Part shown: positions 1-64,000 of the stretch, in pieces | Layout: every line of letters begins with the position of its first letter | Position numbering within the stretch: position 1 is the first letter of the stretch | Origin: Aquisphaera giovannonii | Lineage (GTDB): Bacteria > Planctomycetota > Planctomycetia > Isosphaerales > Isosphaeraceae | Length of the DNA: 64,000 nt | Direction: 5' to 3' | NCBI RefSeq assembly: GCF_008087625.1 | Contig: NZ_CP042997.1 | Span: 7,130,001 to 7,194,000, forward strand | Notes under the pieces: generated by a model | Seen by the model: only the letters and a program-made list of their open reading frames with translations | Told to the model about the DNA's origin: nothing | The model's database searches: none | Position numbers and translations under genes: made by a program

Positions 1-175
1 ACGATCATCCTGATCGCCTGTCGGGCTCGCGCACCGGGTCAACTCTTGGGGCGGATACATCCGTAGGTGCAAGGCAGGCGCGCGAACGACGGCACTTCAT
101 CCCTCTCTTCGGCCAGGGGGGGCGATCGCCTTGAGGAAATTTCGGGAAGCGGGCGGCCGTGGCTGGATGGCGACC
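1..175. other. left edge, no gene recognised
   Basis: The stretch between the window edge and the stop of the SirB1-like gene holds no ORF with recognisable protein character on either strand. It could contain the terminator of the minus-strand operon, but I see no clear hairpin. Confidence 0.4.
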
Positions 176-1012
176 TCAGTTCCACTCGGCGATGGTCCGG
201 CGGGCGGCACCCAGCAGGGCGGCGACCGTCCGGGAATCGTCGGCGGCCGGATGGGCCTCGAGATACGCGCGAAGCGGGTCGATCGCCTCGCCGGGGCGAT
301 CGACCTGGACGCAGATCATGCCGAGGTCGCGATGCTCGAGGAGGTCGTCGTCGTCCAGCGCGGCGAGCCTTCTCTGGACCGGGAGCGCCGACATGTAGTC
401 GCTCGTCGCCAGGTAGACGGCCTTCAGGTTGCGGAGCATCCGGGCGACGACCGTCCGCGGGGTGCAGGGCCCGAAATCGATGGCCGAGAGGTTGACGGGG
501 TTCCGGGTTCGCTCCTCGAGCCGCCGGATGCAGCCTTCGCGATCGAGGAACTCCCCGCCTTGGAAGCAATCGATGAAGAGCTCCGAGAGGCCCTCGCCGT
601 GGCGGAGCATGAAGTGCGCGGGGAAGTTGACCCCGTCGAGGAGGAGCCCCGCGCGCTCCGCGAGGGCCGCGTAGAGGATCGACAGGGAGATCGGGATCCC
701 CATCTTCCGGTCCATGACCTCGTTGAGATAGCTGTTCCGCGGGTCGAAATAGTTCTCCCGATCGGGGCCGTAGCCCTCCTCGAGGTACATCGCCCAGTTG
801 ATCTGGCCGAGCACCTTGCGGGGCCTGGCGTTGGGCTCGCACCGCGAGCGGATCCGCTCCGCGAGATGCTCGACGCGGGCGACATACTCCTCGATGGGGA
901 GCTCCGGGTAGGCGTCCCGGGCGATCTCGAATGCGATCCGGAGCAGCGAGGGCCGCTCGGCCCCCTCCACCAATCGCTGGAACTCCGGGCTGTGAACGAA
1001 GCGTTTCGCCAC
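176..1012 (-). CDS. SirB1-like transglutaminase-core / TPR protein
   Basis: 278-residue soluble protein of the SirB1 family: a degenerate transglutaminase-like core followed by a tetratricopeptide tail. The core is recognised from the run around residues 75-135 (YFDPRNSYLNEVMDRKMGIP, then LSILYAALAERAG, then a VNFPAHFMLRH segment), which is the hallmark of this family. The C-terminal 90 residues (LKAVYL, LPVQRRLAALDDD, DRPGEAIDPLRAYLEAHP) read as two TPR-like helical pairs. The start is GTG at 1012, preceded by a strong AGGAGG six bases upstream. It lies 22 nt downstream of the EamA transporter gene on the same strand, so the two are probably co-transcribed. The molecular function of SirB1 proteins is not established; no catalytic activity is claimed. 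Confidence 0.85.
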   Translation of the reverse strand: MAKRFVHSPEFQRLVEGAERPSLLRIAFEIARDAYPELPIEEYVARVEHLAERIRSRCEPNARPRKVLGQINWAMYLEEGYGPDRENYFDPRNSYLNEVMDRKMGIPISLSILYAALAERAGLLLDGVNFPAHFMLRHGEGLSELFIDCFQGGEFLDREGCIRRLEERTRNPVNLSAIDFGPCTPRTVVARMLRNLKAVYLATSDYMSALPVQRRLAALDDDDLLEHRDLGMICVQVDRPGEAIDPLRAYLEAHPAADDSRTVAALLGAARRTIAEWN

Positions 1013-1034
1013 TCGAATCCTCCTGGGAACCCGA

Positions 1035-1928
1035 TCAGGGCCGGTCGGCGGGCTCCGCGCGAATCCTCCCCCTCCGGGCCGTGACCCAGGCCGTGGGGCC
1101 CAGGACGAGCAAGAACCCGGCGACCGAGACCGGGCCGAGCAGCCGGCCGTCGATCAGGACATCGAAAATCATGCCGAAGAGCACCTGCGTCAAGCTGAGC
1201 ACGGCGACGCGCGACGGCAGCCCCGCCCCGTACGCCTTCGTCAGGAAGATCTGGCCGATCGTCCCGGACAGGCCGACGCCAAGCAGGACCAGGGCCGTGA
1301 CGGCGTCCATGTCGGACCGACGGAGGAGCGCGGGGTGGAGGGCGGTCCAGGCGAGCAGCACGAGCGTCGCCAGGCCCGAGAAATGCGCGACGACGGCCCT
1401 GGAATCGACGTGACGCAGCCGATGCAGTCCCAGCATCGCCACGGCGGTCGCGAACGACGCCGCGAGGGCCACCGGGGCGGCCAAATTGGCGGCGCTCTCG
1501 GCGTGCGGCCGCTGGATCAGGGCCACGCCCGCCACGCCGGCCAGCACGCACGCCAGGTCCGCCGCGACCTCGCGGGGGGGCGATCCGTGCACGGACATCA
1601 ACACGATCCAGAGCGGGTACGCGTTCGTCAGCGTCAGCACGTCCGCCACGGGGAGCCGGGACAGTGCATAGAAGGTGCAGATCAGGCCGATTGTCCCCGC
1701 GGCGCTCCGCAACCAGAGGGTCCGCGGCCTCCAGACGACGAGCCCGGCCCCCGCCATCGCCGCGAGCGACGCCGACATGACGAAGGAGCAGGAGACGCGG
1801 ACCAGCGCGATGAGGATCCAGTCGCATCGGGGTGCCACGGCGTGCGTCAGGGCCCCCATCGTCGCGAACCAGAAGGCCGCGGCGATCATCCACGCGGCGG
1901 GGCGGCCCGAGGACGGCTCAGCGCCCAT
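1035..1928 (-). CDS. EamA/DMT-family transporter
   Basis: 297-residue integral membrane protein of the drug/metabolite transporter superfamily. Ten hydrophobic segments are visible, arranged as two five-helix halves, which is the EamA duplication. The first half contains the conserved region around residues 80-115 (GTIGLICTFYALSRLPVADV, then LTLTNAYPLW), and the second half repeats it around GVGLSGTIGQIFLTKAY near residue 220. Such proteins move small metabolites across the inner membrane; the substrate cannot be read from sequence. The ATG at 1928 is the first reasonable start. It is the upstream gene of a two-gene unit with the SirB1-like gene and diverges from the M14-S9 peptidase gene with about 136 nt between starts. 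Confidence 0.85.
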   Translation of the reverse strand: MGAEPSSGRPAAWMIAAAFWFATMGALTHAVAPRCDWILIALVRVSCSFVMSASLAAMAGAGLVVWRPRTLWLRSAAGTIGLICTFYALSRLPVADVLTLTNAYPLWIVLMSVHGSPPREVAADLACVLAGVAGVALIQRPHAESAANLAAPVALAASFATAVAMLGLHRLRHVDSRAVVAHFSGLATLVLLAWTALHPALLRRSDMDAVTALVLLGVGLSGTIGQIFLTKAYGAGLPSRVAVLSLTQVLFGMIFDVLIDGRLLGPVSVAGFLLVLGPTAWVTARRGRIRAEPADRP

Positions 1929-2064
1929 GGCCGGCGGCGGGGCGTTCGTCGCCGAGACGCTCGCAATCGGGGGACTGGTCGAGTAGGCTGGGCGGGTCGA
2001 AGAGGCAGGGTTGCCTCATAGGTTGGCTGATCATCACGGCGCGGCTTGGGTGGGGAAAATCTCC

Positions 2065-5000
2065 ATGCTCTGTTCGTTCGGCCTGGCGGCCCTCGTCCTG
2101 TCCATCCTTGCAGATTCTCCCCCGCAAGTCGATTCCCTCCAGACCGTGGCCGAGCGGAGCGGCTTCAAGGCGACGGCCCGTCACGGCGAGGTCATGGAGC
2201 TCTGCCGGGAGCTGGCGAAGCGCCATCCGGAGGCCGCCTACCTGACCGAGCTGGGCCGTTCGGCCGAGGGACGCCCCCTGCCCTTGCTCGTCCTCGCGGA
2301 CCCGCCGGTGAAGTCGGCCGAGGAGGCCGCACGCTCCGGGAAGCTCGTCGTGCTGGCCATCGGCAACATCCACGCCGGCGAAGTCTGCGGCAAGGAGGCC
2401 CTCCCCATGCTGGCGAGGGAGATCCTCCAGACCCCCCATCACCCGCTGCTGAAGAACCTGATCATCGCCCTGGCTCCCATCTACAACGCCGACGGGAACG
2501 AGCGGGTTTCCAGGGACAACCGGCCCGGGCAGGTCGGCCCGGAGGAGGGCATGGGCCAGCGGGCCAACGCCCGCGGCCTGGACCTCAATCGCGACTTCAT
2601 CAAGCTCGAGGCCCCCGAGACGCGCGCCCTGGTGGACTTCTTCAATACCTGGAAGCCCCACCTCTTCATCGACACCCACACGACCAACGGCTCCCACCAC
2701 CGGTACACGATCACCTACGAGGGTCCCAAGAATCCCGCGGGCGATCCGGACGTCATCGGCTATGCCCGCAACGGGTTCTTGCCCCGGGTCGCCGGCGCTT
2801 TCGAGGGTAAGACCGGCCTCCACGCCTACTATTACGGCAACTTCGACCGCGGCCGGACCCGGTGGACCTCTTATCCCGCGGAAGGCCGCTACGGCGTGAC
2901 CTATGCGGGGATGCGGAATCGGCTGTCGGTGCTCTCCGAGGCGTACGCGTACGCCCCGTACAAGGATCGAGTCCTGGCGACCCGGGACTTCGTCCGCGCC
3001 TGCCTCGAGACGGCCTCGTCGAGCAAGGACGAGATCGTCCGGCTGATCCGCGAGGCGGACCGCAAGGCCGCGTCCAGCTCCGCGCAGCCCGTCACGGTGG
3101 CGATCCGCTCCGAGCCCAGGCCGCTTGCCAAGCCCAGGCCGATCCTCGGCTTCGAGGAGCGCGAGAAGGACGGCCGCCGAGTGCCGACCGATGTCCCGAA
3201 GGAATACGCGATACCCCTGTACCACGACTTCGCCCCGACGGAATCGGTCGTCCGTCCCTATGCCTACATCCTGCCTGCCGGCCAGGCCCGCGCGCTCGAG
3301 ACCCTGCAACGCCACGGGCTCGATGTCCAGGAGTTGCGGGAAGACGTCGAGCTGGACATAGAGGCCTATCGCGTCGATGACATCTCAAGGCCCGGCCCGA
3401 ATGGCTGGGAGCGGCTCGACGTGCTCGAGCTTAAGGTTACCCCGCGGGGCGAATCGCGCCGGGTGCCGGCCGGCAGCTACCTCGTGCGGACTCGCCAGCC
3501 GCTCGGGAACCTCGCGGTCTACCTGCTCGAGCCTCGTTCCGAGGACGGGCTCGCGACCTGGAAGTTCTTCGAGGGGCTCAAGGCCGGGGAGGATTTCCCC
3601 GTGCTCCGCCTGCCGCAGCCCGCCGCCATGACCCTGATCGCGGCGGAGCCGCCGCCGGAGAAGCGGAAGAGGAACCAGCCGATCACCTTCGACATGGCGA
3701 GGGGCTCCCGCGGCGGCGGGTCCCTCTCGGGCTCTCCGGTCACGGTCACCTGGCTCGATGGTTCGCACTGGCTCCAGTTCCGCGACGGGAAGCAGCACCT
3801 GGTCGACGCCGCGAGCGGCCGCTCGAGGCCGTTCGTCGACGAGGCCAACCTCGTGAAGGCCCTGTCCAGGCTCCCCGGTGTCGACGAGGAGGCCGCCCGC
3901 CGCATCGCCCGCGGCTCGTCGTTCGACGCCGGACGGAACCCCTCGTTCGACATGGATCCGGCCCGGCGCGGCTTCCTCTTCGATCACAATGACGACATCT
4001 ACTACGCCTCCTTCGACGGCAAGACGGCCGTGCGGCTCACGGACCAGCCCGGCAGCGAGGAATACGCCGAATTCAGCCCGGACGGCCGATCGGTGGCCTT
4101 CATCCGCGGGTTCGACCTCCACGTGGTGGACATCGAGAACCCCAAGGAGAGGGCCCTGACGACGGGCGGGACGGACCTCGTCCGGCATGGCATCGCCGAC
4201 TGGGTCTACTTCGAGGAGATCTACAACCGCCGCTGGCCCGGCTTCTGGTGGAGCCCGGATTCCAGGCGCATCGCTTTCATGGAATACGACGACGGGCCGG
4301 TGGGCACCCTGACGATGATCAACGACACGTTCAGCCCGCGCAAGGTGGAGCAGAACCGCTACCCGCGCTCGGGCGAGCCGAATCCGAGGGTGCGCCTCGG
4401 CGTGGTCGACGCCGCCGGCGGCGCGGTCCGCTGGGCGGACCTCTCGGGTTACTCGAGCGACGCCTTCCTGATCAGCCGGGTGGGCTGGTGGGCGGACGGG
4501 AGCGCAGCCTACGCCTGCATCCAGGACCGGGTCCAGACGTGGCTCGACCTGGTGAAGATCGACGCGACGGCGGCCTCCCCGAAGCCGACCCGGCTCTTCC
4601 GGGACGCGACGAAAGCCTGGATCGCCGACCCCGAGCCGCTCGCGTTCCTCCCCGACGGCTCCTTCCTCTGGCAGAGCGAGCGGGACGGTTGGAAGCACCT
4701 GTATCGGTATGCGGCCGACGGCACGCCCAGGGGCCAGGTCACCTCGGGGGAATGGGAGGTCCGCTCGCTCGTCGAGACGAAGCCGCAGGGGGACTGGATC
4801 TACTTCACGGCCACCAAGGATACCCACACCGCGCTCAACCTGTATCGCAAGAAACTCGACGGACCGCTCGAGAGGATCACGCGGGGGCCCGGCAACCACA
4901 GCGTCACGGTGAGCCCGGACGCCCGTTATTTCGTGGACACCTGGTCGGATCTCGAGACGCCCTCGAAGGTCCGGCTGCATGCCGCCGACGGCAAGCTCGT

Positions 5001-5904
5001 CCGCGTCGTCGACAGCGAACCGGCCCATCGACTCAAGGAGTATCGACTTTCACCGCGGGAGCGGGTCCAGGTCCGGACGAAGGACGGATTCCTCCTCGAG
5101 GGCATCCTCGTGCTGCCGCCGGACCTGGATCCCGGCAGGAAGTATCCGGTCTGGTTCATGACCTACGGGGGGCCGCACACGCCGACGGTCACCGATAGCT
5201 GGGCGGGCGGCCGGCTCTGGGACCAGGCGCTCGCCTCCGAGGGCTTCATCGTCTTCCACCTCGACCCGAGGAGCGCCAGCGGCAAGGGGGCGGTGTCGGC
5301 CTGGACGGCGTACAGGCATCTCGGAGTCCGGGAGCTCGAGGACATCAAGGAGGGGATCGCCTGGCTGAAGCAGCGGCCCTACGTGGACGGGACGCGGATC
5401 GGCATGGCGGGGCACAGCTACGGGGGCTACATGACGTCCTATGCCATGACCCATTGCGACCTCTTCGCCGCCGGGATCGCCGGCGCTCCGGTGACGGACT
5501 GGCACGACTACGACTCGATCTACACCGAACGCTTCATGGGCCTGCCGCAGGACAATCCGGACGGATACGACCGCAGCTCGGTGGTGAAGGCGGCCCGGGA
5601 CCTGCGCGGGAAGCTGCTCATCATCCACGGCGTGGTGGACGACAACGTCTCGGTGAGGAATTCCCTCCGCCTGATCGAGTCCCTGCAGGCCGCGAACAGG
5701 GACTTCGAATTGATGGTGTATCCGGGGTCGCGCCACGGGATCTTCAGCCCGCATTACAACCGGCTCCAGATCGAATTCATCCGGCGGACGCTGGGGGGCG
5801 GGCCCAGGCCGATCGGCCCGGAATCGACGCCCCCGCCGCACGCCCCTACCCCGACCGCCGGTACGTCGACGGCCCCGAAGGTGGGCCACGGGGCGGAGCG
5901 ATGA
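2065..5904 (+). CDS. secreted M14 carboxypeptidase-S9 dipeptidyl-peptidase fusion
   Basis: 1279-residue exported protein carrying two peptidase domains of unrelated folds. I place the start at ATG 2065 rather than an upstream in-frame ATG at 2011 because a signal peptide (MLCSFGLAALVLSILADS) follows it directly. Residues about 30-330 are an M14 zinc carboxypeptidase: ligands H103-x-x-E106 (NIHAGEVCGKEA) and H205 (IDTHTT), with the probable catalytic Glu at E292 (VLSEAY). Residues about 600-1000 resemble the DPP-IV N-terminal propeller (WSPDSRRIAFMEYDDG). Residues about 1040-1270 are an S9 alpha/beta hydrolase with S1118 in GHSYGGYM, Asp at 1192/1193 in GVVDDN and H1224 in GSRHGI. All predicted catalytic residues of both domains are present. 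It probably degrades peptides outside the cytoplasm. It converges with the MaoC-like gene 27 nt away. Confidence 0.9.
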   Translation: MLCSFGLAALVLSILADSPPQVDSLQTVAERSGFKATARHGEVMELCRELAKRHPEAAYLTELGRSAEGRPLPLLVLADPPVKSAEEAARSGKLVVLAIGNIHAGEVCGKEALPMLAREILQTPHHPLLKNLIIALAPIYNADGNERVSRDNRPGQVGPEEGMGQRANARGLDLNRDFIKLEAPETRALVDFFNTWKPHLFIDTHTTNGSHHRYTITYEGPKNPAGDPDVIGYARNGFLPRVAGAFEGKTGLHAYYYGNFDRGRTRWTSYPAEGRYGVTYAGMRNRLSVLSEAYAYAPYKDRVLATRDFVRACLETASSSKDEIVRLIREADRKAASSSAQPVTVAIRSEPRPLAKPRPILGFEEREKDGRRVPTDVPKEYAIPLYHDFAPTESVVRPYAYILPAGQARALETLQRHGLDVQELREDVELDIEAYRVDDISRPGPNGWERLDVLELKVTPRGESRRVPAGSYLVRTRQPLGNLAVYLLEPRSEDGLATWKFFEGLKAGEDFPVLRLPQPAAMTLIAAEPPPEKRKRNQPITFDMARGSRGGGSLSGSPVTVTWLDGSHWLQFRDGKQHLVDAASGRSRPFVDEANLVKALSRLPGVDEEAARRIARGSSFDAGRNPSFDMDPARRGFLFDHNDDIYYASFDGKTAVRLTDQPGSEEYAEFSPDGRSVAFIRGFDLHVVDIENPKERALTTGGTDLVRHGIADWVYFEEIYNRRWPGFWWSPDSRRIAFMEYDDGPVGTLTMINDTFSPRKVEQNRYPRSGEPNPRVRLGVVDAAGGAVRWADLSGYSSDAFLISRVGWWADGSAAYACIQDRVQTWLDLVKIDATAASPKPTRLFRDATKAWIADPEPLAFLPDGSFLWQSERDGWKHLYRYAADGTPRGQVTSGEWEVRSLVETKPQGDWIYFTATKDTHTALNLYRKKLDGPLERITRGPGNHSVTVSPDARYFVDTWSDLETPSKVRLHAADGKLVRVVDSEPAHRLKEYRLSPRERVQVRTKDGFLLEGILVLPPDLDPGRKYPVWFMTYGGPHTPTVTDSWAGGRLWDQALASEGFIVFHLDPRSASGKGAVSAWTAYRHLGVRELEDIKEGIAWLKQRPYVDGTRIGMAGHSYGGYMTSYAMTHCDLFAAGIAGAPVTDWHDYDSIYTERFMGLPQDNPDGYDRSSVVKAARDLRGKLLIIHGVVDDNVSVRNSLRLIESLQAANRDFELMVYPGSRHGIFSPHYNRLQIEFIRRTLGGGPRPIGPESTPPPHAPTPTAGTSTAPKVGHGAER

Positions 5905-5931
5905 CGCCGAGGGAGGTGGGAGGCGTCGACC

Positions 5932-6429
5932 TCAGGTCGGTGCGTCGGCGTCGGCGTCGCGAGGACGCTCCGGACGACCCTCCCCCTTGACGAGGGTCCG
6001 CGTCCGCCCCTCCTGGACGAGCTTGCCGTCCTGGTTCAGGACCTGGCGGCTCCAGGTGACGATCCCGCGCCGGCCCCTCGCCTGGGGTTCCAGGTCCAGG
6101 ACGCGTGAGACGACCAGGATCGTGTCCCCGAAGTGGATGGGGAGGAGGAATTTCCATTCGCGGACTTCGAGGAAGGCCAGGGTCTGGACGCGTGGCGACG
6201 TGCTGGCGAGCCCCGTGGCGATGGACATCCCGAGCATCCCGTGCGCGACCCGGCGACCGAACGGCCCCTTCCCCGCCTCCATACTATTGCAATGAAGCGC
6301 ATTATAATCGCCCGAGAGGCCCGCGAAGATCACTACGTCCGTCTCCGTGACCGTCCGACCCGGGCTCTCCCATTCCTCCCCGACATGCAGCTCGTCGAAA
6401 GTGAGCGACCGAGGGACGATCCGTGTCAA
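5932..6429 (-). CDS. MaoC-like (R)-hydratase / dehydratase
   Basis: About 165 residues, a single hotdog-fold MaoC domain. The signature FAGLSGDYNALHCN carries the Asp and His expected of (R)-specific enoyl-CoA hydratases, followed by GRRVAHGMLGMSIATGL, which is typical of the family. Related enzymes hydrate trans-2-enoyl-CoA or act on other acyl-CoAs in the cytoplasm; the substrate is unknown here. The start is uncertain: no ATG lies close to the domain, and I prefer TTG at 6429 (LTRIVPRSLTFDEL) preceded by GGGGAG. A longer reading from TTG at 6546 would add 39 residues without family resemblance. The C-terminus is short and Asp/Arg-rich. It has no obvious operon partner. Confidence 0.75.
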   Translation of the reverse strand: MTRIVPRSLTFDELHVGEEWESPGRTVTETDVVIFAGLSGDYNALHCNSMEAGKGPFGRRVAHGMLGMSIATGLASTSPRVQTLAFLEVREWKFLLPIHFGDTILVVSRVLDLEPQARGRRGIVTWSRQVLNQDGKLVQEGRTRTLVKGEGRPERPRDADADAPT

Positions 6430-6696
6430 GGCTCCGGGCTCCCCGAGGAGAAGGGCTGCCAACCCGCGCGTTTTGCCGACTTTGGAACGCAAGTTGAAGT
6501 GCGTGAAACGGGCGGAGATTCTCACCGCGGGCGCGGCGGCTGTCAAGCTGATCCTTGACCCCGCCGCCTCGCTGATTGAACATGATCACGAACAAGACGA
6601 GGGCGGGCGGCGAAGGTCTGGGCCGCGCGATCCTTCGCCGAAGCAGGCGGGCATACGAGGTGGCCGTTAGGGTCGAAACAGGAAGGGGTTGCGGCG

Positions 6697-7365
6697 ATGC
6701 CACGTTCCTATCGATTTGTTATCGCTGACGACGAGAAGTCGGTCGCTGCCGGCCTCCAGGACCAGCTGGAGGCGCTCGGCTATGATGTCGTGGCGGTGGT
6801 GAACGACGGCCAGAGGGCGGTCGAGATGTGCCGGCGGGCGCTGCCCGACGCCGTATTCATGGATATCGAGATGCCCGGGATGGACGGCCTGGCCGCGGCG
6901 CGCCAGATCGCGGAGGACCCGGGCACCCCCGTCATCATCATCACGGCCCACGGCCATCCCAACCTCATCGATCAGGCGGTCGAGGACGGTGTGGTCTCCT
7001 ACCTCCTGAAGCCGATGACCAACCAGGGGCTCCACGCCGCGATCGAGGTCGCCGTGGCGAGGGCCCGCGAGATCCAGTCCCTGCAGGAGAACGTGGACCA
7101 CCTGAAGATGACGTTGCGCGAGCGTAAGCTCATCGAACGCGCAAAGGGGATCCTCATGTCCCGCCGGCATCTCAGCGAGAACGAGGCCTTCCGGCTGCTG
7201 CAGCGACAGAGCCAGGACCGCCGGATCCCGATGGCGAAGCTCGCCGAGTCGATCATCCAGACCGACGAGCTCCTCGAGGCCCCCCAGGGCGGCGCCGGCG
7301 TGGCCTCCCCCCCGCCCCCGCGGCCCGTCCGTCGCCCGGCGTCCGACTTCCCGGACGACGAATAA
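6697..7365 (+). CDS. response regulator with ANTAR RNA-binding output
   Basis: 222-residue two-domain regulator. The N-terminal receiver (1-120) has the acidic pair D10-D11, phospho-acceptor D56 (FMDIEMPGMDG), T83 and K105. A helical linker leads to an ANTAR domain at about 125-185 (RERKLIERAKGILMSRRHL, then SENEAFRLLQRQSQDRR), the family that binds paired RNA hairpins to prevent transcription termination (AmiR/NasR/EutV type). The last 35 residues are Pro/Gly-rich and probably disordered. The start at 6697 follows AGGAAGGGG. It is followed by a strong intergenic hairpin (7407-7465) and then by a small protein and a histidine kinase, which suggests a local signalling unit. The RNA targets are unknown; the neighbouring hairpin is only one candidate. 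Confidence 0.93.
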   Translation: MPRSYRFVIADDEKSVAAGLQDQLEALGYDVVAVVNDGQRAVEMCRRALPDAVFMDIEMPGMDGLAAARQIAEDPGTPVIIITAHGHPNLIDQAVEDGVVSYLLKPMTNQGLHAAIEVAVARAREIQSLQENVDHLKMTLRERKLIERAKGILMSRRHLSENEAFRLLQRQSQDRRIPMAKLAESIIQTDELLEAPQGGAGVASPPPPRPVRRPASDFPDDE

Positions 7366-7406
7366 GATTTGACATCCGCGATCTCGGCCGGGTAGTCTGA
7401 CTTTTG

Positions 7407-7465
7407 CTGTGTTCCGGTGGGCCGCAGAAGCAGCGACGGACCTGCTGCGGCCCGCCCGAATACAG
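7407..7465 (+). terminator. long imperfect hairpin after the ANTAR regulator
   Basis: Two 21-nt arms (7407-7427 and 7445-7465) pair with one C-C mismatch and two G-U wobbles around a 17-nt loop. The inner 9 bp (GGGCCGCAG against CTGCGGCCC) are perfect. No T-run follows, so a simple intrinsic terminator is not certain. It may end the regulator transcript, protect mRNA 3' ends, or act as a structured leader for the small gene at 7634. Confidence 0.6.
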
Positions 7466-7633
7466 TGGCGTATGTCGTCGCCGACTGGGAACAAGGATGG
7501 ATCGAGGGCGGGCAGGAGCCGGCCCCGGACCCAAATTGTCGGCTCAGGAGCCGCCGCACCATCCCTTCCCAGTTCGCCCCGGCATCCCGAGTGAGTCCCA
7601 AATTTGATCGGATGATCCAACTGGGAGCCTCGC

Positions 7634-7891
7634 ATGCCACTGCGTCCTGTGACTGCCGACGCCACCCGCGTCGTGGGCTGGGGGCCGATGGAAGTTGCCC
7701 GCTACATCGAAGGTCACGTGAACCGGGTCGCGAACGGTCGGATTCGCGACCTCCACGTCGACTATTCGGAGGATCGCATCGTCCTCCAGGGGCGCTCCCG
7801 GACCTACCACGTCAAGCAACTCGCCCATCAGGCCGTCCTCGACCTCACGGACGGCCATCCGCTCCTTGCCAACCAAATCGTCGTCTCGTGA
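7634..7891 (+). CDS. small conserved-type protein (BON-like)
   Basis: 85-residue soluble protein that I cannot assign firmly. The segment from about residue 20 (VARYIEGHVNRVANGRIRDL, then HVDYSEDRIVLQGRSRTYH, then VKQLAHQAVLDL) resembles a BON-like alpha/beta unit, in which an amphipathic helix, a strand, a glycine-containing turn and a second helix recur. The start at 7634 has GGGAG seven bases upstream, and codon use matches the neighbours, so it is probably a real gene. It sits between the ANTAR regulator and a histidine kinase. A role in the same signalling pathway is guessed from position only. Confidence 0.7.
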   Translation: MPLRPVTADATRVVGWGPMEVARYIEGHVNRVANGRIRDLHVDYSEDRIVLQGRSRTYHVKQLAHQAVLDLTDGHPLLANQIVVS

Positions 7892-7987
7892 TCGGGAGCC
7901 GGGCCGAGTATCCTCCCCGTCAGGGATGGCGATCGGACGGTCGGGCCGTGTAGCGACCCATCCCGGCGTCTCTCCTCCAAGGGAACG

Positions 7988-8761
7988 ATGAACCCCCTCA
8001 TGGACGTGCACCGAGAAGCCAGGCAAGGCGCCCCGTCGAAGGCCACCGCCGCATCCGTTGCGATCGACCAGGCTGAGCTCCGCACGCTGCTGTCCAGCCT
8101 GAGCCACGAGCTCTGCAGGCCCCTGGTCTCGCTCCGATCGGGGTTCGACCTGCTGATGGGGGACTCGGCCTTCCAGGCCGCGTCCGAGCACCGGGTCCAC
8201 CTGGTGAACATGGTCGCGCTCTGCGACGACATGCTGAGGCTGGCCCGGGGTTACCTCGATTACGCCGCCCTGATCAACGGTGCACGCTCGGCGTCGCTGG
8301 GGACCTTCTCCCTCGGGGCGCTTGTCGGCGAGATCGACCGCCAGTTCCGCGAGGAGGCCCTGGGCAAGGGCCTGCAATGGAAGGCGGTGGCGACCGCGCC
8401 GCAGACGTCCGTCGTCACCGACGCCTCGCTCTGCCAGAGGATCTTCGGCAACCTGGTGTCGAACGCGATCAAGTATACCCCGGGCGGGGGACGGATCGAG
8501 GTCACCGGGGCCCAGGAGGGCGGGGATTGGTCCGTCGTCGTCCGCGACGACGGGCCGGGGATCCCCGAGGATTCCCTGGCCCGAGTGTTCGAGCCGTTCT
8601 ACCGGCTGGCCCGGGACGAGCACTCGCGGATCGAGGGCAACGGGCTCGGCCTGACGATCTGCCGCGAGCTGACCGAACGCCTCGGCGGCCAGATCGAGAT
8701 CGCTTCCGCGGAAGGTCGCGGCACGACCGTCCGGGTCTCCTTCCCGATGTCGAAGGACTGA
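7988..8761 (+). CDS. soluble sensor histidine kinase
   Basis: 257-residue cytoplasmic kinase with no transmembrane segment or recognisable sensor domain. A HisKA dimerisation domain (about 30-95) carries the phospho-acceptor H40 in SLSHELCRPL. The HATPase_c domain (about 140-253) shows the N box (NLVSNAIKYTPGGG), G1 box (VRDDGPGIPE), F box (VFEPFYRL) and G2 box (GNGLGLTICRELTERLGG). The start at 7988 follows AAGGGA. As an orphan-like kinase 1.3 kb downstream of an ANTAR response regulator, it is a plausible phosphodonor for that regulator, but this is inference from proximity. Input may come through partner proteins because no sensing module is encoded. Confidence 0.92.
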   Translation: MNPLMDVHREARQGAPSKATAASVAIDQAELRTLLSSLSHELCRPLVSLRSGFDLLMGDSAFQAASEHRVHLVNMVALCDDMLRLARGYLDYAALINGARSASLGTFSLGALVGEIDRQFREEALGKGLQWKAVATAPQTSVVTDASLCQRIFGNLVSNAIKYTPGGGRIEVTGAQEGGDWSVVVRDDGPGIPEDSLARVFEPFYRLARDEHSRIEGNGLGLTICRELTERLGGQIEIASAEGRGTTVRVSFPMSKD

Positions 8762-8911
8762 CGCGACCGCCGATCGATCGTCCGAGGCCTCCGCAGCGAA
8801 GGCGCACGCTACCTCGCGCCGCCCTTCGCCGGGCTCCGCCCTACTGGACAGACCCGGCCGTCCGGCGACGTCTCATTCGCATTCGGCCGCGACGGCGGAG
8901 CCGCCCGCCCG

Positions 8912-9643
8912 TCAGTTGACGCTCATGGAGGGAGCGAGGAGGCGGATGGTGGTGCCCTTCCCGGGCGCCCCCTCCAGGGCGAGGCTGCCGCGATGCCTGC
9001 GCCAGATCCCGCGGGCGATCGTCAGGCCGATGCCGGTGCGTTCCGGCCGGGTGGTGAAGAACGGCTCGGTGGCGTGCTCCATTACCTCCGGCGTCATCCC
9101 CGCCCCGTCGTCCCGGAGCTCCACGACCAGCCAGTCCCGAGGGGCGGGGCGCGTGCTGAACGCGAGCGTCCCGCGGCCTTCCGGCATGGCCTCCAGGGAG
9201 TTCTGGATCAGCAGCCGGAACATGATCTTGAGCAGGTCCGGCTGGGCGAGGAGGGGCGGCACGGGGGATAGGTCGAGCGTCCACTCGGCGCGGGGCCCGA
9301 GGGTGCCCCGCGCCTCGTCCACGAATCCGGGCAGCCATTCGTCCAGGCGTATGGCCGCGACCGGGCTCGTGGCCTGATCGAAGCCGACGGCGGTCAGGTC
9401 GTGGCTGATGCCGATGAGCTTGCGCGTGATCGTGGACGCGTCGAAGGCCGCGCGGATGATCGTCTCGACCCGGTCGCGGACTTCGAGGGAGCCGGACGGG
9501 CTCGACGTCCCCAGCGTGCGGAGGATCTCCCCCTGGCTCACGACCGTGCTGAGCGCATTGATCACGTGGTGGCCGACCGCAGAGCAGAGGTGGCCCAGGA
9601 GCGGCTTGAGCTCGTGATTCTCGATGGCCCCGTCGGGCAACAT
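8912..9643 (-). CDS. histidine kinase-like ATPase
   Basis: 243-residue soluble protein with a compact H-box (GHHVINALSTVVSQGEI, H25/H26) resembling the H-x-x-N dimerisation helices of kinases with reduced HisKA domains. A HATPase_c domain follows (N box LIQNSLEAMPEG; G1 ELRDDGAGMTPEV; F box ATEPFFTTRPERTGIGLTI). I start it at ATG 9643 because GGAGGA lies seven bases upstream; a reading from 9733 would add 30 unlike residues. The gene converges on the neighbouring kinase gene and starts 100 nt beyond the NPCBM gene stop, so it may be read through from the long minus-strand operon. No transmembrane or sensor domain is seen. Confidence 0.85.
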   Translation of the reverse strand: MLPDGAIENHELKPLLGHLCSAVGHHVINALSTVVSQGEILRTLGTSSPSGSLEVRDRVETIIRAAFDASTITRKLIGISHDLTAVGFDQATSPVAAIRLDEWLPGFVDEARGTLGPRAEWTLDLSPVPPLLAQPDLLKIMFRLLIQNSLEAMPEGRGTLAFSTRPAPRDWLVVELRDDGAGMTPEVMEHATEPFFTTRPERTGIGLTIARGIWRRHRGSLALEGAPGKGTTIRLLAPSMSVN

Positions 9644-9743
9644 GTCGGTTTCCTCCGGCGGCGGGCCTCGCGACGAATTCCCCTTCGCGGCCGGCGGACC
9701 ATCGCGAGGCCGGGTCGTCCCGCTCCCTGCCATTTAGGAATCT

Positions 9744-11012
9744 TTAACGAAGGATACGCGCCTCGATCCAATCGGCAATGTCGCGGACGTCGCCTCGCTC
9801 GCCGAAATCGGTCACGAGGATGACAAACTTGGCCGAGGAGACGTCCACGTCGATGGGCCGGGGGTCGTCGCGAGAGGACATGACGGGCGACGTGAAGAGG
9901 ACCCTGTTGCCGTCCGTGATGACCCTGAAGACCACGCTGCCGAGGGGGCCCGCGGCGTCATCGACCCCGACCATCGCCTGGAACCGCCTGTCGCCGGGCT
10001 TGAGCGCGTAGGCCATGTACGTCCGGCTTTGCGTGCCGATGCCCCGGTCGAAGGAGCGTCCCTGGAGGACGAACCCGTGACCCTCCACGGTCCGGTCAGC
10101 CCGGTAGGGCCGCGTGGGGCCCACGTAGAACGAGTAGATGACCTTCTCGGGCTTCATCTCGGAGAGATAGGCCAACGAGCTGCCCCTGGGGACGATCCGC
10201 GAGACCTCGCCGAGCGGGACCCGGAAGGACTGCCCGAATCGCGTGGTCCCGACGACATGGCCCGCGTCCTGCGTCGCGCCGACGACGCCGAGGCGCGAGC
10301 CGTCCGCCAGCGTGATCTCCATGTAGTCCGAGGCCGGGCGCGGGTAGCTCACGACCCCCGGGTCGAATCCCACGGCGACGACCCCGGTTCGATCGATCTC
10401 GACCGGCTTGCCGTCGACCTGGAGCTTGATGACCCGGTCGTCCATGCCGAGGAAGCCGCCGCTCATGCGGTCGCCGTTGGCCAGCCAGACGACCTCGGAT
10501 TTCCGCGGCTCCTCCCGGATCCGGTCCCAGGTCTGGTCGAAGGCGTCCGAGTCCGGCGGCGAGGCCAGGAGGAGGCCCAGGACGGCATCGAGGGGCAGAG
10601 TCAGCTTGCCGAGCGAGGAATGGGCCTGGACGTCCAGCGACGTGTCCGTCGTCGACCCGACGATCGTCCGCATGATGCGGTCGCCCTCGGGGAGCAGGAC
10701 GTGCGACCCGTCGACGCTCGGCGACGCCGGGAGCGGATCTCGCGTCAGCTTGACGACCTCGCGGACGGGCAGCTCGCGCCGATCGGATCCGTCGCGGGTG
10801 ATCGTGAAGCCCTTCGCGGAGAGGGCCGTGAGCCGGCCCTTGACGGTCTTCCCGTCCGTGCAAAGGGCCGCGAAGACCGGCCCCGCGCCGTCGGGCGCCT
10901 CGCCGGCCGCCGCTCCGGCCCCGGATGGCACGGCAAGGGCCACGAGGACTGCCACGGCGGTCGCGCAGGACGGCCGGCGGATACCGATGGGCCGAGGGTG
11001 GGTCGCGGGCAC
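9744..11012 (-). CDS. exported NPCBM-domain protein
   Basis: 422-residue exported protein. A hydrophobic leader (CATAVAVLVALAVPSGAGAA) precedes an N-terminal beta-rich region that contains short repeated strands (VKGRLTALSAKGFTITRDGS; RTIVGSTTDTSLDV; SGGFLGMDDRVIKLQVDG), similar in style to planctomycete wall-associated proteins. The last 150 residues (FDRGIGTQSRTYMAYAL ... FRVITDGNRVLF) form an NPCBM carbohydrate-binding-like module. The start is either TTG at 11030, overlapping the upstream stop by 4 nt, or GTG at 11012, which has GAGGAG six bases upstream; I favour the latter. It is the last gene of the run that includes MoxR and the VWA proteins. Binding of a cell-surface glycan is inferred from the NPCBM module. 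Confidence 0.85.
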   Translation of the reverse strand: MPATHPRPIGIRRPSCATAVAVLVALAVPSGAGAAAGEAPDGAGPVFAALCTDGKTVKGRLTALSAKGFTITRDGSDRRELPVREVVKLTRDPLPASPSVDGSHVLLPEGDRIMRTIVGSTTDTSLDVQAHSSLGKLTLPLDAVLGLLLASPPDSDAFDQTWDRIREEPRKSEVVWLANGDRMSGGFLGMDDRVIKLQVDGKPVEIDRTGVVAVGFDPGVVSYPRPASDYMEITLADGSRLGVVGATQDAGHVVGTTRFGQSFRVPLGEVSRIVPRGSSLAYLSEMKPEKVIYSFYVGPTRPYRADRTVEGHGFVLQGRSFDRGIGTQSRTYMAYALKPGDRRFQAMVGVDDAAGPLGSVVFRVITDGNRVLFTSPVMSSRDDPRPIDVDVSSAKFVILVTDFGERGDVRDIADWIEARILR

Positions 11013-11026
11013 CGAGGTCTCCTCGC

Positions 11027-12148
11027 TCAACGCTGGAAGATCGGCAGGTAGTTGTTGGGGATCTGGAGGATGATCAGCGCCATGGCGGTCCCGTACTCGT
11101 TGCAGATGCTATCCTGCCAGAATCCCGCCGAGTACTGGCGTCGGATCAGCTCGTCGCGGATCGCGGGGTACCACTCGTTCCACTCCTCGCCCCCGCGGAT
11201 CCAGAGGGCCTGCGCCGCGTAGTAGTGGCCGTAGAAGTAGTGGCTATACTGCCCCCTCGACTTGATCTCGCGCATGTACTGCCGGAGGTATGCGATGCCT
11301 TCGCGGATCTCCTTGCTGTCGTACTCGCCCGCGCTCTGGAGCGCGACGACGCCGGCGGCGGATCGCGGGAACGCGCTGGCCCCGCCCTGGAGCATGTAGC
11401 GGAATCCGCCGTCTGCGTTCTGCGACTGCTTGACGTATCGGATGCAGGCGTCGACCGTCTCCTTCGGGACGTACAGCCCGGCATTCCTCGCGGCCCGGAG
11501 GGCGTTGATCTGGCAGATGGTCACCGAGATGTCCGCGTCGTGGCGGACCGGCTGATAGCGCCAGCCCCCTTCATTGTTCTGCGTGTCGATGATCAGGCGG
11601 ACCGCCTTCTGGAGCTTCTCGCGAATCTCGGGCCGGTGCGTCATGCCGTACGCCTCGGCGAGGAAGAGCGTGCCGAAGCCGTGGGAGTACATCGGGCCGT
11701 GCGTGGACGAGGACGCGACCGAGATGAAGCCGCTCGGCGAGGTGTTGTCCAGGACGTAGGCGAGGGCCTTGTCGATCTGGGCCCCGTACGGGCCGCGGCC
11801 GGGCGACGAGCCGGCCGACATGAAGGCCAGGCCGGCGAGGGAGGTGACCGCGATGTTGCCGCGGTACGTGGCCGTCCCGAACGAGCCGTCCGCGTTCTGG
11901 GACTTCGCCAGCCACGCCAGGGCGGAGCGGATCGCCTTGTCCGCGTCGGGTGTCAGCATCTCGGCGGTGCCCTCGGGGACGTCGCCGCGTTTCGCCTCCC
12001 CGAAGCCGCCGACCGACTTCGGCTTCTCCTTCGTCTGGGCCTGGCACGGGGCCGCCGCGAACACGACGAGCAAGGCCACCCCGAGCGCGGCGAGGATCGC
12101 GGCGGGCGCACCGCGGCGGGGCCGGCTGGCCGCTCCGGATTCTCTCAT
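11027..12148 (-). CDS. secreted prenyltransferase/squalene-cyclase-fold repeat protein
   Basis: 373-residue protein with a signal peptide (AAILAALGVALLVVFAAAPC) and an alpha/alpha-toroid built from repeats bearing QNADGSFG, QNNEGGWRYQP and QSQNADGGFRYML. These are the QW-like motifs shared by squalene cyclases, prenyltransferases and thioester-domain folds. The catalytic DxDD motif of squalene-hopene cyclases is not visible, so an enzymatic terpene-cyclase role is unlikely; a structural or binding role outside the cytoplasm fits better. GGGGAG precedes the ATG, which lies only 3 nt after the stop of the upstream low-complexity protein, and its own stop abuts the NPCBM gene. This tight packing ties it to the MoxR/VWA operon. 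Confidence 0.88.
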   Translation of the reverse strand: MRESGAASRPRRGAPAAILAALGVALLVVFAAAPCQAQTKEKPKSVGGFGEAKRGDVPEGTAEMLTPDADKAIRSALAWLAKSQNADGSFGTATYRGNIAVTSLAGLAFMSAGSSPGRGPYGAQIDKALAYVLDNTSPSGFISVASSSTHGPMYSHGFGTLFLAEAYGMTHRPEIREKLQKAVRLIIDTQNNEGGWRYQPVRHDADISVTICQINALRAARNAGLYVPKETVDACIRYVKQSQNADGGFRYMLQGGASAFPRSAAGVVALQSAGEYDSKEIREGIAYLRQYMREIKSRGQYSHYFYGHYYAAQALWIRGGEEWNEWYPAIRDELIRRQYSAGFWQDSICNEYGTAMALIILQIPNNYLPIFQR

Positions 12149-12151
12149 GGC

Positions 12152-13180
12152 TCACTCCCCGCGAACGAGCTTCTGCTTGGCGACCGAGACGTAGTACCGC
12201 TTGATCATGTCGCTCATGGTGGGGAGCGCCTCCTCCTTGAAGACGTTCTCCATCTCCTGTCGGAGCTCGGGCGGGAGGTGGCCCCAGATGTCCTTGCCGC
12301 CGGCCATGGCGTGGCGATCCGACGGCTTGGACGGCTTCTGGGCGGGGGCGCCGCCGGGGTTCGTCCCGGGCTCCTGGCCGGGCTCCTGGCCGCCCGGCTT
12401 CTGGCCCTGCTGCCGGACCATCCGGATCGTCCGGGAGCCCGACGAGCCGGACTGCCGGGCCTGCTCGATGAGCGTGTCGATCCGCTTGACGATCTCCTTC
12501 TGCCTGGACTGGGTCTCGCCGCCGGCCTCCTGCTTGCCGAGCCTCTGCTCGACCTCCCGCATCTGCTTGATGATGTCGGAGGTCGGCCCGCTCCCGCTCC
12601 CGCCCCCGTCGTCGCCTCGCTTCTTCTTGCGCTTGATGCCGGCAAATTCCTCGAGCTTCTCGTCGAGCTCCTTGTCCTTGCCCTCCAAGGCCCCCGCCCC
12701 AGGCTTGCGGCGGTCGTCCTTACCCTGGCCCTGGCCGCCTCCCGGGGGCTGGGGCTGCTCCCGATCCCCGCCGCCACCGCCGCCGGGCCGACGCTCCTCC
12801 GCGGCCGGCTCGTCCCTGGACTCGCCCAGCTTCTCCAGCAGGTCGTCGAGCTCCTTGTCCTTCCCGGAGACCGCGTCGGCCGCGGGCTTCGTGCCGGCCG
12901 GCCCGCCGTCGCCGGGCGGCTTGTCCTGCGTCTTTCCGCCCCCGCCTTTGGTCGCCCCCCCACCCTTGGCCGGGGCCTGCTCGGCCTTGCGGGACTGCGG
13001 CCCGGCGGGCGGGGCCTTCGCCTCGTCCTTCTTCAGGTCCTCCAGCAGGGAGTCCAGCGCCTCGTCCCGCGGCTTCCCGCCGGGATCCTGGGCCGGGGCC
13101 GGGGCCGAAGCGAGGTGAAGGAGCCCCAGCGCGAGCACCAACGAGCCGAGCACAGGCAGCGGGCCGCGATCGCGATCCAT
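12152..13180 (-). CDS. secreted low-complexity Gly/Pro/Lys-rich protein
   Basis: 342-residue protein not assigned to a named family. A signal peptide (LPVLGSLVLALGLLHLASAP) is followed by a long disordered stretch rich in Gly, Pro, Lys and Asp. Within it a short unit recurs: KDKELDDLLEKLGE, KDKELDEKLEEFAG and RDEALDSLLEDLKK, acidic amphipathic helices separated by linkers. The C-terminal 50 residues (HLPPELRQEMENVFKEEALP, then SDMIKRYYVSVA) look folded. I choose the second ATG at 13180 because GGGAGGA lies six bases before it; the first ATG at 13186 overlaps the upstream stop as ATGA. It may be a scaffold partner of the coiled-coil protein encoded just upstream. Confidence 0.75.
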   Translation of the reverse strand: MDRDRGPLPVLGSLVLALGLLHLASAPAPAQDPGGKPRDEALDSLLEDLKKDEAKAPPAGPQSRKAEQAPAKGGGATKGGGGKTQDKPPGDGGPAGTKPAADAVSGKDKELDDLLEKLGESRDEPAAEERRPGGGGGGDREQPQPPGGGQGQGKDDRRKPGAGALEGKDKELDEKLEEFAGIKRKKKRGDDGGGSGSGPTSDIIKQMREVEQRLGKQEAGGETQSRQKEIVKRIDTLIEQARQSGSSGSRTIRMVRQQGQKPGGQEPGQEPGTNPGGAPAQKPSKPSDRHAMAGGKDIWGHLPPELRQEMENVFKEEALPTMSDMIKRYYVSVAKQKLVRGE

Positions 13181-13182
13181 GG

Positions 13183-16100
13183 TCATTCCTCCCCGTCGTC
13201 GTGCTTGGGCCGGGTCATGTCGCGGACCAGGTCGGCCAGGGCACCCTGGTCGGTCGCCAGCCGCTCGGCCTCCCCGGCCAGCTCGGGGCTGGGCGCGGGA
13301 TTCCTCCGGCGGGCCTCGTCGAGCGTCTCGGTCCGCTCATTGAGCTCCTGCTGGAGCGTCTTCAGCATCTTGAGCTGCGCGGTCGCGGGGATGCCGTCGC
13401 CCCCCTGCCCTCCGCCGCCGCCCCCTCCGCCGCCGCCCCCTCCGCCTCCGCCGCCCTTGGCTTGGTCCGCCTTGAGGGAATCCAGCAGCTGCTGGAAGCG
13501 CCTCGACGCGGCGCGGGCAGCCTTGAGCGTGTCCTCGTCGGTCTTGAGGGACTGGAGCCGCTCGGCGGCGGTCGCCATGCTCTCGCCGGCCTGCTTGAGG
13601 ATGAGGGAGAAGACCGGGGCCCCTTCGAGCTGCTCCCCGAGTGCGCCGGTCTCGTCCCTCAGCCCGGACTGGACCTGCCCAAGGCCGCGGACTCCGGCCC
13701 GCTGGGCGATGGTGAGCTTGCCTTCCTGCCGCTTGCGAAGGTTCTCGTAGCCCTCCGCGTCCGTGACGGCCTTCGCCTGCCGCTCCGCGAGCGACTTGAG
13801 CTGGTCGCCCATGCGGGCGAGCTGCTCCATGCCCAGCCGCTCCTCGGCCTCCTTGCGGACGTTCTCGAGCTCCTCCTGCGCGTCGTTCAGGTCGGCGAGG
13901 GCCTCCTGCTCGTCCTTGTCGGCCTCCTCGCCCTGGTCCTGGTCGAGCTCGCCCTGCGCCTTGCTCATCTTGGCCGCGGCGTCCTCGCCCGCCCGCCCCG
14001 CGCGCTGGGCGTTGAGCTTGGCGAGCCGCTGGAGCTGCTTCTTCAGCTCCTGCTGGATCTGCTCCTGCTCCTTGGCGAGCTTCTTGAGCTGGTTCTGCCG
14101 GGCCTTCGCGTCCGGGTTCTGCCTCGCCTCGCGGGTGGCCTTGAGGTTCTGAGCCTGCCGCTTGCGGAGGTCGCGGAGGTCGGACTCCGCCTGCCGGAGC
14201 TCCTTGACGAGCCGGGAGAGCTCGCGCTCGCGGCGGTTCTGGAGCGCGTCGACCAGCTGGCGCAGGTCCTGGCGGGCGGCATCCTGGGTGGCCCTGGCCT
14301 GGCCCATCTGGTTCTTCTCGAGCTGCTCGGCGGCCCGGCCCATCTTGGCGGTCGTCCCCTGCTTCTGGCTCTGGCCGGCCGCGTCCTTCATCGCCGAGGC
14401 CCCCAGGGGATCCGCCTCCTCCAGCCGCTTGGAGAGGTCGTTCATCCGCTCCTGGAGATTCTGCATCCCGCGTGCCACGTCGGACTGCCGCGAGGCCAGG
14501 TTGGAGAGGTCGGCCTTCTGCTCCGGGGACAGCGCCTCGGCGGTCTTCCCCATGAGGTCGGGGTTGGTCGCGGCCTCGGCGGCCTGCTTCATGGCGTCTT
14601 CCTGCTTCTTCAGCAGGGCCTGTGCGTCCTTGACGACGCCCCGGAACGTCTCGAATTCGCCGAGGCCGTCGAGCATCTTCTGCAGCTCGTCGGCGATCGC
14701 CTTCTGGTTCGACCCGGCCTCGGCCAGCGACTTCCGGGCGCCGTCGAGCGGGGACTCCGCCCGATCCGGCTTCGGGGCGCCGGCCTCGGCCGGCTTCCGG
14801 CCGTCGTCGGCGGGCTTGTCGCGGCTCCCATCGGCCTTCCGATCCGCCCCGTCGGCCTTGCGACCGTCGCTCGCGGCCCGGTCCTTCCGCGCCGGCGCAC
14901 TTTCGGCCGGCCGGCGATCCTCCTCGACGGCCTGCCCGGGGGCGGGCGTCGTCCGCGGCTCGCCCGCCGAGTCGCGCCCGTTTTCCGGGGCGGCCTCGGT
15001 TCGAGGCTGGCCGGCGGGGCTCGAATCCGGTCGCGGATCGTCCACGGCCTGCTCCAGGCTCTTGTTGGCCCGGCTGAGACCCCGCTCGGCCGGTTCGGCG
15101 TGGCGATCGCGGACGTTCTCCAGGCGAGCGAGCATGTCCTGCAACTGCTGCTCGGCGTCGGCGTTGGCGATCTTGAAGTTCCGCTGATCATCGAGGAGGC
15201 GACGGAGCTTCTGCTCGAGCCCGTCGTCCCGATTGCTCATCCGATTGCCGACCTGGCGCTGGATCAGGCCGGCGTTGTTCAGGTTCTCCTTCTGGGCCCT
15301 GGGGAGCCGATCCGTCTTCGCCAGGGTGCGCGCGGCGTCCTCGACCGGGGTGATGGCCTGCCTCTGCATCGTCAGGATGCGCGAGATCTCCTCGCGGAGC
15401 TCCCGGCGCGAGTCGTCGAACTGGCGGGCCGCATCCTCCTTGGACACGATGCGGAGCCGAAGCTCGCGACTGCGCCCCACGTTGGGCCCGCTCACCGCGT
15501 CGAAATCGCGCGCGTCGGCGTGGAAGGTGATGACCGAGCCGACGGGGAGCTTGAGCGGCTCGAGCTTCCACTCGTAGGCGACCTCCTGGTGCTTGACGTA
15601 GGAGGGCTGGCCCTGGGATGCGTCCTGCCCGGGCGCGGCCCAGAGCGGGATGGCGACGTCCTCGCGAGCCTCGGACTCACCGGTCGCGATCCTGTAGAGG
15701 AGCCGGGAGGAGTGGAGCCCCAGGTCGTCGTCGAGCTCGATCTTGAGCGGGATCACGGCGTCGGCCGGCACGTCCCTGTCGCTCCTCGGCTCGGCGATGA
15801 CGACGCGGGGGACCTCGTCCCTGAACATCCGCAGGTCGTAATGCACGCCGTCCCGGTTGCGGAATCCCTCCGCGTCCTTGAGGGCGAACGAGAAGGAGAC
15901 GTTCTCCTTCACCGGGAAGCTGGCGCGGAAGGCCGTGCGGGCCGGGTTGAACGCGACCTCCCTCGCGTCGCCCGCGTCGCCGAGGAGCAGCCCCGCGGAA
16001 TCGAGCGGCTTGTTGGCCTGGGCCTCGAGCTCGACCGTCGTGCCGACGAGGGCCCGGAAGGAGGTCAGGCCGGCGGCGAGCGTCTGCGGCGGCATCCCCG

Positions 16101-17004
16101 TATACGGCGGCGAGACGAGTCGGATCGTCAGGCGGTTGATGGCGGGCGGGGGGACGACGCGGACCTCGACGTCCCGGATCGAGCCCAGGTCGTCCCCGCC
16201 GGCGACGGAGAACCGGAACGGCTGATTGACGCTGTCCAGCCGGCCCAGGAACTGCCCCGCGTCGGTGGGCCGCAGGGCCTCGGTCGACTCCTCACCGTCG
16301 GCGAACGAGTAGGTCACGCGCGCACCCTGCGGCAGGCGGTCGCCGGGCTTGACGCCCACGGCGAGCGTGAACGAGTCGCCGCGGGCGATCTTGAGCGTCG
16401 TCCCCTTCTCGTCGAGGACAAGGTGGGTCTGCTGTGGCCAGGCGTCGCCGCCCCAGGGGACGAGCAGCCGCCGGAGGGCGATCCGGGAGGACGACGGGGC
16501 GAGGACGCCGACGGCGAGGCCCAGGGCGAGCGACGAGGCCGCCAGTCCGGCGGCCCTGAGGATCGGCCGGCGGTCCATGGCCTCGCGGAAGTCGATCGTC
16601 CGGGTCTCCTCCATGGCCTGCCTGATGGTCGCCTCGCGGAGCGCGGGCGAGCCGTACCGGTCGTCGTCCCGCCCCAGGCGGAGGAACTGGATCGTGCTCG
16701 CCAGGCGGTCGTTCAGGCCCGGCCAGCGCCGCTCGATCTTCAGCGCGATGTCCAGGTCCGCGAAGCGGACGAGCAGCGGCCGGAGGATCCCCCGGTACGC
16801 CAGCCACGCCGCCAGGCCGGCGGTGGCCCCCAGGAGGAAGGTCCTCACGAAGACGTCGAGGTGGAAGGCCCAGTCGGCGAGGCCGGCGACGATCACCAGG
16901 GGGATGATCGCGGCCACGATCCGGCTCAGCCCGTGCAAGACGAGCCAGCGTCGGACCTGATTCCGCAGGGCCGAGATGCGCGCCTCGAGCAAACGCTCGC
17001 TCAT
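13183..17004 (-). CDS. giant coiled-coil membrane protein (DUF4175-like)
   Basis: 1273-residue inner-membrane protein. Two hydrophobic segments near residues 25-50 and 55-75 (IVAAIIPLVIVAGLADWAFH; FLLGATAGLAAWLAY) anchor it. Residues about 270-470 are beta-rich, with Ig-like strands (INRLTIRLVSPPYTG). From about 510 to the end it is almost all helical, with Gln/Glu/Lys/Ala-rich coiled coil interrupted by a Pro/Asp/Arg linker and by a 17-glycine tract near the C-terminus. This layout resembles DUF4175-type proteins found beside MoxR and VWA genes. The start at 17004 has AGGAGGGGG directly upstream; a longer reading to 17091 lacks this. Function is unknown. A mechanical or scaffolding role spanning the periplasm is inferred from length and topology. 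Confidence 0.8.
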   Translation of the reverse strand: MSERLLEARISALRNQVRRWLVLHGLSRIVAAIIPLVIVAGLADWAFHLDVFVRTFLLGATAGLAAWLAYRGILRPLLVRFADLDIALKIERRWPGLNDRLASTIQFLRLGRDDDRYGSPALREATIRQAMEETRTIDFREAMDRRPILRAAGLAASSLALGLAVGVLAPSSSRIALRRLLVPWGGDAWPQQTHLVLDEKGTTLKIARGDSFTLAVGVKPGDRLPQGARVTYSFADGEESTEALRPTDAGQFLGRLDSVNQPFRFSVAGGDDLGSIRDVEVRVVPPPAINRLTIRLVSPPYTGMPPQTLAAGLTSFRALVGTTVELEAQANKPLDSAGLLLGDAGDAREVAFNPARTAFRASFPVKENVSFSFALKDAEGFRNRDGVHYDLRMFRDEVPRVVIAEPRSDRDVPADAVIPLKIELDDDLGLHSSRLLYRIATGESEAREDVAIPLWAAPGQDASQGQPSYVKHQEVAYEWKLEPLKLPVGSVITFHADARDFDAVSGPNVGRSRELRLRIVSKEDAARQFDDSRRELREEISRILTMQRQAITPVEDAARTLAKTDRLPRAQKENLNNAGLIQRQVGNRMSNRDDGLEQKLRRLLDDQRNFKIANADAEQQLQDMLARLENVRDRHAEPAERGLSRANKSLEQAVDDPRPDSSPAGQPRTEAAPENGRDSAGEPRTTPAPGQAVEEDRRPAESAPARKDRAASDGRKADGADRKADGSRDKPADDGRKPAEAGAPKPDRAESPLDGARKSLAEAGSNQKAIADELQKMLDGLGEFETFRGVVKDAQALLKKQEDAMKQAAEAATNPDLMGKTAEALSPEQKADLSNLASRQSDVARGMQNLQERMNDLSKRLEEADPLGASAMKDAAGQSQKQGTTAKMGRAAEQLEKNQMGQARATQDAARQDLRQLVDALQNRRERELSRLVKELRQAESDLRDLRKRQAQNLKATREARQNPDAKARQNQLKKLAKEQEQIQQELKKQLQRLAKLNAQRAGRAGEDAAAKMSKAQGELDQDQGEEADKDEQEALADLNDAQEELENVRKEAEERLGMEQLARMGDQLKSLAERQAKAVTDAEGYENLRKRQEGKLTIAQRAGVRGLGQVQSGLRDETGALGEQLEGAPVFSLILKQAGESMATAAERLQSLKTDEDTLKAARAASRRFQQLLDSLKADQAKGGGGGGGGGGGGGGGGQGGDGIPATAQLKMLKTLQQELNERTETLDEARRRNPAPSPELAGEAERLATDQGALADLVRDMTRPKHDDGEE
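13408..13458. repeat. GCC/CTCC simple repeat encoding poly-glycine
   Basis: Tandem variants of a CCTCCGCCGCCGCCC unit encode an uninterrupted run of 17 glycines in the coiled-coil protein. It is an in-frame low-complexity tract prone to slippage in multiples of three, and it makes a flexible hinge between helical segments. Confidence 0.7.
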
Positions 17005-17128
17005 CGCCCCCTCCTCGCCGGACCGCGCGTCGCGGCGAACTGCAAGAGGATGGGAAACCATCGCCGCCTGAAGGGGTCGCGCGGCGAGCAACCGCCCCGA
17101 AGTGTGTGGCCGCGGACGACGAAGGTCA

Positions 17129-19549
17129 TCATACCATCTGCCTCCGCTTCCGGAGAACCCATTCCGTCGTGAGCAGGGCGAGGAAGAGGGCCAGCACGGG
17201 CCAGGTGTTCCACAGCTCCTTGGGCGGGTCCGTGTCGAGCGGGACCTTCGCCGGCCTGGGCAGGTCCTGGAGCAGCGTGTCCGCCGTGAGGGGCGTGTAG
17301 AACTTCCCGCCGGTCGCCTCGGCGACGCGGAGCAGTTCGGGCTCGTTCATCTGGACGCGCTCGAGCTCGCTGGCGGGCGCGTCGACGCGGAAGTTCGTCG
17401 TCGGCAGCGGGCCGTCGAGGATCGGCTCCGTCAGGCGCACCTTGAACTCTCCCTCCTCGACCTGCGGCAGGGCGCCCTCGAAGACGTTCTTCGTCCCCGG
17501 GAGCGGACTGAGGGCCAGCTTGCGCGGCCGGCCGCCCTCGCGCTCCACGAGCACGGAGACGGGCCCGCCGGCCGGGGCCAGGGCCGGATTGGGGAAGCGG
17601 ACGCGGATCTGGATCGGCTGGCCGCGGTCGTAGCGTCGGCGGTCCGTCTGGACCTCCGCCTTCCGCTGGCCGGCCAGCTTGGAGCGGGCCAGGAAGCGGA
17701 TCGCCTGCACCCAGAAGCGGCCGAAGTAGCGATCCCCGACGCGGAAGCGCCAGCGCCAGGTGTCGTCGAACGCGTGGAACATCGACTTGCCCGCCCCCGC
17801 GAACTGGTAGAGGTCCAGGGGCAGCTTGCCCTCGCTGCCGATCACCCCGGGATGCTCGGCCAGGACCAGGGCCGCCGGCTTCTTCCGCGGCGCCTCGAAG
17901 TACCAGTAGAGCTCCGGGAGCGACTGCCAGGCTTGCGCGCTGGACGCCTCGTTCTCGCCGAAGCGGAAGATCGGGCTGGAGCGGCCCTCCGCCGTCAGCT
18001 CCGGGCGATACGACGCGATGCCGGCGCCGACGGCCGAGGGGTTCCGCGCGTCATTCAGCTCGATCGGCAGCAGGGTCTCCAGGGGGGTGCCGCGATAGGC
18101 CAGCGGGTTGAAGGAATCGCCGGCGATGAACAGGACGCCGCCCCCCTTCTCCGCGACGAAGTCCAGCATGTTCTGCATCTGGGAGGTGCTCAGGAAGCTC
18201 GGGTCGGCGTCGCCGACGATCACCACGTCGTACGCGAAGAGGTCCTCCTTGGCGGCCGGGAACGTGGGGATCGCGGAGCGGTCCTGCTCTTCGTACTCGG
18301 GATCCGAGGAGAGCAGCACGACGTTCAGGTCGATCGTCTCCTCGCGTTCCAGGAAGTTCTTCAGGTAGCGGAACTCGTACCGCGGCTCGCTCTCCACGAG
18401 CAGGACCTTGAGCTTCTCCTTGCGGACCGTGATGAGCCGCTCGAGGCGGTTGTTCTCCTCCTGGAGCTCGCGGGGCTGGCGGTCGATCTCCAGGATGTAG
18501 GTGTGCTCGCCGACCTCCTTGGGGCGATGGACGATCTCCACTCGCTTGGGCTGACCGTCCGGCGGGGCCTCCACGTCGATCGACTGGATTTCCCGGGCCG
18601 CCCCCCGGTCGGCGCTCGTCGCGTCCTTCTCCTTCAGGCTGAGGCGGACTTTCCTGCCGCCGAATCCCCGGGACAGCAGCTTGGCCTGGAATCGGACCGC
18701 GTCGTCGGCGAAGACCACGTCGTCGACGAGCAGCTCGGTGAGCTCGAGGTCGCGGGTGGGCTCCGCGCTCCCCAGCCCGATCGCGTAGAGCGGGACGCCC
18801 TTCCGCGTCGCGAGCTCGGCCGCCTTGGCGAGCGGCTCCCCCTCCGTTGTCTGCCCGTCGGAGAGGAGGATGATGGCCGAAGGGGGGGCGCCCCGGAGCT
18901 CCGTGAGGACCTGCCTCGTCCCGTCGCCCAGCCGGGACTGGCTCCCCGAGGCCTCGACCTTCTCCAGCTTCTGGACCGCGGGGCCGACCTCGGCCGGCGT
19001 GTCGACCTCGGCGAGCGGGCGGGCGGAGTTCGAGACGAGGTAGAGCCGCACCTTGTGCTGCTTCTGAAGCTCCCGGAGGAGCTTCGCCTGGTCGCGGGCG
19101 ATCAGGCCCTTGGCGATGTCGAGGCGGCTCGGCTCCCGCGGCCCCGCGGCGGCGGCCGCGGCCGGGCTCGCGATCGACTCCAGGGCGGGGCGGACCTTCG
19201 GGTCCTCGTACTGATCCGCGATCGCCGCGCTGGCGGAGTCGTCGACCATGATCGTCAGGTAGGGCAGGCCGGTCCGCTCCACCGAGAGCACGGCCTCGGC
19301 GATCATGAGCGTCAGCATCAGGAGCAGGGCGATGCGGATGGTCGCCAGCAGGGCCTTGTACCCGGCCGATGCCCTGCCCTCCCTGCGATAGAGCCAGATG
19401 ATCAGGCTGGAACCCCCGAGCACCACCGCGATCAGCAGCCACTGGGGCCACGGCCGATCGAATCGGAGATGGGGCGATATGGCCTCGCCGGCCGCGGGGG
19501 GGCCCACGTCGAGGGCATCGGCGAGCTTCCTGAGTAGCCAATCCTTCAC
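17129..19549 (-). CDS. VWA-domain membrane protein with GATase1-like region
   Basis: 806-residue membrane protein. Two N-terminal transmembrane segments (WLLIAVVLGGSSLIIWLY; ALLATIRIALLLMLTLMI) precede a von Willebrand A domain that starts at about residue 95, with the MIDAS-type D-x-S-x-S at D103 (VDDSASAA) and a later ILLSDGQTT strand. A middle part (VLLVESEPRYEFRYLKNFL; YDVVIVGDADPSFL; GGGVLFIAGDSFNP) resembles the class-I glutamine-amidotransferase-like fold often fused to such VWA proteins. A third hydrophobic segment (VLALFLALLTTEWVL) lies at the C-terminus. The start is GTG at 19549, 13 nt after the BatA-type gene. Together with MoxR and DUF58 it forms the membrane part of a chaperone-like VWA system whose substrate is unknown. 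Confidence 0.85.
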   Translation of the reverse strand: MKDWLLRKLADALDVGPPAAGEAISPHLRFDRPWPQWLLIAVVLGGSSLIIWLYRREGRASAGYKALLATIRIALLLMLTLMIAEAVLSVERTGLPYLTIMVDDSASAAIADQYEDPKVRPALESIASPAAAAAAGPREPSRLDIAKGLIARDQAKLLRELQKQHKVRLYLVSNSARPLAEVDTPAEVGPAVQKLEKVEASGSQSRLGDGTRQVLTELRGAPPSAIILLSDGQTTEGEPLAKAAELATRKGVPLYAIGLGSAEPTRDLELTELLVDDVVFADDAVRFQAKLLSRGFGGRKVRLSLKEKDATSADRGAAREIQSIDVEAPPDGQPKRVEIVHRPKEVGEHTYILEIDRQPRELQEENNRLERLITVRKEKLKVLLVESEPRYEFRYLKNFLEREETIDLNVVLLSSDPEYEEQDRSAIPTFPAAKEDLFAYDVVIVGDADPSFLSTSQMQNMLDFVAEKGGGVLFIAGDSFNPLAYRGTPLETLLPIELNDARNPSAVGAGIASYRPELTAEGRSSPIFRFGENEASSAQAWQSLPELYWYFEAPRKKPAALVLAEHPGVIGSEGKLPLDLYQFAGAGKSMFHAFDDTWRWRFRVGDRYFGRFWVQAIRFLARSKLAGQRKAEVQTDRRRYDRGQPIQIRVRFPNPALAPAGGPVSVLVEREGGRPRKLALSPLPGTKNVFEGALPQVEEGEFKVRLTEPILDGPLPTTNFRVDAPASELERVQMNEPELLRVAEATGGKFYTPLTADTLLQDLPRPAKVPLDTDPPKELWNTWPVLALFLALLTTEWVLRKRRQMV

Positions 19550-19562
19550 CGTGCGTACGCCT

Positions 19563-21773
19563 TCAGGCAGGGGGTTCGTGATGTCCGAATCGCCAGGCCA
19601 GGAACGACTCCAGGAGCAGCAGGCCGAGCGCGCCCAGGAGCAGCGAGCGGTGCATCTCCCCGCGGCGGCTCATCGACGCCGCGCTGCGGCTGAGCTCCCG
19701 CCAGTTGTCCAGGTGGAGGAAGTTCCATCCGGGTATTCTTTCCGCCAGGCCCGACTTGTCCAGCTTCGCGGGGTCGCTCTCGGCCGGGTCGGGGCCGGCG
19801 GCGAACGTGCTCTCCTCGTTCTGCGGCGGCCCCAATCGGACCTGGTAGGCCCCGGCGACGTCCGTCTGCTCGAAGTGGAGCTGGCTCAGGCTGCCGGCCG
19901 CCTTCAGCCGCGTCTCCAGGGACTGGCCCCGCGGGGTCACCACCGTGACGGGCGACGACGCCCCGGCGGCCGGGTAGGACTGGTCGTAGGGCTGGCCGAC
20001 GCGGATGTTCCGCTCCGACAGCCTGCCCGCGGCCGCCTGGAGGAAGAGCTGCTCCATCACGGGGAGGTAGCTGTTGTGGAGCGGCCACGAGGTCCAGCCG
20101 GAGTCGGCCGACGTGGCCACCTGGTAGACCCTCCCCCGGGCGCGGGGCGCCTCCACGATCGCCGGATCCCCGTTGTCGAACGCCAGGGCGACCGTGGCCG
20201 TCGAGTCCTTGGGCAGGATCAGCCTGTGATGTTGCCACGTGAGCGCCCGGGTGAGCCCGGCGGTGACCGGGTCGGACTCGCCCCGGAACTCGGCGACCAG
20301 CGGATGGCGATAGCCCAGGGCGTTGAAGCCGACTCCCCCCTGCCGCTTCGCGGCGTCGCCCACCGCCGGGCCGATGGCGGCGGGGAGCAGCCCCTTGCCG
20401 TCCGCGTGGAGCAGCCGGTTGTAGTTGTCGGGCATCACCTGGTCGCCGCCGAAGAAGACCAGCCCGCCCCCCTGCGCGACGAAGTCCTCCAGGGCCGCGA
20501 CCTCGGACTGGCTGAACTGGGAGACGTTGCAGAGCCCGATGACGTCGTAGTTGGTCCCCAGCTCCCGGCGGGAGAACTGCGACTCGGGGATGACGTCGGT
20601 GCGGATCGTGTCGCCCTGGCCGCTCGAGCCCTCGGTCGGCGCGAGGGCCTGCGCGAGGTAGTCGGTCTCGGCCTGGAACGGCTCGGCCTTGAAGTGCCCG
20701 TCCACGAGCAGGACCTTGATCGCGTCGCGGACGGGGACCGCGAAGGTCCGCTTGTCGTCCAGCGGGAGCGCGTCGTTGTCCATGCTCAGCTCGAGCACGT
20801 GGTCGCCCGCGGCCGGGAAGTGCTCGTTGAAGACGACCGGCACGTCCTCCCCGGCCGGCAGGTCCACCGACTGCTCCGGTCCGACCCGGCCGTCGAGCGT
20901 GAGGCGGACGAGCACCCCCTCTGCCCTGGTGGGCCCGTAATTGTGGAGCACGCCCCGGACCGGGACCGTGGCCCCCGCGGTCACCACCGGCCTCTCCACC
21001 CGGAGGTCGGTCACCGCGCGGTTCTCCGACCCGGCCCGGCCCAGGTCGATGATCACGGAACGCGGCTCCCGGGCCTGGATCTTGGCGATGATGCGGCCCA
21101 GCCCCCCCTTCTCCGCCCCCTCCTTCGTCCGCCAGCTCGTCGCCTGGAGGTCGGTCAGGAAGATGACCTCCTTCTGGGGGATCGACGAGACTTCGAGGAC
21201 CCGGTCCACCGCCTCGAACGTGGCCACGAGGTCGGTGGCGCCGTGCGTGAGCGGCAGCTCCTGGATCTCCTTCTGCACCTCCGAGAGGTTGGGCGACGGA
21301 TCCCCGATGATGATCCGCGGCGGCTGGCCCATCAGGACGAGGCTGATCGAGTCGCCGGGGCGGGAGTCCTTGACGACCTGGGCCGCCAAAACCTTCGCCT
21401 GTTCGAAGCGGCTGGTCCCGGCGGACGTGTGCCCCATGCTGAGCGAGGCGTCCACGACCAGCACGCGATGCGTCCTGCGGCCCGCGATGACGTTGCCGAA
21501 GGCCTCCACCAGGGGCTTGGCCATGGCCGTGACGACCAGGAGCACCAGCAGCGTCCTCACGGCCAGCAGGAGCCACTGCTCCACCCGGATCTTCCGCTGG
21601 TTCTTGCGGATGGCCGGGATGAGGAATTGCATGGCCGCCCAGCGCATCTCCCGGAATTTCCGCCGGTTGAGGAGGTGGATGAGGATCGGGATCGACGCCG
21701 CGGCCAGGCCCGCGAGGATCGGGGCGTTGCCGAAGGTCAGGGCCAGGGGCGCTGGGAACGGCGAGAGGGGCAT
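19563..21773 (-). CDS. BatA-domain VWA membrane protein
   Basis: 736-residue membrane protein. The N-terminal BatA domain (first 90 residues) shows the family pattern APILAGLAAASIPILIHLLN, then RRKFREMRWAAMQFL, and a second membrane helix (WLLLAVRTLLVLLVVTAMA). The VWA domain starts near residue 103 with a complete MIDAS DASLS at 108-112. A glutamine-amidotransferase-like region follows (VLLVDGHFKAEPF; FVAQGGGLVFFGGDQ), and a final transmembrane helix lies near the C-terminus (SLLLGALGLLLLESFLAW). It is paralogous in layout to the next gene downstream, so the two probably form a heteromeric pair in the inner membrane. Gene order MoxR-DUF58-BatA-VWA matches the classic MoxR clusters. Confidence 0.9.
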   Translation of the reverse strand: MPLSPFPAPLALTFGNAPILAGLAAASIPILIHLLNRRKFREMRWAAMQFLIPAIRKNQRKIRVEQWLLLAVRTLLVLLVVTAMAKPLVEAFGNVIAGRRTHRVLVVDASLSMGHTSAGTSRFEQAKVLAAQVVKDSRPGDSISLVLMGQPPRIIIGDPSPNLSEVQKEIQELPLTHGATDLVATFEAVDRVLEVSSIPQKEVIFLTDLQATSWRTKEGAEKGGLGRIIAKIQAREPRSVIIDLGRAGSENRAVTDLRVERPVVTAGATVPVRGVLHNYGPTRAEGVLVRLTLDGRVGPEQSVDLPAGEDVPVVFNEHFPAAGDHVLELSMDNDALPLDDKRTFAVPVRDAIKVLLVDGHFKAEPFQAETDYLAQALAPTEGSSGQGDTIRTDVIPESQFSRRELGTNYDVIGLCNVSQFSQSEVAALEDFVAQGGGLVFFGGDQVMPDNYNRLLHADGKGLLPAAIGPAVGDAAKRQGGVGFNALGYRHPLVAEFRGESDPVTAGLTRALTWQHHRLILPKDSTATVALAFDNGDPAIVEAPRARGRVYQVATSADSGWTSWPLHNSYLPVMEQLFLQAAAGRLSERNIRVGQPYDQSYPAAGASSPVTVVTPRGQSLETRLKAAGSLSQLHFEQTDVAGAYQVRLGPPQNEESTFAAGPDPAESDPAKLDKSGLAERIPGWNFLHLDNWRELSRSAASMSRRGEMHRSLLLGALGLLLLESFLAWRFGHHEPPA

Positions 21774-22663
21774 GAGGCGAGGTTCCAGGACGGGTCGCCG
21801 GGCCGGATCAGAGGGCCCGCGCGGATCGGGATGCGAGGTAACTGGAGAGCGGGCCGTCGAGGCTCTGGTCGGTCCGCAGGGGGACGTAATCGATGTTGGC
21901 CATTCGGCAGCCGGTCTTGAGCCGGTCGAGGAACGATCGCAGCTCGTCCTGGTAGGCCCGGCGAAGCGCGTGGGGCTCGGCCATGACGTCGGGCAGCCCT
22001 TCCATGCCGCGGAAGAGCGTCGGCTCCCGGAAGGGGAACTCGATCTCGGCCGGGTCCAGGACGTGGAAGACGATCACCTCGTGCCGGCGATGGCGGAAAT
22101 GCCGCAGCCCGTCGAGGATCCTGGCCGGGTCGTCGAAGAAGTCGGAGAAGATGGCGACCACCCCCCGCTTCTTGAACCGCTCGGCCAGGTCGTGCATGAC
22201 CGCGCCCATGTTCGACTTCTCGCGGGCCGGCGTGACCTCGAGGACGTGCAGCAGCTCCTTGAGGTGCATCGGCTGGCCGGCCGGCCGAAGGTACCGGCGG
22301 ACCGCGTCGTCGAAGAGCGCGAGGCCCACGGAGTCCTGATGCTGGATGACCAGGTAGGACAGCGCCGCGACCACGAGCTGCGCATACTGGAACTTGGATA
22401 CGTTCCGGCCGGAGCGGTACGCCATGGACTCGCTCGTGTCCAGGAGCATGTACAGGATGAGGTTGGTCTCCTCCTCGTACTGCTTCAGGTAGAGCTTGTC
22501 CGTCTTCGACCAGACCTTCCAGTCCACGTGGCGGATGTCGTCGCCGGGCACGTATTCGCGGTAATCCGCGAACTCCACGGAGAAGCCCTGGTAGGGGCTC
22601 TTGTGGAGGCCCGCGACGTAGCCCTCGACGAGCAGCCTCGCCTGGAGGTCCAGGCCCTCGAGG

Positions 22664-23749
<1,086 letters not shown>

Positions 23750-23873
23750 TCCGTCGTCTCCCTCCGATGAATGGGCGCCCGGGCCGGCGTCGATTGGCGG
23801 GCCGGGCGCCGTCGAAATCCGGACGCTGCGTCGTGTTCCGATGCCTGGGAAGGTGCCTTCGAGCGGGCTGCTC

Positions 23874-26800
23874 TCATGGCCGGGAGTTCGACGCCGGGTC
23901 CGCGGCCGGTTCCGCCCGGGAGAGCGCCCAGAGAGACCGGGAGGTGGCGACGAGCGCCCCGCCGGGGTCGAGCCTGACGTTGACGTCCGCGATGGCCGCC
24001 GGGAAGACGAAGCGCTGGATGAGGGCGCCGTTGTCCTGCCGCCTCACCATCAGCGGCATGCTCTCCAGCTCCTCCTCCGCCACGTCCGAGAGGCTCGGGT
24101 AGACGACAACGTACCTCGCCGAAAGCGAGATCGACCACACGGCGTTCTCCGGGCCGCTCAGGAGGTGCGACCAGATCGGGGAGCCGTCCTCGATCGACAG
24201 GGCCCGCAGCCGCTTCTGGCTCACGGAGTACACCCGGCCGCCGTCGCAGGCGATGGCGTCCGGGCGCTCGCTGAGGTCCTCGATCCCGAGGACCGTGGAC
24301 CATCTCCGCGACCCGTTGACCGGGTCCAGCCGGATCAGGACGCGGCCGTCGTGCAGGACCAGGAGCCGCTCGGCATCGACGATCACGCGGGGGGGCCCGT
24401 TGACCGGCATCTCCGTGCTCTCGCGATAGTCCCAGGTGAACTGGCCCCGGCTCATGTCATACTTCTTGACCGTCCTCCGGTCGGGGACCAGGAGCACGTG
24501 GTCCTCGTCGACGGGGACGGGGGCTCGCTCGAACTGCTCGCCCTCCGCCAGCGGCGTGTGCGTCACGGGCCGGCCGCTCTCGGTCTCCAGGACGAGGATC
24601 TGGTTGGGGGCCTGGACCTGCATGACGATCCGGTCCGGGCCGACCCAGATCTTGTCGTTGATGGGGCCGCCGGGGGAGGTGAAGACCCAGTCCACCGCCC
24701 CGCTGTCCCCGTCCAGGGCGACCAGCTCCTGGTCGCCTCGGAGGCAGTAGAGCCGATGGCCCGCGAGGTGGAAGCCGTGGAGCTGGCCGGGGGCGGCTTC
24801 CGCCCCGCCCTGGGCCGCCGGCCTGGCGAACGGGTCGGGCGCGATCCGCCCCTTCCCGCCGGGCCTCTGGGCGAATTTCCACTGCTCCAGTCCGGTGGAC
24901 GGGTCGATCGCGACCACCCGCTCGGTGTTGGCGGCGAGGACCTTGTCGGAAAGGTAGCCGACCCACGAGGCCGCCTTGCCGAGCTCGACCGACCAGCGTG
25001 CCTGGCCGGTGGCCGGGTCGAGGGGCGTGAGGCGGGAGCCGTCCTGGAGGAAGGCGCGGCTGGCCTGGAGGCCGGGCAGCACGCCCTCGGCCGCCATCAC
25101 CCGCAAGGGCTGGCGGTCGGGCGACTCGAGGTGCCAACGCCTGGCGAGCGGGAGCGAGAGCGGCGGCCTCGGCCGGTCCGCGGCGACCTGGTCCAGCGGC
25201 GGCCTGGCCAGCTCCTTCGCCGCGACCTCCCCGAGCGTCGAGCCGGCGGTCAGCTCCGGCAGGCGGACCCGGGCGTAGCGCGTCTGCAACTGCAGGTACG
25301 CGTCCCTCGAGGCGATGAGATAGTTCTGCGCCTGATAGACCCGCGCCAGGCGAAGGAGGGCCCTCGCCCTGTCGACGTCCGGCACGTTCGCCAGCGTGAG
25401 CAGCCGCTTGTAGGACTTCGACGCCTGCGAGAGGCGGTTGGCGCCCTCGTGGACCTTGCCCATCTCCAGGAGGGCCTCCGGCACGACTCGCGCCACCGGA
25501 TACGCGCGGGCCAGCTCGTCGAGGAGCCGGGGATCCTGCTCGCGACGGCCACGCTCCAGCAGCTCCCGCGCGCGGGCCTCGTAGGGTTCGTACACGGCGC
25601 GGCCGGCTTTCCCGACGACGGACGCGAGCCGGTCGCCGATCAGGAGGTCCGCCCGGACCGCCCGGCGACCATCCTCGGAGGCCAGCGACAATCCCCGCAG
25701 GCGGTCGTCCGCGAGGATCGAGCCGAGGATGGCGACGGCCTCCGCCGGCCGTCCGGCATCGAGGTCGACGTCGGCGACGAGCATCCGCGCCCGCAGGCGA
25801 TCGGCCTCGGTCCGGGCCAGAGTCGACGCCTTCTCCAGGCTGGCGGTCGCCGCATCATGGCGACCCGCCCCGCGCTCCTGCTCTCCGCGGCGGACGAGGA
25901 GGCGGAATTGGTGGTCGATCGCGGCATCCGCCAGGGGCAGGCCGTCGATCGTCTCGGAGGGCCGGGCCGTCCGGGCGGCCTGCTCGTACGAATCGAGCGC
26001 GACCTGGTCTCGCCCGACGGCCTCGGCCGCCCGGGCCAGCCGGTAATGCGTGGACGCCTGGTTCGGATCGCGGGCCAGCTCGTCCCGATACCTCTCGATG
26101 AGGCGGCTGTTCTGGCAGAACACCACGAGGGCGTCGGCCTGCGCGACGATTAGGTATCCGTCCCCCGCGACGAGGTTGCCCCCGGTCGTGTGGAAGCTCT
26201 CCATGAGCCGGATCGGCGGCTCGGCCCGCACCCCGGTGGACTGGTCGAGGACCTCGATGCGGTCCTTGGTCGGCCAGTAGATGCGGCCGCCGGCCAGCAG
26301 GCCGCGGCCGTAGCCCTCCGACTTGCCCGAGTCGGGCCAGGTCGAGACGAGCCTGCCGTCCTTCGCATCCAGCAGCAGGACGCGGTCCCCGGTGGCGACG
26401 AGTCGGCCCTTGGCCACCCCCAGCAGGTGCGTCAGCTTGACCTCGTCCGCGATCGGGTCGGATCTCCAGGCGAGGCGGCCCGTATCGGCCCGGAAGGCGA
26501 AGATGGCCGACGCATCGCTCGGCGCGACGATCACCAGGCCCTCGTGGATCACGGCCGGATTCAGGTCGCGGTCGCTGCCGCCGGATCGCGTCTGCTCCTG
26601 CCGCGGGTAGTTGGCGACCCAGCGGACCGATCCGGTCTCCGACTCGATCGCGATCACGGCGCCGAGGTTCGTCTGGTAGTAGAGATACGGCCCGTCCAGG
26701 GACAGGAGCCGATGCCCGAAGTCGCCCGGCGGGGGCGGATTGAAGGGCATGCCCATGCCCATGAGGTTGTCCACCTCCGGCGAGGCGGCCCCGAGATAGC

Positions 26801-28316
26801 GCACCCACCGCCGGGCACCGGTCTCGGCGTCGAAGCAGGCCACATAGGTCGAGGTCTGCTCGCGGCGGTCGGTCACCGCCATGAACACGTTGCGGCCGTC
26901 GGCCACCGGCGTCCCTTCGAAGTTCACCGATCGGTTCGACTGGCCGGGTGCCCGGTTCGGCAACGCAAGGTCGGCGGCACGCTGGAGCCACAGCAGCTTG
27001 CCCTGCGCATTCCAGTCCAGGGCCACGATGTAGCTGGACCCCCCGGACGGGCCGCGATTCATGCTGTTGTAGGGCGAGGGCGTGGCGGGCCCCATCCTCG
27101 CGTAGATCCGGCCCCCCACCGCCGTGAGGGTATGCCTGGGGGTGCTGGCGCTCATCTTGTAGGCTTGCGGAACGACCGTCTCGGGGTCGTGCTTCCAGAC
27201 GGGCTCGATCGCCGTGGGCGACGCCCCGGGGCGGCTGGCGGGACGCTCGCTGAGATTGTAGGCCAGGACGCGGCTGCCGTCGGACACGAGCACCTGGTCG
27301 CCCAGGACGATCGGATGGTAGGCCAGCAGCCGCTCGCCGGGCACGCCCGGCGCGCTCACGGCCATCCCCCGAAGATTTCCATACGGGTTGCCGCCCACCC
27401 CGGCCATCACCCGATCCAGCGAGACCCTCCATTGCTGCGAGCCGACGTCGACCGGCTCCGGCAGGATCCTCTCGCGTCGGAAGCCGCCGGCGAAGGTGGG
27501 CCATCGTCCGTCCGGCTGGGCCGGCGGGGCCAGGCGGTCCGCGGCGAGTGCCTCCTCGAGCGTCCTGGCGTACGGGCCCTTGCGGCCCGCCAGGGGGCCG
27601 CTCGCGCCGGGGTATCGCTTCGCGAAGCCCGCCAGCTCCGCGGGCAGGTTGAGCGTCTCGCCCGCGGCGGCACGGCAGAGGAGCACCTTGGCGGCGACCC
27701 GGGCTATGTCCACCGACGGGTCCGGATACACCAGGTTGTAGCTCCCCCCTTCCCGGTCCGGGGCGAGCTGCCGATACATCGCCAGCGACTCGCCGAAACG
27801 GCCGTCCTGGAAGGCGAGGTCTCCCAGCAGCTCCAGGGCGTCATCCCCCCACGAGCTGCAGAACGCGAGGTCGACGACGCGCCGCAGGGCGGACGCGTCC
27901 CGCCGCGCCGAACCGTCGCGGAACCAGGATTCCGCCAGGGGATCGATGCGGGCCCGGTAGATTGCCCTCGCCTCGGCCGGCAGCGAGGCCAGCGTGCGGT
28001 GGCAGTAGGCCCGCAGGTCGACGAAGAGCTGGAAATCCTCGCCGGGATCCTGGGCCTGCCCCGCCCCCTGCTCCTTCGGCAGGCCGGCGACCTTCTCGCC
28101 ATACTGATCGATGATCCGCTGATAGATCCCGACCGCCTCGGCCCACTGCCCGGCCCGGGCGTGGCTGGCCGCATTGCGCAAGAGCGTCTCGGCCGGCCCG
28201 CTCGAATCGGGGATGAATTTCGCCGCGGTCCGATTGACGCCCTGGGCGAAGCACGTCGGCGCCGCCATCGCTGCCATCGCCGCCGCGAGCACCAGCCATG
28301 ATCGGAGGAGGATCAC
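23874..28316 (-). CDS. exported giant PQQ-propeller / TPR protein
   Basis: About 1480 residues. A signal peptide ([20 protein letters not shown]) is followed by a TPR-like region and a first set of PQQ/WD-like beta-propeller blades ([62 protein letters not shown]). A second helical TPR stretch (about 790-1040) and a second propeller ([58 protein letters not shown]) complete it. Blade motifs of the D-x-x-T/S-G-x-x-x-W type recur at least eight times. These propellers usually bind proteins; quinoprotein dehydrogenase residues were not identified. I start it at GTG 28316 before the signal peptide; the open frame continues to 29792 but overlaps other genes. It heads the MoxR/VWA run and may be its exported client or cofactor. 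Confidence 0.85.
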
Positions 28317-28822
28317 CCCGGCCGGGGTGCGTCGCCCACGCCGCAGACTACACGGGGCATCGAGAGGGGCAGGATCGCATGTTCCGGCTCGGCCGGACCG
28401 TGGACTCAGGTCGGGACCCTTCCGAGGCGAGCGAAGGGGAGGTATCAATCTGGTCGATCTCCCTTCCTGGTGACAAGATCGATCAATGCTGGCGCGGGTC
28501 GTCCGTGATTCCCACTGGAGCCGGGCCCTGCCCGCGGATGCCTGCCGAACGATGCCTGGGAGATGCGAACGGAGCCACGCACGTTCCCGCATTGGAAACG
28601 ATATCGAGACCAGCTTGCAACGGCAAATCCGGGACCAACCCCCGGGACTGCCCGGAATCGCGGGCAAACGGCCCGCCGCACCGCCGACTCCCCGGGGCGG
28701 CTTGCCGGCTGGTTGGGCATCGACGCCCTCTATCGGAGCGGAGTGCGGAGGGTCGCGGGACGGATCTCGAGCGGAGACCTCACTCCATCGGGCGGGGTGC
28801 CGCGTTCGCGATCCGCGGGACT
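28317..28822. other. about 500 nt without a recognised gene
   Basis: Lies upstream of the PQQ-propeller gene and downstream of the 57-residue membrane protein gene. Open frames cross it on both strands but none has recognisable protein character. It most likely holds the promoter of the long minus-strand operon; I see no convincing -35/-10 pair or hairpin. Confidence 0.5.
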
Positions 28823-28996
28823 TCAGGACGATGCATTCTGGATGGCGTAACCCAGGTAGAAGATCGCCACGCCGCCTGCGGCCACCAGGAGGGATTGGCC
28901 GAGGCCGACCTTCCCCTCCAGCTCCGAGACGATCCCGAACGGGAGTATCACCATGCCGATGAGCTGGAGGGAGCGACCGATGCGATAACGGCTCAT
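28823..28996 (-). CDS. small two-helix membrane protein
   Basis: 57-residue protein. Two hydrophobic segments (LQLIGMVILPFGIVSELEG and LLVAAGGVAIFYLGYAI) are joined by a short charged turn (EGKVGLGQS), and the N-terminus is positively charged (MSRYRIGRS), which predicts both ends in the cytoplasm. Stop (TGA) and start (ATG) are clear, but no strong ribosome-binding site is visible. It follows the second cupredoxin-like gene by 123 nt on the same strand, so it may be the last gene of the respiratory operon and could be a small accessory subunit. No function can be assigned from sequence. Confidence 0.65.
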   Translation of the reverse strand: MSRYRIGRSLQLIGMVILPFGIVSELEGKVGLGQSLLVAAGGVAIFYLGYAIQNASS

Positions 28997-29119
28997 GGGT
29001 GCGGTCGCAGTCGAGGAGTCCGGCCCGCGGGCGCTTCATGGGCCGGATCGGATGGGGCGAGGGCCAGCCGCCCGGCCCTCGCCACGGAAACGGAAGGGTT
29101 GACCGGGCGGTCTGCCGCG

Positions 29120-29950
29120 TCACTTCACCTGGGAGGGCTCGATCTTCACGTCGCCCAGGTCGACCACGCCACCGGCGGTCACGGTGACGGGGATGCCCTT
29201 CGCCTTCGTCTTCGAGTCCACGTAGCCAACCTTCTCCTGCCAGAGCACCACATTCTGGGGGCCCGCCGGGACGCCCTTGATCTCGAACGTCCCATCCTTG
29301 CCGGTGACGGCGAAGAACGGATGGTCGAAGACCATGAGGTAGGCCTTCATCCACGAGTGAATATCGCAGGCGACGACGATCGGCCTCTTCTCGGCGACGA
29401 GCGTGACCTCGAGTTGGCCATTGGGGGCGAGGATCTGATTGAACGGCGAATTCGAGAACGCCGCATAGCGGACGTTGTGATTCACCGGGTCGCTCGACTT
29501 GATCACGAGCTTCTGGTCCTGGTGGATGGCCTGGGCGTAGGGGAAGAATTCGCATCCCTTCTGATCCAGGATGGCCCTCGGGGCCTTCTCCACGAGCGCC
29601 TTGGCCGCCTCGGGGTTGGTCCCGTTCGGCTTGACCAGGTAGACGAAGCCGTAGGATACCCCCTTGGTCTCGGGATCCACGACCAGCTCCCGGGACGGGA
29701 TCGGGCCGTTCGCGCCGCAGACCTCCACGTCCTTCGGGGCCTTGCCCTTCTCGACCAGGTTCTTCTCGGGGGGCACTTCCGAGCCGCCCCAAACGAGGCG
29801 CCCCTTGATCGTGCCGTATTCGGACTGGGCCGGCATGCTGGAGGCCAGGAGGCCAGCGGCCGGGGTGGCGGCGACGGCGGGATATGCGGCCACGACGAAG
29901 CTGGCCATGGCCAGGAGGGCCCCGGCCGGGGCGCGGAAGAACGAACTCAT
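29120..29950 (-). CDS. exported cupredoxin-like protein, copy 2
   Basis: 276-residue exported protein. A signal peptide (GALLAMASFVVAAYPAVAAT) precedes a beta-rich domain (YGTIKGRLVWGG) and a region with H158 (PVNHNV) and C195-D-I-H198-S-W-M201. This H...C-x2-H-x2-M spacing fits a type-1 copper site, although it has not been shown to bind copper. The C-terminal 70 residues (FFAVTGKDGTFEIKGVPAG) form a carboxypeptidase-regulatory-like beta sandwich. It is clearly related to the lipoprotein encoded immediately upstream (same order, same motif) but lacks the lipobox and the Ser/Ala-rich spacer. GAGAGG precedes the ATG. A role as periplasmic electron carrier for the upstream cytochrome genes is inferred from context. 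Confidence 0.8.
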   Translation of the reverse strand: MSSFFRAPAGALLAMASFVVAAYPAVAATPAAGLLASSMPAQSEYGTIKGRLVWGGSEVPPEKNLVEKGKAPKDVEVCGANGPIPSRELVVDPETKGVSYGFVYLVKPNGTNPEAAKALVEKAPRAILDQKGCEFFPYAQAIHQDQKLVIKSSDPVNHNVRYAAFSNSPFNQILAPNGQLEVTLVAEKRPIVVACDIHSWMKAYLMVFDHPFFAVTGKDGTFEIKGVPAGPQNVVLWQEKVGYVDSKTKAKGIPVTVTAGGVVDLGDVKIEPSQVK

Positions 29951-29978
29951 GACGGACCTCTCGCGGGGTGGGATGTCA

Positions 29979-30023
29979 CCGGTGCCGCCTCGGGGACTGT
30001 CGTCCCCGGAGAGGTGGCACCGG
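29979..30023 (-). terminator. two-part hairpin between cupredoxin-like genes
   Basis: A 13-bp stem (29979-29991 with 30011-30023, one G-U pair) continues as a 6-bp GGGGAC/GTCCCC stem closing a TGTC loop, with a 3-nt bulge on one side. It lies between the stop of the lipoprotein gene and the start of the second cupredoxin gene. It could terminate or attenuate transcription so that the second gene is expressed less, or stabilise the upstream mRNA. Confidence 0.6.
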
Positions 30024-30024
30024 C

Positions 30025-30039
30025 CAGGCCCTGGGCCTG
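30025..30039. other. 15-bp palindrome CAGGCCC-T-GGGCCTG
   Basis: Perfect 7-bp arms around one base, directly next to the larger hairpin and 27 nt from the lipoprotein stop codon. A one-base loop cannot form a tight RNA hairpin at full length, so a protein-binding site is as likely as a transcript structure. Confidence 0.4.
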
Positions 30040-30066
30040 TGGGGAATCATACACTGAGGGCGGATC

Positions 30067-31008
30067 TTACTGGGCGCGCAGGCGAGACGGCTCGAGCTTG
30101 AAATCGTGGACGACGGCGTCGTTCGCCTTGATGACCACGTCCTCCCCGGACGGCGCGGTGAGGAAGCCGTTCTTGTCGAGGCCTTCCTGCCAGACGACCA
30201 CCTTCTGGGTGCCGGCCGGGGCGTTCTTGATCTCGAAGTAGCCCTTGGAGTCGGTCACGGCGAAATACGGGTGGTCGAAGACCATCCACCAGGCCTTCAT
30301 CCAAGGGTGGATATCGCACGTCACTTCGCCTGGTGTCCGCTCCGCGGCGCTGGGCGTAAATTCCTGCTTGGCCTGCGGGGCTAGCAACTGATTGAACGCC
30401 GAGGCTTTCAGCTTGGCGTTGATGTTGTGGTTGACGGGGTCGCTCGACTTCAGCGTTATCGGCGTCCCCGTCATCATCCCCAGGACGTGGGGCTCGAAGA
30501 CACACTTATTCTGGTCGAAGAGGACGGTCGCCGCCGTCATCGCTTTCTTGGCGTCATCGCTCACGCTGGTCGGCTTGCTCAGGTAGACCAGCACATTCTT
30601 CACGCCCTTCGTCCCGCCATCCACGACCAGTGACTCGGAGAGGATCGGGGAGTCCTTGGCGCAGACCTCGGGATCCTTGGCGGCCTTGCCCTTCTCGAAG
30701 AGGACCTTCGGCGCGGGGGGATCACCGGCGAAGACCACCTGGCCCTTGAGCGTCCCGTAACCCTCGGCCTTGACGGGCGCGGCCGCGGCGGCGCTCGACG
30801 ACGCCGCCGGAGCCGAGGCATTCGAGGACGAGCCCCCGGTCGGGGCCGCGGCCACCTTGGGCCCGGACGAGGCGGGGGGAGTGGTCGGGGTCACGATGGC
30901 GTCGCTGGAGTCGGAGGCGGTGCCGCCGCAGCCGAAGACGGCCACCATGAGGGTGGCTCCCAGGCTCAGGCCGATCGAGGAAAGTTGCATCGTCCGGTTG
31001 GTCTTCAT
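30067..31008 (-). CDS. cupredoxin-like lipoprotein, copy 1
   Basis: 313 residues. A lipoprotein signal (LGATLMVAVFGC, lipid cysteine C27) leads into a 50-residue Ser/Ala/Pro-rich tether. The folded part has a beta domain (YGTLKGQVVFAG), then H194 (PVNHNI) and C231-D-I-H234-P-W-M237, compatible with type-1 copper ligands, and a C-terminal carboxypeptidase-regulatory-like sandwich (YFAVTDSKGYFEIKNAPAG). CDIHPWM is a motif common in proteins annotated as plastocyanin- or methylamine-utilisation-like. I choose ATG 31008 because it begins the lipoprotein signal; the frame is open to 31311. It follows the octahaem cytochrome gene by 172 nt, suggesting that it receives electrons at the membrane surface. 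Copper binding is inferred, not shown. Confidence 0.85.
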   Translation of the reverse strand: MKTNRTMQLSSIGLSLGATLMVAVFGCGGTASDSSDAIVTPTTPPASSGPKVAAAPTGGSSSNASAPAASSSAAAAAPVKAEGYGTLKGQVVFAGDPPAPKVLFEKGKAAKDPEVCAKDSPILSESLVVDGGTKGVKNVLVYLSKPTSVSDDAKKAMTAATVLFDQNKCVFEPHVLGMMTGTPITLKSSDPVNHNINAKLKASAFNQLLAPQAKQEFTPSAAERTPGEVTCDIHPWMKAWWMVFDHPYFAVTDSKGYFEIKNAPAGTQKVVVWQEGLDKNGFLTAPSGEDVVIKANDAVVHDFKLEPSRLRAQ

Positions 31009-31180
31009 GTCTCTTTCCACTTCTCCAGGCTGGGGGAGGGATGGTCGGGCGCGGGGCGGGAGATCCGGGCCCCGGGGCGATGCCCTGCGTCGGGCGAGGC
31101 CGAGATGCCGTCCCTGATGCCATTCTCGGGCCTCCCGGCGGCTTGCACAAGGATCAGCCGGCCGAAGCTCGCGGCACGGA

Positions 31181-34100
31181 TCACTGCCCCCCGCCGGTGG
31201 GCCGGGCCGGCGGTGCGCTCGCCGTCGGCGACGGCTGCGCGCCGGGCTGGGCCGCCGCGGGCGGCTGCGGATTCGCCCCGGCCGCGAGCTGCTGCTCGAC
31301 CACGTTCGCATAGTTCAGGAGCGTGTCGCGGATGGCGCGGACCATCTCCAGCGGCTGCTTCTCGAACGTCTTCGGGACCGGCAGCTGGACGTCGCCGCGG
31401 GGCGCCACGTTCTGGGGCATGGCCGTGTAGGGCACCAGCCGCTTCGGGTTCGCGATCCAGGTCTCCAGGAAGCCGGGCCGGAACCGCGACGCGACCTGCC
31501 GGAGGTCCGGACCGTTGACGACCTGCTCGCCGCCGGTCGGCTTGTACGGCCCGACGGCATGGCACTGGATGCACGGCGAGCTCTTGTTCGCCATCATGGA
31601 CCACCCCGCCCCCAGGTAGTTCGGGTGCGCCCCGTTCCTCTCGGCGATGTAGCCGGCCTGATGCTGAGGGATGGTCTGGTAGGGGAACTCGGCGCCGTCG
31701 CGGGCGGCGAAATAGTCCGCGATCTCCTCGGTCTCGCGGCTGCGGGTGCCCATCGCCTTCCCGTAGTGGAACCGCGGCATGCGGAGCTGGGCCGCCGGTC
31801 GGATCGCATACGGATCGAGCAGGAAGAGCGCGAGCCAGGGTGTCTGCACCTTGTTGCCCTCCCTCAGCAGGGGCGGCGGGAGGCGGTTCCAGAAGGCTTC
31901 GAAGCTCGTGCCCGCCTTCTCCTGGGCCACCGTGGAGAAGAGCCAGGCGAAGTCGCCGCCCACGGCGGGGACCTGCCGGATCTTGGTCCGGTCGAGAGTG
32001 ACGTTGTCGCCGATGTTGAAGGTGTAACCCCGGATCGTCACGGGCTTCCAGAGCTGCACCGTCAGCTCGTCCTCGAAGAGCCCGATCGGCATGCCCTCGA
32101 TCGTCACCGGGGCCGTGCCCTCGTCGGGCTTGAGGCCGAGCTCCTGCTCGACGTTCTGGGCGTCCAGCTTCTTGGCCGGGTCGAACTGCAGGTCCGCGTA
32201 GATCTGCGGGATGTAGTCGCCGGCCCGGGCGTTGTACGACGATCGGACGTTGGTCTTGAAGTCGGTGAAGGCGTCGGCGACCTTCGTCCCCTCGGGCACG
32301 ATGAACTTCGGCATCTCGAGGACGTGGCAGCCCGCGCAGTTGTAGCGGTTGAGGACCTTCGACCCCTTGGCGAGCGCCGTCTTCACCTCGTTGTAGCGGG
32401 TCTTCGCCAGGTATCGGGATGCGATCTTCTCCCCGGTGAGGCCGAGGATGAAGGTCATCACCTCCTCGACGGCCGCCGGGTCGTTCGCCCACGCGAACTG
32501 GGGCATCCTGAGCCGATCGTCCCAGGTCTTGTACCGGTCCTTGTTCTTCAGGAAGTCGTAACTCCGGGGCCGATGCAGCTTCTGGTAGAGGAAGCCGATC
32601 CGCGTCTCGTGCCCGAGCTGTTCCTGGTAGAACTTGTCCGTGCCGTCGCGGTCGCCGCCCGCCGCGGCCGGCTTGTCTTCCAGGTACTCCAGGATGTGGC
32701 CGTAGTCGAGCCGGGTCGGGCTCTTGATGCCCCAGTCGTTGAGCGGCGTGCCGATGGGCTTGGCGTTCTCGAAGCCGGGGATCGAGTGGCAGCCGAAGCA
32801 GCCGAGCCGGTTGATCGTCTTCTCGCCGACGAAGTCGAGCTTGTCCTCGGTGCTCAGCCTGGCGACGAACTGGTCCACCTCGCTGAGCGGGACCGCGACC
32901 AGCTTCGCATCCTTCTCCCTGCCCTTGAAGCCGCCCTTGGAGACGTAGAGCTTCACCAGCTCGTCGAGCGCGGGACCCACCTTGCCGTCGCTCACCGGCG
33001 CGACCTTGACCTCGACCGGCCAGTCGCCGGGGACCGAGATGAGCCAGGCGGCGATGTCGGCGGCGTCCTGGAAGGCGAGCTGGAGGTTGGGCATGAGGCT
33101 CTTGGGGTGGTACTTCTCCGGATTCTGGATCCAGTTCGAAAGCCATTTCAGGCCCTTGTCCGGCTCGGACCGGAACTTGGCCGCGACGTTGCCCAGGTTT
33201 GGGCCGTAGTCCGCCTTGGCATACTCGCGGACCGCCTCCGGGAAGCCGGCGGGGTCGTAGGTCGCCGACGGGTCGGGCTTGTAGTTGGGATTGAGGTGCT
33301 CGCGATCCGCCGGCTGCACCGAGGCCGGGTCGTAGGGCCGGTGCTGGTGGCAGGCCATGCAGCCCTTCTGCAGGAAGAGCTCCTTCCCACGCGCCGGGTC
33401 GGTCTTCGCGGGCGGGGCGTCGAAGTTCTCCGGCGGCGTGCTGCGGGCGAACAGGTAGTGCGTGATCGCCTGGATCTCGGCGTCCGTCTTCGGCTGGTCC
33501 TCGGGGGCGTCGTTGTTGCTGACGCCGTAGAACCGGGGCATCCGCGAATCGGGGCGGAACGCGTGCGGATCCTTGATCCACCTCGCGACGAATTCGGGCG
33601 AGACCTTGGCCCCGATGTGGGCCAGGTTCGGCCCGACGGTACGCTCGTCGGTGAGGTCGGGGCCGAACGAGCCCTCGCCGCCGATCGTGTGGCAGCCCGT
33701 GCAGCCGTACCGGACGATCCGCTCGTAGCCCGCCTGGAGCTTCTTGGCCTGGGGGATGTCCGTGACCTGGTGGTGGCACTTCAGGCAGCTCGACTCGGTG
33801 AACCGGGCCGGGAGCATCGGGTAATCCCAGTGGTGGATCTCCTGCCAGCCGTACTTCGCCCTCCAGTGTTCCTCCTCCTCCGGGTCGGCGGGGGTGTGGG
33901 AGGCGAACGTGAAGTCGGTGCCGGATCCCTGACCGCCGTGGCAGATCGTGCAGCCGAAGCTGTTGATCGGGTGGGGCCCGTTGGGGTCGAGGTAGAGCCC
34001 CGCGGTCACGGTCCGCCCCTTCGTGTCCGTCGCCAGCGCGCCGTTTGTCAGGAACGGATGCGCGGCGAAGACCTCGGGCATCGGCTGGCCGGCGGCGTCC

Positions 34101-34918
34101 TTGTCGTAGCCGATCCGGTCGATCCCCTGGTGGCACGTCGTGCAGCGGTCGTAGCGGGGGACTTCCTTGAAGTTGTAGTTGATCGTCAGGTCCGGGAGGC
34201 TGATCTGCTGGATCTTCGTCGGCGAGGCGGCCATGTCGATGCCGGGAAGCCCGCGGAGCCATGCCATGATGCCGAAGTACTGGGCCTCCTTCTGCTCCAG
34301 CACCCGCCTGGCGCGGTCATAATCCCTCGTGTACTTCTCCTTGTCCTTCGTCAGCCGGTCCACGAAGCCCAGGAGCTCCTCCTTCTGGGCCTGCTTCTTC
34401 TTGAGATCGGACTGGGCCTGCTCGAGCTGCCGGGAGAGGTCGCCGAGCTGCTTCTCGGCGTCGGCGATCGTCGTGTTCAGGTAGCGTCGCGCCCGGCCCT
34501 CCTCGCCCCGCTCGATCATGCCGTCGTAGAAGCTGCGGAGGCTGTCCAGCTCCGCCTTCTTGAACTTGCGGGAGGTGTCGAGGCCCTCGGCGTTGGCCTT
34601 CAGCCCGGCCAGCTCGCCCTCCACCTTCCGCAGCTCGGCCCGCCGCGACCCGGCGTTGGCCTCGGCCTGCTTGATCTCGGCGTCGATGGACTCGATCTTC
34701 GCCTGCGCCGTCTCCTTCTGCTTCGTGAGTGCCTCCTGCTCCGAGGCCTCGAGCTTGGCGCGCTCGACCCGCTGGAACTCCCGCTGGACCTCCTTCCACG
34801 GGCGGAGGTGATCCGCCATGATCATCCAGACGATCGCCAGCGTCATCGCGATCGACGACACCGCGAAGACGATGTGGAGGACCGGCTGCGATCGATAGGT
34901 TTCCTCGGAGGCTGGCAT
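31181..34918 (-). CDS. octahaem membrane-anchored cytochrome c with coiled coil
   Basis: 1245-residue cytochrome with one N-terminal membrane helix (VLHIVFAVSSIAMTLAIVWM) and no cleavable signal. A coiled coil (about 40-215, rich in Glu, Lys, Gln and Ala) follows. The long periplasmic part has eight CxxCH haem motifs, the first at C259 and the last at C1116: CTTCH, CTICH, CLKCH, CTGCH, CMACH, CFGCH, CAGCH and CIQCH. Several are separated by cytochrome c-like segments with distal Met candidates (SRMPRFYG; SLMPNLQLAF; LRMPRFHYG). The gene lies 66 nt after the second cytochrome b gene and belongs to the Rieske/cytochrome b operon. It probably replaces cytochrome c1 or f and passes electrons outwards. 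The length and coiled coil are unusual for such a subunit. Confidence 0.93.
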   Translation of the reverse strand: MPASEETYRSQPVLHIVFAVSSIAMTLAIVWMIMADHLRPWKEVQREFQRVERAKLEASEQEALTKQKETAQAKIESIDAEIKQAEANAGSRRAELRKVEGELAGLKANAEGLDTSRKFKKAELDSLRSFYDGMIERGEEGRARRYLNTTIADAEKQLGDLSRQLEQAQSDLKKKQAQKEELLGFVDRLTKDKEKYTRDYDRARRVLEQKEAQYFGIMAWLRGLPGIDMAASPTKIQQISLPDLTINYNFKEVPRYDRCTTCHQGIDRIGYDKDAAGQPMPEVFAAHPFLTNGALATDTKGRTVTAGLYLDPNGPHPINSFGCTICHGGQGSGTDFTFASHTPADPEEEEHWRAKYGWQEIHHWDYPMLPARFTESSCLKCHHQVTDIPQAKKLQAGYERIVRYGCTGCHTIGGEGSFGPDLTDERTVGPNLAHIGAKVSPEFVARWIKDPHAFRPDSRMPRFYGVSNNDAPEDQPKTDAEIQAITHYLFARSTPPENFDAPPAKTDPARGKELFLQKGCMACHQHRPYDPASVQPADREHLNPNYKPDPSATYDPAGFPEAVREYAKADYGPNLGNVAAKFRSEPDKGLKWLSNWIQNPEKYHPKSLMPNLQLAFQDAADIAAWLISVPGDWPVEVKVAPVSDGKVGPALDELVKLYVSKGGFKGREKDAKLVAVPLSEVDQFVARLSTEDKLDFVGEKTINRLGCFGCHSIPGFENAKPIGTPLNDWGIKSPTRLDYGHILEYLEDKPAAAGGDRDGTDKFYQEQLGHETRIGFLYQKLHRPRSYDFLKNKDRYKTWDDRLRMPQFAWANDPAAVEEVMTFILGLTGEKIASRYLAKTRYNEVKTALAKGSKVLNRYNCAGCHVLEMPKFIVPEGTKVADAFTDFKTNVRSSYNARAGDYIPQIYADLQFDPAKKLDAQNVEQELGLKPDEGTAPVTIEGMPIGLFEDELTVQLWKPVTIRGYTFNIGDNVTLDRTKIRQVPAVGGDFAWLFSTVAQEKAGTSFEAFWNRLPPPLLREGNKVQTPWLALFLLDPYAIRPAAQLRMPRFHYGKAMGTRSRETEEIADYFAARDGAEFPYQTIPQHQAGYIAERNGAHPNYLGAGWSMMANKSSPCIQCHAVGPYKPTGGEQVVNGPDLRQVASRFRPGFLETWIANPKRLVPYTAMPQNVAPRGDVQLPVPKTFEKQPLEMVRAIRDTLLNYANVVEQQLAAGANPQPPAAAQPGAQPSPTASAPPARPTGGGQ

Positions 34919-34984
34919 GGTTCTCGGTCCTGTCCTCTCGGTGTCGGAGCCCGGGGCCCGGGGGCCCCCCGCGAGGTCATCGCA

Positions 34985-36577
34985 TCAAATATTGAAGAAG
35001 TACTCGGGGATCGCAACCAGGTACTTGAGGTTGAAGGTCCACCGGAGCACCATCTTGATCGGCAGGCTGGCCATGAACAGCAGGAGCACGGCGAGCGTCA
35101 TGTAGCGCACCATCCCCGCCTCGGCGGAATACCTGCGGAAGAAGAGCCGTCGCAGGATCTCCGGGGTGAGGATGAGGTAGAGCAGGACCAGGACGATCCC
35201 GGGCAGCTCGCGGGCGAAGAAGTTGGCCGGCTTGGACGTCCCCATGAGCTGGATCCAGAAGAAGTCCGACAGGTTGACGTTGTTGAGCGGGATCAGCTTG
35301 TGGAGGTCCCAGTACTCGTAGGGCCCGAAGAAGTTCCAGTTGGGGCCGCGGAGGAACGTCCCCAGGAGGATCAGCACGACCCAGAGGACGAGGTAGCCGA
35401 ACTGGAACGTGATGTACGCGAACTTCCGCTTCGCGATCGTGTAGTAGCCGTTGCCCTCCTTGTTGATGTCGATGTACGGGATCGCCATCAGGCCGACGAT
35501 GATCATGGTGGGCAGCACCACGCCGGCCATCCAGGGGTCGAAGTAGACGAGCATCTCCTGGAGGCCCAGGAAGTACCACGGGGCCTTCGACGGGTTGGGC
35601 GCCACCGTGGAGCTCGCCGGCTGCTCCAGGGGCGCCTGCAGGGCGATCCCCCAGAGCACCAGGACGATCGTCAGCAGGACCATGCAGATCAGCTCGGTGT
35701 ACACGAGGTCGGGCCAGGTCAGGGTCTTGTCGGGCTCCAACTGCTCCAGGTTGGGCAGCCCCTGGGCCATCCGCGCGTCGTTGATCACGGCGCGGCGGAG
35801 GCTGAGCCAGGTGAAGTAGCCGACCAGGACCATCAGCCCGACGATCGGCACGTTGTCCGGCTTCGTGACGATGTCCCGGAAGTCGTAGTCGGTCATGCTC
35901 AGGCCGAAGTAGAGCAGGGCCAGGTTCACCCCCGCCCAGGCGACCAGCCCGTTGGCGAAGAACTTCCGGAGCGCGATCAGCGCGACGAACGCGGCGGTGG
36001 CCCCGATGAAGAAGGTGGTCGGTCCCGCCACGGCGTCGATCGCGTCGCGGAAGAGCTGGGGCAGCACGACGGCCCCGCCGAAGAGGTAGGCGATGCCCAT
36101 CGCCTGGAACATTACCGCGGCGACCGCCCAGATCAGGGTCCAGAGCGTCCGGCTGATCGGCCGGCCCAGGCCCACGGCCGGGATGTGGTCGTCGAGCGTC
36201 GGCGAGCGTTCGAGCACCGCGTCGGGGTGGTCGGTCGCCCCCTCGTGCGTCTCGGCGAAATGGGCGGCGTCCGCCCCCGCCGTCAGCGCGAGCAGCCCGT
36301 TGGCCAGCGCGCAGAGGCAGTACGCCGCGACCATGGAGCCGGGCAGGAACTGGCGCAGCAGCACGAGGAGTATCGCCATCCCGTAGAGGCCGAAGAAGGC
36401 CGTCGACAGCCAGGCGGGCAGCCGCCGCGTCTTGGGGGCCAGCCCGACGCGCGAGGCGCCTTCGCCCACGAGCGTCCCGTAGGCGATGTAGGCGGCCGCC
36501 GCCGCGTTCAGGATCGAGGCGAGCAGGTAGTACCAGGCCAGCCCGAACATCACGCCGGAGGTCAAGTCTTGGTGCAT
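34985..36577 (-). CDS. cytochrome b C-terminal (subunit IV-like) protein with N-terminal extension
   Basis: 530-residue membrane protein with about 12 hydrophobic segments. The part from about residue 283 resembles subunit IV of cytochrome b6f or the C-terminal half of cytochrome b: it begins KTLTWPDLVYTELICMVLLT, and the quinol-site motif reads K331-A-P-W-Y335 where bc1 and b6f have PEWY, so proline replaces the conserved glutamate. The preceding 280 residues carry about seven extra helices with two short His-containing loops (DAAHFAETHEGATDHPD), not part of the canonical subunit. The start has GGAAG five bases upstream. It lies 82 nt after the b6-like gene, so the cytochrome b is naturally split. 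What the extension binds is unknown. Confidence 0.9.
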   Translation of the reverse strand: MHQDLTSGVMFGLAWYYLLASILNAAAAAYIAYGTLVGEGASRVGLAPKTRRLPAWLSTAFFGLYGMAILLVLLRQFLPGSMVAAYCLCALANGLLALTAGADAAHFAETHEGATDHPDAVLERSPTLDDHIPAVGLGRPISRTLWTLIWAVAAVMFQAMGIAYLFGGAVVLPQLFRDAIDAVAGPTTFFIGATAAFVALIALRKFFANGLVAWAGVNLALLYFGLSMTDYDFRDIVTKPDNVPIVGLMVLVGYFTWLSLRRAVINDARMAQGLPNLEQLEPDKTLTWPDLVYTELICMVLLTIVLVLWGIALQAPLEQPASSTVAPNPSKAPWYFLGLQEMLVYFDPWMAGVVLPTMIIVGLMAIPYIDINKEGNGYYTIAKRKFAYITFQFGYLVLWVVLILLGTFLRGPNWNFFGPYEYWDLHKLIPLNNVNLSDFFWIQLMGTSKPANFFARELPGIVLVLLYLILTPEILRRLFFRRYSAEAGMVRYMTLAVLLLFMASLPIKMVLRWTFNLKYLVAIPEYFFNI

Positions 36578-36659
36578 GGGTACTTCCAGACCCTCGTGCC
36601 TGGGATGACTGGAGGAGGGGCGCGACGTCGGCGACGCCGCTCCCGGACGCGTTTCCCGG

Positions 36660-37433
36660 TCACATCGGCCCGCTGATGCCGCCGTCCTTACGGACGCGCC
36701 AGAAGTGGATCATGATCAGCAGCGAGACGGCCAGCGGGATCGCCACGCAGTGCAGGACGTAGAACCGGTTGAGCGTCATCTCGCCGACGGCACGCCCGCC
36801 CAGCAGCGCGAATTTCGCGTCGGAGCCGTTCGTGATCAGCTTGACCCCGTTGAGATTCAGGAGCGAGGCGCCCGGCCCCTCGACGCCGGCGAACGGCGTC
36901 GCCCGGGCCATGTTCGACCCCACGGTGATCGCCCAGATCGCCAGCTGATCCCACGGCAGGAGGTAGCCCGTGAACGAGAGCAGCAGCGTGAGCACCAGCA
37001 GCAGCACGCCCACCACCCAGTTGAATTCCCGAGGCGGCTTGTAGCTGCCGGTGAGGAACACCCGGTACATGTGCAGCCAGACGGCGATGACCATCGCGTG
37101 CGCGCCCCACCGGTGGAGCTCCCGGAGGATGCCCAGCGTGGTGACGTCCCGGAGGGCCAGGATGTCGTTGTACGCGTGCTCCAGCGTGGGCCGGTAGTAG
37201 AACATCAGGAGCACGCCCGTGACGACCTCGACGATGAACAGGAAGAAGGTCGTCCCGCCCATGCACCAGGTGTAGCTGAGGGCGATCCCCTGCTTCCGGA
37301 CGCTCACCGGGTGCAGGTGCAGGAAGAAGTTGGTCAGCATCACCACGACGCGGTTCCGCCGGTCCGTCGGCATCGGGTGGCGGAAGACGCTCTTCCAGAG
37401 CTGAGTCTCGGTGATCTTTTCGAGGAGTGGCAT
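36660..37433 (-). CDS. cytochrome b6-type subunit (N-terminal cytochrome b)
   Basis: 257-residue membrane protein with four main helices. Haem b ligands are H107 and H121 in helix B, and H228 and H243 in helix D. The 14-residue step in B and 15-residue step in D match cytochrome b6 rather than mitochondrial cytochrome b. C57 (SYTWCMGG) aligns with the cysteine that holds the extra haem c-i in b6f complexes. The loop [13 protein letters not shown] corresponds to the quinol-oxidation site region. Being split from its C-terminal half is also b6f-like. It lies 126 nt after the Rieske gene and 82 nt before the subunit IV-like gene. The protein would oxidise quinol in the inner membrane and cycle electrons through the b haems. 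Confidence 0.95.
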
Positions 37434-37559
37434 GGGTCTCTCGTCGGCTCGATTACCGTCTTACCTGCGTGGATGCGGACCGCCGGAGGATCGTCGGGGG
37501 GTCATCGGGAGGCCGGCCGGGTGCCCGCGGGGGCGTTCGTCGGGAGGCCCGGGCGCGGA

Positions 37560-38777
37560 TCAGACCGAGATGAAGCTGTCGGGATCGGACCACTGCCCGA
37601 GCTCTTGCTGGAACTTCTGGCTCTTGTCCACGACGATCTGGCCGTCGTCCGCCAGGGTCACCTTGTACCGCTCCAGGGGCCGCGGCGCCGGCCCCTCGAA
37701 GTTGATGCCGGTGACGTAGAAGCCGCTGCCGTGGCACGGGCACTTGAACTTCTGCTCGCCGGCCAGCCAGTTCGGCGGGCAGCCGAGGTGCGTGCAGATC
37801 GTGGAGAGGGCGTAGATGATGTCCTGCCCGTCGTAGCGGGTGGACCGGACGATCCAGAATCCCCACTCGGCCTTGAACCGCTCGTTGACGTCCTCCGGGT
37901 CGAACTTGCCCGGCTCGCCGACCTTGATGGTGCTGGGCGGCTCCGCCAGGACGTTGGGGAACATGAACCGGCCGAGCATGCCCGTGAAGGCGACGCAGCC
38001 GGCCGCGAAGGAGGTCCACGCGAGGGCGATCCACGAGACGAAGAGGGGGCCGAGGAAGAAGCCGCGGCGGCTGGAATGGTCGACGCCTTCGGCGCCCGCG
38101 GTTGTCGCCGCCGCCTTGCTGGGCTTCGGCAGCACGGACGAGGGCTTGGCGGCGGACGCCTTCGCCGCCGGCTTGGGTGGGGCCGCGGCGGCCGCCGCGG
38201 CCGCGGCCTCCTTGTCCTTCCGGGCGCCCGCCTGGCGGAGGGCCTCGGCCAGGTCCTTGGGGTCGGTGATCTTGTCGAGCGGCGGGATCGCCCTGGGCTC
38301 GCCCGCGGCCGGCGCGGCGGGCTTCGCCGCCGCCGGCTTGGCCGGGGCGGCTCCCGCGGCGGGGGCCGCGGCGCCGCCGCGGGCGGCGGCGAGCTTCTCC
38401 GCCAGCGTCAAGGGACGGCCCAGGGGCTTGGCCGGGGGCGGCACGGCCGGGGCCGGCGGCTCAACCGCCGGGGCGTCCCCCGCCGCGACCTTCGCGGCGG
38501 CGCCGGGTGCCGGCGCGGCCGCGGCGGCCGGCGGGGCCGTGCCCCCCGCCCTGGCCGCCGCCAGCTTCTCCTTGACGGTCAACGGCCGCCCCAGGCTCGA
38601 CGGCGTCGGCCCGGCGGCGACGGCGGGACTGGCCGGGGGCGGTGCGGGGGCGGCTTCCGCGGCCGCCTCCTCGATCGGGGCGGCCGCCGGCTCGGGCTCG
38701 GCGGCGGGCTGTGGCGTCGCTGGACCTCCCCGCCTCGCCGCTTCCAGGATCTCCTGCACGCTCGGGCGCTTCGCCAT
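37560..38777 (-). CDS. Rieske iron-sulfur protein with repeat-bearing N-terminus
   Basis: 405 residues, about twice the usual length. The C-terminal domain binds a [2Fe-2S] cluster through C328, H330, C346 and H349 (CTHLGC and CPCHGSG), with C333-C348 as the disulfide. One membrane helix lies at about 240-266 after a twin-arginine-like SSRRGF. The first 235 residues are Ala/Pro-rich and lie on the cytoplasmic side. Within them a 15-16-residue unit occurs three times: RPSVQEILEAARRGG (4-18), RPLTVKEKLAAARAGG (64-79) and RPLTLAEKLAAARGG (121-135). The gene is first in the operon encoding the cytochrome b halves and the octahaem cytochrome. The N-terminal repeats may be docking helices; nothing in the sequence shows their partner. 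Confidence 0.94.
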   Translation of the reverse strand: MAKRPSVQEILEAARRGGPATPQPAAEPEPAAAPIEEAAAEAAPAPPPASPAVAAGPTPSSLGRPLTVKEKLAAARAGGTAPPAAAAAPAPGAAAKVAAGDAPAVEPPAPAVPPPAKPLGRPLTLAEKLAAARGGAAAPAAGAAPAKPAAAKPAAPAAGEPRAIPPLDKITDPKDLAEALRQAGARKDKEAAAAAAAAAPPKPAAKASAAKPSSVLPKPSKAAATTAGAEGVDHSSRRGFFLGPLFVSWIALAWTSFAAGCVAFTGMLGRFMFPNVLAEPPSTIKVGEPGKFDPEDVNERFKAEWGFWIVRSTRYDGQDIIYALSTICTHLGCPPNWLAGEQKFKCPCHGSGFYVTGINFEGPAPRPLERYKVTLADDGQIVVDKSQKFQQELGQWSDPDSFISV

Positions 38778-39167
38778 GATTCTGTCCCGACCTCCGCATG
38801 GATGGTCCGTCCGCCTGGCCGGCGGCTGCGTTCGCCCACGGCCTTATCGCGAACCGACTGCCGTCCTCGCGGGCCGACTCGGCTTCATATGTTGTCTCTG
38901 TGCCGCAAGCACGTGAGGTCGACCTCTGGTGCCCGACGCGGTGTCCGGGGCCGGGCTGGGCCCCCGGCCCATCCCTCGACCGAGGCAGGACGGGCAGGAC
39001 CGCGGCGCGACGGAATCCCGCCGCCGGGCGACGAGACCGAAGGCCCCCGCGTCGCCGACCGAGCGACGCCGGAGGTTGATCGCATAGACTAGCAGGCCGG
39101 ACGGGCGTCGGCAACTCCCCCGTCAGGGAACTTCCCGCCGCGCACAAGGCCCTGAAAATGGGAGGCT
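38778..39167. other. 390 nt without a recognised gene
   Basis: Lies between the start of the Rieske gene and the stop of the enzyme I gene, both on the minus strand. It should hold the promoter of the respiratory operon and the terminator of ptsI. I found no clear hairpin with a T-run and no convincing promoter hexamers, and no HPr gene. Confidence 0.5.
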
Positions 39168-40937
39168 TCAGACCGCATCGAACACTTCCAGGGTGCTCGA
39201 GATTTCCCTCAGTCGCGCGGTGAGGTAGGAGCGGATCTCGTCGCTCGTGGAGAGCTGGAGGACGTGGTGGGCGAACCGCTCGGCCTGCGCGGTCGTCACC
39301 GCGCCGAGCAGGTTCTTCACCGCGGGGATGAACGCCGGGCTCATGCTGAACCGGCGCAGGCCCATGCCGAAGAGCACCAGCGCCGACCGGGGCTGGCCGG
39401 CCATCTCGCCGCAGAGGGTGACGGGCGTCCCGGTGCGATTGCAGGCGTCCAGGACCATCTGGAGGACGCGGAAGATCGACGGGCTCAGCGGCTCGCAGAG
39501 GTGGGCGACCTTGGGATTGTCCCGGTCGGATGCCACGAGGTACTGGATCAGGTCGTTGGAGCCGATCGAGATGAAGTCCGTCTCCCGCAGGATCGCGTCG
39601 ATGCAGATGGCCGCGGCCGGCACCTCGACCATGACGCCGGTCTTCACGTCGTCCGCGAAGGGGACGCCCTCGCGCCTCAGGTTCTCCCGCGTCTCCCGGA
39701 CGACCTTGTTGATCCTCTTCAGTTCTTCCAGCGTCGTGATCATCGGGAAGAGCATCGAGACCTTCCCGTGGCGGCCCGCCCGGAGGATGGCGCGGATCTG
39801 CGTGATCATCAGCTTGGGATTCTCGAGGAAGATCCGGATCGATCGCCAGCCCATGAAGGGGTTCGGCTCGCTCCGCCTCCCGAGGTAGGCGACGGTCTTG
39901 TCGCCGCCGAGGTCCAGAGTCCGGATGGTCACGGCCTGGTTGGGCGAGTTGACGATGATCTGACGATAGTACTCGAACTGCTCCTCCTCGCCCGGCACGT
40001 CGTGATGGGTCAGGAAGAGGTATTCGGTCCGGAAGAGCCCCACGCCGGTCGCACCGACCGTGTTGGCCGCGTGGACGTCGGCGATGTTGTTGATGTTCGC
40101 CAGCAGCTCCATGCGGTTGCCGTCGAGGCTCCGCGCCGGCTCGTCCCGGTTGGCGATCAGGCTGTCCTTCAGGTGGAAGAACTCGCGCTGGACCTTGCGG
40201 TAAAAGGTCGTCTCGTCCTGGTCCGGCCGGACGATGACCAGCCCTTCCCTGCCGTCGACGACGAGCGGGTCGCCGCTGCGGACGAGGCTCAGGATGCCCT
40301 CGACGCCCGAGACGGCCGGGATCCCGCGGCTCCTCGCCAGGATCGCCGCGTGGCTGGTCGTGCCCCCGACCTCCGTGACGATGCCCGCGATCGGCAGCTC
40401 GCCGAGGCTCATCGCCTGGCTGGGCAGGATCTCGTGGGCGACCAGGACGACCGGCTCGTCCCCCTCGCGGGACTCCAGGGACCTGTCGCGGGCCGGATCC
40501 TTCTTCCTCGCGAGGTGCGAGCCGATCCGCAGGATGACGTCGCGGAGGTCGTTGAGCCGCTCGCGGAAGTACTCCTGCTCGATCCTCGCGAACTGGGCGA
40601 CGTATCCCTGCATCACCTGCTGCAGCGCCGACAGCGCGGTGAGGTTCTGCTCCTCGATCAAGGAATGCACCCGCGAGAGCAGGCCCGGGTCGCTCAGGAT
40701 CTGGAGATGGGTCTGGAAGATCTCCGCGGCGGACGGCCCCAGCTCCTGCGCGACGCGCTGGACCAGCCCTTCCAGCTCCGAGGCCGCCTCCTCCACCGCC
40801 CGGTCGAAGAACGCGGTCTCCGCGCCGACCAGGCCGGGGTCGTCCAGGTGCTGCGGCTCGGTGGGCCCCAGGGCCGACTCCACGCGGTACGCCACGCCGA
40901 CGACCACCCCGGGACTGACACCGACGCCTTTATGCAT
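39168..40937 (-). CDS. ptsI: PTS enzyme I (phosphoenolpyruvate-protein phosphotransferase)
   Basis: 589-residue soluble enzyme that takes phosphate from phosphoenolpyruvate and passes it to HPr. The N-terminal HPr-binding helices are followed by the swivelling domain with active-site H196 in GGTTSHAAILARS. The C-terminal TIM barrel binds phosphoenolpyruvate (FRTEYLFL; RTLDLGGDK; SIGSNDLIQYLVASDRDN; LCGEMAGQP, where the conserved catalytic cysteine is present). Length and domain order are typical. No HPr or EII gene adjoins it, so it may serve a regulatory PTS or a partner encoded elsewhere. It is divergent from the ABC-F gene, and a possible -10 (TATGAT, minus strand 41021-41026) lies 84 nt before its start. 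Confidence 0.96.
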   Translation of the reverse strand: MHKGVGVSPGVVVGVAYRVESALGPTEPQHLDDPGLVGAETAFFDRAVEEAASELEGLVQRVAQELGPSAAEIFQTHLQILSDPGLLSRVHSLIEEQNLTALSALQQVMQGYVAQFARIEQEYFRERLNDLRDVILRIGSHLARKKDPARDRSLESREGDEPVVLVAHEILPSQAMSLGELPIAGIVTEVGGTTSHAAILARSRGIPAVSGVEGILSLVRSGDPLVVDGREGLVIVRPDQDETTFYRKVQREFFHLKDSLIANRDEPARSLDGNRMELLANINNIADVHAANTVGATGVGLFRTEYLFLTHHDVPGEEEQFEYYRQIIVNSPNQAVTIRTLDLGGDKTVAYLGRRSEPNPFMGWRSIRIFLENPKLMITQIRAILRAGRHGKVSMLFPMITTLEELKRINKVVRETRENLRREGVPFADDVKTGVMVEVPAAAICIDAILRETDFISIGSNDLIQYLVASDRDNPKVAHLCEPLSPSIFRVLQMVLDACNRTGTPVTLCGEMAGQPRSALVLFGMGLRRFSMSPAFIPAVKNLLGAVTTAQAERFAHHVLQLSTSDEIRSYLTARLREISSTLEVFDAV

Positions 40938-41401
40938 GACGAGCCCACCGCCGAAGGTCGATCGTACCGCGTGCCGCCCGCCCGGACGCGGCGAGGAAAG
41001 GCCCCGCCCGGGTCGAGCTTATCATAGCATCTGAGAGGAACGCTTTCCGCCGGGCCCTCCCCCCGTCGGCGACACGCCACCGACGTGACCGGCTCCGGGC
41101 CCGGCCGGACCGGGCCCGCTCCCTGGCAGCGGTGGGGCGGATCCCCCCGCTCGTCGCACACGCACCCAATAGCCTAGACCTTGGATCTCGCGCCGTCTAG
41201 CTCGGATCGATCGCGAAGCCCGCCGCAATCGCCGTGGTCGCACGATGAGGGAGGCGGCCCTCTCGCCGCCTCCCCGGCCCTGGCGAGCCCGGCCAAGTCG
41301 GCTCGATATCGCGGGGGCGATCGGATAGCCTCGACTCCTCGCGAGCCTTCGCGGCTCGCCGGGCGTCTCGCGGGTTTCCAGTCGTCGTTCCGGGTCCATC
41401 G
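40938..41401. other. 464-nt divergent intergenic region
   Basis: Separates ptsI (minus) from the ABC-F gene (plus) and should hold both promoters. On the minus strand TATGAT (41021-41026) is the best -10 candidate for ptsI but has no good -35. Open frames on the minus strand here are continuations of ABC-F antisense frames and are not supported as genes. Confidence 0.45.
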
Positions 41402-43192
41402 ATGGCACTGCTGAGCTTGTCGGGTGTGAGCCTTTCGTTCGGGGGCCCCCGCCTCCTCGACGGGGCGGAGTTGCAGGTCGAGGCGGGTGAGCGGCTCTGC
41501 CTGCTCGGGCGCAACGGCGAGGGGAAGAGCACCCTGCTGCGGCTGATCGCCGGCGAGATCGAGCCCGACGAGGGCACGGTGCTGAGGAGGCAGGGGCTCA
41601 GGGTCTCGCACCTCGTGCAGGACGTGCCGGCCGGCGAGGACGTGACGGTCGCCCATGTCGTGGCCGGGGGCCTGCCGGAGCACGATCGCGAGCAGGGCGG
41701 CGACGATCACCGGGTGGAGACGGTCCTGTCCCGGGTCGGGCTCGACCCGGGGGCGTACTTCTCGCAGCTCTCCTCGGGCATGCGGCGACGGGCCCTGCTC
41801 GCACGGGCGATCGTCGGCGACCCCGACCTGCTGCTGCTCGACGAGCCGACGAATCACCTCGACATCGAGTCGATCCGATGGCTGGAGACGTTCCTGCTCC
41901 GCCATCCCGGCACGATCGTGTTCGTCACGCACGATCGCGTCTTCCTCGAACGGCTCGCGACCCGGATCGTGGAGCTGGACCGCGGCCGGGTCTTCGACTG
42001 GGCCTGCGACTATCCGACGTTCCTCCGGCGGAGGGACGAGCTGCTCGCGGCCGAGGCCCGCCAGCGCGAGCTCTTCGACAAGAAGCTCGCCCAGGAGGAG
42101 GTCTGGATTCGCAAGGGCGTCGAGGCCCGCCGCACGCGCAATGAGGGCCGCGTCCGGGCCCTCGAGGCGATGCGAAGGGCTCACCGACAGCGGCGAGATC
42201 GGCAGAGCACCGCGCGGATGCAGGCCCAGGAGGCCGAGCGGACCGGCACGCTGGTCATCGAAGCGGAGTCGGTCGAGTTTTCCTACGAAGGCCGCCCCGT
42301 CATCCGCGACCTGACGACCACGATCCTCCGCGGCGACAAGGTGGGGATCATCGGCCCCAACGGCTCGGGCAAGACGACGACGATCCGCCTGCTCCTCGGC
42401 CAGCTCGATCCCGCCGCGGGATCCGTGCGACGGGGGACGAACCTGGAGGTCGCCTATTTCGAGCAGCTCAAGTCGTCGCTCGACGACGAGAAGACGGTCC
42501 AGAAGAACGTCAGCGACTACGACACCATCTCCATCGACGGCCGGGATCGCCACATCCTGGGCTATCTCCAGGACTTCCTCTTCCCGCCCGAGCGATCTCG
42601 GACTCTGGTCAAGTACCTCTCCGGCGGGGAGCGGAGCCGGCTCCTGCTCGCGAAGCTCTTCACCAAGCCGTCCAATGTCCTGGTCCTCGACGAGCCGACC
42701 AACGACCTGGACATCGAGACGCTCGAGCTCCTCGAGTCCCTGCTCGTCGAGTACGGCGGCACCATCCTCCTCGTCAGCCACGACCGCGCCTTCCTGAACG
42801 ACGTCGTCACGAGCACCCTGGTGATCGAGGCCGACGGCACGGTCAAGGAGTACGAGGGCGGTTACGACGACTACCTTCGCCAGCGTCCCGCCGACGCCGC
42901 GAACGAGGCCAGGCCCGCGGCCGATCCGGATCGCAAGAAGGCGGCCGCCCCGACCTCGCCCCAGCAGCGAAAGCGCAGCTTCAAGGAGCGGAAGGAGCTG
43001 GAAACGCTGCCGGCGAGGATCGAGGAACTCGAACTCCAGGTCGCCGAGCTCCACCAGTCGATGGCGGACCCGGGGTTCTATCGCCGCGATCGCGACGAGA
43101 TCGCCCGCGAGCGCGGCCGACTCGAGTCGCTCGAGCGGGACCTCGCCGCCGCCTACGAGCGTTGGAATGCTTTGGAAGAGCTCTCGGACTGA
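41402..43192 (+). CDS. ABC-F family ATPase (Uup-like)
   Basis: 596-residue soluble protein with two ATPase domains and no membrane segment. Domain 1 has Walker A GRNGEGKS (36-43), a divergent signature LSSGMRRRALLARAIV and Walker B LLLLDEPTNHLD. A charged helical linker (about 225-285) connects it to domain 2, with Walker A GPNGSGKT (318-325), signature LSGGERSRLLLAK and Walker B VLVLDEPTNDLD. The C-terminal 70 residues form a coiled coil (LPARIEELELQVAELHQSMA), as in Uup. ABC-F proteins act on ribosomes or DNA-related processes rather than transport; the specific role is not determined. It is followed after 163 nt by the metallophosphoesterase gene on the same strand. Confidence 0.95.
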   Translation: MALLSLSGVSLSFGGPRLLDGAELQVEAGERLCLLGRNGEGKSTLLRLIAGEIEPDEGTVLRRQGLRVSHLVQDVPAGEDVTVAHVVAGGLPEHDREQGGDDHRVETVLSRVGLDPGAYFSQLSSGMRRRALLARAIVGDPDLLLLDEPTNHLDIESIRWLETFLLRHPGTIVFVTHDRVFLERLATRIVELDRGRVFDWACDYPTFLRRRDELLAAEARQRELFDKKLAQEEVWIRKGVEARRTRNEGRVRALEAMRRAHRQRRDRQSTARMQAQEAERTGTLVIEAESVEFSYEGRPVIRDLTTTILRGDKVGIIGPNGSGKTTTIRLLLGQLDPAAGSVRRGTNLEVAYFEQLKSSLDDEKTVQKNVSDYDTISIDGRDRHILGYLQDFLFPPERSRTLVKYLSGGERSRLLLAKLFTKPSNVLVLDEPTNDLDIETLELLESLLVEYGGTILLVSHDRAFLNDVVTSTLVIEADGTVKEYEGGYDDYLRQRPADAANEARPAADPDRKKAAAPTSPQQRKRSFKERKELETLPARIEELELQVAELHQSMADPGFYRRDRDEIARERGRLESLERDLAAAYERWNALEELSD

Positions 43193-43355
43193 TCCGGCCG
43201 TCGCCCCCGGGCGTGGCGAACGCCGGCCCGCCTCATCGTGCGGAGGGCCGGATGCGTGCTAGAATCGCCGGGGGCGACACGGTCGTGAATGGCGCATCGC
43301 CCCCGTCCACCCCGGTCCCCGCCGCCGGCATCCCAACTCACGGCGCTCCACCTCC

Positions 43356-44222
43356 ATGCCCGACCCTCAGAAGATCCTGGCGACCCTGAAGCGAGCGACC
43401 GACCTCATGCGGGCCACGCCGGGCCGTCAGGGCTCGGTAGTACACCTGCCCGACGCGGACGAGGTCATGGTCGTCGGCGACCTCCACGGCAACCTCGACG
43501 CCTTCCGCCTGGCCCTCCACGTCGCCGGCCTGGGCCAGCATCCCGGGCGGCACCTCGTGCTCCAGGAGCTGATCCACGAGATCAACAAATACGACGAGGA
43601 CCGTCCGGACCGATCGCACCGGCTCGTGGACCTGGTCTCGGCCCTGAAATGCCAGTACCCCGATCGCGTCCACCTGATCCTGGGCAACCACGAATTGTCC
43701 GAGCTGACCGGACGCGTCATCGGCAAGGACGGCCAGGCCCTGAATCTCCGATTCCGGCTCGGAATCGAGCAGGCGTACGGCGCCCATACCAATGAGATCT
43801 ACCGGGCGTACATCGACTTATTCGGCGCCTTGCCCGTCGCGGTCCGCACGGCGAACCGGGTGCTGGCGATCCATTCGATCCCGGACGGCCGCTACCTGGA
43901 CACGATCGACCTCGATGTCCTCCGGTCGGGCCGGTGGTCCGAGGAGTCGATGAAGCGTGGAGGGACGATCTATGCCGTCACCTGGGGCCGCGACACGACC
44001 CCGGAGACCGCCGACCGTTTCGCCGCCATGCTCGACTGCGACTTCTTCGTGACGGGCCACCAACCCTGCGATGAGGGCTTCCGACGGGCGAGTCACCGCC
44101 AGGTCATCGTGGACGGCACGTACCCATCCCCGGCTTATTGCCTCTTCCAGAGTCGCGAGCCGACGTCCATCGACTCGCTCCTCGCATCCTGCAGCCTGTT
44201 CGATTTGCACACCCGCGATTGA
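43356..44222 (+). CDS. calcineurin-like metallophosphoesterase with altered metal motif
   Basis: 288-residue soluble protein. The first metal motif is D42-L-H44-G-N (VVGDLHGNLDAF) and the third is G110-N-H112-E (LILGNHELSE); later histidines lie in VTGHQPCDEGF. The middle motif GD-x-x-DRG, which gives the bridging metal ligand in phosphoprotein-phosphatase-type enzymes, is not present: the equivalent region reads RHLVLQELIHEINKYDEDRP. Downstream features (ALKCQYPDRVHLILGN; VLAIHSIPDGRYLDTIDLD) agree with the fold. The substrate is unknown, and the missing aspartate may change metal use. The ATG at 43356 is the best start, though its ribosome-binding site is weak. The TGA is followed at once by a hairpin. 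Confidence 0.85.
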   Translation: MPDPQKILATLKRATDLMRATPGRQGSVVHLPDADEVMVVGDLHGNLDAFRLALHVAGLGQHPGRHLVLQELIHEINKYDEDRPDRSHRLVDLVSALKCQYPDRVHLILGNHELSELTGRVIGKDGQALNLRFRLGIEQAYGAHTNEIYRAYIDLFGALPVAVRTANRVLAIHSIPDGRYLDTIDLDVLRSGRWSEESMKRGGTIYAVTWGRDTTPETADRFAAMLDCDFFVTGHQPCDEGFRRASHRQVIVDGTYPSPAYCLFQSREPTSIDSLLASCSLFDLHTRD

Positions 44223-44228
44223 ACGGAT

Positions 44229-44253
44229 TTCCGTTTCGACCGAAGAAACGGAA
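44229..44253 (+). terminator. hairpin after the metallophosphoesterase gene
   Basis: Perfect 9-bp inverted repeat TTCCGTTTC/GAAACGGAA with a 7-nt loop, starting 6 nt after the stop codon. Only a weak T-rich segment (GGTTCTGTC) follows, so it may act as a terminator with a poor U-tract or as an mRNA 3'-end stabiliser. Confidence 0.55.
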
Positions 44254-44390
44254 GTAACGGTTCTGTCGGTCCAAAGCCTGGTTGGGTCCTCGACCGGCCA
44301 CCAAGCGAGGTGTAGCCTGGATCTTGCGGGGCCGCGACCGGGAATCCCTGCAAGGCCCCGCACAATCCCGCCTCCACAGGAGCTCGATCG

Positions 44391-45605
44391 ATGTCCGATC
44401 CAGTGCCCACCGCGATGCAACGTCGCGCCTTCATGCAGTCCGGGGCCGGCGTCGCGGCCGCGCTCGCCTTCACGACTTCATCGATCACCCACGGCCAGGA
44501 ACCAAGCGCGGCCGAAAGCCCGGCGCCGGCCCTCCCCACGCGCAGGCTCGGGAAGACCGGCGTGGACGTGACCATCCTCAACGCGGGCACCCTCCGGATC
44601 GCCGGCTTCATGGACCGGCTGCTCCGCCTCTCCTTCGCCCGCGGCGTCCGACATTACGACACGGCCAGGGTCTACGGCTCGGAGCCGGCCTTCAAGAAGT
44701 GGTTCGCCGAGAGGCCCGAGGTCCGCAAGCAGATTTTCCTCGCCACGAAGCAACCCGTACGGTCGTTCGGGGAGGTCCTCAAGGGCATCGACGAGCGCCT
44801 CGACGAGCTGGGGACGGACTACATCGACCTGCTCTACTACCACGGCCTCGGCAAGAAGCAGGTGGACTGGCCCAAGAGCAAGGAGATGAAGGACGAGGTC
44901 GAGGCCATCAAGAAGACGGGCAAGGTCAGGTTCGTCGGCTTCACCACGCACGATTCGACGATCCCGCAGCTCCTCGAGAACGCGGCGATCGGCAACTTCG
45001 TGGACGTGATCATGCTGGCTTACGCGCCCTGGATGAAGAAGGACTCGCCGCTCAACAAGGCCCTCGACCGCTGCCACGACAAGGACATCGGCCTGATCGC
45101 CATGAAGCTCTTCGCCGGCCGGGGGGCGTTGGCCCAGGTCAAGGACCGGGTGCCCGCACTGAAGGAACGCGGGCTGACCCCGCATCAGGGCCTCCTCCAT
45201 GCCGCCTGGAGCGACGAGCGGCTCGCGAACGTCTGCATCGCGATGACGAACACCGACCAGTTGCGGGAGGCCGTCGAGGCCGCACGCCGATTCCAGCCCC
45301 TCAGGGCGGCCCAGATCGACGAGCTCCGCGACGCCGTCCTCGACTCGAATCCGACGATGTGCGCGAACTGCGACGGCAGCTGCGGCCACGCCGGTGGAAC
45401 GAAGGCCGAGCTGGGCCAGCTCGCCCGCCTCCTCACCTACCACGACGACCTCGGTGCCCGCGTCCTGGCCCGCGAGGAGTACGCGGGCCTCACCGCCGAG
45501 CAGCGCGACTGGCACGACGCCGACCTGGAGGCGGCCCGCAAGGCCTGCCACAGCGGCCTGGACTTCGCGACCTTGCTCCCCCGGGTGGACAGGCTCCTGG
45601 GCTGA
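44391..45605 (+). CDS. Tat-exported aldo/keto reductase
   Basis: 404-residue NAD(P)-dependent aldo/keto reductase with an N-terminal twin-arginine signal (R11-R12-AFMQSGAGVAAALAF), so it is predicted to act in the periplasm, unusual for this family. The barrel shows the expected tetrad regions: Asp and Tyr in HYDTARVYGSEPAF, Lys in IFLATKQ and His in LLYYHGLG. Near the C-terminus is a C324-A-N-C327-D-G-S-C331 cluster (CxxCxxxC) that resembles the partial iron-sulfur or zinc motifs seen in some exported AKRs. AGGAG eight bases before the ATG supports the start. The substrate is unknown. It is followed by the alpha/beta hydrolase gene, also exported, and the two may act on the same compound class. 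Confidence 0.9.
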   Translation: MSDPVPTAMQRRAFMQSGAGVAAALAFTTSSITHGQEPSAAESPAPALPTRRLGKTGVDVTILNAGTLRIAGFMDRLLRLSFARGVRHYDTARVYGSEPAFKKWFAERPEVRKQIFLATKQPVRSFGEVLKGIDERLDELGTDYIDLLYYHGLGKKQVDWPKSKEMKDEVEAIKKTGKVRFVGFTTHDSTIPQLLENAAIGNFVDVIMLAYAPWMKKDSPLNKALDRCHDKDIGLIAMKLFAGRGALAQVKDRVPALKERGLTPHQGLLHAAWSDERLANVCIAMTNTDQLREAVEAARRFQPLRAAQIDELRDAVLDSNPTMCANCDGSCGHAGGTKAELGQLARLLTYHDDLGARVLAREEYAGLTAEQRDWHDADLEAARKACHSGLDFATLLPRVDRLLG

Positions 45606-45734
45606 TCCTGCGGCAAGGGTCCGGGACCTCCCTGCTGCACATCCGGCGGGCCCTTGAGTCGGAAATCCTCCCCGATACGATGAGTGCCGACGGTCCGCCC
45701 TTCGCGGGCCTCGGCATCCGTCGGGAGGAAGCTC

Positions 45735-48155
45735 ATGACGCCGGAGACCACTGCGCCCGGTGGCCGTTCGATCGTTCACGCCTCGATCGCGACCACGCTC
45801 ACGGCCCTCGCCCTGCTCGCCGGCCAGCCGCGGTCGGCCGCCCAGCTCTTCACGGCGGCCGAGATCCCGGCGCTCGCCGACGGCATCAGCTTGCGTGGAC
45901 CCGGCGAGGCGGTCGTCCGGGTCTGGACATCTCCGGCGTTCGAGTGGCACCTCGCCCAGGAGGGCGATTCGGTCACCCTGCGCGCGACCCAGTCCGGGCG
46001 CGGGGCGACTCCTTACTGGCAGCGACTCGGGACCGTGAAGCATGAGCCCGGCCGTGCACTCCGCATCCGGGTCGTCCCGGACGACCCGGCAACGAAGTCG
46101 CCCCCTCCCCTCCCCTGCCTGCTCTTCCTCGGACCCGAGGGCATCAACCTCGAGGACGCCCTGGACGTCGTCCGCGGGCGGGTCGATTCCGCCGACCCTT
46201 CCCCGGACCGCCGCCGCGAGCAGATCCGCACGAACAAGGAGGGCGCCGAGTTCCACGCCCCGACAACCCTGGAAGCGTGGCGCGACCGCTCGAAGCATGT
46301 CCGCGAGCAGATGCTGGTCTCGCTGGGCCTCTGGCCGATGCCCCCGAAGACGCCGATGAGCCCAAAGATCTACGGAAAGATCGAACGCGACGGCTACACG
46401 ATCGAGAAGGTCGTGCTCGAGACCATGCCCGGGTTCACCCTGAGCGGCAACCTATACCGGCCGTCGAAATCCGAAGGCAAGATCCCGGCGATCCTGTGCC
46501 CGCATGGCCACTGGAACGACGGCCGCGTCAACCCGGAGGTCCAGCCGCGATGCAGTCGCTGGGCGAAGCTCGGCGCCGTCGTCTTCCTCTACGACATGGT
46601 CGGCTACAACGACAGCAAGCCGTTCACCCACGCGTTCCTGAACGATAGGCTCCGCCGGTGGGGCCTCAGCCTCGCGACGCTCCAGACGTGGAACAGCATC
46701 CGGGCCCTCGACTGGATCACGACGTTGCCCGACGTCGATCCGGAGCGGATCGGCTGCACGGGCGAATCCGGCGGCGGGACGCAGACATTCCTCCTCACGG
46801 CCCTGGACCATCGCATCAAGGTTGCCGCCCCCGTCGTGATGGTCTCCGATTCGTTCCAGGGCGGATGCGTCTGCGAGAACGCCGCCGGGCTGCGTCTCGG
46901 GACGGACAACGTCGAGTTCGCGGCGCTCGCGGCGCCCCGGCCCATGATCCTGGTCGGCGCCTCCGGCGACTGGACCGCGAAGACGATGACGAACGCCTTT
47001 CCCGCGATACGGGGCGTGTACTCCCTCTTCGGCGCGGCCGATCGCCTCGACGCCGCCGTGTTCAACTTCCCGCACAATTACAACCAGACCAGCCGCAACG
47101 CGGTCTATGCCTTCATGGGCCGCTGGCTCCTCGGCATGGAAGACAGCGAAGGGACCCGAGAGGGGGCGGAGGCGATCGAGAAGCCGGAGACGCTCTGGAC
47201 CTTCGGAAAGGATCATCCCGCGCCGGCCTCGCGCAAGACCCCCGCCCAGCTCGAGAAGTCTCTTATCGACGCCCTCTCCAGCGAGTTGCAGGCGCTCGCG
47301 CCATCGCGGGTGGATCCCGCGAGATGGCAGGCGGCGAGGGAGTACCTGAAGGTCAGCCTGGCCCATCGCGTGGGTCTCGAGAATCCGCCTGGCGACGGCA
47401 TCACCCATCGCGACGTCCGCCGGCTCGTGCGCGAGGAATTCACGATCGTGCACGGCGAGCTGACTCGACGCGGGAAGGGAGACGCCGTGCCCGTCGTCCG
47501 GTTGATCCCGACGCATCCCGGCGGCCGGCTCTGCGTGATCGCCGACCCGCGGGGACGCGCCGGCCTCCTCGATGCGACGGGCGAGCCGTCTCCGCTCGTC
47601 CGGGCCCTCCTCTCGCGGGGAGTCGGCGTCGTCGGCTTCGACCCGCTGTTCGCCGGCGAGACGTTCGATCCCCTCCACCCGGCGACGTCGCCCCCGGATA
47701 CGGCGCACTTCGACACGTACAACCCGACCCTCGCCCAGGCCCAGATCCAGGACCTGGCCACCGTCCTGGCCTGGTCACGCTCGCACCCCGATGCTCGCGA
47801 GGTCTCGCTCGTCGGCCTGGGCGTCGCCGGCCATCAGGCCCTCCTCGCCCGGCCCCTGCTGGAGGGCATCGCGCGGACGGCCGTGGACCTGGAGGGACGT
47901 GTTCTGGCCGATGGCGTCGGATCGGTCCCGCCCGCGCTCGACCTCCCGGGCCTGTTCCAGTTCGGCGGCCTGCCGATGGCGATGGCCCTTTCCGCACCCC
48001 ATCCCTTGCGGATCCACCGTGCCGGGCCGTCCCTCGCCAGGGCCTGGCCGGAAGCCGCCTATATGCTCGCCGACGCTCCGCGGGCAGTCCAGTTCCGCGA
48101 CGACCCTCCGGGGGCTGAAGTCCTGGCCAGGTGGCTCGATGAAGGGCAGGAATGA
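45735..48155 (+). CDS. exported tandem alpha/beta hydrolase (acetylxylan-esterase-like)
   Basis: 806-residue exported protein of the large planctomycete acetylxylan-esterase-like group. A signal peptide (SIVHASIATTLTALALLAG) follows the ATG at 45735, which has GGAGGA six bases upstream. The first hydrolase domain (about 170-480) has the nucleophile S345 in GCTGESGGGTQ, with a glycine-rich oxyanion region (ILCPHGHWNDGR) and a late His-containing segment (FNFPHNYNQTSRNA). The second domain (about 560-800) has the same strand order (GRLCVIADPRGRAG; GVGVVGFDPLFAGET), but at the nucleophile elbow it reads GLGVAGHQ, without Ser. It is therefore probably catalytically dead. Substrates may be acetylated polysaccharides; this is inferred from the family only. 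Confidence 0.85.
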   Translation: MTPETTAPGGRSIVHASIATTLTALALLAGQPRSAAQLFTAAEIPALADGISLRGPGEAVVRVWTSPAFEWHLAQEGDSVTLRATQSGRGATPYWQRLGTVKHEPGRALRIRVVPDDPATKSPPPLPCLLFLGPEGINLEDALDVVRGRVDSADPSPDRRREQIRTNKEGAEFHAPTTLEAWRDRSKHVREQMLVSLGLWPMPPKTPMSPKIYGKIERDGYTIEKVVLETMPGFTLSGNLYRPSKSEGKIPAILCPHGHWNDGRVNPEVQPRCSRWAKLGAVVFLYDMVGYNDSKPFTHAFLNDRLRRWGLSLATLQTWNSIRALDWITTLPDVDPERIGCTGESGGGTQTFLLTALDHRIKVAAPVVMVSDSFQGGCVCENAAGLRLGTDNVEFAALAAPRPMILVGASGDWTAKTMTNAFPAIRGVYSLFGAADRLDAAVFNFPHNYNQTSRNAVYAFMGRWLLGMEDSEGTREGAEAIEKPETLWTFGKDHPAPASRKTPAQLEKSLIDALSSELQALAPSRVDPARWQAAREYLKVSLAHRVGLENPPGDGITHRDVRRLVREEFTIVHGELTRRGKGDAVPVVRLIPTHPGGRLCVIADPRGRAGLLDATGEPSPLVRALLSRGVGVVGFDPLFAGETFDPLHPATSPPDTAHFDTYNPTLAQAQIQDLATVLAWSRSHPDAREVSLVGLGVAGHQALLARPLLEGIARTAVDLEGRVLADGVGSVPPALDLPGLFQFGGLPMAMALSAPHPLRIHRAGPSLARAWPEAAYMLADAPRAVQFRDDPPGAEVLARWLDEGQE

Positions 48156-48225
48156 CGACGACGAGTGCCGGCGACTCCCGGTCGGTGCGAGGACGGCGCG
48201 GATGCGAACACCACGGGCTGCCCCG

Positions 48226-48615
48226 TCATGGCTCGTCATCCCCGTGCGTTTGGGCGAGGAGCTTCTTGAGCCGATCCAGTTCCTCGGGGCCTATCCTCGC
48301 CTCGCGGGCGAAGTGGAGCAGGAGCGAGGCCGCTCCGGCGTCGAAGGACCCCTGCAAGAAGGACCGTCCCAGCTCCCTGACGCTCTGCCTGCGGCCGACC
48401 GCGGGGCGGTAGACCGGGCGCGTGCCATCCCCTTCGCGACGGAGGATGCCCTTCTGCACGAGGCGGGACAGCAGCGTTCGGACGGTCCGATGAGTCCAGC
48501 CCTGCTCCTCTGCGACCCGCCGGATGACCTCCGCCGGCGTCGCCGGGCCGCGGTCCCAGAGGACTTCCATCACGTGCCACTCTTCCCCCGTGATCCGCGG
48601 CTCCCCATCGGGCAT
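48226..48615 (-). CDS. BlaI/MecI/CopY-type transcriptional repressor
   Basis: About 129 residues. The N-terminal winged helix (ITGEEWHVMEVLWDRGPATP, then HRTVRTLLSRLVQKGILRRE) is the penicillinase-repressor fold, and the C-terminal 50 residues (RSFLQGSFDAGAASLLLHF) form the dimerisation helices with the cleavage-region pattern of BlaI proteins. I start at ATG 48615 (MPDGEPRITGEEW); the frame is open to 48666. No BlaR1-type M56 sensor peptidase gene is next to it, although in many bacteria the pair is adjacent. It lies 92 nt after the SdpI gene on the same strand. Its target may be its own promoter or the neighbouring genes; no TACA-TGTA operator was seen. Confidence 0.9.
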   Translation of the reverse strand: MPDGEPRITGEEWHVMEVLWDRGPATPAEVIRRVAEEQGWTHRTVRTLLSRLVQKGILRREGDGTRPVYRPAVGRRQSVRELGRSFLQGSFDAGAASLLLHFAREARIGPEELDRLKKLLAQTHGDDEP

Positions 48616-48707
48616 GCCCGGGCCCTCGCTGGAAATCCCGACGAGAACAGATCGCCATGGCTGCAAGTGTCGTCGGACGACGCGGAAGCGCTCGCGACGT
48701 CCGGGGT

Positions 48708-49373
48708 TCAGATGAGCCCCTTACGCTCAAGGCTCTTGTAGTGGACGAAGGAGTACACCAGCGGGACGAGCGTCGTGATCAGGAGCACGCTGAAGGCCAC
48801 GTAGAGCGACGCACCCATGACCACGGCGAGGAACCCGACGACTCCGCCGCCGGTCATCAGCCATGCGGCGAGGCGGTGGGTGTCGTTCCAGACCCGGTCG
48901 CTCGCGAGCGTCCAGGGGACTCGGAAGCCGATGTAGAAGTTCTTGCGGACCTTCCCCATGACGTTGCCGAGCAGGGCGAAGAAGAGGAACAGGCCGGCGA
49001 TCAGCGCGCGGCCGATGTCGATGCGCCAGCCGCCCGGCTGTAGCTCCTGCTTCGTGGCCAGCAGGATCACGGCGTTCATGTACGCGAAGAGGCCGAGGGT
49101 GACGACCATGCAATAGAGGTATGTCGGCCTGAAGGACTCCACCTCGAACGACTTCGGAGAGAGTGCGGGCAGGAGGGCGAAGAAGACGAGGAAGCCGGTC
49201 ATCAACGCCGGCGCGAGGAAGGTAGCCCAGGTCTTATCCCCCCACCCGTCCACCTTGCCCTCGATATTCCAGTGGATCGGGACCTGCCGGGGCAGGCCCG
49301 GATAGGCCCAGGCGGCGAGTGTCCAGCTCGCCAGGACCAACGCCGCGGCGACTATCCAGTATCCACGGTTCAC
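48708..49373 (-). CDS. sdpI: SdpI-family membrane protein (DUF1648)
   Basis: 221-residue membrane protein with six to seven helices. The N-terminal DUF1648 region shows YPGLPRQVPIHWNIEGKVDG, the hallmark of the SdpI/SdpC-immunity family, followed after the third helix by the SdpI domain (NVMGKVRKNFYIGFRVPWTL, then WNDTHRLAAWLM). The start is GTG at 49373, overlapping the upstream ArsR stop as GTGA, with AGGAGGTGA five bases before it: strong evidence for translational coupling. In Bacillus, SdpI gives immunity to the SdpC toxin and sequesters SdpR; no SdpC-like toxin gene is near, so the role may be immunity to foreign toxins or a stress response. Confidence 0.92.
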   Translation of the reverse strand: MNRGYWIVAAALVLASWTLAAWAYPGLPRQVPIHWNIEGKVDGWGDKTWATFLAPALMTGFLVFFALLPALSPKSFEVESFRPTYLYCMVVTLGLFAYMNAVILLATKQELQPGGWRIDIGRALIAGLFLFFALLGNVMGKVRKNFYIGFRVPWTLASDRVWNDTHRLAAWLMTGGGVVGFLAVVMGASLYVAFSVLLITTLVPLVYSFVHYKSLERKGLI

Positions 49374-49657
49374 GACTTCACCTCCTCTTGCCCATCCCCG
49401 AACAGGTCCCACAGGCGCGTCATGACGTCCTGCACGACCGTCGTGTTCAGGGAGTAGAAGATCTGCTGACCCTCGCGGCGCGTCGTGACGAGGTCCGCAT
49501 CCTTCAGGACGGAGAAATGGTGTGACACGGACGGCCTCGTCATGTCGAACGAACTCGCCAGCTCGCCCGCCGTCCGTTCCCCGCCCTGGAGCAGCTGAAG
49601 GATCTCCCGCCGCGTCGGATCGGCGAGCGCCCTGAGGATCTCGTTGAGCTTCATCAT
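49370..49657 (-). CDS. sdpR: ArsR-family repressor (SdpR-like)
   Basis: 95-residue winged-helix regulator. The helix-turn-helix (RTAGELASSFDMTRPSVSHH) and the wing (TTRREGQQIFYSLN) match the ArsR family; the short C-terminal helix (VVQDVMTRLWDLFG) is typical of SdpR-like members. The metal-binding ELCVCDL motif of arsenic/cadmium sensors is absent, so it is not a classical metal sensor. The start is at ATG 49657 (MMKLNEIL). It is the first gene of a coupled sdpR-sdpI pair, and a TTAGA-N6-TCTAA palindrome 32-47 nt upstream is a likely autoregulatory operator. In the Bacillus system, SdpI at the membrane captures SdpR and relieves repression; the same mechanism is inferred here. Confidence 0.9.
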   Translation of the reverse strand: MMKLNEILRALADPTRREILQLLQGGERTAGELASSFDMTRPSVSHHFSVLKDADLVTTRREGQQIFYSLNTTVVQDVMTRLWDLFGDGQEEVKS

Positions 49658-49688
49658 GCCGGTGTCTTCGCCGGCGCAGGCGGGATAT

Positions 49689-49704
49689 TTAGAAGGCCGT
49701 CTAA
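49689..49704. promoter_or_regulatory. TTAGA-N6-TCTAA operator candidate of sdpRI
   Basis: A 16-bp palindrome (TTAGA AGGCCG TCTAA) whose GGCC centre is also symmetric. It lies in the promoter region directly upstream of the sdpR start and within an A/T-rich island. ArsR-type dimers bind such inverted repeats, so it is a good candidate for autorepression. Confidence 0.65.
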
Positions 49705-49742
49705 CTACATGCGGCCGGCCGCGGTAGACCCGCCCGATTGCC

Positions 49743-50336
49743 TCAGGATTGATCGAGGGACAGCCAGGGCGTCGGGGTGACGACGTCCTCGTGGCCAAGG
49801 AGCTTCCGGACGATCGCCTCCGCCTGGTCGGACACGACCAGCGGGCGGAGGTGGGCCGGTCGGATGAACCGGCTGGCGATGCCGTGATCCAGGAGGGAGA
49901 GCAAGGGGTCGAAATAGCCCCCGACGTTGAGGAGCCCTATCGGCTTGCTGTGGATGCCCAGTGCCTGCCAGCTGAGGATCTCGAAGAATTCTTCGAACGT
50001 CCCGATCCCGCCCGGGAGCGCGAGAAACGCCGAGGACCGGGCCGCCATGAGGGCCTTCCGCTCGTGCATGCCGGCGACGACATGGAGTTCGCTGAGGCCG
50101 TCGTGGGCGATCTCCTTCGTCGCCAACGCCTCCGGGATGACGCCGACGGCCCGGCCTCCGGCGGAGAGGACGGCGTCGGCGACGATCCCCATCAGCCCGA
50201 CGCGGCCGCCTCCGTAGACGAGCATGGCCCGGTTGCGGACGATCGCCTCGCCGATGAGCCGGGCGGCCTCCGCGAATGAAGGCGAGTGACCCGCGGATGA
50301 GCCGCAGAATACGCAGAGGCTGGAACTCTCGGACAT
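49743..50336 (-). CDS. LOG-family protein (TIGR00730)
   Basis: 197-residue soluble protein with a Rossmann-like fold. The family motifs are MHERKALM (R93-K94) and the P108-G-G-I-G-T-F-E-E116 loop (PGGxGTxxE), which bind the nucleotide and carry the catalytic residues of cytokinin riboside 5'-monophosphate phosphoribohydrolases. An early CGSSAG loop is also present. LOG enzymes release free cytokinin-type bases from nucleotide monophosphates, but in most bacteria the substrate is not known. I start at ATG 50336 (MSESSSLCVFCGSS) because the CGSS loop must be near the N-terminus; a longer reading to 50462 adds unlike residues. It is divergent from the quinone oxidoreductase gene (124 nt between starts). 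Confidence 0.92.
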   Translation of the reverse strand: MSESSSLCVFCGSSAGHSPSFAEAARLIGEAIVRNRAMLVYGGGRVGLMGIVADAVLSAGGRAVGVIPEALATKEIAHDGLSELHVVAGMHERKALMAARSSAFLALPGGIGTFEEFFEILSWQALGIHSKPIGLLNVGGYFDPLLSLLDHGIASRFIRPAHLRPLVVSDQAEAIVRKLLGHEDVVTPTPWLSLDQS

Positions 50337-50460
50337 CCGTTCCCCGTTGATCTGGAATGCGGGTCGGTGTGGATGACTTCCCCGTTTCGGGACGGGTATC
50401 ATAATCGATCTGGCCGCTCCCCCGCGCGGCCCTTTCCGTCCGTGCCCCGGAAGGCCCGCC

Positions 50461-51456
50461 ATGAAAGCCGCTTACATCGAGCAGACCGGCCCGCCCGAGA
50501 ACATCCTGGTCGGCGACCTGCCGGAGCCGGAGCCCGGTCCGGGCGAGGTCCTGATCCGGGTCAAGGCCGTCGCGCTCAATCCGATCGACCTCTACATCCG
50601 CTCGGGGCTCGTCGCCTTCCCGCTCTCCTATCCTTACGTCATAGGCTGCGACGTGGCGGGGACGGTGGAGTCGCTGGGGGCCGGTTGCCGGAAGTTCAAG
50701 GAAGGGGACCGGGCCTGGGCGTCGAATCAGGGACTGCTCGGCCGTCAGGGCGTGGCGGCGGAGTATGCCTGCGTCGCCGAGGAATGGCTCCATCACACGC
50801 CGGCCCTCCTGCCGGACGACCAGGCGGCGGCCATGGCCATGGTCGGGATCACGGCCCACCTGGGCCTCTTCCAATGCGGCCAGCTCCGCAAGGGTGAGAC
50901 CGTCTACGTTCCCGGCGGGAGCGGCGGGATAGGATCGATGGTCGTGCAGATGGTGAAGGCCGCCGGGGGCCGGGTGGCCACGTCGGCCGGGAGCTCGGAT
51001 CACGTCGAGATCTGCAACAATCTGGGCGCCGACCTCGCCCTGAATTACAGGACCGACGACATCCCGGCCCGGCTCCGCGAGTTCGCCCCGGACGGCTTCG
51101 ACGTCTGGTACGAGACTCAGCGCGAGCCGAACCTCGAGTTCTCGATCCCACTCTTGCGCAAGCGAGGGCGGATGATCCTGATGGCCGGACGAACCGCGAG
51201 GCCGGTCCTGCCGCTCGGCTCCTTGTATCCGAGGAACTGCTCGATCCACGGCTTCGCCATCTTCAATTTCACGGCCCAGGAGCAGGAGCCGGCCGCGATG
51301 GACCTGGTCCGCTGGATCGAGGAGGGGCAGATCCGGCCGATGGTCGGCCGCACCTTCCCCCTGGCCGCCGCGGTCGAGGCCGAGCGGTACCTGGAGGAGA
51401 ACAGCCTGCACGGCGCCGGGAAGCTGGCCGGCAAGGTCGTCATCTCGGTGGACTGA
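50461..51456 (+). CDS. NADPH:quinone oxidoreductase (zeta-crystallin type)
   Basis: 331-residue medium-chain dehydrogenase/reductase without the zinc-binding cysteine lobe. The N-terminal GroES-like part (PGPGEVLIRVKAVALNPIDL) and the Rossmann fold with VYVPGGSGGIGSMVVQMVK identify the quinone oxidoreductase branch. Residues after the second strand (TSAGSSDH) suggest NADPH preference. It would reduce quinones or alpha,beta-unsaturated carbonyls in the cytoplasm. GGAAGG six bases before the ATG supports the start. It is followed by the NagB-like gene after 33 nt, so they are probably co-transcribed, although no metabolic link is obvious. Confidence 0.93.
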   Translation: MKAAYIEQTGPPENILVGDLPEPEPGPGEVLIRVKAVALNPIDLYIRSGLVAFPLSYPYVIGCDVAGTVESLGAGCRKFKEGDRAWASNQGLLGRQGVAAEYACVAEEWLHHTPALLPDDQAAAMAMVGITAHLGLFQCGQLRKGETVYVPGGSGGIGSMVVQMVKAAGGRVATSAGSSDHVEICNNLGADLALNYRTDDIPARLREFAPDGFDVWYETQREPNLEFSIPLLRKRGRMILMAGRTARPVLPLGSLYPRNCSIHGFAIFNFTAQEQEPAAMDLVRWIEEGQIRPMVGRTFPLAAAVEAERYLEENSLHGAGKLAGKVVISVD

Positions 51457-51489
51457 ATCTCTCGTCGCTCGCCTGGAGGCCACCCCTCG

Positions 51490-52440
51490 ATGAATCTGCT
51501 GACGACGTTCGCTGGATCGATGATGGAGGGGTTCCTCCCGGCCGGCTGGGACCTCGCCCGGATGGATGCCTGCTGCTCCCACCCGCCGTCGGCCATCGCC
51601 GAGCGACAGGCCTGGTGGAATGAGAGGTTCGAGCTCATCCCGACGGAAACCGTGGCCGATTTCGACGTCGTCATGGGCCACGAGATCGCCGCGGCCATCC
51701 GCCGCACCCGCGACGAGGGGCGCGACGCCGCGCTGATCCTCCCGGTCGGGCCCATGGGCATGTATCGGTGGGCGGTCTACTTCCTCAAGGAATGGGGCGT
51801 CTCCTGCTCCCACGTCCATGGGTTCAACATGGACGAATGGAGCGACCGGACGGGGTCGACCCTGCCCCCCGACAACCCCGGCGCCTTCCAGTTCGCCATG
51901 CAGCAGGCGTTCTACGGCCCGCTCGGCCCCTTGACCGTGCCGGAATCGCGCCGATGGTTCGCCACCCCCGATCGCCTGCCCCATTACGCCGAGCGGATCG
52001 GCGAGTTGAAGTCCAAAGGCGCGGAGCTGATCGTCATCTTCGGCATCGGCCGCGTCTGCCACATCGCGTTCTGGGAGCCGCATTTCGCCGCCGAGTTCGG
52101 CACGATCGAGGAGTGGAAGGCCCAGACGCACCGGCTGGGGGCCAGGCTGCACCCGCTGACGATCGAGCAGAACGCCCTGACGAGCTTCCGCAGCCGGACG
52201 ACGCTGGTCCCGGCCTTCGCCAACACGATCGGCCCCGGACTCTTCCTGAAGGCCGATCGGATCATCGGCGGCGCCGAGGGCGTCTTCGACCGGGGCATGC
52301 AGTGGCAGGGGGCGAGCCTGTGGATGACGCTGCGATACGGTCCCGACCCGTGGGTGCCGAGCTCGTTCATGCCGACCCTCCCCGGCCGCCTCTTCTACCA
52401 CAAGGGCCTGGCCGGGCCGCTCGTGCCCGAGCTCAACTGA
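51490..52440 (+). CDS. NagB/RpiA-fold protein with altered glucosamine-6-P deaminase site
   Basis: 316-residue soluble protein related to glucosamine-6-phosphate deaminase/isomerase. Conserved parts include [18 protein letters not shown] (phosphate loop region) and FNMDEW, where D115 matches the general base Asp of NagB. The second motif, normally G-x-G-x-D-G-H-I-A-F-N-E-P, reads G185-I-G-R-V189-C-H191-I-A-F-W-E196-P: the ring-opening His and the Glu are kept, but the Asp is Val and the Asn is Trp. The enzyme may therefore act on another sugar phosphate or have lost activity. It is longer than NagB (about 266). It follows the quinone oxidoreductase gene and converges with arfB 25 nt away. Confidence 0.85.
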
Positions 52441-52465
52441 ACGGCGGCCGGGCGGGACGCGTCGA

Positions 52466-52891
52466 TCAGTCCTCTGGCGACCCCGGCGACCGCCTCCGAG
52501 CCTTCGTCTCGCTCTGCCTCCGCTTCGATTCCAGGCGGCGGACCTTCGAGCCGAGCGTCGGCTTCGTCGGCCGCCGGGGCTTCGGGCGCTCGCACGCCTT
52601 CGCGACCATCTCGACGAGCCGATCGACGGCGGCCTTCCGATTCGCCTCCTGGGAGCGGGCCTCCTGGGCCAGGATCATCAGGGTCCCGTCCGCACCGACC
52701 TTCTTCCCGGCCAGCCGGATCAGGCGACGGCGGACATCCTCTGGGAGCGACGGAGAAGTCGCGACCGGGAAACGCAGCCGGACGGCGGTCGAGACCTTGT
52801 TGACGTTCTGTCCGCCGGGGCCCGACGAGCGGATGAACTCGAATTCGAGCTCGCCCTCGTCGAGGCTGACGCGGTCGTTCACGGGGATCAT
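52466..52891 (-). CDS. arfB: ArfB-like peptidyl-tRNA hydrolase (ribosome rescue)
   Basis: 141-residue protein of the class-I release-factor family that lacks stop-codon-recognition domains. The GGQ loop (SSGPGGQNVNKVSTAVRL, G26-G27-Q28) is the catalytic motif that hydrolyses peptidyl-tRNA on stalled ribosomes. The C-terminal 40 residues are strongly basic (KACERPKPRRPTKP; LESKRRQSETKARRR) and would insert into the empty mRNA channel, as in ArfB/YaeJ. AGAAGG six bases before the ATG supports the start. No neighbouring gene is functionally linked. The pstS promoter region lies immediately behind its start on the opposite strand. Confidence 0.92.
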   Translation of the reverse strand: MIPVNDRVSLDEGELEFEFIRSSGPGGQNVNKVSTAVRLRFPVATSPSLPEDVRRRLIRLAGKKVGADGTLMILAQEARSQEANRKAAVDRLVEMVAKACERPKPRRPTKPTLGSKVRRLESKRRQSETKARRRSPGSPED

Positions 52892-53300
52892 GGCAGCCTT
52901 CTGGCGGGAGGACGGCGGCAGCCGTGGCGTGCCGCGTCTGCGGACGCTCCTTGCCTATGAGACTAACGCGAGTATCCTCGATGATCCATGGGAGGCGGTC
53001 CGGTCGGCGAGGGTCGCGAGGAACTCTTGCCGCGGCTTCACCGAATCTTCACCATGCCAGGTTATTATGAAGAGCATTCCGGATGCGGGCCGTGAAGGGT
53101 GCGTCGGGTGGTTGCACTTCGAGCGTCCTCCTGGCTTTACGACTCCGGCATCGCCGTATGGGGGCGACCGGGGAGTGGCCGGAGGGGGATGAGCCGGCCG
53201 GACCCGGAAACCGCGGGACGATGGCGATGTCCTCGATGGCGGCCCGCCGGCTCCCTCTCCCGATTCGGCCGCCCGAGACGACCACGAGGAAGCGAGTAAG
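52892..53300. other. 409-nt intergenic region upstream of pstS
   Basis: Holds the putative PHO box and -10 described separately (53036-53068), then about 230 nt of leader without recognised protein-coding character. Short frames that cross it on both strands look like noise. Confidence 0.5.
53036..53068 (+). promoter_or_regulatory. putative PHO box and -10 of the pst operon
   Basis: Two identical 7-mers CTTCACC (53036-53042 and 53047-53053) are spaced exactly 11 bp, the period of PhoB/PhoP direct-repeat boxes; actinobacterial PHO boxes have a similar GTTCACC core. A TATTAT -10 candidate (53063-53068) begins 9 bp after the second repeat, the place expected when the box substitutes for the -35. 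The predicted leader to pstS is about 225 nt. Confidence 0.6.
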
Positions 53301-54359
53301 ATGCGATCGATGAGACTGAAGGCGGCCGGGATCCTCTCCCTCGCCTCGCTGCTGGCCGGATGCGGCGGGGGCGACGAGGCCGGGAGCAGCGGCCCGGGGG
53401 GCGCAGGGGCGCCGCGCGGCACGGTCGAGGTGGACGGCTCCAGCACGGTCTTCCGGATCAGCCGGGCCGCGCAGGAGGCGTTCGAGTCGGTCAACCCGAA
53501 CACGACCGTGGTCGTGAACAACCACGGCACCGGCGGCGGCTTCGGGCGATACCTCCAGGGCGAGGTCGACATCGTCGACGCCTCGAGGGACGCCAAGCCG
53601 GATGAGGAATCGAAGGCGAAGGCGCAGGGCATCGATTGGACGCGTTTCACCGTCGGCAACGACGGGATCACGGTGGTGGTCAATCCCAAGAACACGTTCG
53701 TCCAGTCGCTGTCGGTCGAGCAGCTCAGGAAGCTCTGGCAGCCGGGATCGACCGTGAAGACGTGGAAGGACCTCGATCCGAACTGGCCCGACCGGCAGAT
53801 CCGGCTCTACTCGCCGGACAACGACTCGGGGACTTACGAATTCTTCGTCGAGGCGATCGTCGGCAAGCCCAAGGCGCCGGCAGCGGCCCCCGCGTCCGAT
53901 GGCCAGGCCAAGGCCGCGGCGTCCAAGGGGCAGGCCGCGACGCCCAAAGGCCAGCGCGACGACGTCCAGCAGAGTGCGGACGACAACACGCTCGTCAATG
54001 GCGTCTCGAACGACGAGGACGGCATCGGCTACTTCGGGTACGCCTACTACGCGGCGAACAAGGAGAGGCTGCGTCCCGTCGCCGTGCAGAACGGGCCGGA
54101 GGCGAAGCCGGTCCTCCCGAGCGCGGAGACGATCGCCGACAAGTCCTACAGGCCGCTGTCCCGTCCCCTCTTCATCTTCGTGAAGAACTCGGCGGCGAAG
54201 CGGCCGGAGGTCAAGCAGTTCCTCAACTTCTACCTCGACAACGTGAAGAAGCTGTCGGTGGACGGGGGCTACGACCCCCCGACCGATGACGACCTGAAGG
54301 CCAACCAGCAGGCCGCGGCCAGGCTCTACGGCGCCGCCGAGCCCGCGGCCAAGCCCTGA
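53301..54359 (+). CDS. pstS: phosphate-binding lipoprotein PstS
   Basis: 352-residue substrate-binding lipoprotein of the phosphate ABC importer. The lipoprotein signal (AAGILSLASLLAGC, C21) is followed by a short Gly/Ser linker and the PstS/PBP fold: EVDGSSTVFRISRAAQEAF contains the loop that contacts phosphate, and NHGTGGGFGRYLQGEVDIVD and SPDNDSGTYEFFVEAI supply the other binding residues. Between the two lobes is an Ala/Lys/Gln-rich insertion (about 195-225, PASDGQAKAAASKGQAATPK) not usual in PstS, probably a surface loop. ATG 53301 has GAGGAAG upstream. It is the first gene of pstSCAB, with the 94-nt gap to pstC as the only sizeable spacing in the operon. Confidence 0.95.
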   Translation: MRSMRLKAAGILSLASLLAGCGGGDEAGSSGPGGAGAPRGTVEVDGSSTVFRISRAAQEAFESVNPNTTVVVNNHGTGGGFGRYLQGEVDIVDASRDAKPDEESKAKAQGIDWTRFTVGNDGITVVVNPKNTFVQSLSVEQLRKLWQPGSTVKTWKDLDPNWPDRQIRLYSPDNDSGTYEFFVEAIVGKPKAPAAAPASDGQAKAAASKGQAATPKGQRDDVQQSADDNTLVNGVSNDEDGIGYFGYAYYAANKERLRPVAVQNGPEAKPVLPSAETIADKSYRPLSRPLFIFVKNSAAKRPEVKQFLNFYLDNVKKLSVDGGYDPPTDDDLKANQQAAARLYGAAEPAAKP

Positions 54360-54453
54360 ATCGCGGACGCCCCACCCAACGACGGCCGGCGCGGCCTGGG
54401 CGTATCCAGGCCGGCCGGCCCGCGGCTCCCGACGGAGCCGGAGCGACTCGACC

Positions 54454-55443
54454 GTGCCCATTGCCGAACGCGAAACCTCCCCGCCTCGCGACGACCCGCC
54501 GCCCGTCGCCATCCCGGCCGAGGACCACTGGGCGGGGCATTCGCCGCGCCAGGCGATCCTCGAATCCGCGATCTCGTTCCTCCTCGCTGCGGCCGCCCTG
54601 CTGACCGTGCTGACGACGGCCGGGATCATCCTGGTCCTGACCGTGCAGTCGGTCCAGTTCTTCGTCAATTCCCACGTGGGCATCCTCGAGTTCCTGCTCG
54701 GGGCCGAGCTGAAGCCAGAGGCCGATCCCCCGAAATTCGGGATCCTTCCGCTGGTGTGGGGCACGTTCGCGATCGCGCTCGGCTCCTCGTGCATCGCCCT
54801 GCCGATCGGGCTCCTGAGCGCGATCTACCTGAGCGAGTATGCTCCGCGGAGGCTGCGGAAGGTGCTCAAGCCGGCCCTGGAGCTGCTGGCGGGCATCCCG
54901 ACGATCGTCTACGGATATCTCGCCCTCCTGCTGATCACGCCGGTCATCAAGGCGGTGATGGCCCCCCTGGGGGTCCGCGTGCCTCAATTCAACGCGCTCT
55001 CGGCGTGCATCGTCGTGGGGATCATGATCATCCCGCTCGTCTCGTCGCTCAGCGAGGACGTGCTCTCGGCCGTGCCCAGGGGCCTCCGCGAGGCGGCCTA
55101 TGGGCTGGGGGCGACGAAGTTCGAGGTCTCCACCCGCGTGGTGCTCCCGGCCGCGCTCTCCGGCGTGGTGGCCTCGTTCATCCTGGCCATCAGCCGGGCC
55201 GTTGGCGAGACGATGGCCGTGGTCCTCGCCGCCGGCATGCTGCCGCAGATCACGCTCAGCCCGCTGGAATCCGTGGAGACCATGACGACCTACATCGTCC
55301 AGGTCATCAGCGGGGAGGCTTCCTACGGCTCCTCGAAGTACCTGTCCCTGTTCGCGGTCGGCCTGTCGCTGTTCATCATCACGCTGGTCCTGAACATCAT
55401 CTCGGGGCTGGTGCTGCGTCGTTACCGCGAGGTGTACCAATGA
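54454..55443 (+). CDS. pstC: phosphate ABC transporter permease PstC
   Basis: 329-residue inner-membrane permease with six helices. The N-terminal 40 residues are hydrophilic (cytoplasmic). A periplasmic loop follows helix 1, and the EAA-type loop that contacts the ATPase is visible in LREAAYGLGATKFEVSTRVV near residue 215. The region around SIYGYLALLL-like LAGIPTIVYGYLALLLIT is conserved between PstC and PstA. The start is GTG at 54454. The stop overlaps the pstA start as ATGA, so translation is coupled. It imports phosphate with PstS, PstA and PstB. Confidence 0.95.
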   Translation: MPIAERETSPPRDDPPPVAIPAEDHWAGHSPRQAILESAISFLLAAAALLTVLTTAGIILVLTVQSVQFFVNSHVGILEFLLGAELKPEADPPKFGILPLVWGTFAIALGSSCIALPIGLLSAIYLSEYAPRRLRKVLKPALELLAGIPTIVYGYLALLLITPVIKAVMAPLGVRVPQFNALSACIVVGIMIIPLVSSLSEDVLSAVPRGLREAAYGLGATKFEVSTRVVLPAALSGVVASFILAISRAVGETMAVVLAAGMLPQITLSPLESVETMTTYIVQVISGEASYGSSKYLSLFAVGLSLFIITLVLNIISGLVLRRYREVYQ

Positions 55444-56387
55444 GCAACCCCGCGGAGAGCCGATTCCGGCCGCACAGGTGGATGCGGAGCCTCGCCGGGC
55501 CGCTCTTCGGCGCCGCCTGCCTGCTGGCGACCTTCTCCGGCGTCGTGGTCCTCGTCGTCCTGCTGGCGTCGATCCTTCTGGCCGCCATCCAGGGGAAGCC
55601 GGACAACCCGTGGTACGCGATCGGCCCGAACCTGCGCGAGCTGTGGGGGCTGCTCTCGGCCCTGATCGTGAATCGCCAGTCGAGCAACCCGGCCCTGGCG
55701 GGGTTCCGGATCGGGATCGTCGGCAGCCTCTGGCTGCTGGGACTCGTCGCCCTGATCGGGATCCCCGTCGGGATCGCCGCGGGGGTCTACCTGGAGGAGT
55801 ATGCCCCGCCGGGCAGGCTCCGTCGGGTCGTCCAGACGAACATCGCCAACCTGGCCGGCGTCCCGTCGATCGTCTACGGCATCCTCGGGCTGGCCCTCTT
55901 CGTCCGCGGCATGGGATTCAGGCCGCTCGCCCTGGGCTCGTGCCTCCTGGCGGGCGCGTTGACGCTCGGGCTCCTCATCCTGCCGATCATCGTCATCACG
56001 ACCCAGGAGGCGATCCGCACGGTGCCGGTCTCGCTCCGCCAGGCGGCCCTGGCGCTGGGCGCCACTCGTTGGCAGATGGTGAGCGGCCACGTGCTCCCGG
56101 CGGCCCTGCCGGGCATCCTCACCGGCACCATCCTCGGCCTCTCGAGGGCCATCGGGGAGACCGCCCCGCTGCTCATGGTCGGGGCCGCCGGCGCCCTCCG
56201 CCGGCTGCCGACGGGCCCCCTGGACCGCTACTCGGCCCTCCCCGTCGAGATCTACAATTACGCGAAGGAGCCCGGGCGCGAGTTCCAGACGGTCGCCGCC
56301 GGAGGGATCGTCATCCTCGTCGTCCTCTTGCTCTCGATGAACGGGATCGCGATCCTGATCCGGGACCGATTCCGCCGTTACCAGTGA
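55440..56387 (+). CDS. pstA: phosphate ABC transporter permease PstA
   Basis: 315-residue permease, partner of PstC. It begins with the ATG that overlaps the pstC stop (ATGA). Six helices are seen; conserved landmarks are [19 protein letters not shown], the EAA loop [18 protein letters not shown] and [20 protein letters not shown] paired open frame beginning at 54756 continues upstream in frame but overlaps pstC and is not real. pstB follows after 34 nt. Confidence 0.95.
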
Positions 56388-56421
56388 CCTCCGCATCCCC
56401 GATCCCAGCCGCGATGGACTC

Positions 56422-57294
56422 ATGAGCGTGACACAACCCGGCGTCGAGCGCGCCCCCTCGCCCGCACCGCAGGCCGCACCATCCGGACCGCGTGACACCG
56501 GCCCGGCCGACGACTCGGTGGCGCTGACCACCCGCCACCTCTCGGTGTGGTACGGCAGCGTGCTCGCGCTCAAGGACATCTCGATCAACATCCCGAAGAA
56601 CAAGATCACCGCGCTGATCGGGCCTTCCGGATGCGGCAAGAGCACCCTGCTACGCTGCTACAACCGGATGAACGACCTGATCCTCGGAGCCCGAATGGAC
56701 GGGGAGATCTGGTTCGACGGGGGCCTGATCTCCGCGCCGGGCACCGACTCGGTCGCGCTCCGCCGCCGCATCGGCATGGTCTTCCAGAAGCCCAACCCGT
56801 TCCCCAAGACGATCTACAACAACATCGCCTGGGGCGCGCGCATCAACGGCTTCCGCGGCGACATGGACGATCTCGTCGAGAAGTCGCTCCGCCGCGCGGC
56901 CCTCTGGGACGAGGTGAAGAACAAGCTCCACCGGTCCGGGCTGGACCTTTCCGGCGGCCAGCAGCAGCGGCTCTGCATCGCCAGGACGCTGGCCGTCGAG
57001 CCCGAGGTCATCCTGATGGATGAGCCCTGCTCGGCCCTGGACCCGATCAGCACGGCCCGCGTCGAGGACCTGATGGACGACCTGAAGGCCGACTACACGA
57101 TCGTCATCGTCACGCACAACATGCAGCAGGCCCGCCGCGTCAGCGACATGACCGCCTGCCTGATGCTCGACGAGGCGGCGTCCGCCGACGGCCACCGAAC
57201 GGGCATCCTCGCGGAGTTCAGCCCGACCGACCTCCTGTTCACCAATCCCAAGGACAAGCGGACCGAGGACTACATCACCGGCCGCATCGGCTGA
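56422..57294 (+). CDS. pstB: phosphate ABC transporter ATPase PstB
   Basis: 290-residue ATPase of the phosphate importer. Walker A GPSGCGKS (67-74), Q-loop ([13 protein letters not shown]), signature LSGGQ (176-180) and Walker B VILMDE (196-201) are all intact, and the switch His follows in [11 protein letters not shown]. The first 30 residues are Pro/Ala-rich and exceed the usual PstB length. It ends the operon: no phoU, phoR or phoB gene follows; instead the convergent membrane protein gene begins 20 nt after its stop. The regulatory phoU link must therefore be encoded elsewhere or be missing. Confidence 0.97.
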
Positions 57295-57314
57295 CGGACC
57301 GCGAAGCCGATGGC

Positions 57315-60125
57315 TCAGGGGGCGGGCGGCGCCTGCCCGGCATACGGCCGCACCGCCTCGGCGATGGCCCGGGCCGCATTGCGGGACAGCTCGTCCGGGG
57401 CACACCCGACGGCGGCCTCCGCCTGCGAGAGGGCCTGAGCGGCACGCCCGGCGTCCTGCTCGAGGACCGCAAGCCCGTAACGCGCCTCGAAGAGACGGGG
57501 GTCCGCGGCGACCGCGCGCTCGTAGCCGGCGCGGGCCGCATCGAGCTTCTCCTCGGCCAGGTCGGCCGCCGCGACCCTGGCCTCGCGCCGGGACCCGGAG
57601 GGGACCGCGACGGCGACCTGCCAGAGCCGGCGGGCCTCGGCCGGCTCCCCCAGGTGCAGTCGCATCGAGGCGATCCGATCGACGACCTCCCAAGGCGCCT
57701 TGTCCGCCGGGTAGGCCCGCTCGAGGACCTGACACGCGGTCTCCGCCCGGCCCTGGGCCAGCAGCGTGTTGACGATGCGTTCCAGGTCGCCCACGTTCTT
57801 CCACTGCGTCTCCGGGGCTCCGCCCAGCCCGCGGCGGACCTGGTCGCGCATCGGGCCAAGCTCGGCGAGCGTCGTCATCTGGGTCGGATTGATCGGGGAG
57901 AGGGACAGCAGGCGATCCAGGATCGGCAGCATGGCCTCGCCCATCTGGCGGTTCTCGTAGACTCGCAGCAGGCTGTAGAGGCCAGAGAAGTCCTCCGGCC
58001 CAACCTCGAGGGCTCGCCGGAGGGCGTAGGTGGCGCGGACCGCGGGCAGGTCGAGGACGGGGTCGAAATGGTGGCGGAAGCGCGCGACGGGGGGGCCCAT
58101 CGGCTCGCGGATCTCGACCTGGCCCATGGTCTTCCAGCCATCGAGCGAATCGGGCTCCGACGCCAGGAGACGCCTGGCCGCGTCGGTGGCGAGCCACCCC
58201 AGGGCGATGGAGGACGCACTCCGCCCCGCGAGTGCCATCTGGTAGTAGCGGCCAGCCCTGGCCAGCGCCTTCAGCTCGTCGGTCCCGTGCGGCTCGTTCT
58301 CCGCCCGCGGGTGGAAGTGGCGGGACCCGAAATCGACCACGCGGCCCTTCACGGCGTCCGAGTACGATTCGTGAACGTAGAGGGCGGCGATGGGGTCGAA
58401 CCGGACGCACTTCCAGCGGCGGCTCGCCAGGAGGGTCGATCCCTGGGCGGAGCTGAACTCGTGGTCCACGAGAAGGCTCGGCAGGCCAAGGCGTTCGAGC
58501 TGGGCCTCCCACCCCGGGCCGTCGGAAGCGATCCGATTGCCGAGCTGATTGTACTCGTCGAATAGCTCCGCCCCGGCGACCTCCAGCCGGGGATCGGTGT
58601 AGGCCAGCCGCCCCGCCCCGCCCGGGCGTTCTGGGCTGTTATAATATTCCAGGAGCGAGGCATGGCCGATGTGGAAGCCGAGGAATCGCGCCGGCATGCC
58701 GTCCTCGCCGGCGAGCTTCGCGGCCTCGTGGGGATACCAGAGCGGGGCCTCGCCCCAGCCGATCGTCCTGCCCTCGCCCAGGAGCTCGTAGAACCGCCCG
58801 CTCCCGACCGCGAGGAGCATGAGCAGCAGGGCGGCCAGTGTGAAGAGACGCGGCCTCAGCCCGGCCGCCTCCGCCTCGACGCGGGCAGTCTCGCGGGCGC
58901 GGCGTATCGCGGCGCCCCATTCGGCGAAGTTCCACGCGGTGATGGTGCCGGCGACGGCCGCGAACTGGTGGCTATTCCGCGTCGCCTGGAAGCTCAGGGC
59001 GGTGAACGCGACGAAGAGCATCAGCCGCAGGGGGCTCAGCCTCCAGCCGTCGGGCTCCGCGTCGCCCGGGGCGGCGGTCGCCTTCCTGGACGACGCCCGT
59101 TTCCTCTTCCCCTTCTTCTCCTCGACGGCAGCCGTACGGCCTGGCCGCCGGGAGAAGACCAGCCGCCCCAGGCTCCAGCCAAGCGGGATCAGGAAGCTCA
59201 GGACGCCGACGGCCGTCGTCCCGAGCTGGATCAGCAGCGGCACGCTCGTCAGGCCGTGACGCCTGATGAAGAGCGGGATCGGCGTCAGCTCGGCGATCCT
59301 CTCGGAGAACACGGGGCTGGCCATCGTGCGGGCCAGCTCCAGCGGATAGGTCGCGCCCCGCAGGCCGTAAGGGTTGACGAGGCAGGCCAGGAAGACCCCC
59401 GCGGCGGCCGGGCCGACGGTTTTCCACCATCGATGCGGATCGGGGGCGAGCGTCCGGCCCCGCAGCAGCGCGTCGATCAGGCCGAAGGCCAGGACGACCG
59501 GCCCCAGGACGAAAAGGCCGTGCGAATTCACCCAGGCGACCTGCACGAGCGGCAGCACCCAGGCCAGGATCGGGCGGCGGTCCCACCGGCAGACGATCGC
59601 CAGGTAGGCCGACAGGTAGAGCAAGCTCAGCGTCTCCGGCCGGACGTACATCCTCCCGGAGAGGACGACGAGCGCCGGGAGCCACGACAGGACCATCGCC
59701 CAGACCGGCCACGAACGTCGGCGGGCGGTGATCAGAAGGGCCACGGCCGCCGTGGTGATGAGGACCTTGGCGAGGATGAGGCCGGCCACGCCGCCCCGCT
59801 CGTTGACCCAGCTCATGCCGACCTGGAAGAGCCAGTGCAGGTCGATCCAGGCCTTGCCCTCGCGCGTGAACGTGTAGAAGTCCACGCGGGGGATGGAGCC
59901 CGTCCGGCGGATCAGGTCGCCGGTCCGCAGGTGCCAGTAGTTGTCCGCATCCTTGAGCGGGAAGACGCCGAGCAGGGCCGTGAGCGCGAGGAACAGGAGG
60001 ACGAGGCTGGCGTCGAGCAGCCGAAGGCCCCGCGTGGCGCCTTCGTTGTGCCCTCGGCGGCCCGCCGGGCGCTCCTTGGAAGTCGGGGGGCCGGGGCGGG
60101 GCTCGGGCACGCTGACCGACGTCAT
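57315..60125 (-). CDS. polytopic membrane protein with C-terminal TPR region
   Basis: 936-residue protein. About ten to twelve N-terminal hydrophobic helices follow a basic, Pro-rich cytoplasmic tail; between helices 1 and 2 lies the motif DADNYWHLRTGDLIRRTG, then IPRVDFYTFTREGKAWIDLH. This acidic first loop with a following W-x-x-x-x-L pattern is seen in GT-C-type glycosyltransferase-like proteins, so a lipid-linked sugar transferase is possible but unproved. The C-terminal 300 residues are soluble and TPR-like (ALRRALEVGPEDFSGLYSLL, then VYENRQMGEAMLPIL; ARAGYERAVAADPRLFEARY). I start at ATG 60125, which has CAGGAG nine bases upstream, rather than the ORF start at 60161. It is convergent with pstB. 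Confidence 0.75.
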   Translation of the reverse strand: MTSVSVPEPRPGPPTSKERPAGRRGHNEGATRGLRLLDASLVLLFLALTALLGVFPLKDADNYWHLRTGDLIRRTGSIPRVDFYTFTREGKAWIDLHWLFQVGMSWVNERGGVAGLILAKVLITTAAVALLITARRRSWPVWAMVLSWLPALVVLSGRMYVRPETLSLLYLSAYLAIVCRWDRRPILAWVLPLVQVAWVNSHGLFVLGPVVLAFGLIDALLRGRTLAPDPHRWWKTVGPAAAGVFLACLVNPYGLRGATYPLELARTMASPVFSERIAELTPIPLFIRRHGLTSVPLLIQLGTTAVGVLSFLIPLGWSLGRLVFSRRPGRTAAVEEKKGKRKRASSRKATAAPGDAEPDGWRLSPLRLMLFVAFTALSFQATRNSHQFAAVAGTITAWNFAEWGAAIRRARETARVEAEAAGLRPRLFTLAALLLMLLAVGSGRFYELLGEGRTIGWGEAPLWYPHEAAKLAGEDGMPARFLGFHIGHASLLEYYNSPERPGGAGRLAYTDPRLEVAGAELFDEYNQLGNRIASDGPGWEAQLERLGLPSLLVDHEFSSAQGSTLLASRRWKCVRFDPIAALYVHESYSDAVKGRVVDFGSRHFHPRAENEPHGTDELKALARAGRYYQMALAGRSASSIALGWLATDAARRLLASEPDSLDGWKTMGQVEIREPMGPPVARFRHHFDPVLDLPAVRATYALRRALEVGPEDFSGLYSLLRVYENRQMGEAMLPILDRLLSLSPINPTQMTTLAELGPMRDQVRRGLGGAPETQWKNVGDLERIVNTLLAQGRAETACQVLERAYPADKAPWEVVDRIASMRLHLGEPAEARRLWQVAVAVPSGSRREARVAAADLAEEKLDAARAGYERAVAADPRLFEARYGLAVLEQDAGRAAQALSQAEAAVGCAPDELSRNAARAIAEAVRPYAGQAPPAP

Positions 60126-60331
60126 CGTTGCGGACTCCTGCGGGCCGGCGACTCGGATCAAGGCCTGCGAGCCGGCCGCCTCCCGGACGAGTTTACCGCC
60201 CCGGATCGTCCGGGGTCGAGCCGACTCGCCGACCGTTGCAACCCCGCCGCGGGGCTGCTACCGTTCATGGTCCGCCCGCTCCCGCGGTCGGGAAGCGCAC
60301 TCCATCGCAACACACCCACGAGGAGGATCCC

Positions 60332-60877
60332 ATGCGTCGTCACGTCCCGAAGCTCGCGGCCTGCCTGGCGATCGGCCTGGCCGCGGCGGTCGCGCCAGGC
60401 CGTGCGTCCGCGGACGACCTGAAGGTCGGGGACAAGGCCCCGAACTTCTCGCTCAAGGGCTCGGATGGGAAGACTTACGACCTCGCCGACTTCCGCGGCA
60501 AGTCCGCGGTCGTCCTCGCCTGGTTCCCGAAGGCCTTCACCGGCGGCTGCACCGCGGAGTGCAAGTCGCTGCGCGAGAACGGCGAGGCGATCCGCAAGTA
60601 TGACGTCGCCTACTTCACCGCCAGCGTGGACGACGCCGAGACGAATAAGAAATTCAGCGAGTCGCTCGGCCTCGACTACCCGATCCTGAGCGACCCGACC
60701 AAGGAGACCGCCCGGAATTACGGCGTCGTCCACGAGGGGCGTCAGGTCCCCGAGCGCTGGACGTTCTACATCGACAAGGAGGGAGTCATCCGGGCCATCG
60801 ACAAGTCGGTCAAGCCGGCCAATGCCGCCGCCGACGTCGCCGCCAAGCTGAAGGAGCTGGGCGTCGCCTCCCGGTGA
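60332..60877 (+). CDS. exported peroxiredoxin (AhpC/TSA family)
   Basis: 181-residue exported thiol peroxidase. A signal peptide (LAACLAIGLAAAVAPGRASA) precedes the thioredoxin-like core: VGDKAPNFSLKGSDGKTYDL, and the peroxidatic cysteine C73 in FPKAFTGGCTAEC with C77 a potential resolving partner. The Thr/Pro environment (normally TPGC) reads TGGC, a mild variation. The C-terminal part (VPERWTFYIDKEGVIRAIDK) is typical. AGGAGG lies seven bases before the ATG. It would reduce peroxides outside the cytoplasm. It diverges from the large membrane/TPR gene, about 206 nt between starts. Confidence 0.94.
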   Translation: MRRHVPKLAACLAIGLAAAVAPGRASADDLKVGDKAPNFSLKGSDGKTYDLADFRGKSAVVLAWFPKAFTGGCTAECKSLRENGEAIRKYDVAYFTASVDDAETNKKFSESLGLDYPILSDPTKETARNYGVVHEGRQVPERWTFYIDKEGVIRAIDKSVKPANAAADVAAKLKELGVASR

Positions 60878-60900
60878 TCCGTCGGCCCGCTGGGCCGGCC

Positions 60901-61422
60901 TCAGACGGGCCGCCGCGACTCGTCCCCGTCGGCCCGCTGGAGCAGGGCCCAGCGGTGCTTGAGCTCCCCGAGGATCTTCCAGAAGAGGCGGCTATGCATC
61001 CGGCCGGGCACCCGCCCGCAGGCCCTGGCCGCGAACGACGACGGCTCGGTGTACTCCAGGTGATGGGCCAGCTCGTGGAGGAACGTGTCGAACAGCTCCT
61101 CGAGCGGCCTCAGCCCCAGCTCGCGGTCCCGGACGTAGACCCGCACCAGGGCCCTCGACTTGTAATAGCCGCCGAGCACCCGGGTGGTGGGCCGCGGATT
61201 GATGTCCAGGTCGTAGCCCACGCGGCAGCGATGGATCTTCTCGAAGCGGTAGCGGAACAGCGGGCCGAGTGCCGAGATGGGGGGCACGTACCGGCCCGTG
61301 TACGTGCCGGGGATGCCCCCCGGCCTGGGCAGCGGGCCGGGCAGTGCCCCGCGCGGGTCCAGGATGTCGCGATCGCGCTCCTCGGAACGCCGCTGCGGCA
61401 TGGCGTGGGATGGGTCGTCCAT
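60901..61422 (-). CDS. SprT-like zinc metalloprotein
   Basis: 173-residue soluble protein with a HExxH motif (H116-E-L-A-H120-H) and a following conserved EYTEP region, the core of SprT-like metallopeptidases. The zinc-ribbon cysteines of Spartan are absent, so it is a minimal form. The Arg/Pro-rich first 40 residues look disordered. The frame continues open to 62097, but I choose ATG 61422 because upstream sequence overlaps the surE region without domain resemblance; MPQRR at 61401 is an alternative. Its substrate is unknown; SprT-like enzymes in other organisms cleave DNA-protein crosslinks, but this is not implied here. It converges with the peroxiredoxin gene, 23 nt away. Confidence 0.85.
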   Translation of the reverse strand: MDDPSHAMPQRRSEERDRDILDPRGALPGPLPRPGGIPGTYTGRYVPPISALGPLFRYRFEKIHRCRVGYDLDINPRPTTRVLGGYYKSRALVRVYVRDRELGLRPLEELFDTFLHELAHHLEYTEPSSFAARACGRVPGRMHSRLFWKILGELKHRWALLQRADGDESRRPV

Positions 61423-61599
61423 CGATCGTCGCGTCGTCGAAAGGGAGAGGAATCCTGAGCCGTCGCAAGGGCCGCTGGGGGAACGGGTGGGCCCCGTTGC
61501 GATGCCGCCGTGGGTGGCGGGTCGGCCTCGTGCCGTCGGCTGAAATCTACCATCTTCACCGTCCGATCGCCACAGCGTCTCGCCGCGAGGAATAGCCAG

Positions 61600-62304
61600 T
61601 TGGAGAGCCTGTTCGTCCTGACCAACGACGACGGAGTCGACGCCCCGGGCATGGCCGCGCTCCGTCGGGCGGTGGAAGGCCTGGGGCCCGCCGCCGTGAT
61701 CGCCCCGCGCGGGGCGGCCTCCGGCTGCGGCCATCAGGTGACCACGCACCAGCCCATCGCCTTCTCCCGCCGCGACGACGGGGCGATCGCGGTCTTCGGC
61801 ACCCCCGCGGATTGCGTCCGCCTGGCGGTGGCCGGGCTCGCCCCGCGGGTGCGATGCGTCCTCTCGGGGATCAATGCCGGCGGCAACCTCGGGACCGACG
61901 TCTACATCTCCGGGACGGTGGCCGCCGCACGCGAGGCCGCCATCCGCGGCCTGCCGGCGATCGCCGTCTCGCACTACATCGCCCGCGGCCGCGTCATCGA
62001 CTGGGAACGGGCCGCCGCCTGGGCCGCCCCCGTGATCCGCGACCTGCTGGCGCGCCCATCGGCACCCGGCACCTACTGGAACGTGAACCTGCCGCACCCC
62101 GAGCCGGGCGGCGTTTTCCCCGGAGTCTGCGAGTGCCCCCTGGATCCCTCCCCCCTGCCCCTCGCGTATGAGTTCGACGGCGACACCGCCCTCTACGCCG
62201 GGAACTACCAGGCCCGCGCCCGGATCCCCGGCGGGGACGTCGACGTCTGCTTCGGAGGCCGTATCGCCGTCAGCTTGCTGGCCGTCGGGCCCGGGGGCTC
62301 GTGA
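61600..62304 (+). CDS. surE: SurE 5'/3'-nucleotidase
   Basis: 234-residue metal-dependent nucleotidase. The family signature TNDDGVDAPG lies at the N-terminus (metal ligands D10 and D11), with the phosphate-binding regions SGCGHQVTTHQPIAF and SGINAGGNLGTDVYISGTVA, the latter containing the conserved Asn. It removes phosphate from nucleoside monophosphates and is linked to stationary-phase survival in other bacteria. No ATG fits; I use TTG at 61600, which has AGGA eight bases upstream and puts TNDDG where it belongs. An upstream ORF reading from 61510 adds a non-homologous leader. It diverges from the SprT-like gene. Confidence 0.92.
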   Translation: MESLFVLTNDDGVDAPGMAALRRAVEGLGPAAVIAPRGAASGCGHQVTTHQPIAFSRRDDGAIAVFGTPADCVRLAVAGLAPRVRCVLSGINAGGNLGTDVYISGTVAAAREAAIRGLPAIAVSHYIARGRVIDWERAAAWAAPVIRDLLARPSAPGTYWNVNLPHPEPGGVFPGVCECPLDPSPLPLAYEFDGDTALYAGNYQARARIPGGDVDVCFGGRIAVSLLAVGPGGS

Positions 62305-62361
62305 AGGGCCGAATGCAACGATTGGACGCCATGGAAAATCGCTCCTGCGATTGGCCGTTTA

Positions 62362-62390
62362 TTGACAGTCATGTGGTCGAGAGATAATCA
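62362..62390 (+). promoter_or_regulatory. possible sigma-70-type promoter
   Basis: TTGACA (62362-62367) is followed by GATAAT (62383-62388, 15-bp spacer) or TAATCA (62385-62390, 17-bp spacer) in the only A/T-rich patch of this region. A second TTGACA lies 27 bp further. It would drive the small secreted protein gene at 62441. Confidence 0.35.
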
Positions 62391-62440
62391 TCGTTGACAT
62401 TATCCGGTCCCCTTCCCCATTGGGTCTTCGAACTGCCGGC

Positions 62441-62884
62441 ATGACCCCGCGGCCCTCCCAACGCCTGGCCTCGCCCACGAGGCTGACGCTCCTCGCGTCG
62501 GTCTTGCTGTTCGCCGCCGCGTCCGATCCCGCATACGCCGGCTGCGGCCGTCGCACGGGGATGAACCCGGCGGACCGCCACCATGCGGGCTTGCTGGGGA
62601 TGACGGAGCTGGAGTTGGCCTCCTCGCGGATGGAGGACCAAGGACAGGGCCACGACGGGCCGCCCGGCGGCGGTGCCCCGTGCTCGGGCCCCGGATGCTC
62701 GGAAGGTCGCGGGCGGGATGTACCCCCGATCGCCCCTCGCCTCCACCTGCCGGAAGACGGCTGCCTCGGCCTCGACGGGGATCAGCCGCCGGCCCAGACC
62801 GGGGGCCGCTTCGTCGACTCGGAGACTTCCTGCCTGGCCATTCACCTCGCGAACACGCTCGAGCGGCCCCCCCGCCCCGCGTGA
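62441..62884 (+). CDS. small exported cysteine-bearing protein
   Basis: 147-residue predicted exported protein, family not recognised. A clear signal peptide (LTLLASVLLFAAASDPAYAG) ends before a first cysteine. The mature part is polar and Gly/Pro-rich, with a central GGAPCSGPGCSEG cluster (CxxxxC) and a later DSETSCLAIHL segment, so disulfides or metal binding are possible. Short proteins with a similar leader and PCSGPxCS cluster are common in planctomycetes to my knowledge, but no function is known. No strong ribosome-binding site precedes ATG 62441; an in-frame TTG at 62420 is an alternative. Confidence 0.6.
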   Translation: MTPRPSQRLASPTRLTLLASVLLFAAASDPAYAGCGRRTGMNPADRHHAGLLGMTELELASSRMEDQGQGHDGPPGGGAPCSGPGCSEGRGRDVPPIAPRLHLPEDGCLGLDGDQPPAQTGGRFVDSETSCLAIHLANTLERPPRPA

Positions 62885-63180
62885 ACCCGTCCGCTCCTCG
62901 CTCCCCAGCGCAATAATCCTGCGCGCCCGCGGCTCCGTCGCGACGTATCCTGCCGACCGGCGCCGTAGCTGTGCCATGATCCGACTCGCGTGATGACGGA
63001 GGGCCGTGCCCTTCCCCCGCGTCGACACGTCGACGTGCGCGGGAGTGCGGTGCGAGCCACCCTCTCCGCGCCCCTTCGCTACCTCGTAAGACCCGGGCTC
63101 GGGGCCCGACCGTTCGGGCTGCGCGCCCTTCCTTCCCCCTTCCGTCTTCCGGTGCCCTCATCACGAATCAGGAGACTCGC
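62885..63180. other. about 300 nt upstream of the DUF1559 gene
   Basis: No gene is supported. A minus-strand frame overlaps it but has no recognisable character. It should contain the DUF1559 promoter; I see no clear hexamers. Confidence 0.4.
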
Positions 63181-64000
63181 ATGCGACATCGTCGTCCTTG
63201 CCCGCGTACCGCCTTCACCCTCATCGAGTTGCTCGTCGTCATCGCGATCATCGCCGTCCTGATCGCCCTGCTCCTGCCGGCGGTCCAGTCGGCCAGAGAG
63301 GCGGCCCGCCGCGCCCAGTGCGTCAACAACCTGAAGCAGCTCGGCCTTGCCATGCACAACTATCACGACTCGAACAACGCCCTTCCCCTGGGCCGCACCC
63401 TCCAGTCCGGGACCTACCGCCCCTTCTCCCAGCAGGCGCGGATCCTCGGGTACATGGAGCAGTCGAACATATTCAATACGCTGAATTTCTCGCTGAGCAG
63501 CTTCGACGTCGCCAACGTGACGGGTGCGGCGGCGACGATCAGCTCGTTCCTCTGCCCGAGCGACACGCCCCCGACGATCCCATCGGGCCAGGTGCTGGCG
63601 GGCTACGGGTGGGGCGCCGTCAATTACCGGGCCAATGAGGGGACCAGCGTGGCCATGTGGTACGGGGCCGACGACGTCTCGAACGTCAACAACGGCGTCG
63701 TGGCGGAGCCCAATGGGCTCTTCTTCTCCAGCCAGTGCATCCGCCTGGCCTCGGTGACCGACGGCACGAGCAACACGGCGGCCTTCAGCGAGCACCTCGT
63801 CGGGGATTTCAGCAACGCGGTCTCCACCGAGCTGAGCGACACCTACGCGCCCGGCACCCATCCCATGAACTCGGATGAGGCCTATGCGTTCTGCAAGGCG
63901 GCCAACATCAACGACCTGAGCCAGCAGGGCTACTCGAACGTCGGCGCGCCATGGACCTACGGCTATCACTCGACCACCAGCTACTGGCACTCGGCCCCGC
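63181..64000 (+). CDS. DUF1559 protein with pilin-like N-terminus (partial)
   Basis: Runs off the right edge; 273 residues are visible. The N-terminus is a type III signal / prepilin methylation motif ([20 protein letters not shown], then [14 protein letters not shown]), after which the DUF1559 domain begins ([20 protein letters not shown], then NALPLGRT). AGGAG six bases before the ATG fixes the start. DUF1559 proteins are expanded in planctomycetes, with tens to hundreds of copies, and are thought to be secreted or assembled by a type IV pilus/type II secretion-like apparatus. Their role is not known. The presence of one supports the taxonomic assignment. Confidence 0.93.

Follow-up and report, generated by a model that had tools for sequence, protein, structure and literature searches.

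The stretch of Aquisphaera giovannonii DNA analyzed here (64,000 nucleotides of contig NZ_CP042997.1, hereafter the window) encodes, on its minus strand, a c-type cytochrome subunit with eight haem-binding motifs. Immediately upstream of it, also on the minus strand, are genes for a Rieske protein, the N-terminal part of a cytochrome b, and a subunit IV-like protein; two genes of the cupredoxin family lie downstream. The features, in window coordinates, are as follows.

37560..38777, minus strand: Rieske [2Fe-2S] protein of 405 aa, its long N-terminal extension rich in Ala and Pro (PF00355, 35.3 bits)
36660..37433, minus strand: N-terminal part of cytochrome b, b6-like, 257 aa (PF00033, 140.7 bits; conservation)
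34985..36577, minus strand: subunit IV/petD-like membrane protein, 530 aa (PF00032, 20.4 bits, just below the cut-off of 20.7)
31181..34918, minus strand: c-type cytochrome subunit with eight CxxCH motifs (octahaem subunit), 1245 aa, starting with the ATG at 34918
34808..34888, minus strand: single N-terminal membrane helix of the octahaem subunit, aa 11-37 (hydropathy at about 11-38; AF2 model helix 11-37)
34274..34801, minus strand: predicted helical arm ("coiled coil"), aa 40-215, with a turn at aa 137-139 (AF2 helices and hairpin-like matches)
33686..34153, minus strand: putative trihaem module, aa 256-411, haems 1-3 (conserved His columns; candidate distal ligands His287, His316, and His341)
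31409..33736, minus strand: haems 4-8 in five putative class I-type domains of one haem each, aa 395-1170 (conserved Met columns; Pfam Cytochrom_C and FixO matches)
30067..31008, minus strand: predicted cupredoxin, lipoprotein-like (Cys27), 313 aa (AF2 pLDDT 84.8; match to 4hcf_A; ligand columns)
29120..29950, minus strand: second cupredoxin-family protein, 276 aa, with the sequence CDIHSWM (phmmer from the first copy, 201 bits)

A preliminary description of this DNA had placed a protein of 1245 residues at 31181-34918, with the strand unstated, and had read it as eight CxxCH motifs behind a membrane anchor and about 175 residues of coiled coil. The coordinates and length are right, the gene being on the minus strand; the motifs, which start at residues 259, 323, 378, 406, 520, 707, 861, and 1116 of the ORF translation, follow a single hydropathic helix; and the estimate for the coiled coil fits because the long helices of the AF2 model span residues 40-215. 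All 16 cysteines of the protein fall within CxxCH motifs, 20,000 residue shuffles yielded at most one such motif by chance (mean 0.005), and CxxCH is absent from 196 of the 197 window ORFs of at least 100 aa. A sequence search of the PDB returned weak single-domain matches alone (best E 0.0053), Foldseek with the AF2 model returned nothing at E <=0.001, and the cytochrome f family was not among the Pfam and NCBIfam matches of the subunit up to E 0.1.

Octahaem matches were detected at E 1e-10 in 71 of 149 sampled planctomycete genomes, that of A. giovannonii included, although many of the weaker ones could be paralogues; 40 loci were taken from these genomes and 18 from a search of the family. 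Two overlapping locus sets, the counts of which are not summed, were compared: set 1 (L053-L110) and set 2 (L111-L190, 80 loci). The cytochrome b N-terminal part is encoded upstream on the same strand in 40/43 set-1 and 37/40 set-2 loci with enough flank. The Rieske motifs CTHLGC and CPCHGS are kept in 48/48 sequences, and the subunit IV-like protein, with matches to TIGR01156 and ExtQ that are both under cut-off, carries the Qo-site motif KAPWY in 50/50. Cytochrome b has His107, His121, His228, and His243 as haem b ligands and, for haem cn, Cys57, which is present in 47/48 sequences and in 90/92 cytochrome b rows (75 distinct). The operon was thus rightly recognized in that Rieske, cytochrome b, and subunit IV-like genes adjoin, but its designation as "bc" needs correction, since the split cytochrome b is b6-like and not bc1-like; the placing of a single multihaem subunit where cytochrome c1 or f would stand is supported.

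Conservation of the haem motifs, which the preliminary description had set as a test, is complete, with all eight CxxCH present in each of the 54 aligned full-length proteins, the window protein among them. Left out of this alignment were L068, L094, and L104, which are ended by a contig or fetched-sequence edge, L089, which is divided between two ORFs, and L107 (759 aa, six motifs); with the window and these loci counted in, one ORF with eight CxxCH occurs at 55 of 59 places. In total, 109 eight-motif proteins were collected, 96 of them distinct. The candidate distal His columns of haems 1-3 are filled in 54, 53, and 54 of the 54 proteins and, in a wider set of 41 sequences that takes in other phyla, in 41, 41, and 39; the candidate distal Met columns of haems 4-8 (Met460, Met609, Met805, Met1047, and Met1167) are invariant in the 54 and filled in 38-41 of the 41. 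These columns suggest a 3+5 architecture of one trihaem module, probably with bis-His coordination, followed by five His/Met single-haem domains, which, as far as our literature search shows, appears to be new. Low potentials are typical of bis-His haems, which would be ill suited as acceptors from a Rieske protein if no His/Met haem took up the electron before them, a point that weighs against a relay through the octahaem subunit.

The number of haems exceeds what transfer to one acceptor would need, and the insertions between the haem domains are large and variable in the wider alignment. Both points could indicate that the subunit is also an enzyme, reducing, for example, peroxide or a nitrogen oxide beside relaying electrons. 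However, there is no obvious open haem, because the eight haems have eight conserved candidate distal ligands, and we give an additional catalytic role a very slim chance.

The preliminary description further proposed that the arm serves as a stalk or long wire across the wide planctomycete periplasm, such that the coiled coil would lift the haem chain and electrons would reach the outer membrane or beyond. A single chain with eight haems and long helices is what such a wire might look like, and the nearest NCBIfam model for the cytochrome b is ExtP of Geobacter, from a cluster that, according to PMC5877670, encodes a porin-like protein along with several multihaem cytochromes. The ExtP score of 262.6 is, however, below the cut-off of 290, and the predicted arm turns back on itself. 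The AF2 model is of a haem-free monomer, and in its trihaem part pLDDT is 48-56 at residues 291-340. In this model, helices 40-91, 93-136, 140-183, and 186-215 form two arms (40-136 and 140-215) that reverse at the turn at 137-139. The center of this structure (model residues 93-184) superposes at about 2-4 A on known helical hairpins, and the matching structures, such as p85 iSH2, are antiparallel hairpins; the full path of the arm is less sure because whole-arm matches have an rmsd of 10-28 A. In one homologue from a planctomycete, L140, the arm is almost entirely missing, yet there are eight motifs. L163, L168, L169, L171, and L184 likewise have eight motifs, the first at residue 72-116, and relatives in other phyla combine eight haems with the absence of the arm. 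Spacers that match the arm in sequence length are also present outside the planctomycetes, in Omnitrophota, Neomarinimicrobiota, FCPU426, and Bacteriovoracaceae. The published model of the anammox complex (PMC12954380) wraps such long helices round the complex. Together with the genes found downstream, which are often cupredoxins and at some loci oxidase genes, these findings make a periplasm-spanning wire or stalk very unlikely, at less than one chance in ten. Judged from the homologous sequences, the arm may instead be a removable module, apparently not described before as far as the literature search shows.

The first downstream gene encodes a protein with a predicted cupredoxin fold (AF2 model against 4hcf_A, Z 13.9, rmsd 1.6 A over 84 residues) and with His194, Cys231, His234, and Met237 as candidate copper ligands, all four columns being conserved in 60/60 sequences with a ligand loop of the form C-x2-H-x2-M in 56 and C-x3-H-x2-M in 4; it is thus a predicted type-1 copper cupredoxin. 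The second protein matched no Pfam family at 0.001. A cupredoxin gene lies <=4 kb downstream of the octahaem gene in 31/50 set-1 and 34/44 set-2 loci and was not found within 4 kb in 19/50 and 10/44, respectively; among the latter, L149 was scored negative purely by the ORF-overlap rule, its cupredoxin ORF overlapping the octahaem ORF. COX1-like ORFs are present within 9 kb in 6/21 set-1 and 15/39 set-2 loci, three of them verified by Pfam; the query ORFs were chosen mechanically, and matches of the L191 query were counted, those of the L192 query, which are antisense, being ignored. No oxidase gene adjoins the octahaem gene in the window; the COX1 match that comes closest to it in the genome lies ~50 kb away.

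Within the family, where cytochrome b was typed from match pattern and frame length, the octahaem gene is present in 25 of 41 genomes, all 25 with a short b6-type cytochrome b; 15 genomes have neither gene, and one (64% complete) has a b6-type cytochrome b without the octahaem gene. Besides the octahaem gene, the A. giovannonii genome encodes a fused cytochrome b that carries two CxxCH, and near one COX1 it has a gene of the NrfD type. Given these alternative genes and the 15 of 41 family genomes without the octahaem gene, the octahaem complex is not necessarily the main complex III. Homology searches indicate that the octahaem design is widespread among Planctomycetota and extends to several other phyla. 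This phylum spread appears to be new as far as the literature search shows: no account of an octahaem subunit in non-anammox planctomycetes was found, and an earlier description is possible.

Taken together, we consider it likely that the octahaem protein belongs to a quinol-oxidizing Rieske/cytochrome b complex of the b6 type, as the high-potential c-subunit that relays electrons to cupredoxins, with a bracing arm. This reading draws on the observed gene content, haem motifs, conserved ligand candidates, and synteny, along with the predicted arm and the predicted cupredoxin fold. Quinol would be oxidized by the complex, a complex III; one electron would pass from the Rieske cluster to the octahaem subunit, which would take the place of cytochrome c1/f, and the other would cross the membrane via haems b and cn. 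At the membrane surface, the octahaem subunit could act as a multi-haem relay or electron store, passing electrons on to small carriers in the periplasm, of which the adjoining amicyanin-like cupredoxins are the most likely, and through them to a haem-copper oxidase. The role of the out-and-back arm is probably that of a clamp or brace for the complex around the Rieske protein, and it would not lift the haems off the membrane.

The output subunit of complex III is usually taught as a one-haem protein, as it is in most bacteria and in mitochondria. An eight-haem output subunit on a b6-like core is found here in about half of the planctomycete genomes sampled and in scattered other phyla. In most cases no neighboring gene encodes an NAD(P) reductase, the subunit that prompted the proposal of unusual energetics in anammox. 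Because cultured planctomycetes such as Singulisphaera acidiphila and Thalassoglobus neptunius carry the gene, the roles of the extra haems and of the proposed interface haem b are testable outside slow-growing anammox enrichments.

Compared with known systems, the window complex differs from canonical cytochrome bc1, with its one-haem c1 and one-piece cytochrome b, in that it has eight haem motifs and its cytochrome b is split. Cytochrome b6f is characterized by a four-helix cytochrome b, a haem cn cysteine, a separate subunit IV, and plastocyanin as acceptor, and the window complex resembles it in these respects, the proposed acceptor being plastocyanin-like, and in haem-ligand spacing; it differs in having an octahaem subunit and no match to cytochrome f, and in the Qo motif, which is KAPWY as opposed to the PEWY of b6f. 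Among NCBIfam models, those nearest to the cytochrome b and subunit IV parts are ExtP and ExtQ of the Geobacter ExtO/P/Q system. Membership in the Ext selenite/tellurite operon was considered and rejected, ExtQ scoring 54.9 against a cut-off of 150 and ExtP also falling short; in extHIJKLMNOPQS, the c cytochromes are separate proteins with 4, 5, 10, and 12 haems (PMC5877670). Other multihaem-linked Rieske/cytochrome b clusters are described in PMC5317091 and PMC4683180. Among the 80 set-2 loci, 19 (L170, L172-L183, and L185-L190; Acidobacteriota and one Binatota) likewise have Rieske and cytochrome b genes followed by a homologous multihaem c protein, but with six CxxCH in mostly 460-560 aa, a cytochrome b ORF of mostly about 425 aa, and, in 17 of the 19, an NAD(P) reductase-like gene.

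The closest likeness is to Kustd1480-1485 of Kuenenia stuttgartiensis, which, according to PMC12954380, combines a split b6-like cytochrome b, a Rieske protein, a subunit IV-like protein with extra membrane helices, and, in Kustd1485, a large multihaem c-subunit with long helices. The window complex shares this make-up, with a haem cn Cys in its b6-like cytochrome b, a homologous c-subunit with eight motifs, and predicted long helices. The key residues reported in that source, His62, Arg266, and Lys267 of cytochrome b and Arg550 of the reductase, are all found at L069, which, by these four residue numbers, is very probably a locus of the Kustd1480-1485 type; L070, the other such locus, has Val at reductase residue 550. 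The L069 c-subunit (L069_2; 948 aa, 8 CxxCH, 269 bits) is about 30% identical to the window protein and aligns with it at all eight motifs and ligand columns. This homology to the Kustd1485 type would suit an electron-bifurcating generator of NAD(P)H like that proposed for anammox, as would His39 of cytochrome b, the predicted ligand of an interface haem, which is invariant in 92/92 b6-type cytochrome b rows; that a ligand for the extra haem b which has been proposed is conserved appears to be new to the literature that we searched. Against this, the NAD(P) oxidoreductase subunit that Kuenenia has (PMC12954380) is not seen beside most planctomycete homologues: a search of the window ORFs with the reductase L070_20 at E 1e-15 found no homologue, and a reductase gene lies upstream of the full octahaem gene in 2/43 set-1 and 2/40 set-2 loci with enough flank, so that an NAD(P)H generator is hardly credible here. 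As for the preferred reading, a quinol-oxidizing complex with an octahaem c-subunit, we tentatively suggest, at somewhat less than even chances, that it represents an old form of complex III, described so far from anammox but retained by many Planctomycetota and also occurring in several other phyla, in which a third haem b, at the interface, joins the two monomers, cupredoxins lead to the oxidase, and the NAD(P) reductase was kept or regained in anammox bacteria.

The open reading frame (ORF) at 31181-34918 bears out the preliminary description of a single 1245-aa subunit with eight CxxCH motifs, and places it on the minus strand in an operon with Rieske and cytochrome b genes:

29120-29950, minus strand: second downstream gene, of the same family as the first (sequence match)
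30067-31008, minus strand: first downstream gene, cupredoxin (AF2 model, structural matches)
31181-34918, minus strand: octahaem c-type cytochrome (1245 aa, eight CxxCH)
34985-36577, minus strand: subunit IV (SUIV)-like gene, upstream of the octahaem gene
36660-37433, minus strand: N-terminal part of cytochrome b, upstream of the octahaem gene
37560-38777, minus strand: Rieske gene, upstream of the octahaem gene

The motifs start at residues 259, 323, 378, 406, 520, 707, 861, and 1116 and contain all 16 cysteines of the protein. Shuffling the sequence 20,000 times yielded at most one CxxCH, and among the 197 window ORFs of at least 100 aa, the motif is present only in this one. Hydropathy and the AF2 model agree with the described membrane anchor followed by a coiled coil, with a single membrane helix at approximately 11-38 and helices up to residue 215. 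The nearest named relative is from Aquisphaera insulae (86% identity).

Matches to the octahaem protein were found in 71 of 149 genomes in a phylum sample (own genome included; cutoff 1e-10) and in 25 of 41 genomes of the family (1e-50). For comparison, 58 loci were fetched and 54 full-length proteins (53 and that of the window) were aligned, leaving out five loci (L068, L094, L104, L089, and L107). In L089, a stretch also numbered L120 (Singulisphaera sp. GP187), the gene at 7010-10662 is split into ORFs with 7 and 1 CxxCH, an apparent frameshift. Counting motifs in orthologues, a check proposed in the preliminary description, placed all eight CxxCH in identical columns in 54/54 proteins. Judged from the alignment, three His columns (287 and 341 in 54/54, 316 in 53/54) and five Met columns (460, 609, 805, 1047, and 1167, each 54/54) are the natural candidate distal haem ligands, which would make up a trihaem module and five single-haem domains. 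In a set including other phyla, these columns are kept in 38 to 41 of 41 sequences. A scan of named genomes retained 80 of 146 relatives; among these, eight motifs with an arm-length spacer occur in Omnitrophota, Neomarinimicrobiota/Marinimicrobia, Thermoanaerobaculum, FCPU426, Bacteriovoracaceae, and one "Proteobacteria" MAG, and eight motifs with a shorter spacer in Desulfobacterales, Desulfocapsa, Acidobacteriota, Deferribacteres, and Myxococcota. Six motifs were found in 19 loci (L170, L172-L183, L185-L190) from Acidobacteriota and one Binatota, 17 of which include an NAD(P) reductase-like gene within the fetched stretch.

The AF2 model of residues 1-1200, built from an alignment of 40 sequences (pLDDT 85.1, pTM 0.75), predicts two helical arms with a break at 137-139. 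Residues 93-184 match 5swp_B (rmsd 2.5 A across 91 residues; Z 10.6, a score common for helices); this and similar matches, which are helical hairpins, tell of shape, not kinship, and whole-arm matches have an rmsd of 10-28 A. The spacer between the membrane-side motif and the first haem, measured in the 85 of 109 proteins where that motif was found, has a median length of 214 residues and falls below 150 in four (L140, 65; L169, 62; L163, 33; L164, 125). In L140, a planctomycete MAG (octahaem gene at 4917-8342), the arm is nearly absent, yet the eight motifs are still there. By eye, a PDZ-like stretch appears to be inserted between its haems 1 and 2. Together with the two predicted arms, this speaks against the suggestion that the coiled coil is a stalk spanning a wide periplasm: because L140 and arm-less relatives keep eight motifs, a stalk that fixed how high the haems sit could hardly be lost like this, whereas an arm with its two ends together could, an argument resting on one MAG and those relatives.

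The window cytochrome b retains all four haem b histidines and has Cys57 where the haem cn cysteine sits; this column is Cys in 47/48 rows and in 90/92 of a second set (75 distinct), and the Qo motif KAPWY is present in 50/50. Across the 41 family genomes, 25 possess both the octahaem gene and a short b6-type cytochrome b, 15 possess neither, and one (64% complete) has cytochrome b without the octahaem gene. The two genes are not adjacent in L054, L062, and L105; for L054 and L105 (genomes G141 and G056), the same contig carries cytochrome b at a distance of 10-11 kb, and for L062 (G076) it is found on another contig. The Rieske protein (37560-38777) carries about 230 Ala/Pro-rich residues, probably cytoplasmic, ahead of its membrane helix, and long forms recur in the family. 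Upstream of the operon lies a gene that we presume to be PtsI-like (39168-40937), with a homologue upstream in 11/18 family loci fetched.

The first downstream protein was modelled with pLDDT 84.8, and its matches are to cupredoxins: 4hcf_A (Z 13.9, rmsd 1.6 A across 84 residues), followed by others that include nitrosocyanin, plastocyanin, and amicyanin. Its candidate ligand columns His194, Cys231, His234, and Met237 are kept in 60/60 rows, with the loop one residue longer in four. Counting only loci whose flank is long enough, the octahaem gene is followed within 4 kb by a cupredoxin gene in 31/50 of the phylum and family loci and 34/44 of those from named genomes, and has a COX1-like ORF within 9 kb in 6/21 and 15/39, respectively (the sets overlap); three of these ORFs are COX1 by Pfam. 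In two Thalassoglobus loci (L135 and L161), the order is octahaem gene, two cupredoxins, a two-CxxCH protein, another ORF, and COX1. These gene neighbourhoods suggest a route in which electrons would pass from quinol to Rieske, then to the octahaem subunit, on to cupredoxin, and finally to an oxidase. In the window, no oxidase gene is adjacent to the octahaem operon. The genome (G000) has five COX1 places. It also encodes a fused cytochrome b that carries two CxxCH (C1:2912650) and, on a different contig, an NrfD gene close to a COX1 (C2:106006-113402), so other electron routes exist; possibly it has three complex III types (octahaem, fused cytochrome b, and NrfD). In the window, a 1972-aa ORF (23874-29792) has PQQ/BamB-like propeller and TPR matches; its true start is probably further in than listed, because the listed one overlaps the second cupredoxin gene. 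MoxR-type ATPase, DUF58, BatA/VWA, and DUF4175-like (below cut-off) genes occupy 13183-23749 (minus strand).

A related system is Kustd1480-1485 of Kuenenia, described in PMC12954380 as comprising a b6-like cytochrome b, a five-helix SUIV, a hexa- or octahaem c-subunit, and an NAD(P) oxidoreductase, with an AF3 model proposing an extra haem b at the interface. Two loci probably of this type, L069 and L070, encode a c-subunit with eight CxxCH and a reductase. Compared with the residues given there (cytochrome b His62, Arg266, and Lys267; reductase Arg550; PMC12954380), L069 agrees at all four and L070 at three, with Val at reductase 550. The window equivalents of the residues near the proposed haem, His39, Arg248, and Lys249 (cytochrome b, 36660-37433), are kept in 92, 92, and 90 of 92 b6-type rows (75 distinct), and His39 also in 21/22 rows of L168-L190. 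The stretches behind the 92 rows, whose flanks differ in length, showed no homologue of the reductase; given this and the conservation of the three residues, the haem site proposed for Kuenenia, if real, would not be tied to NAD(P) reduction.
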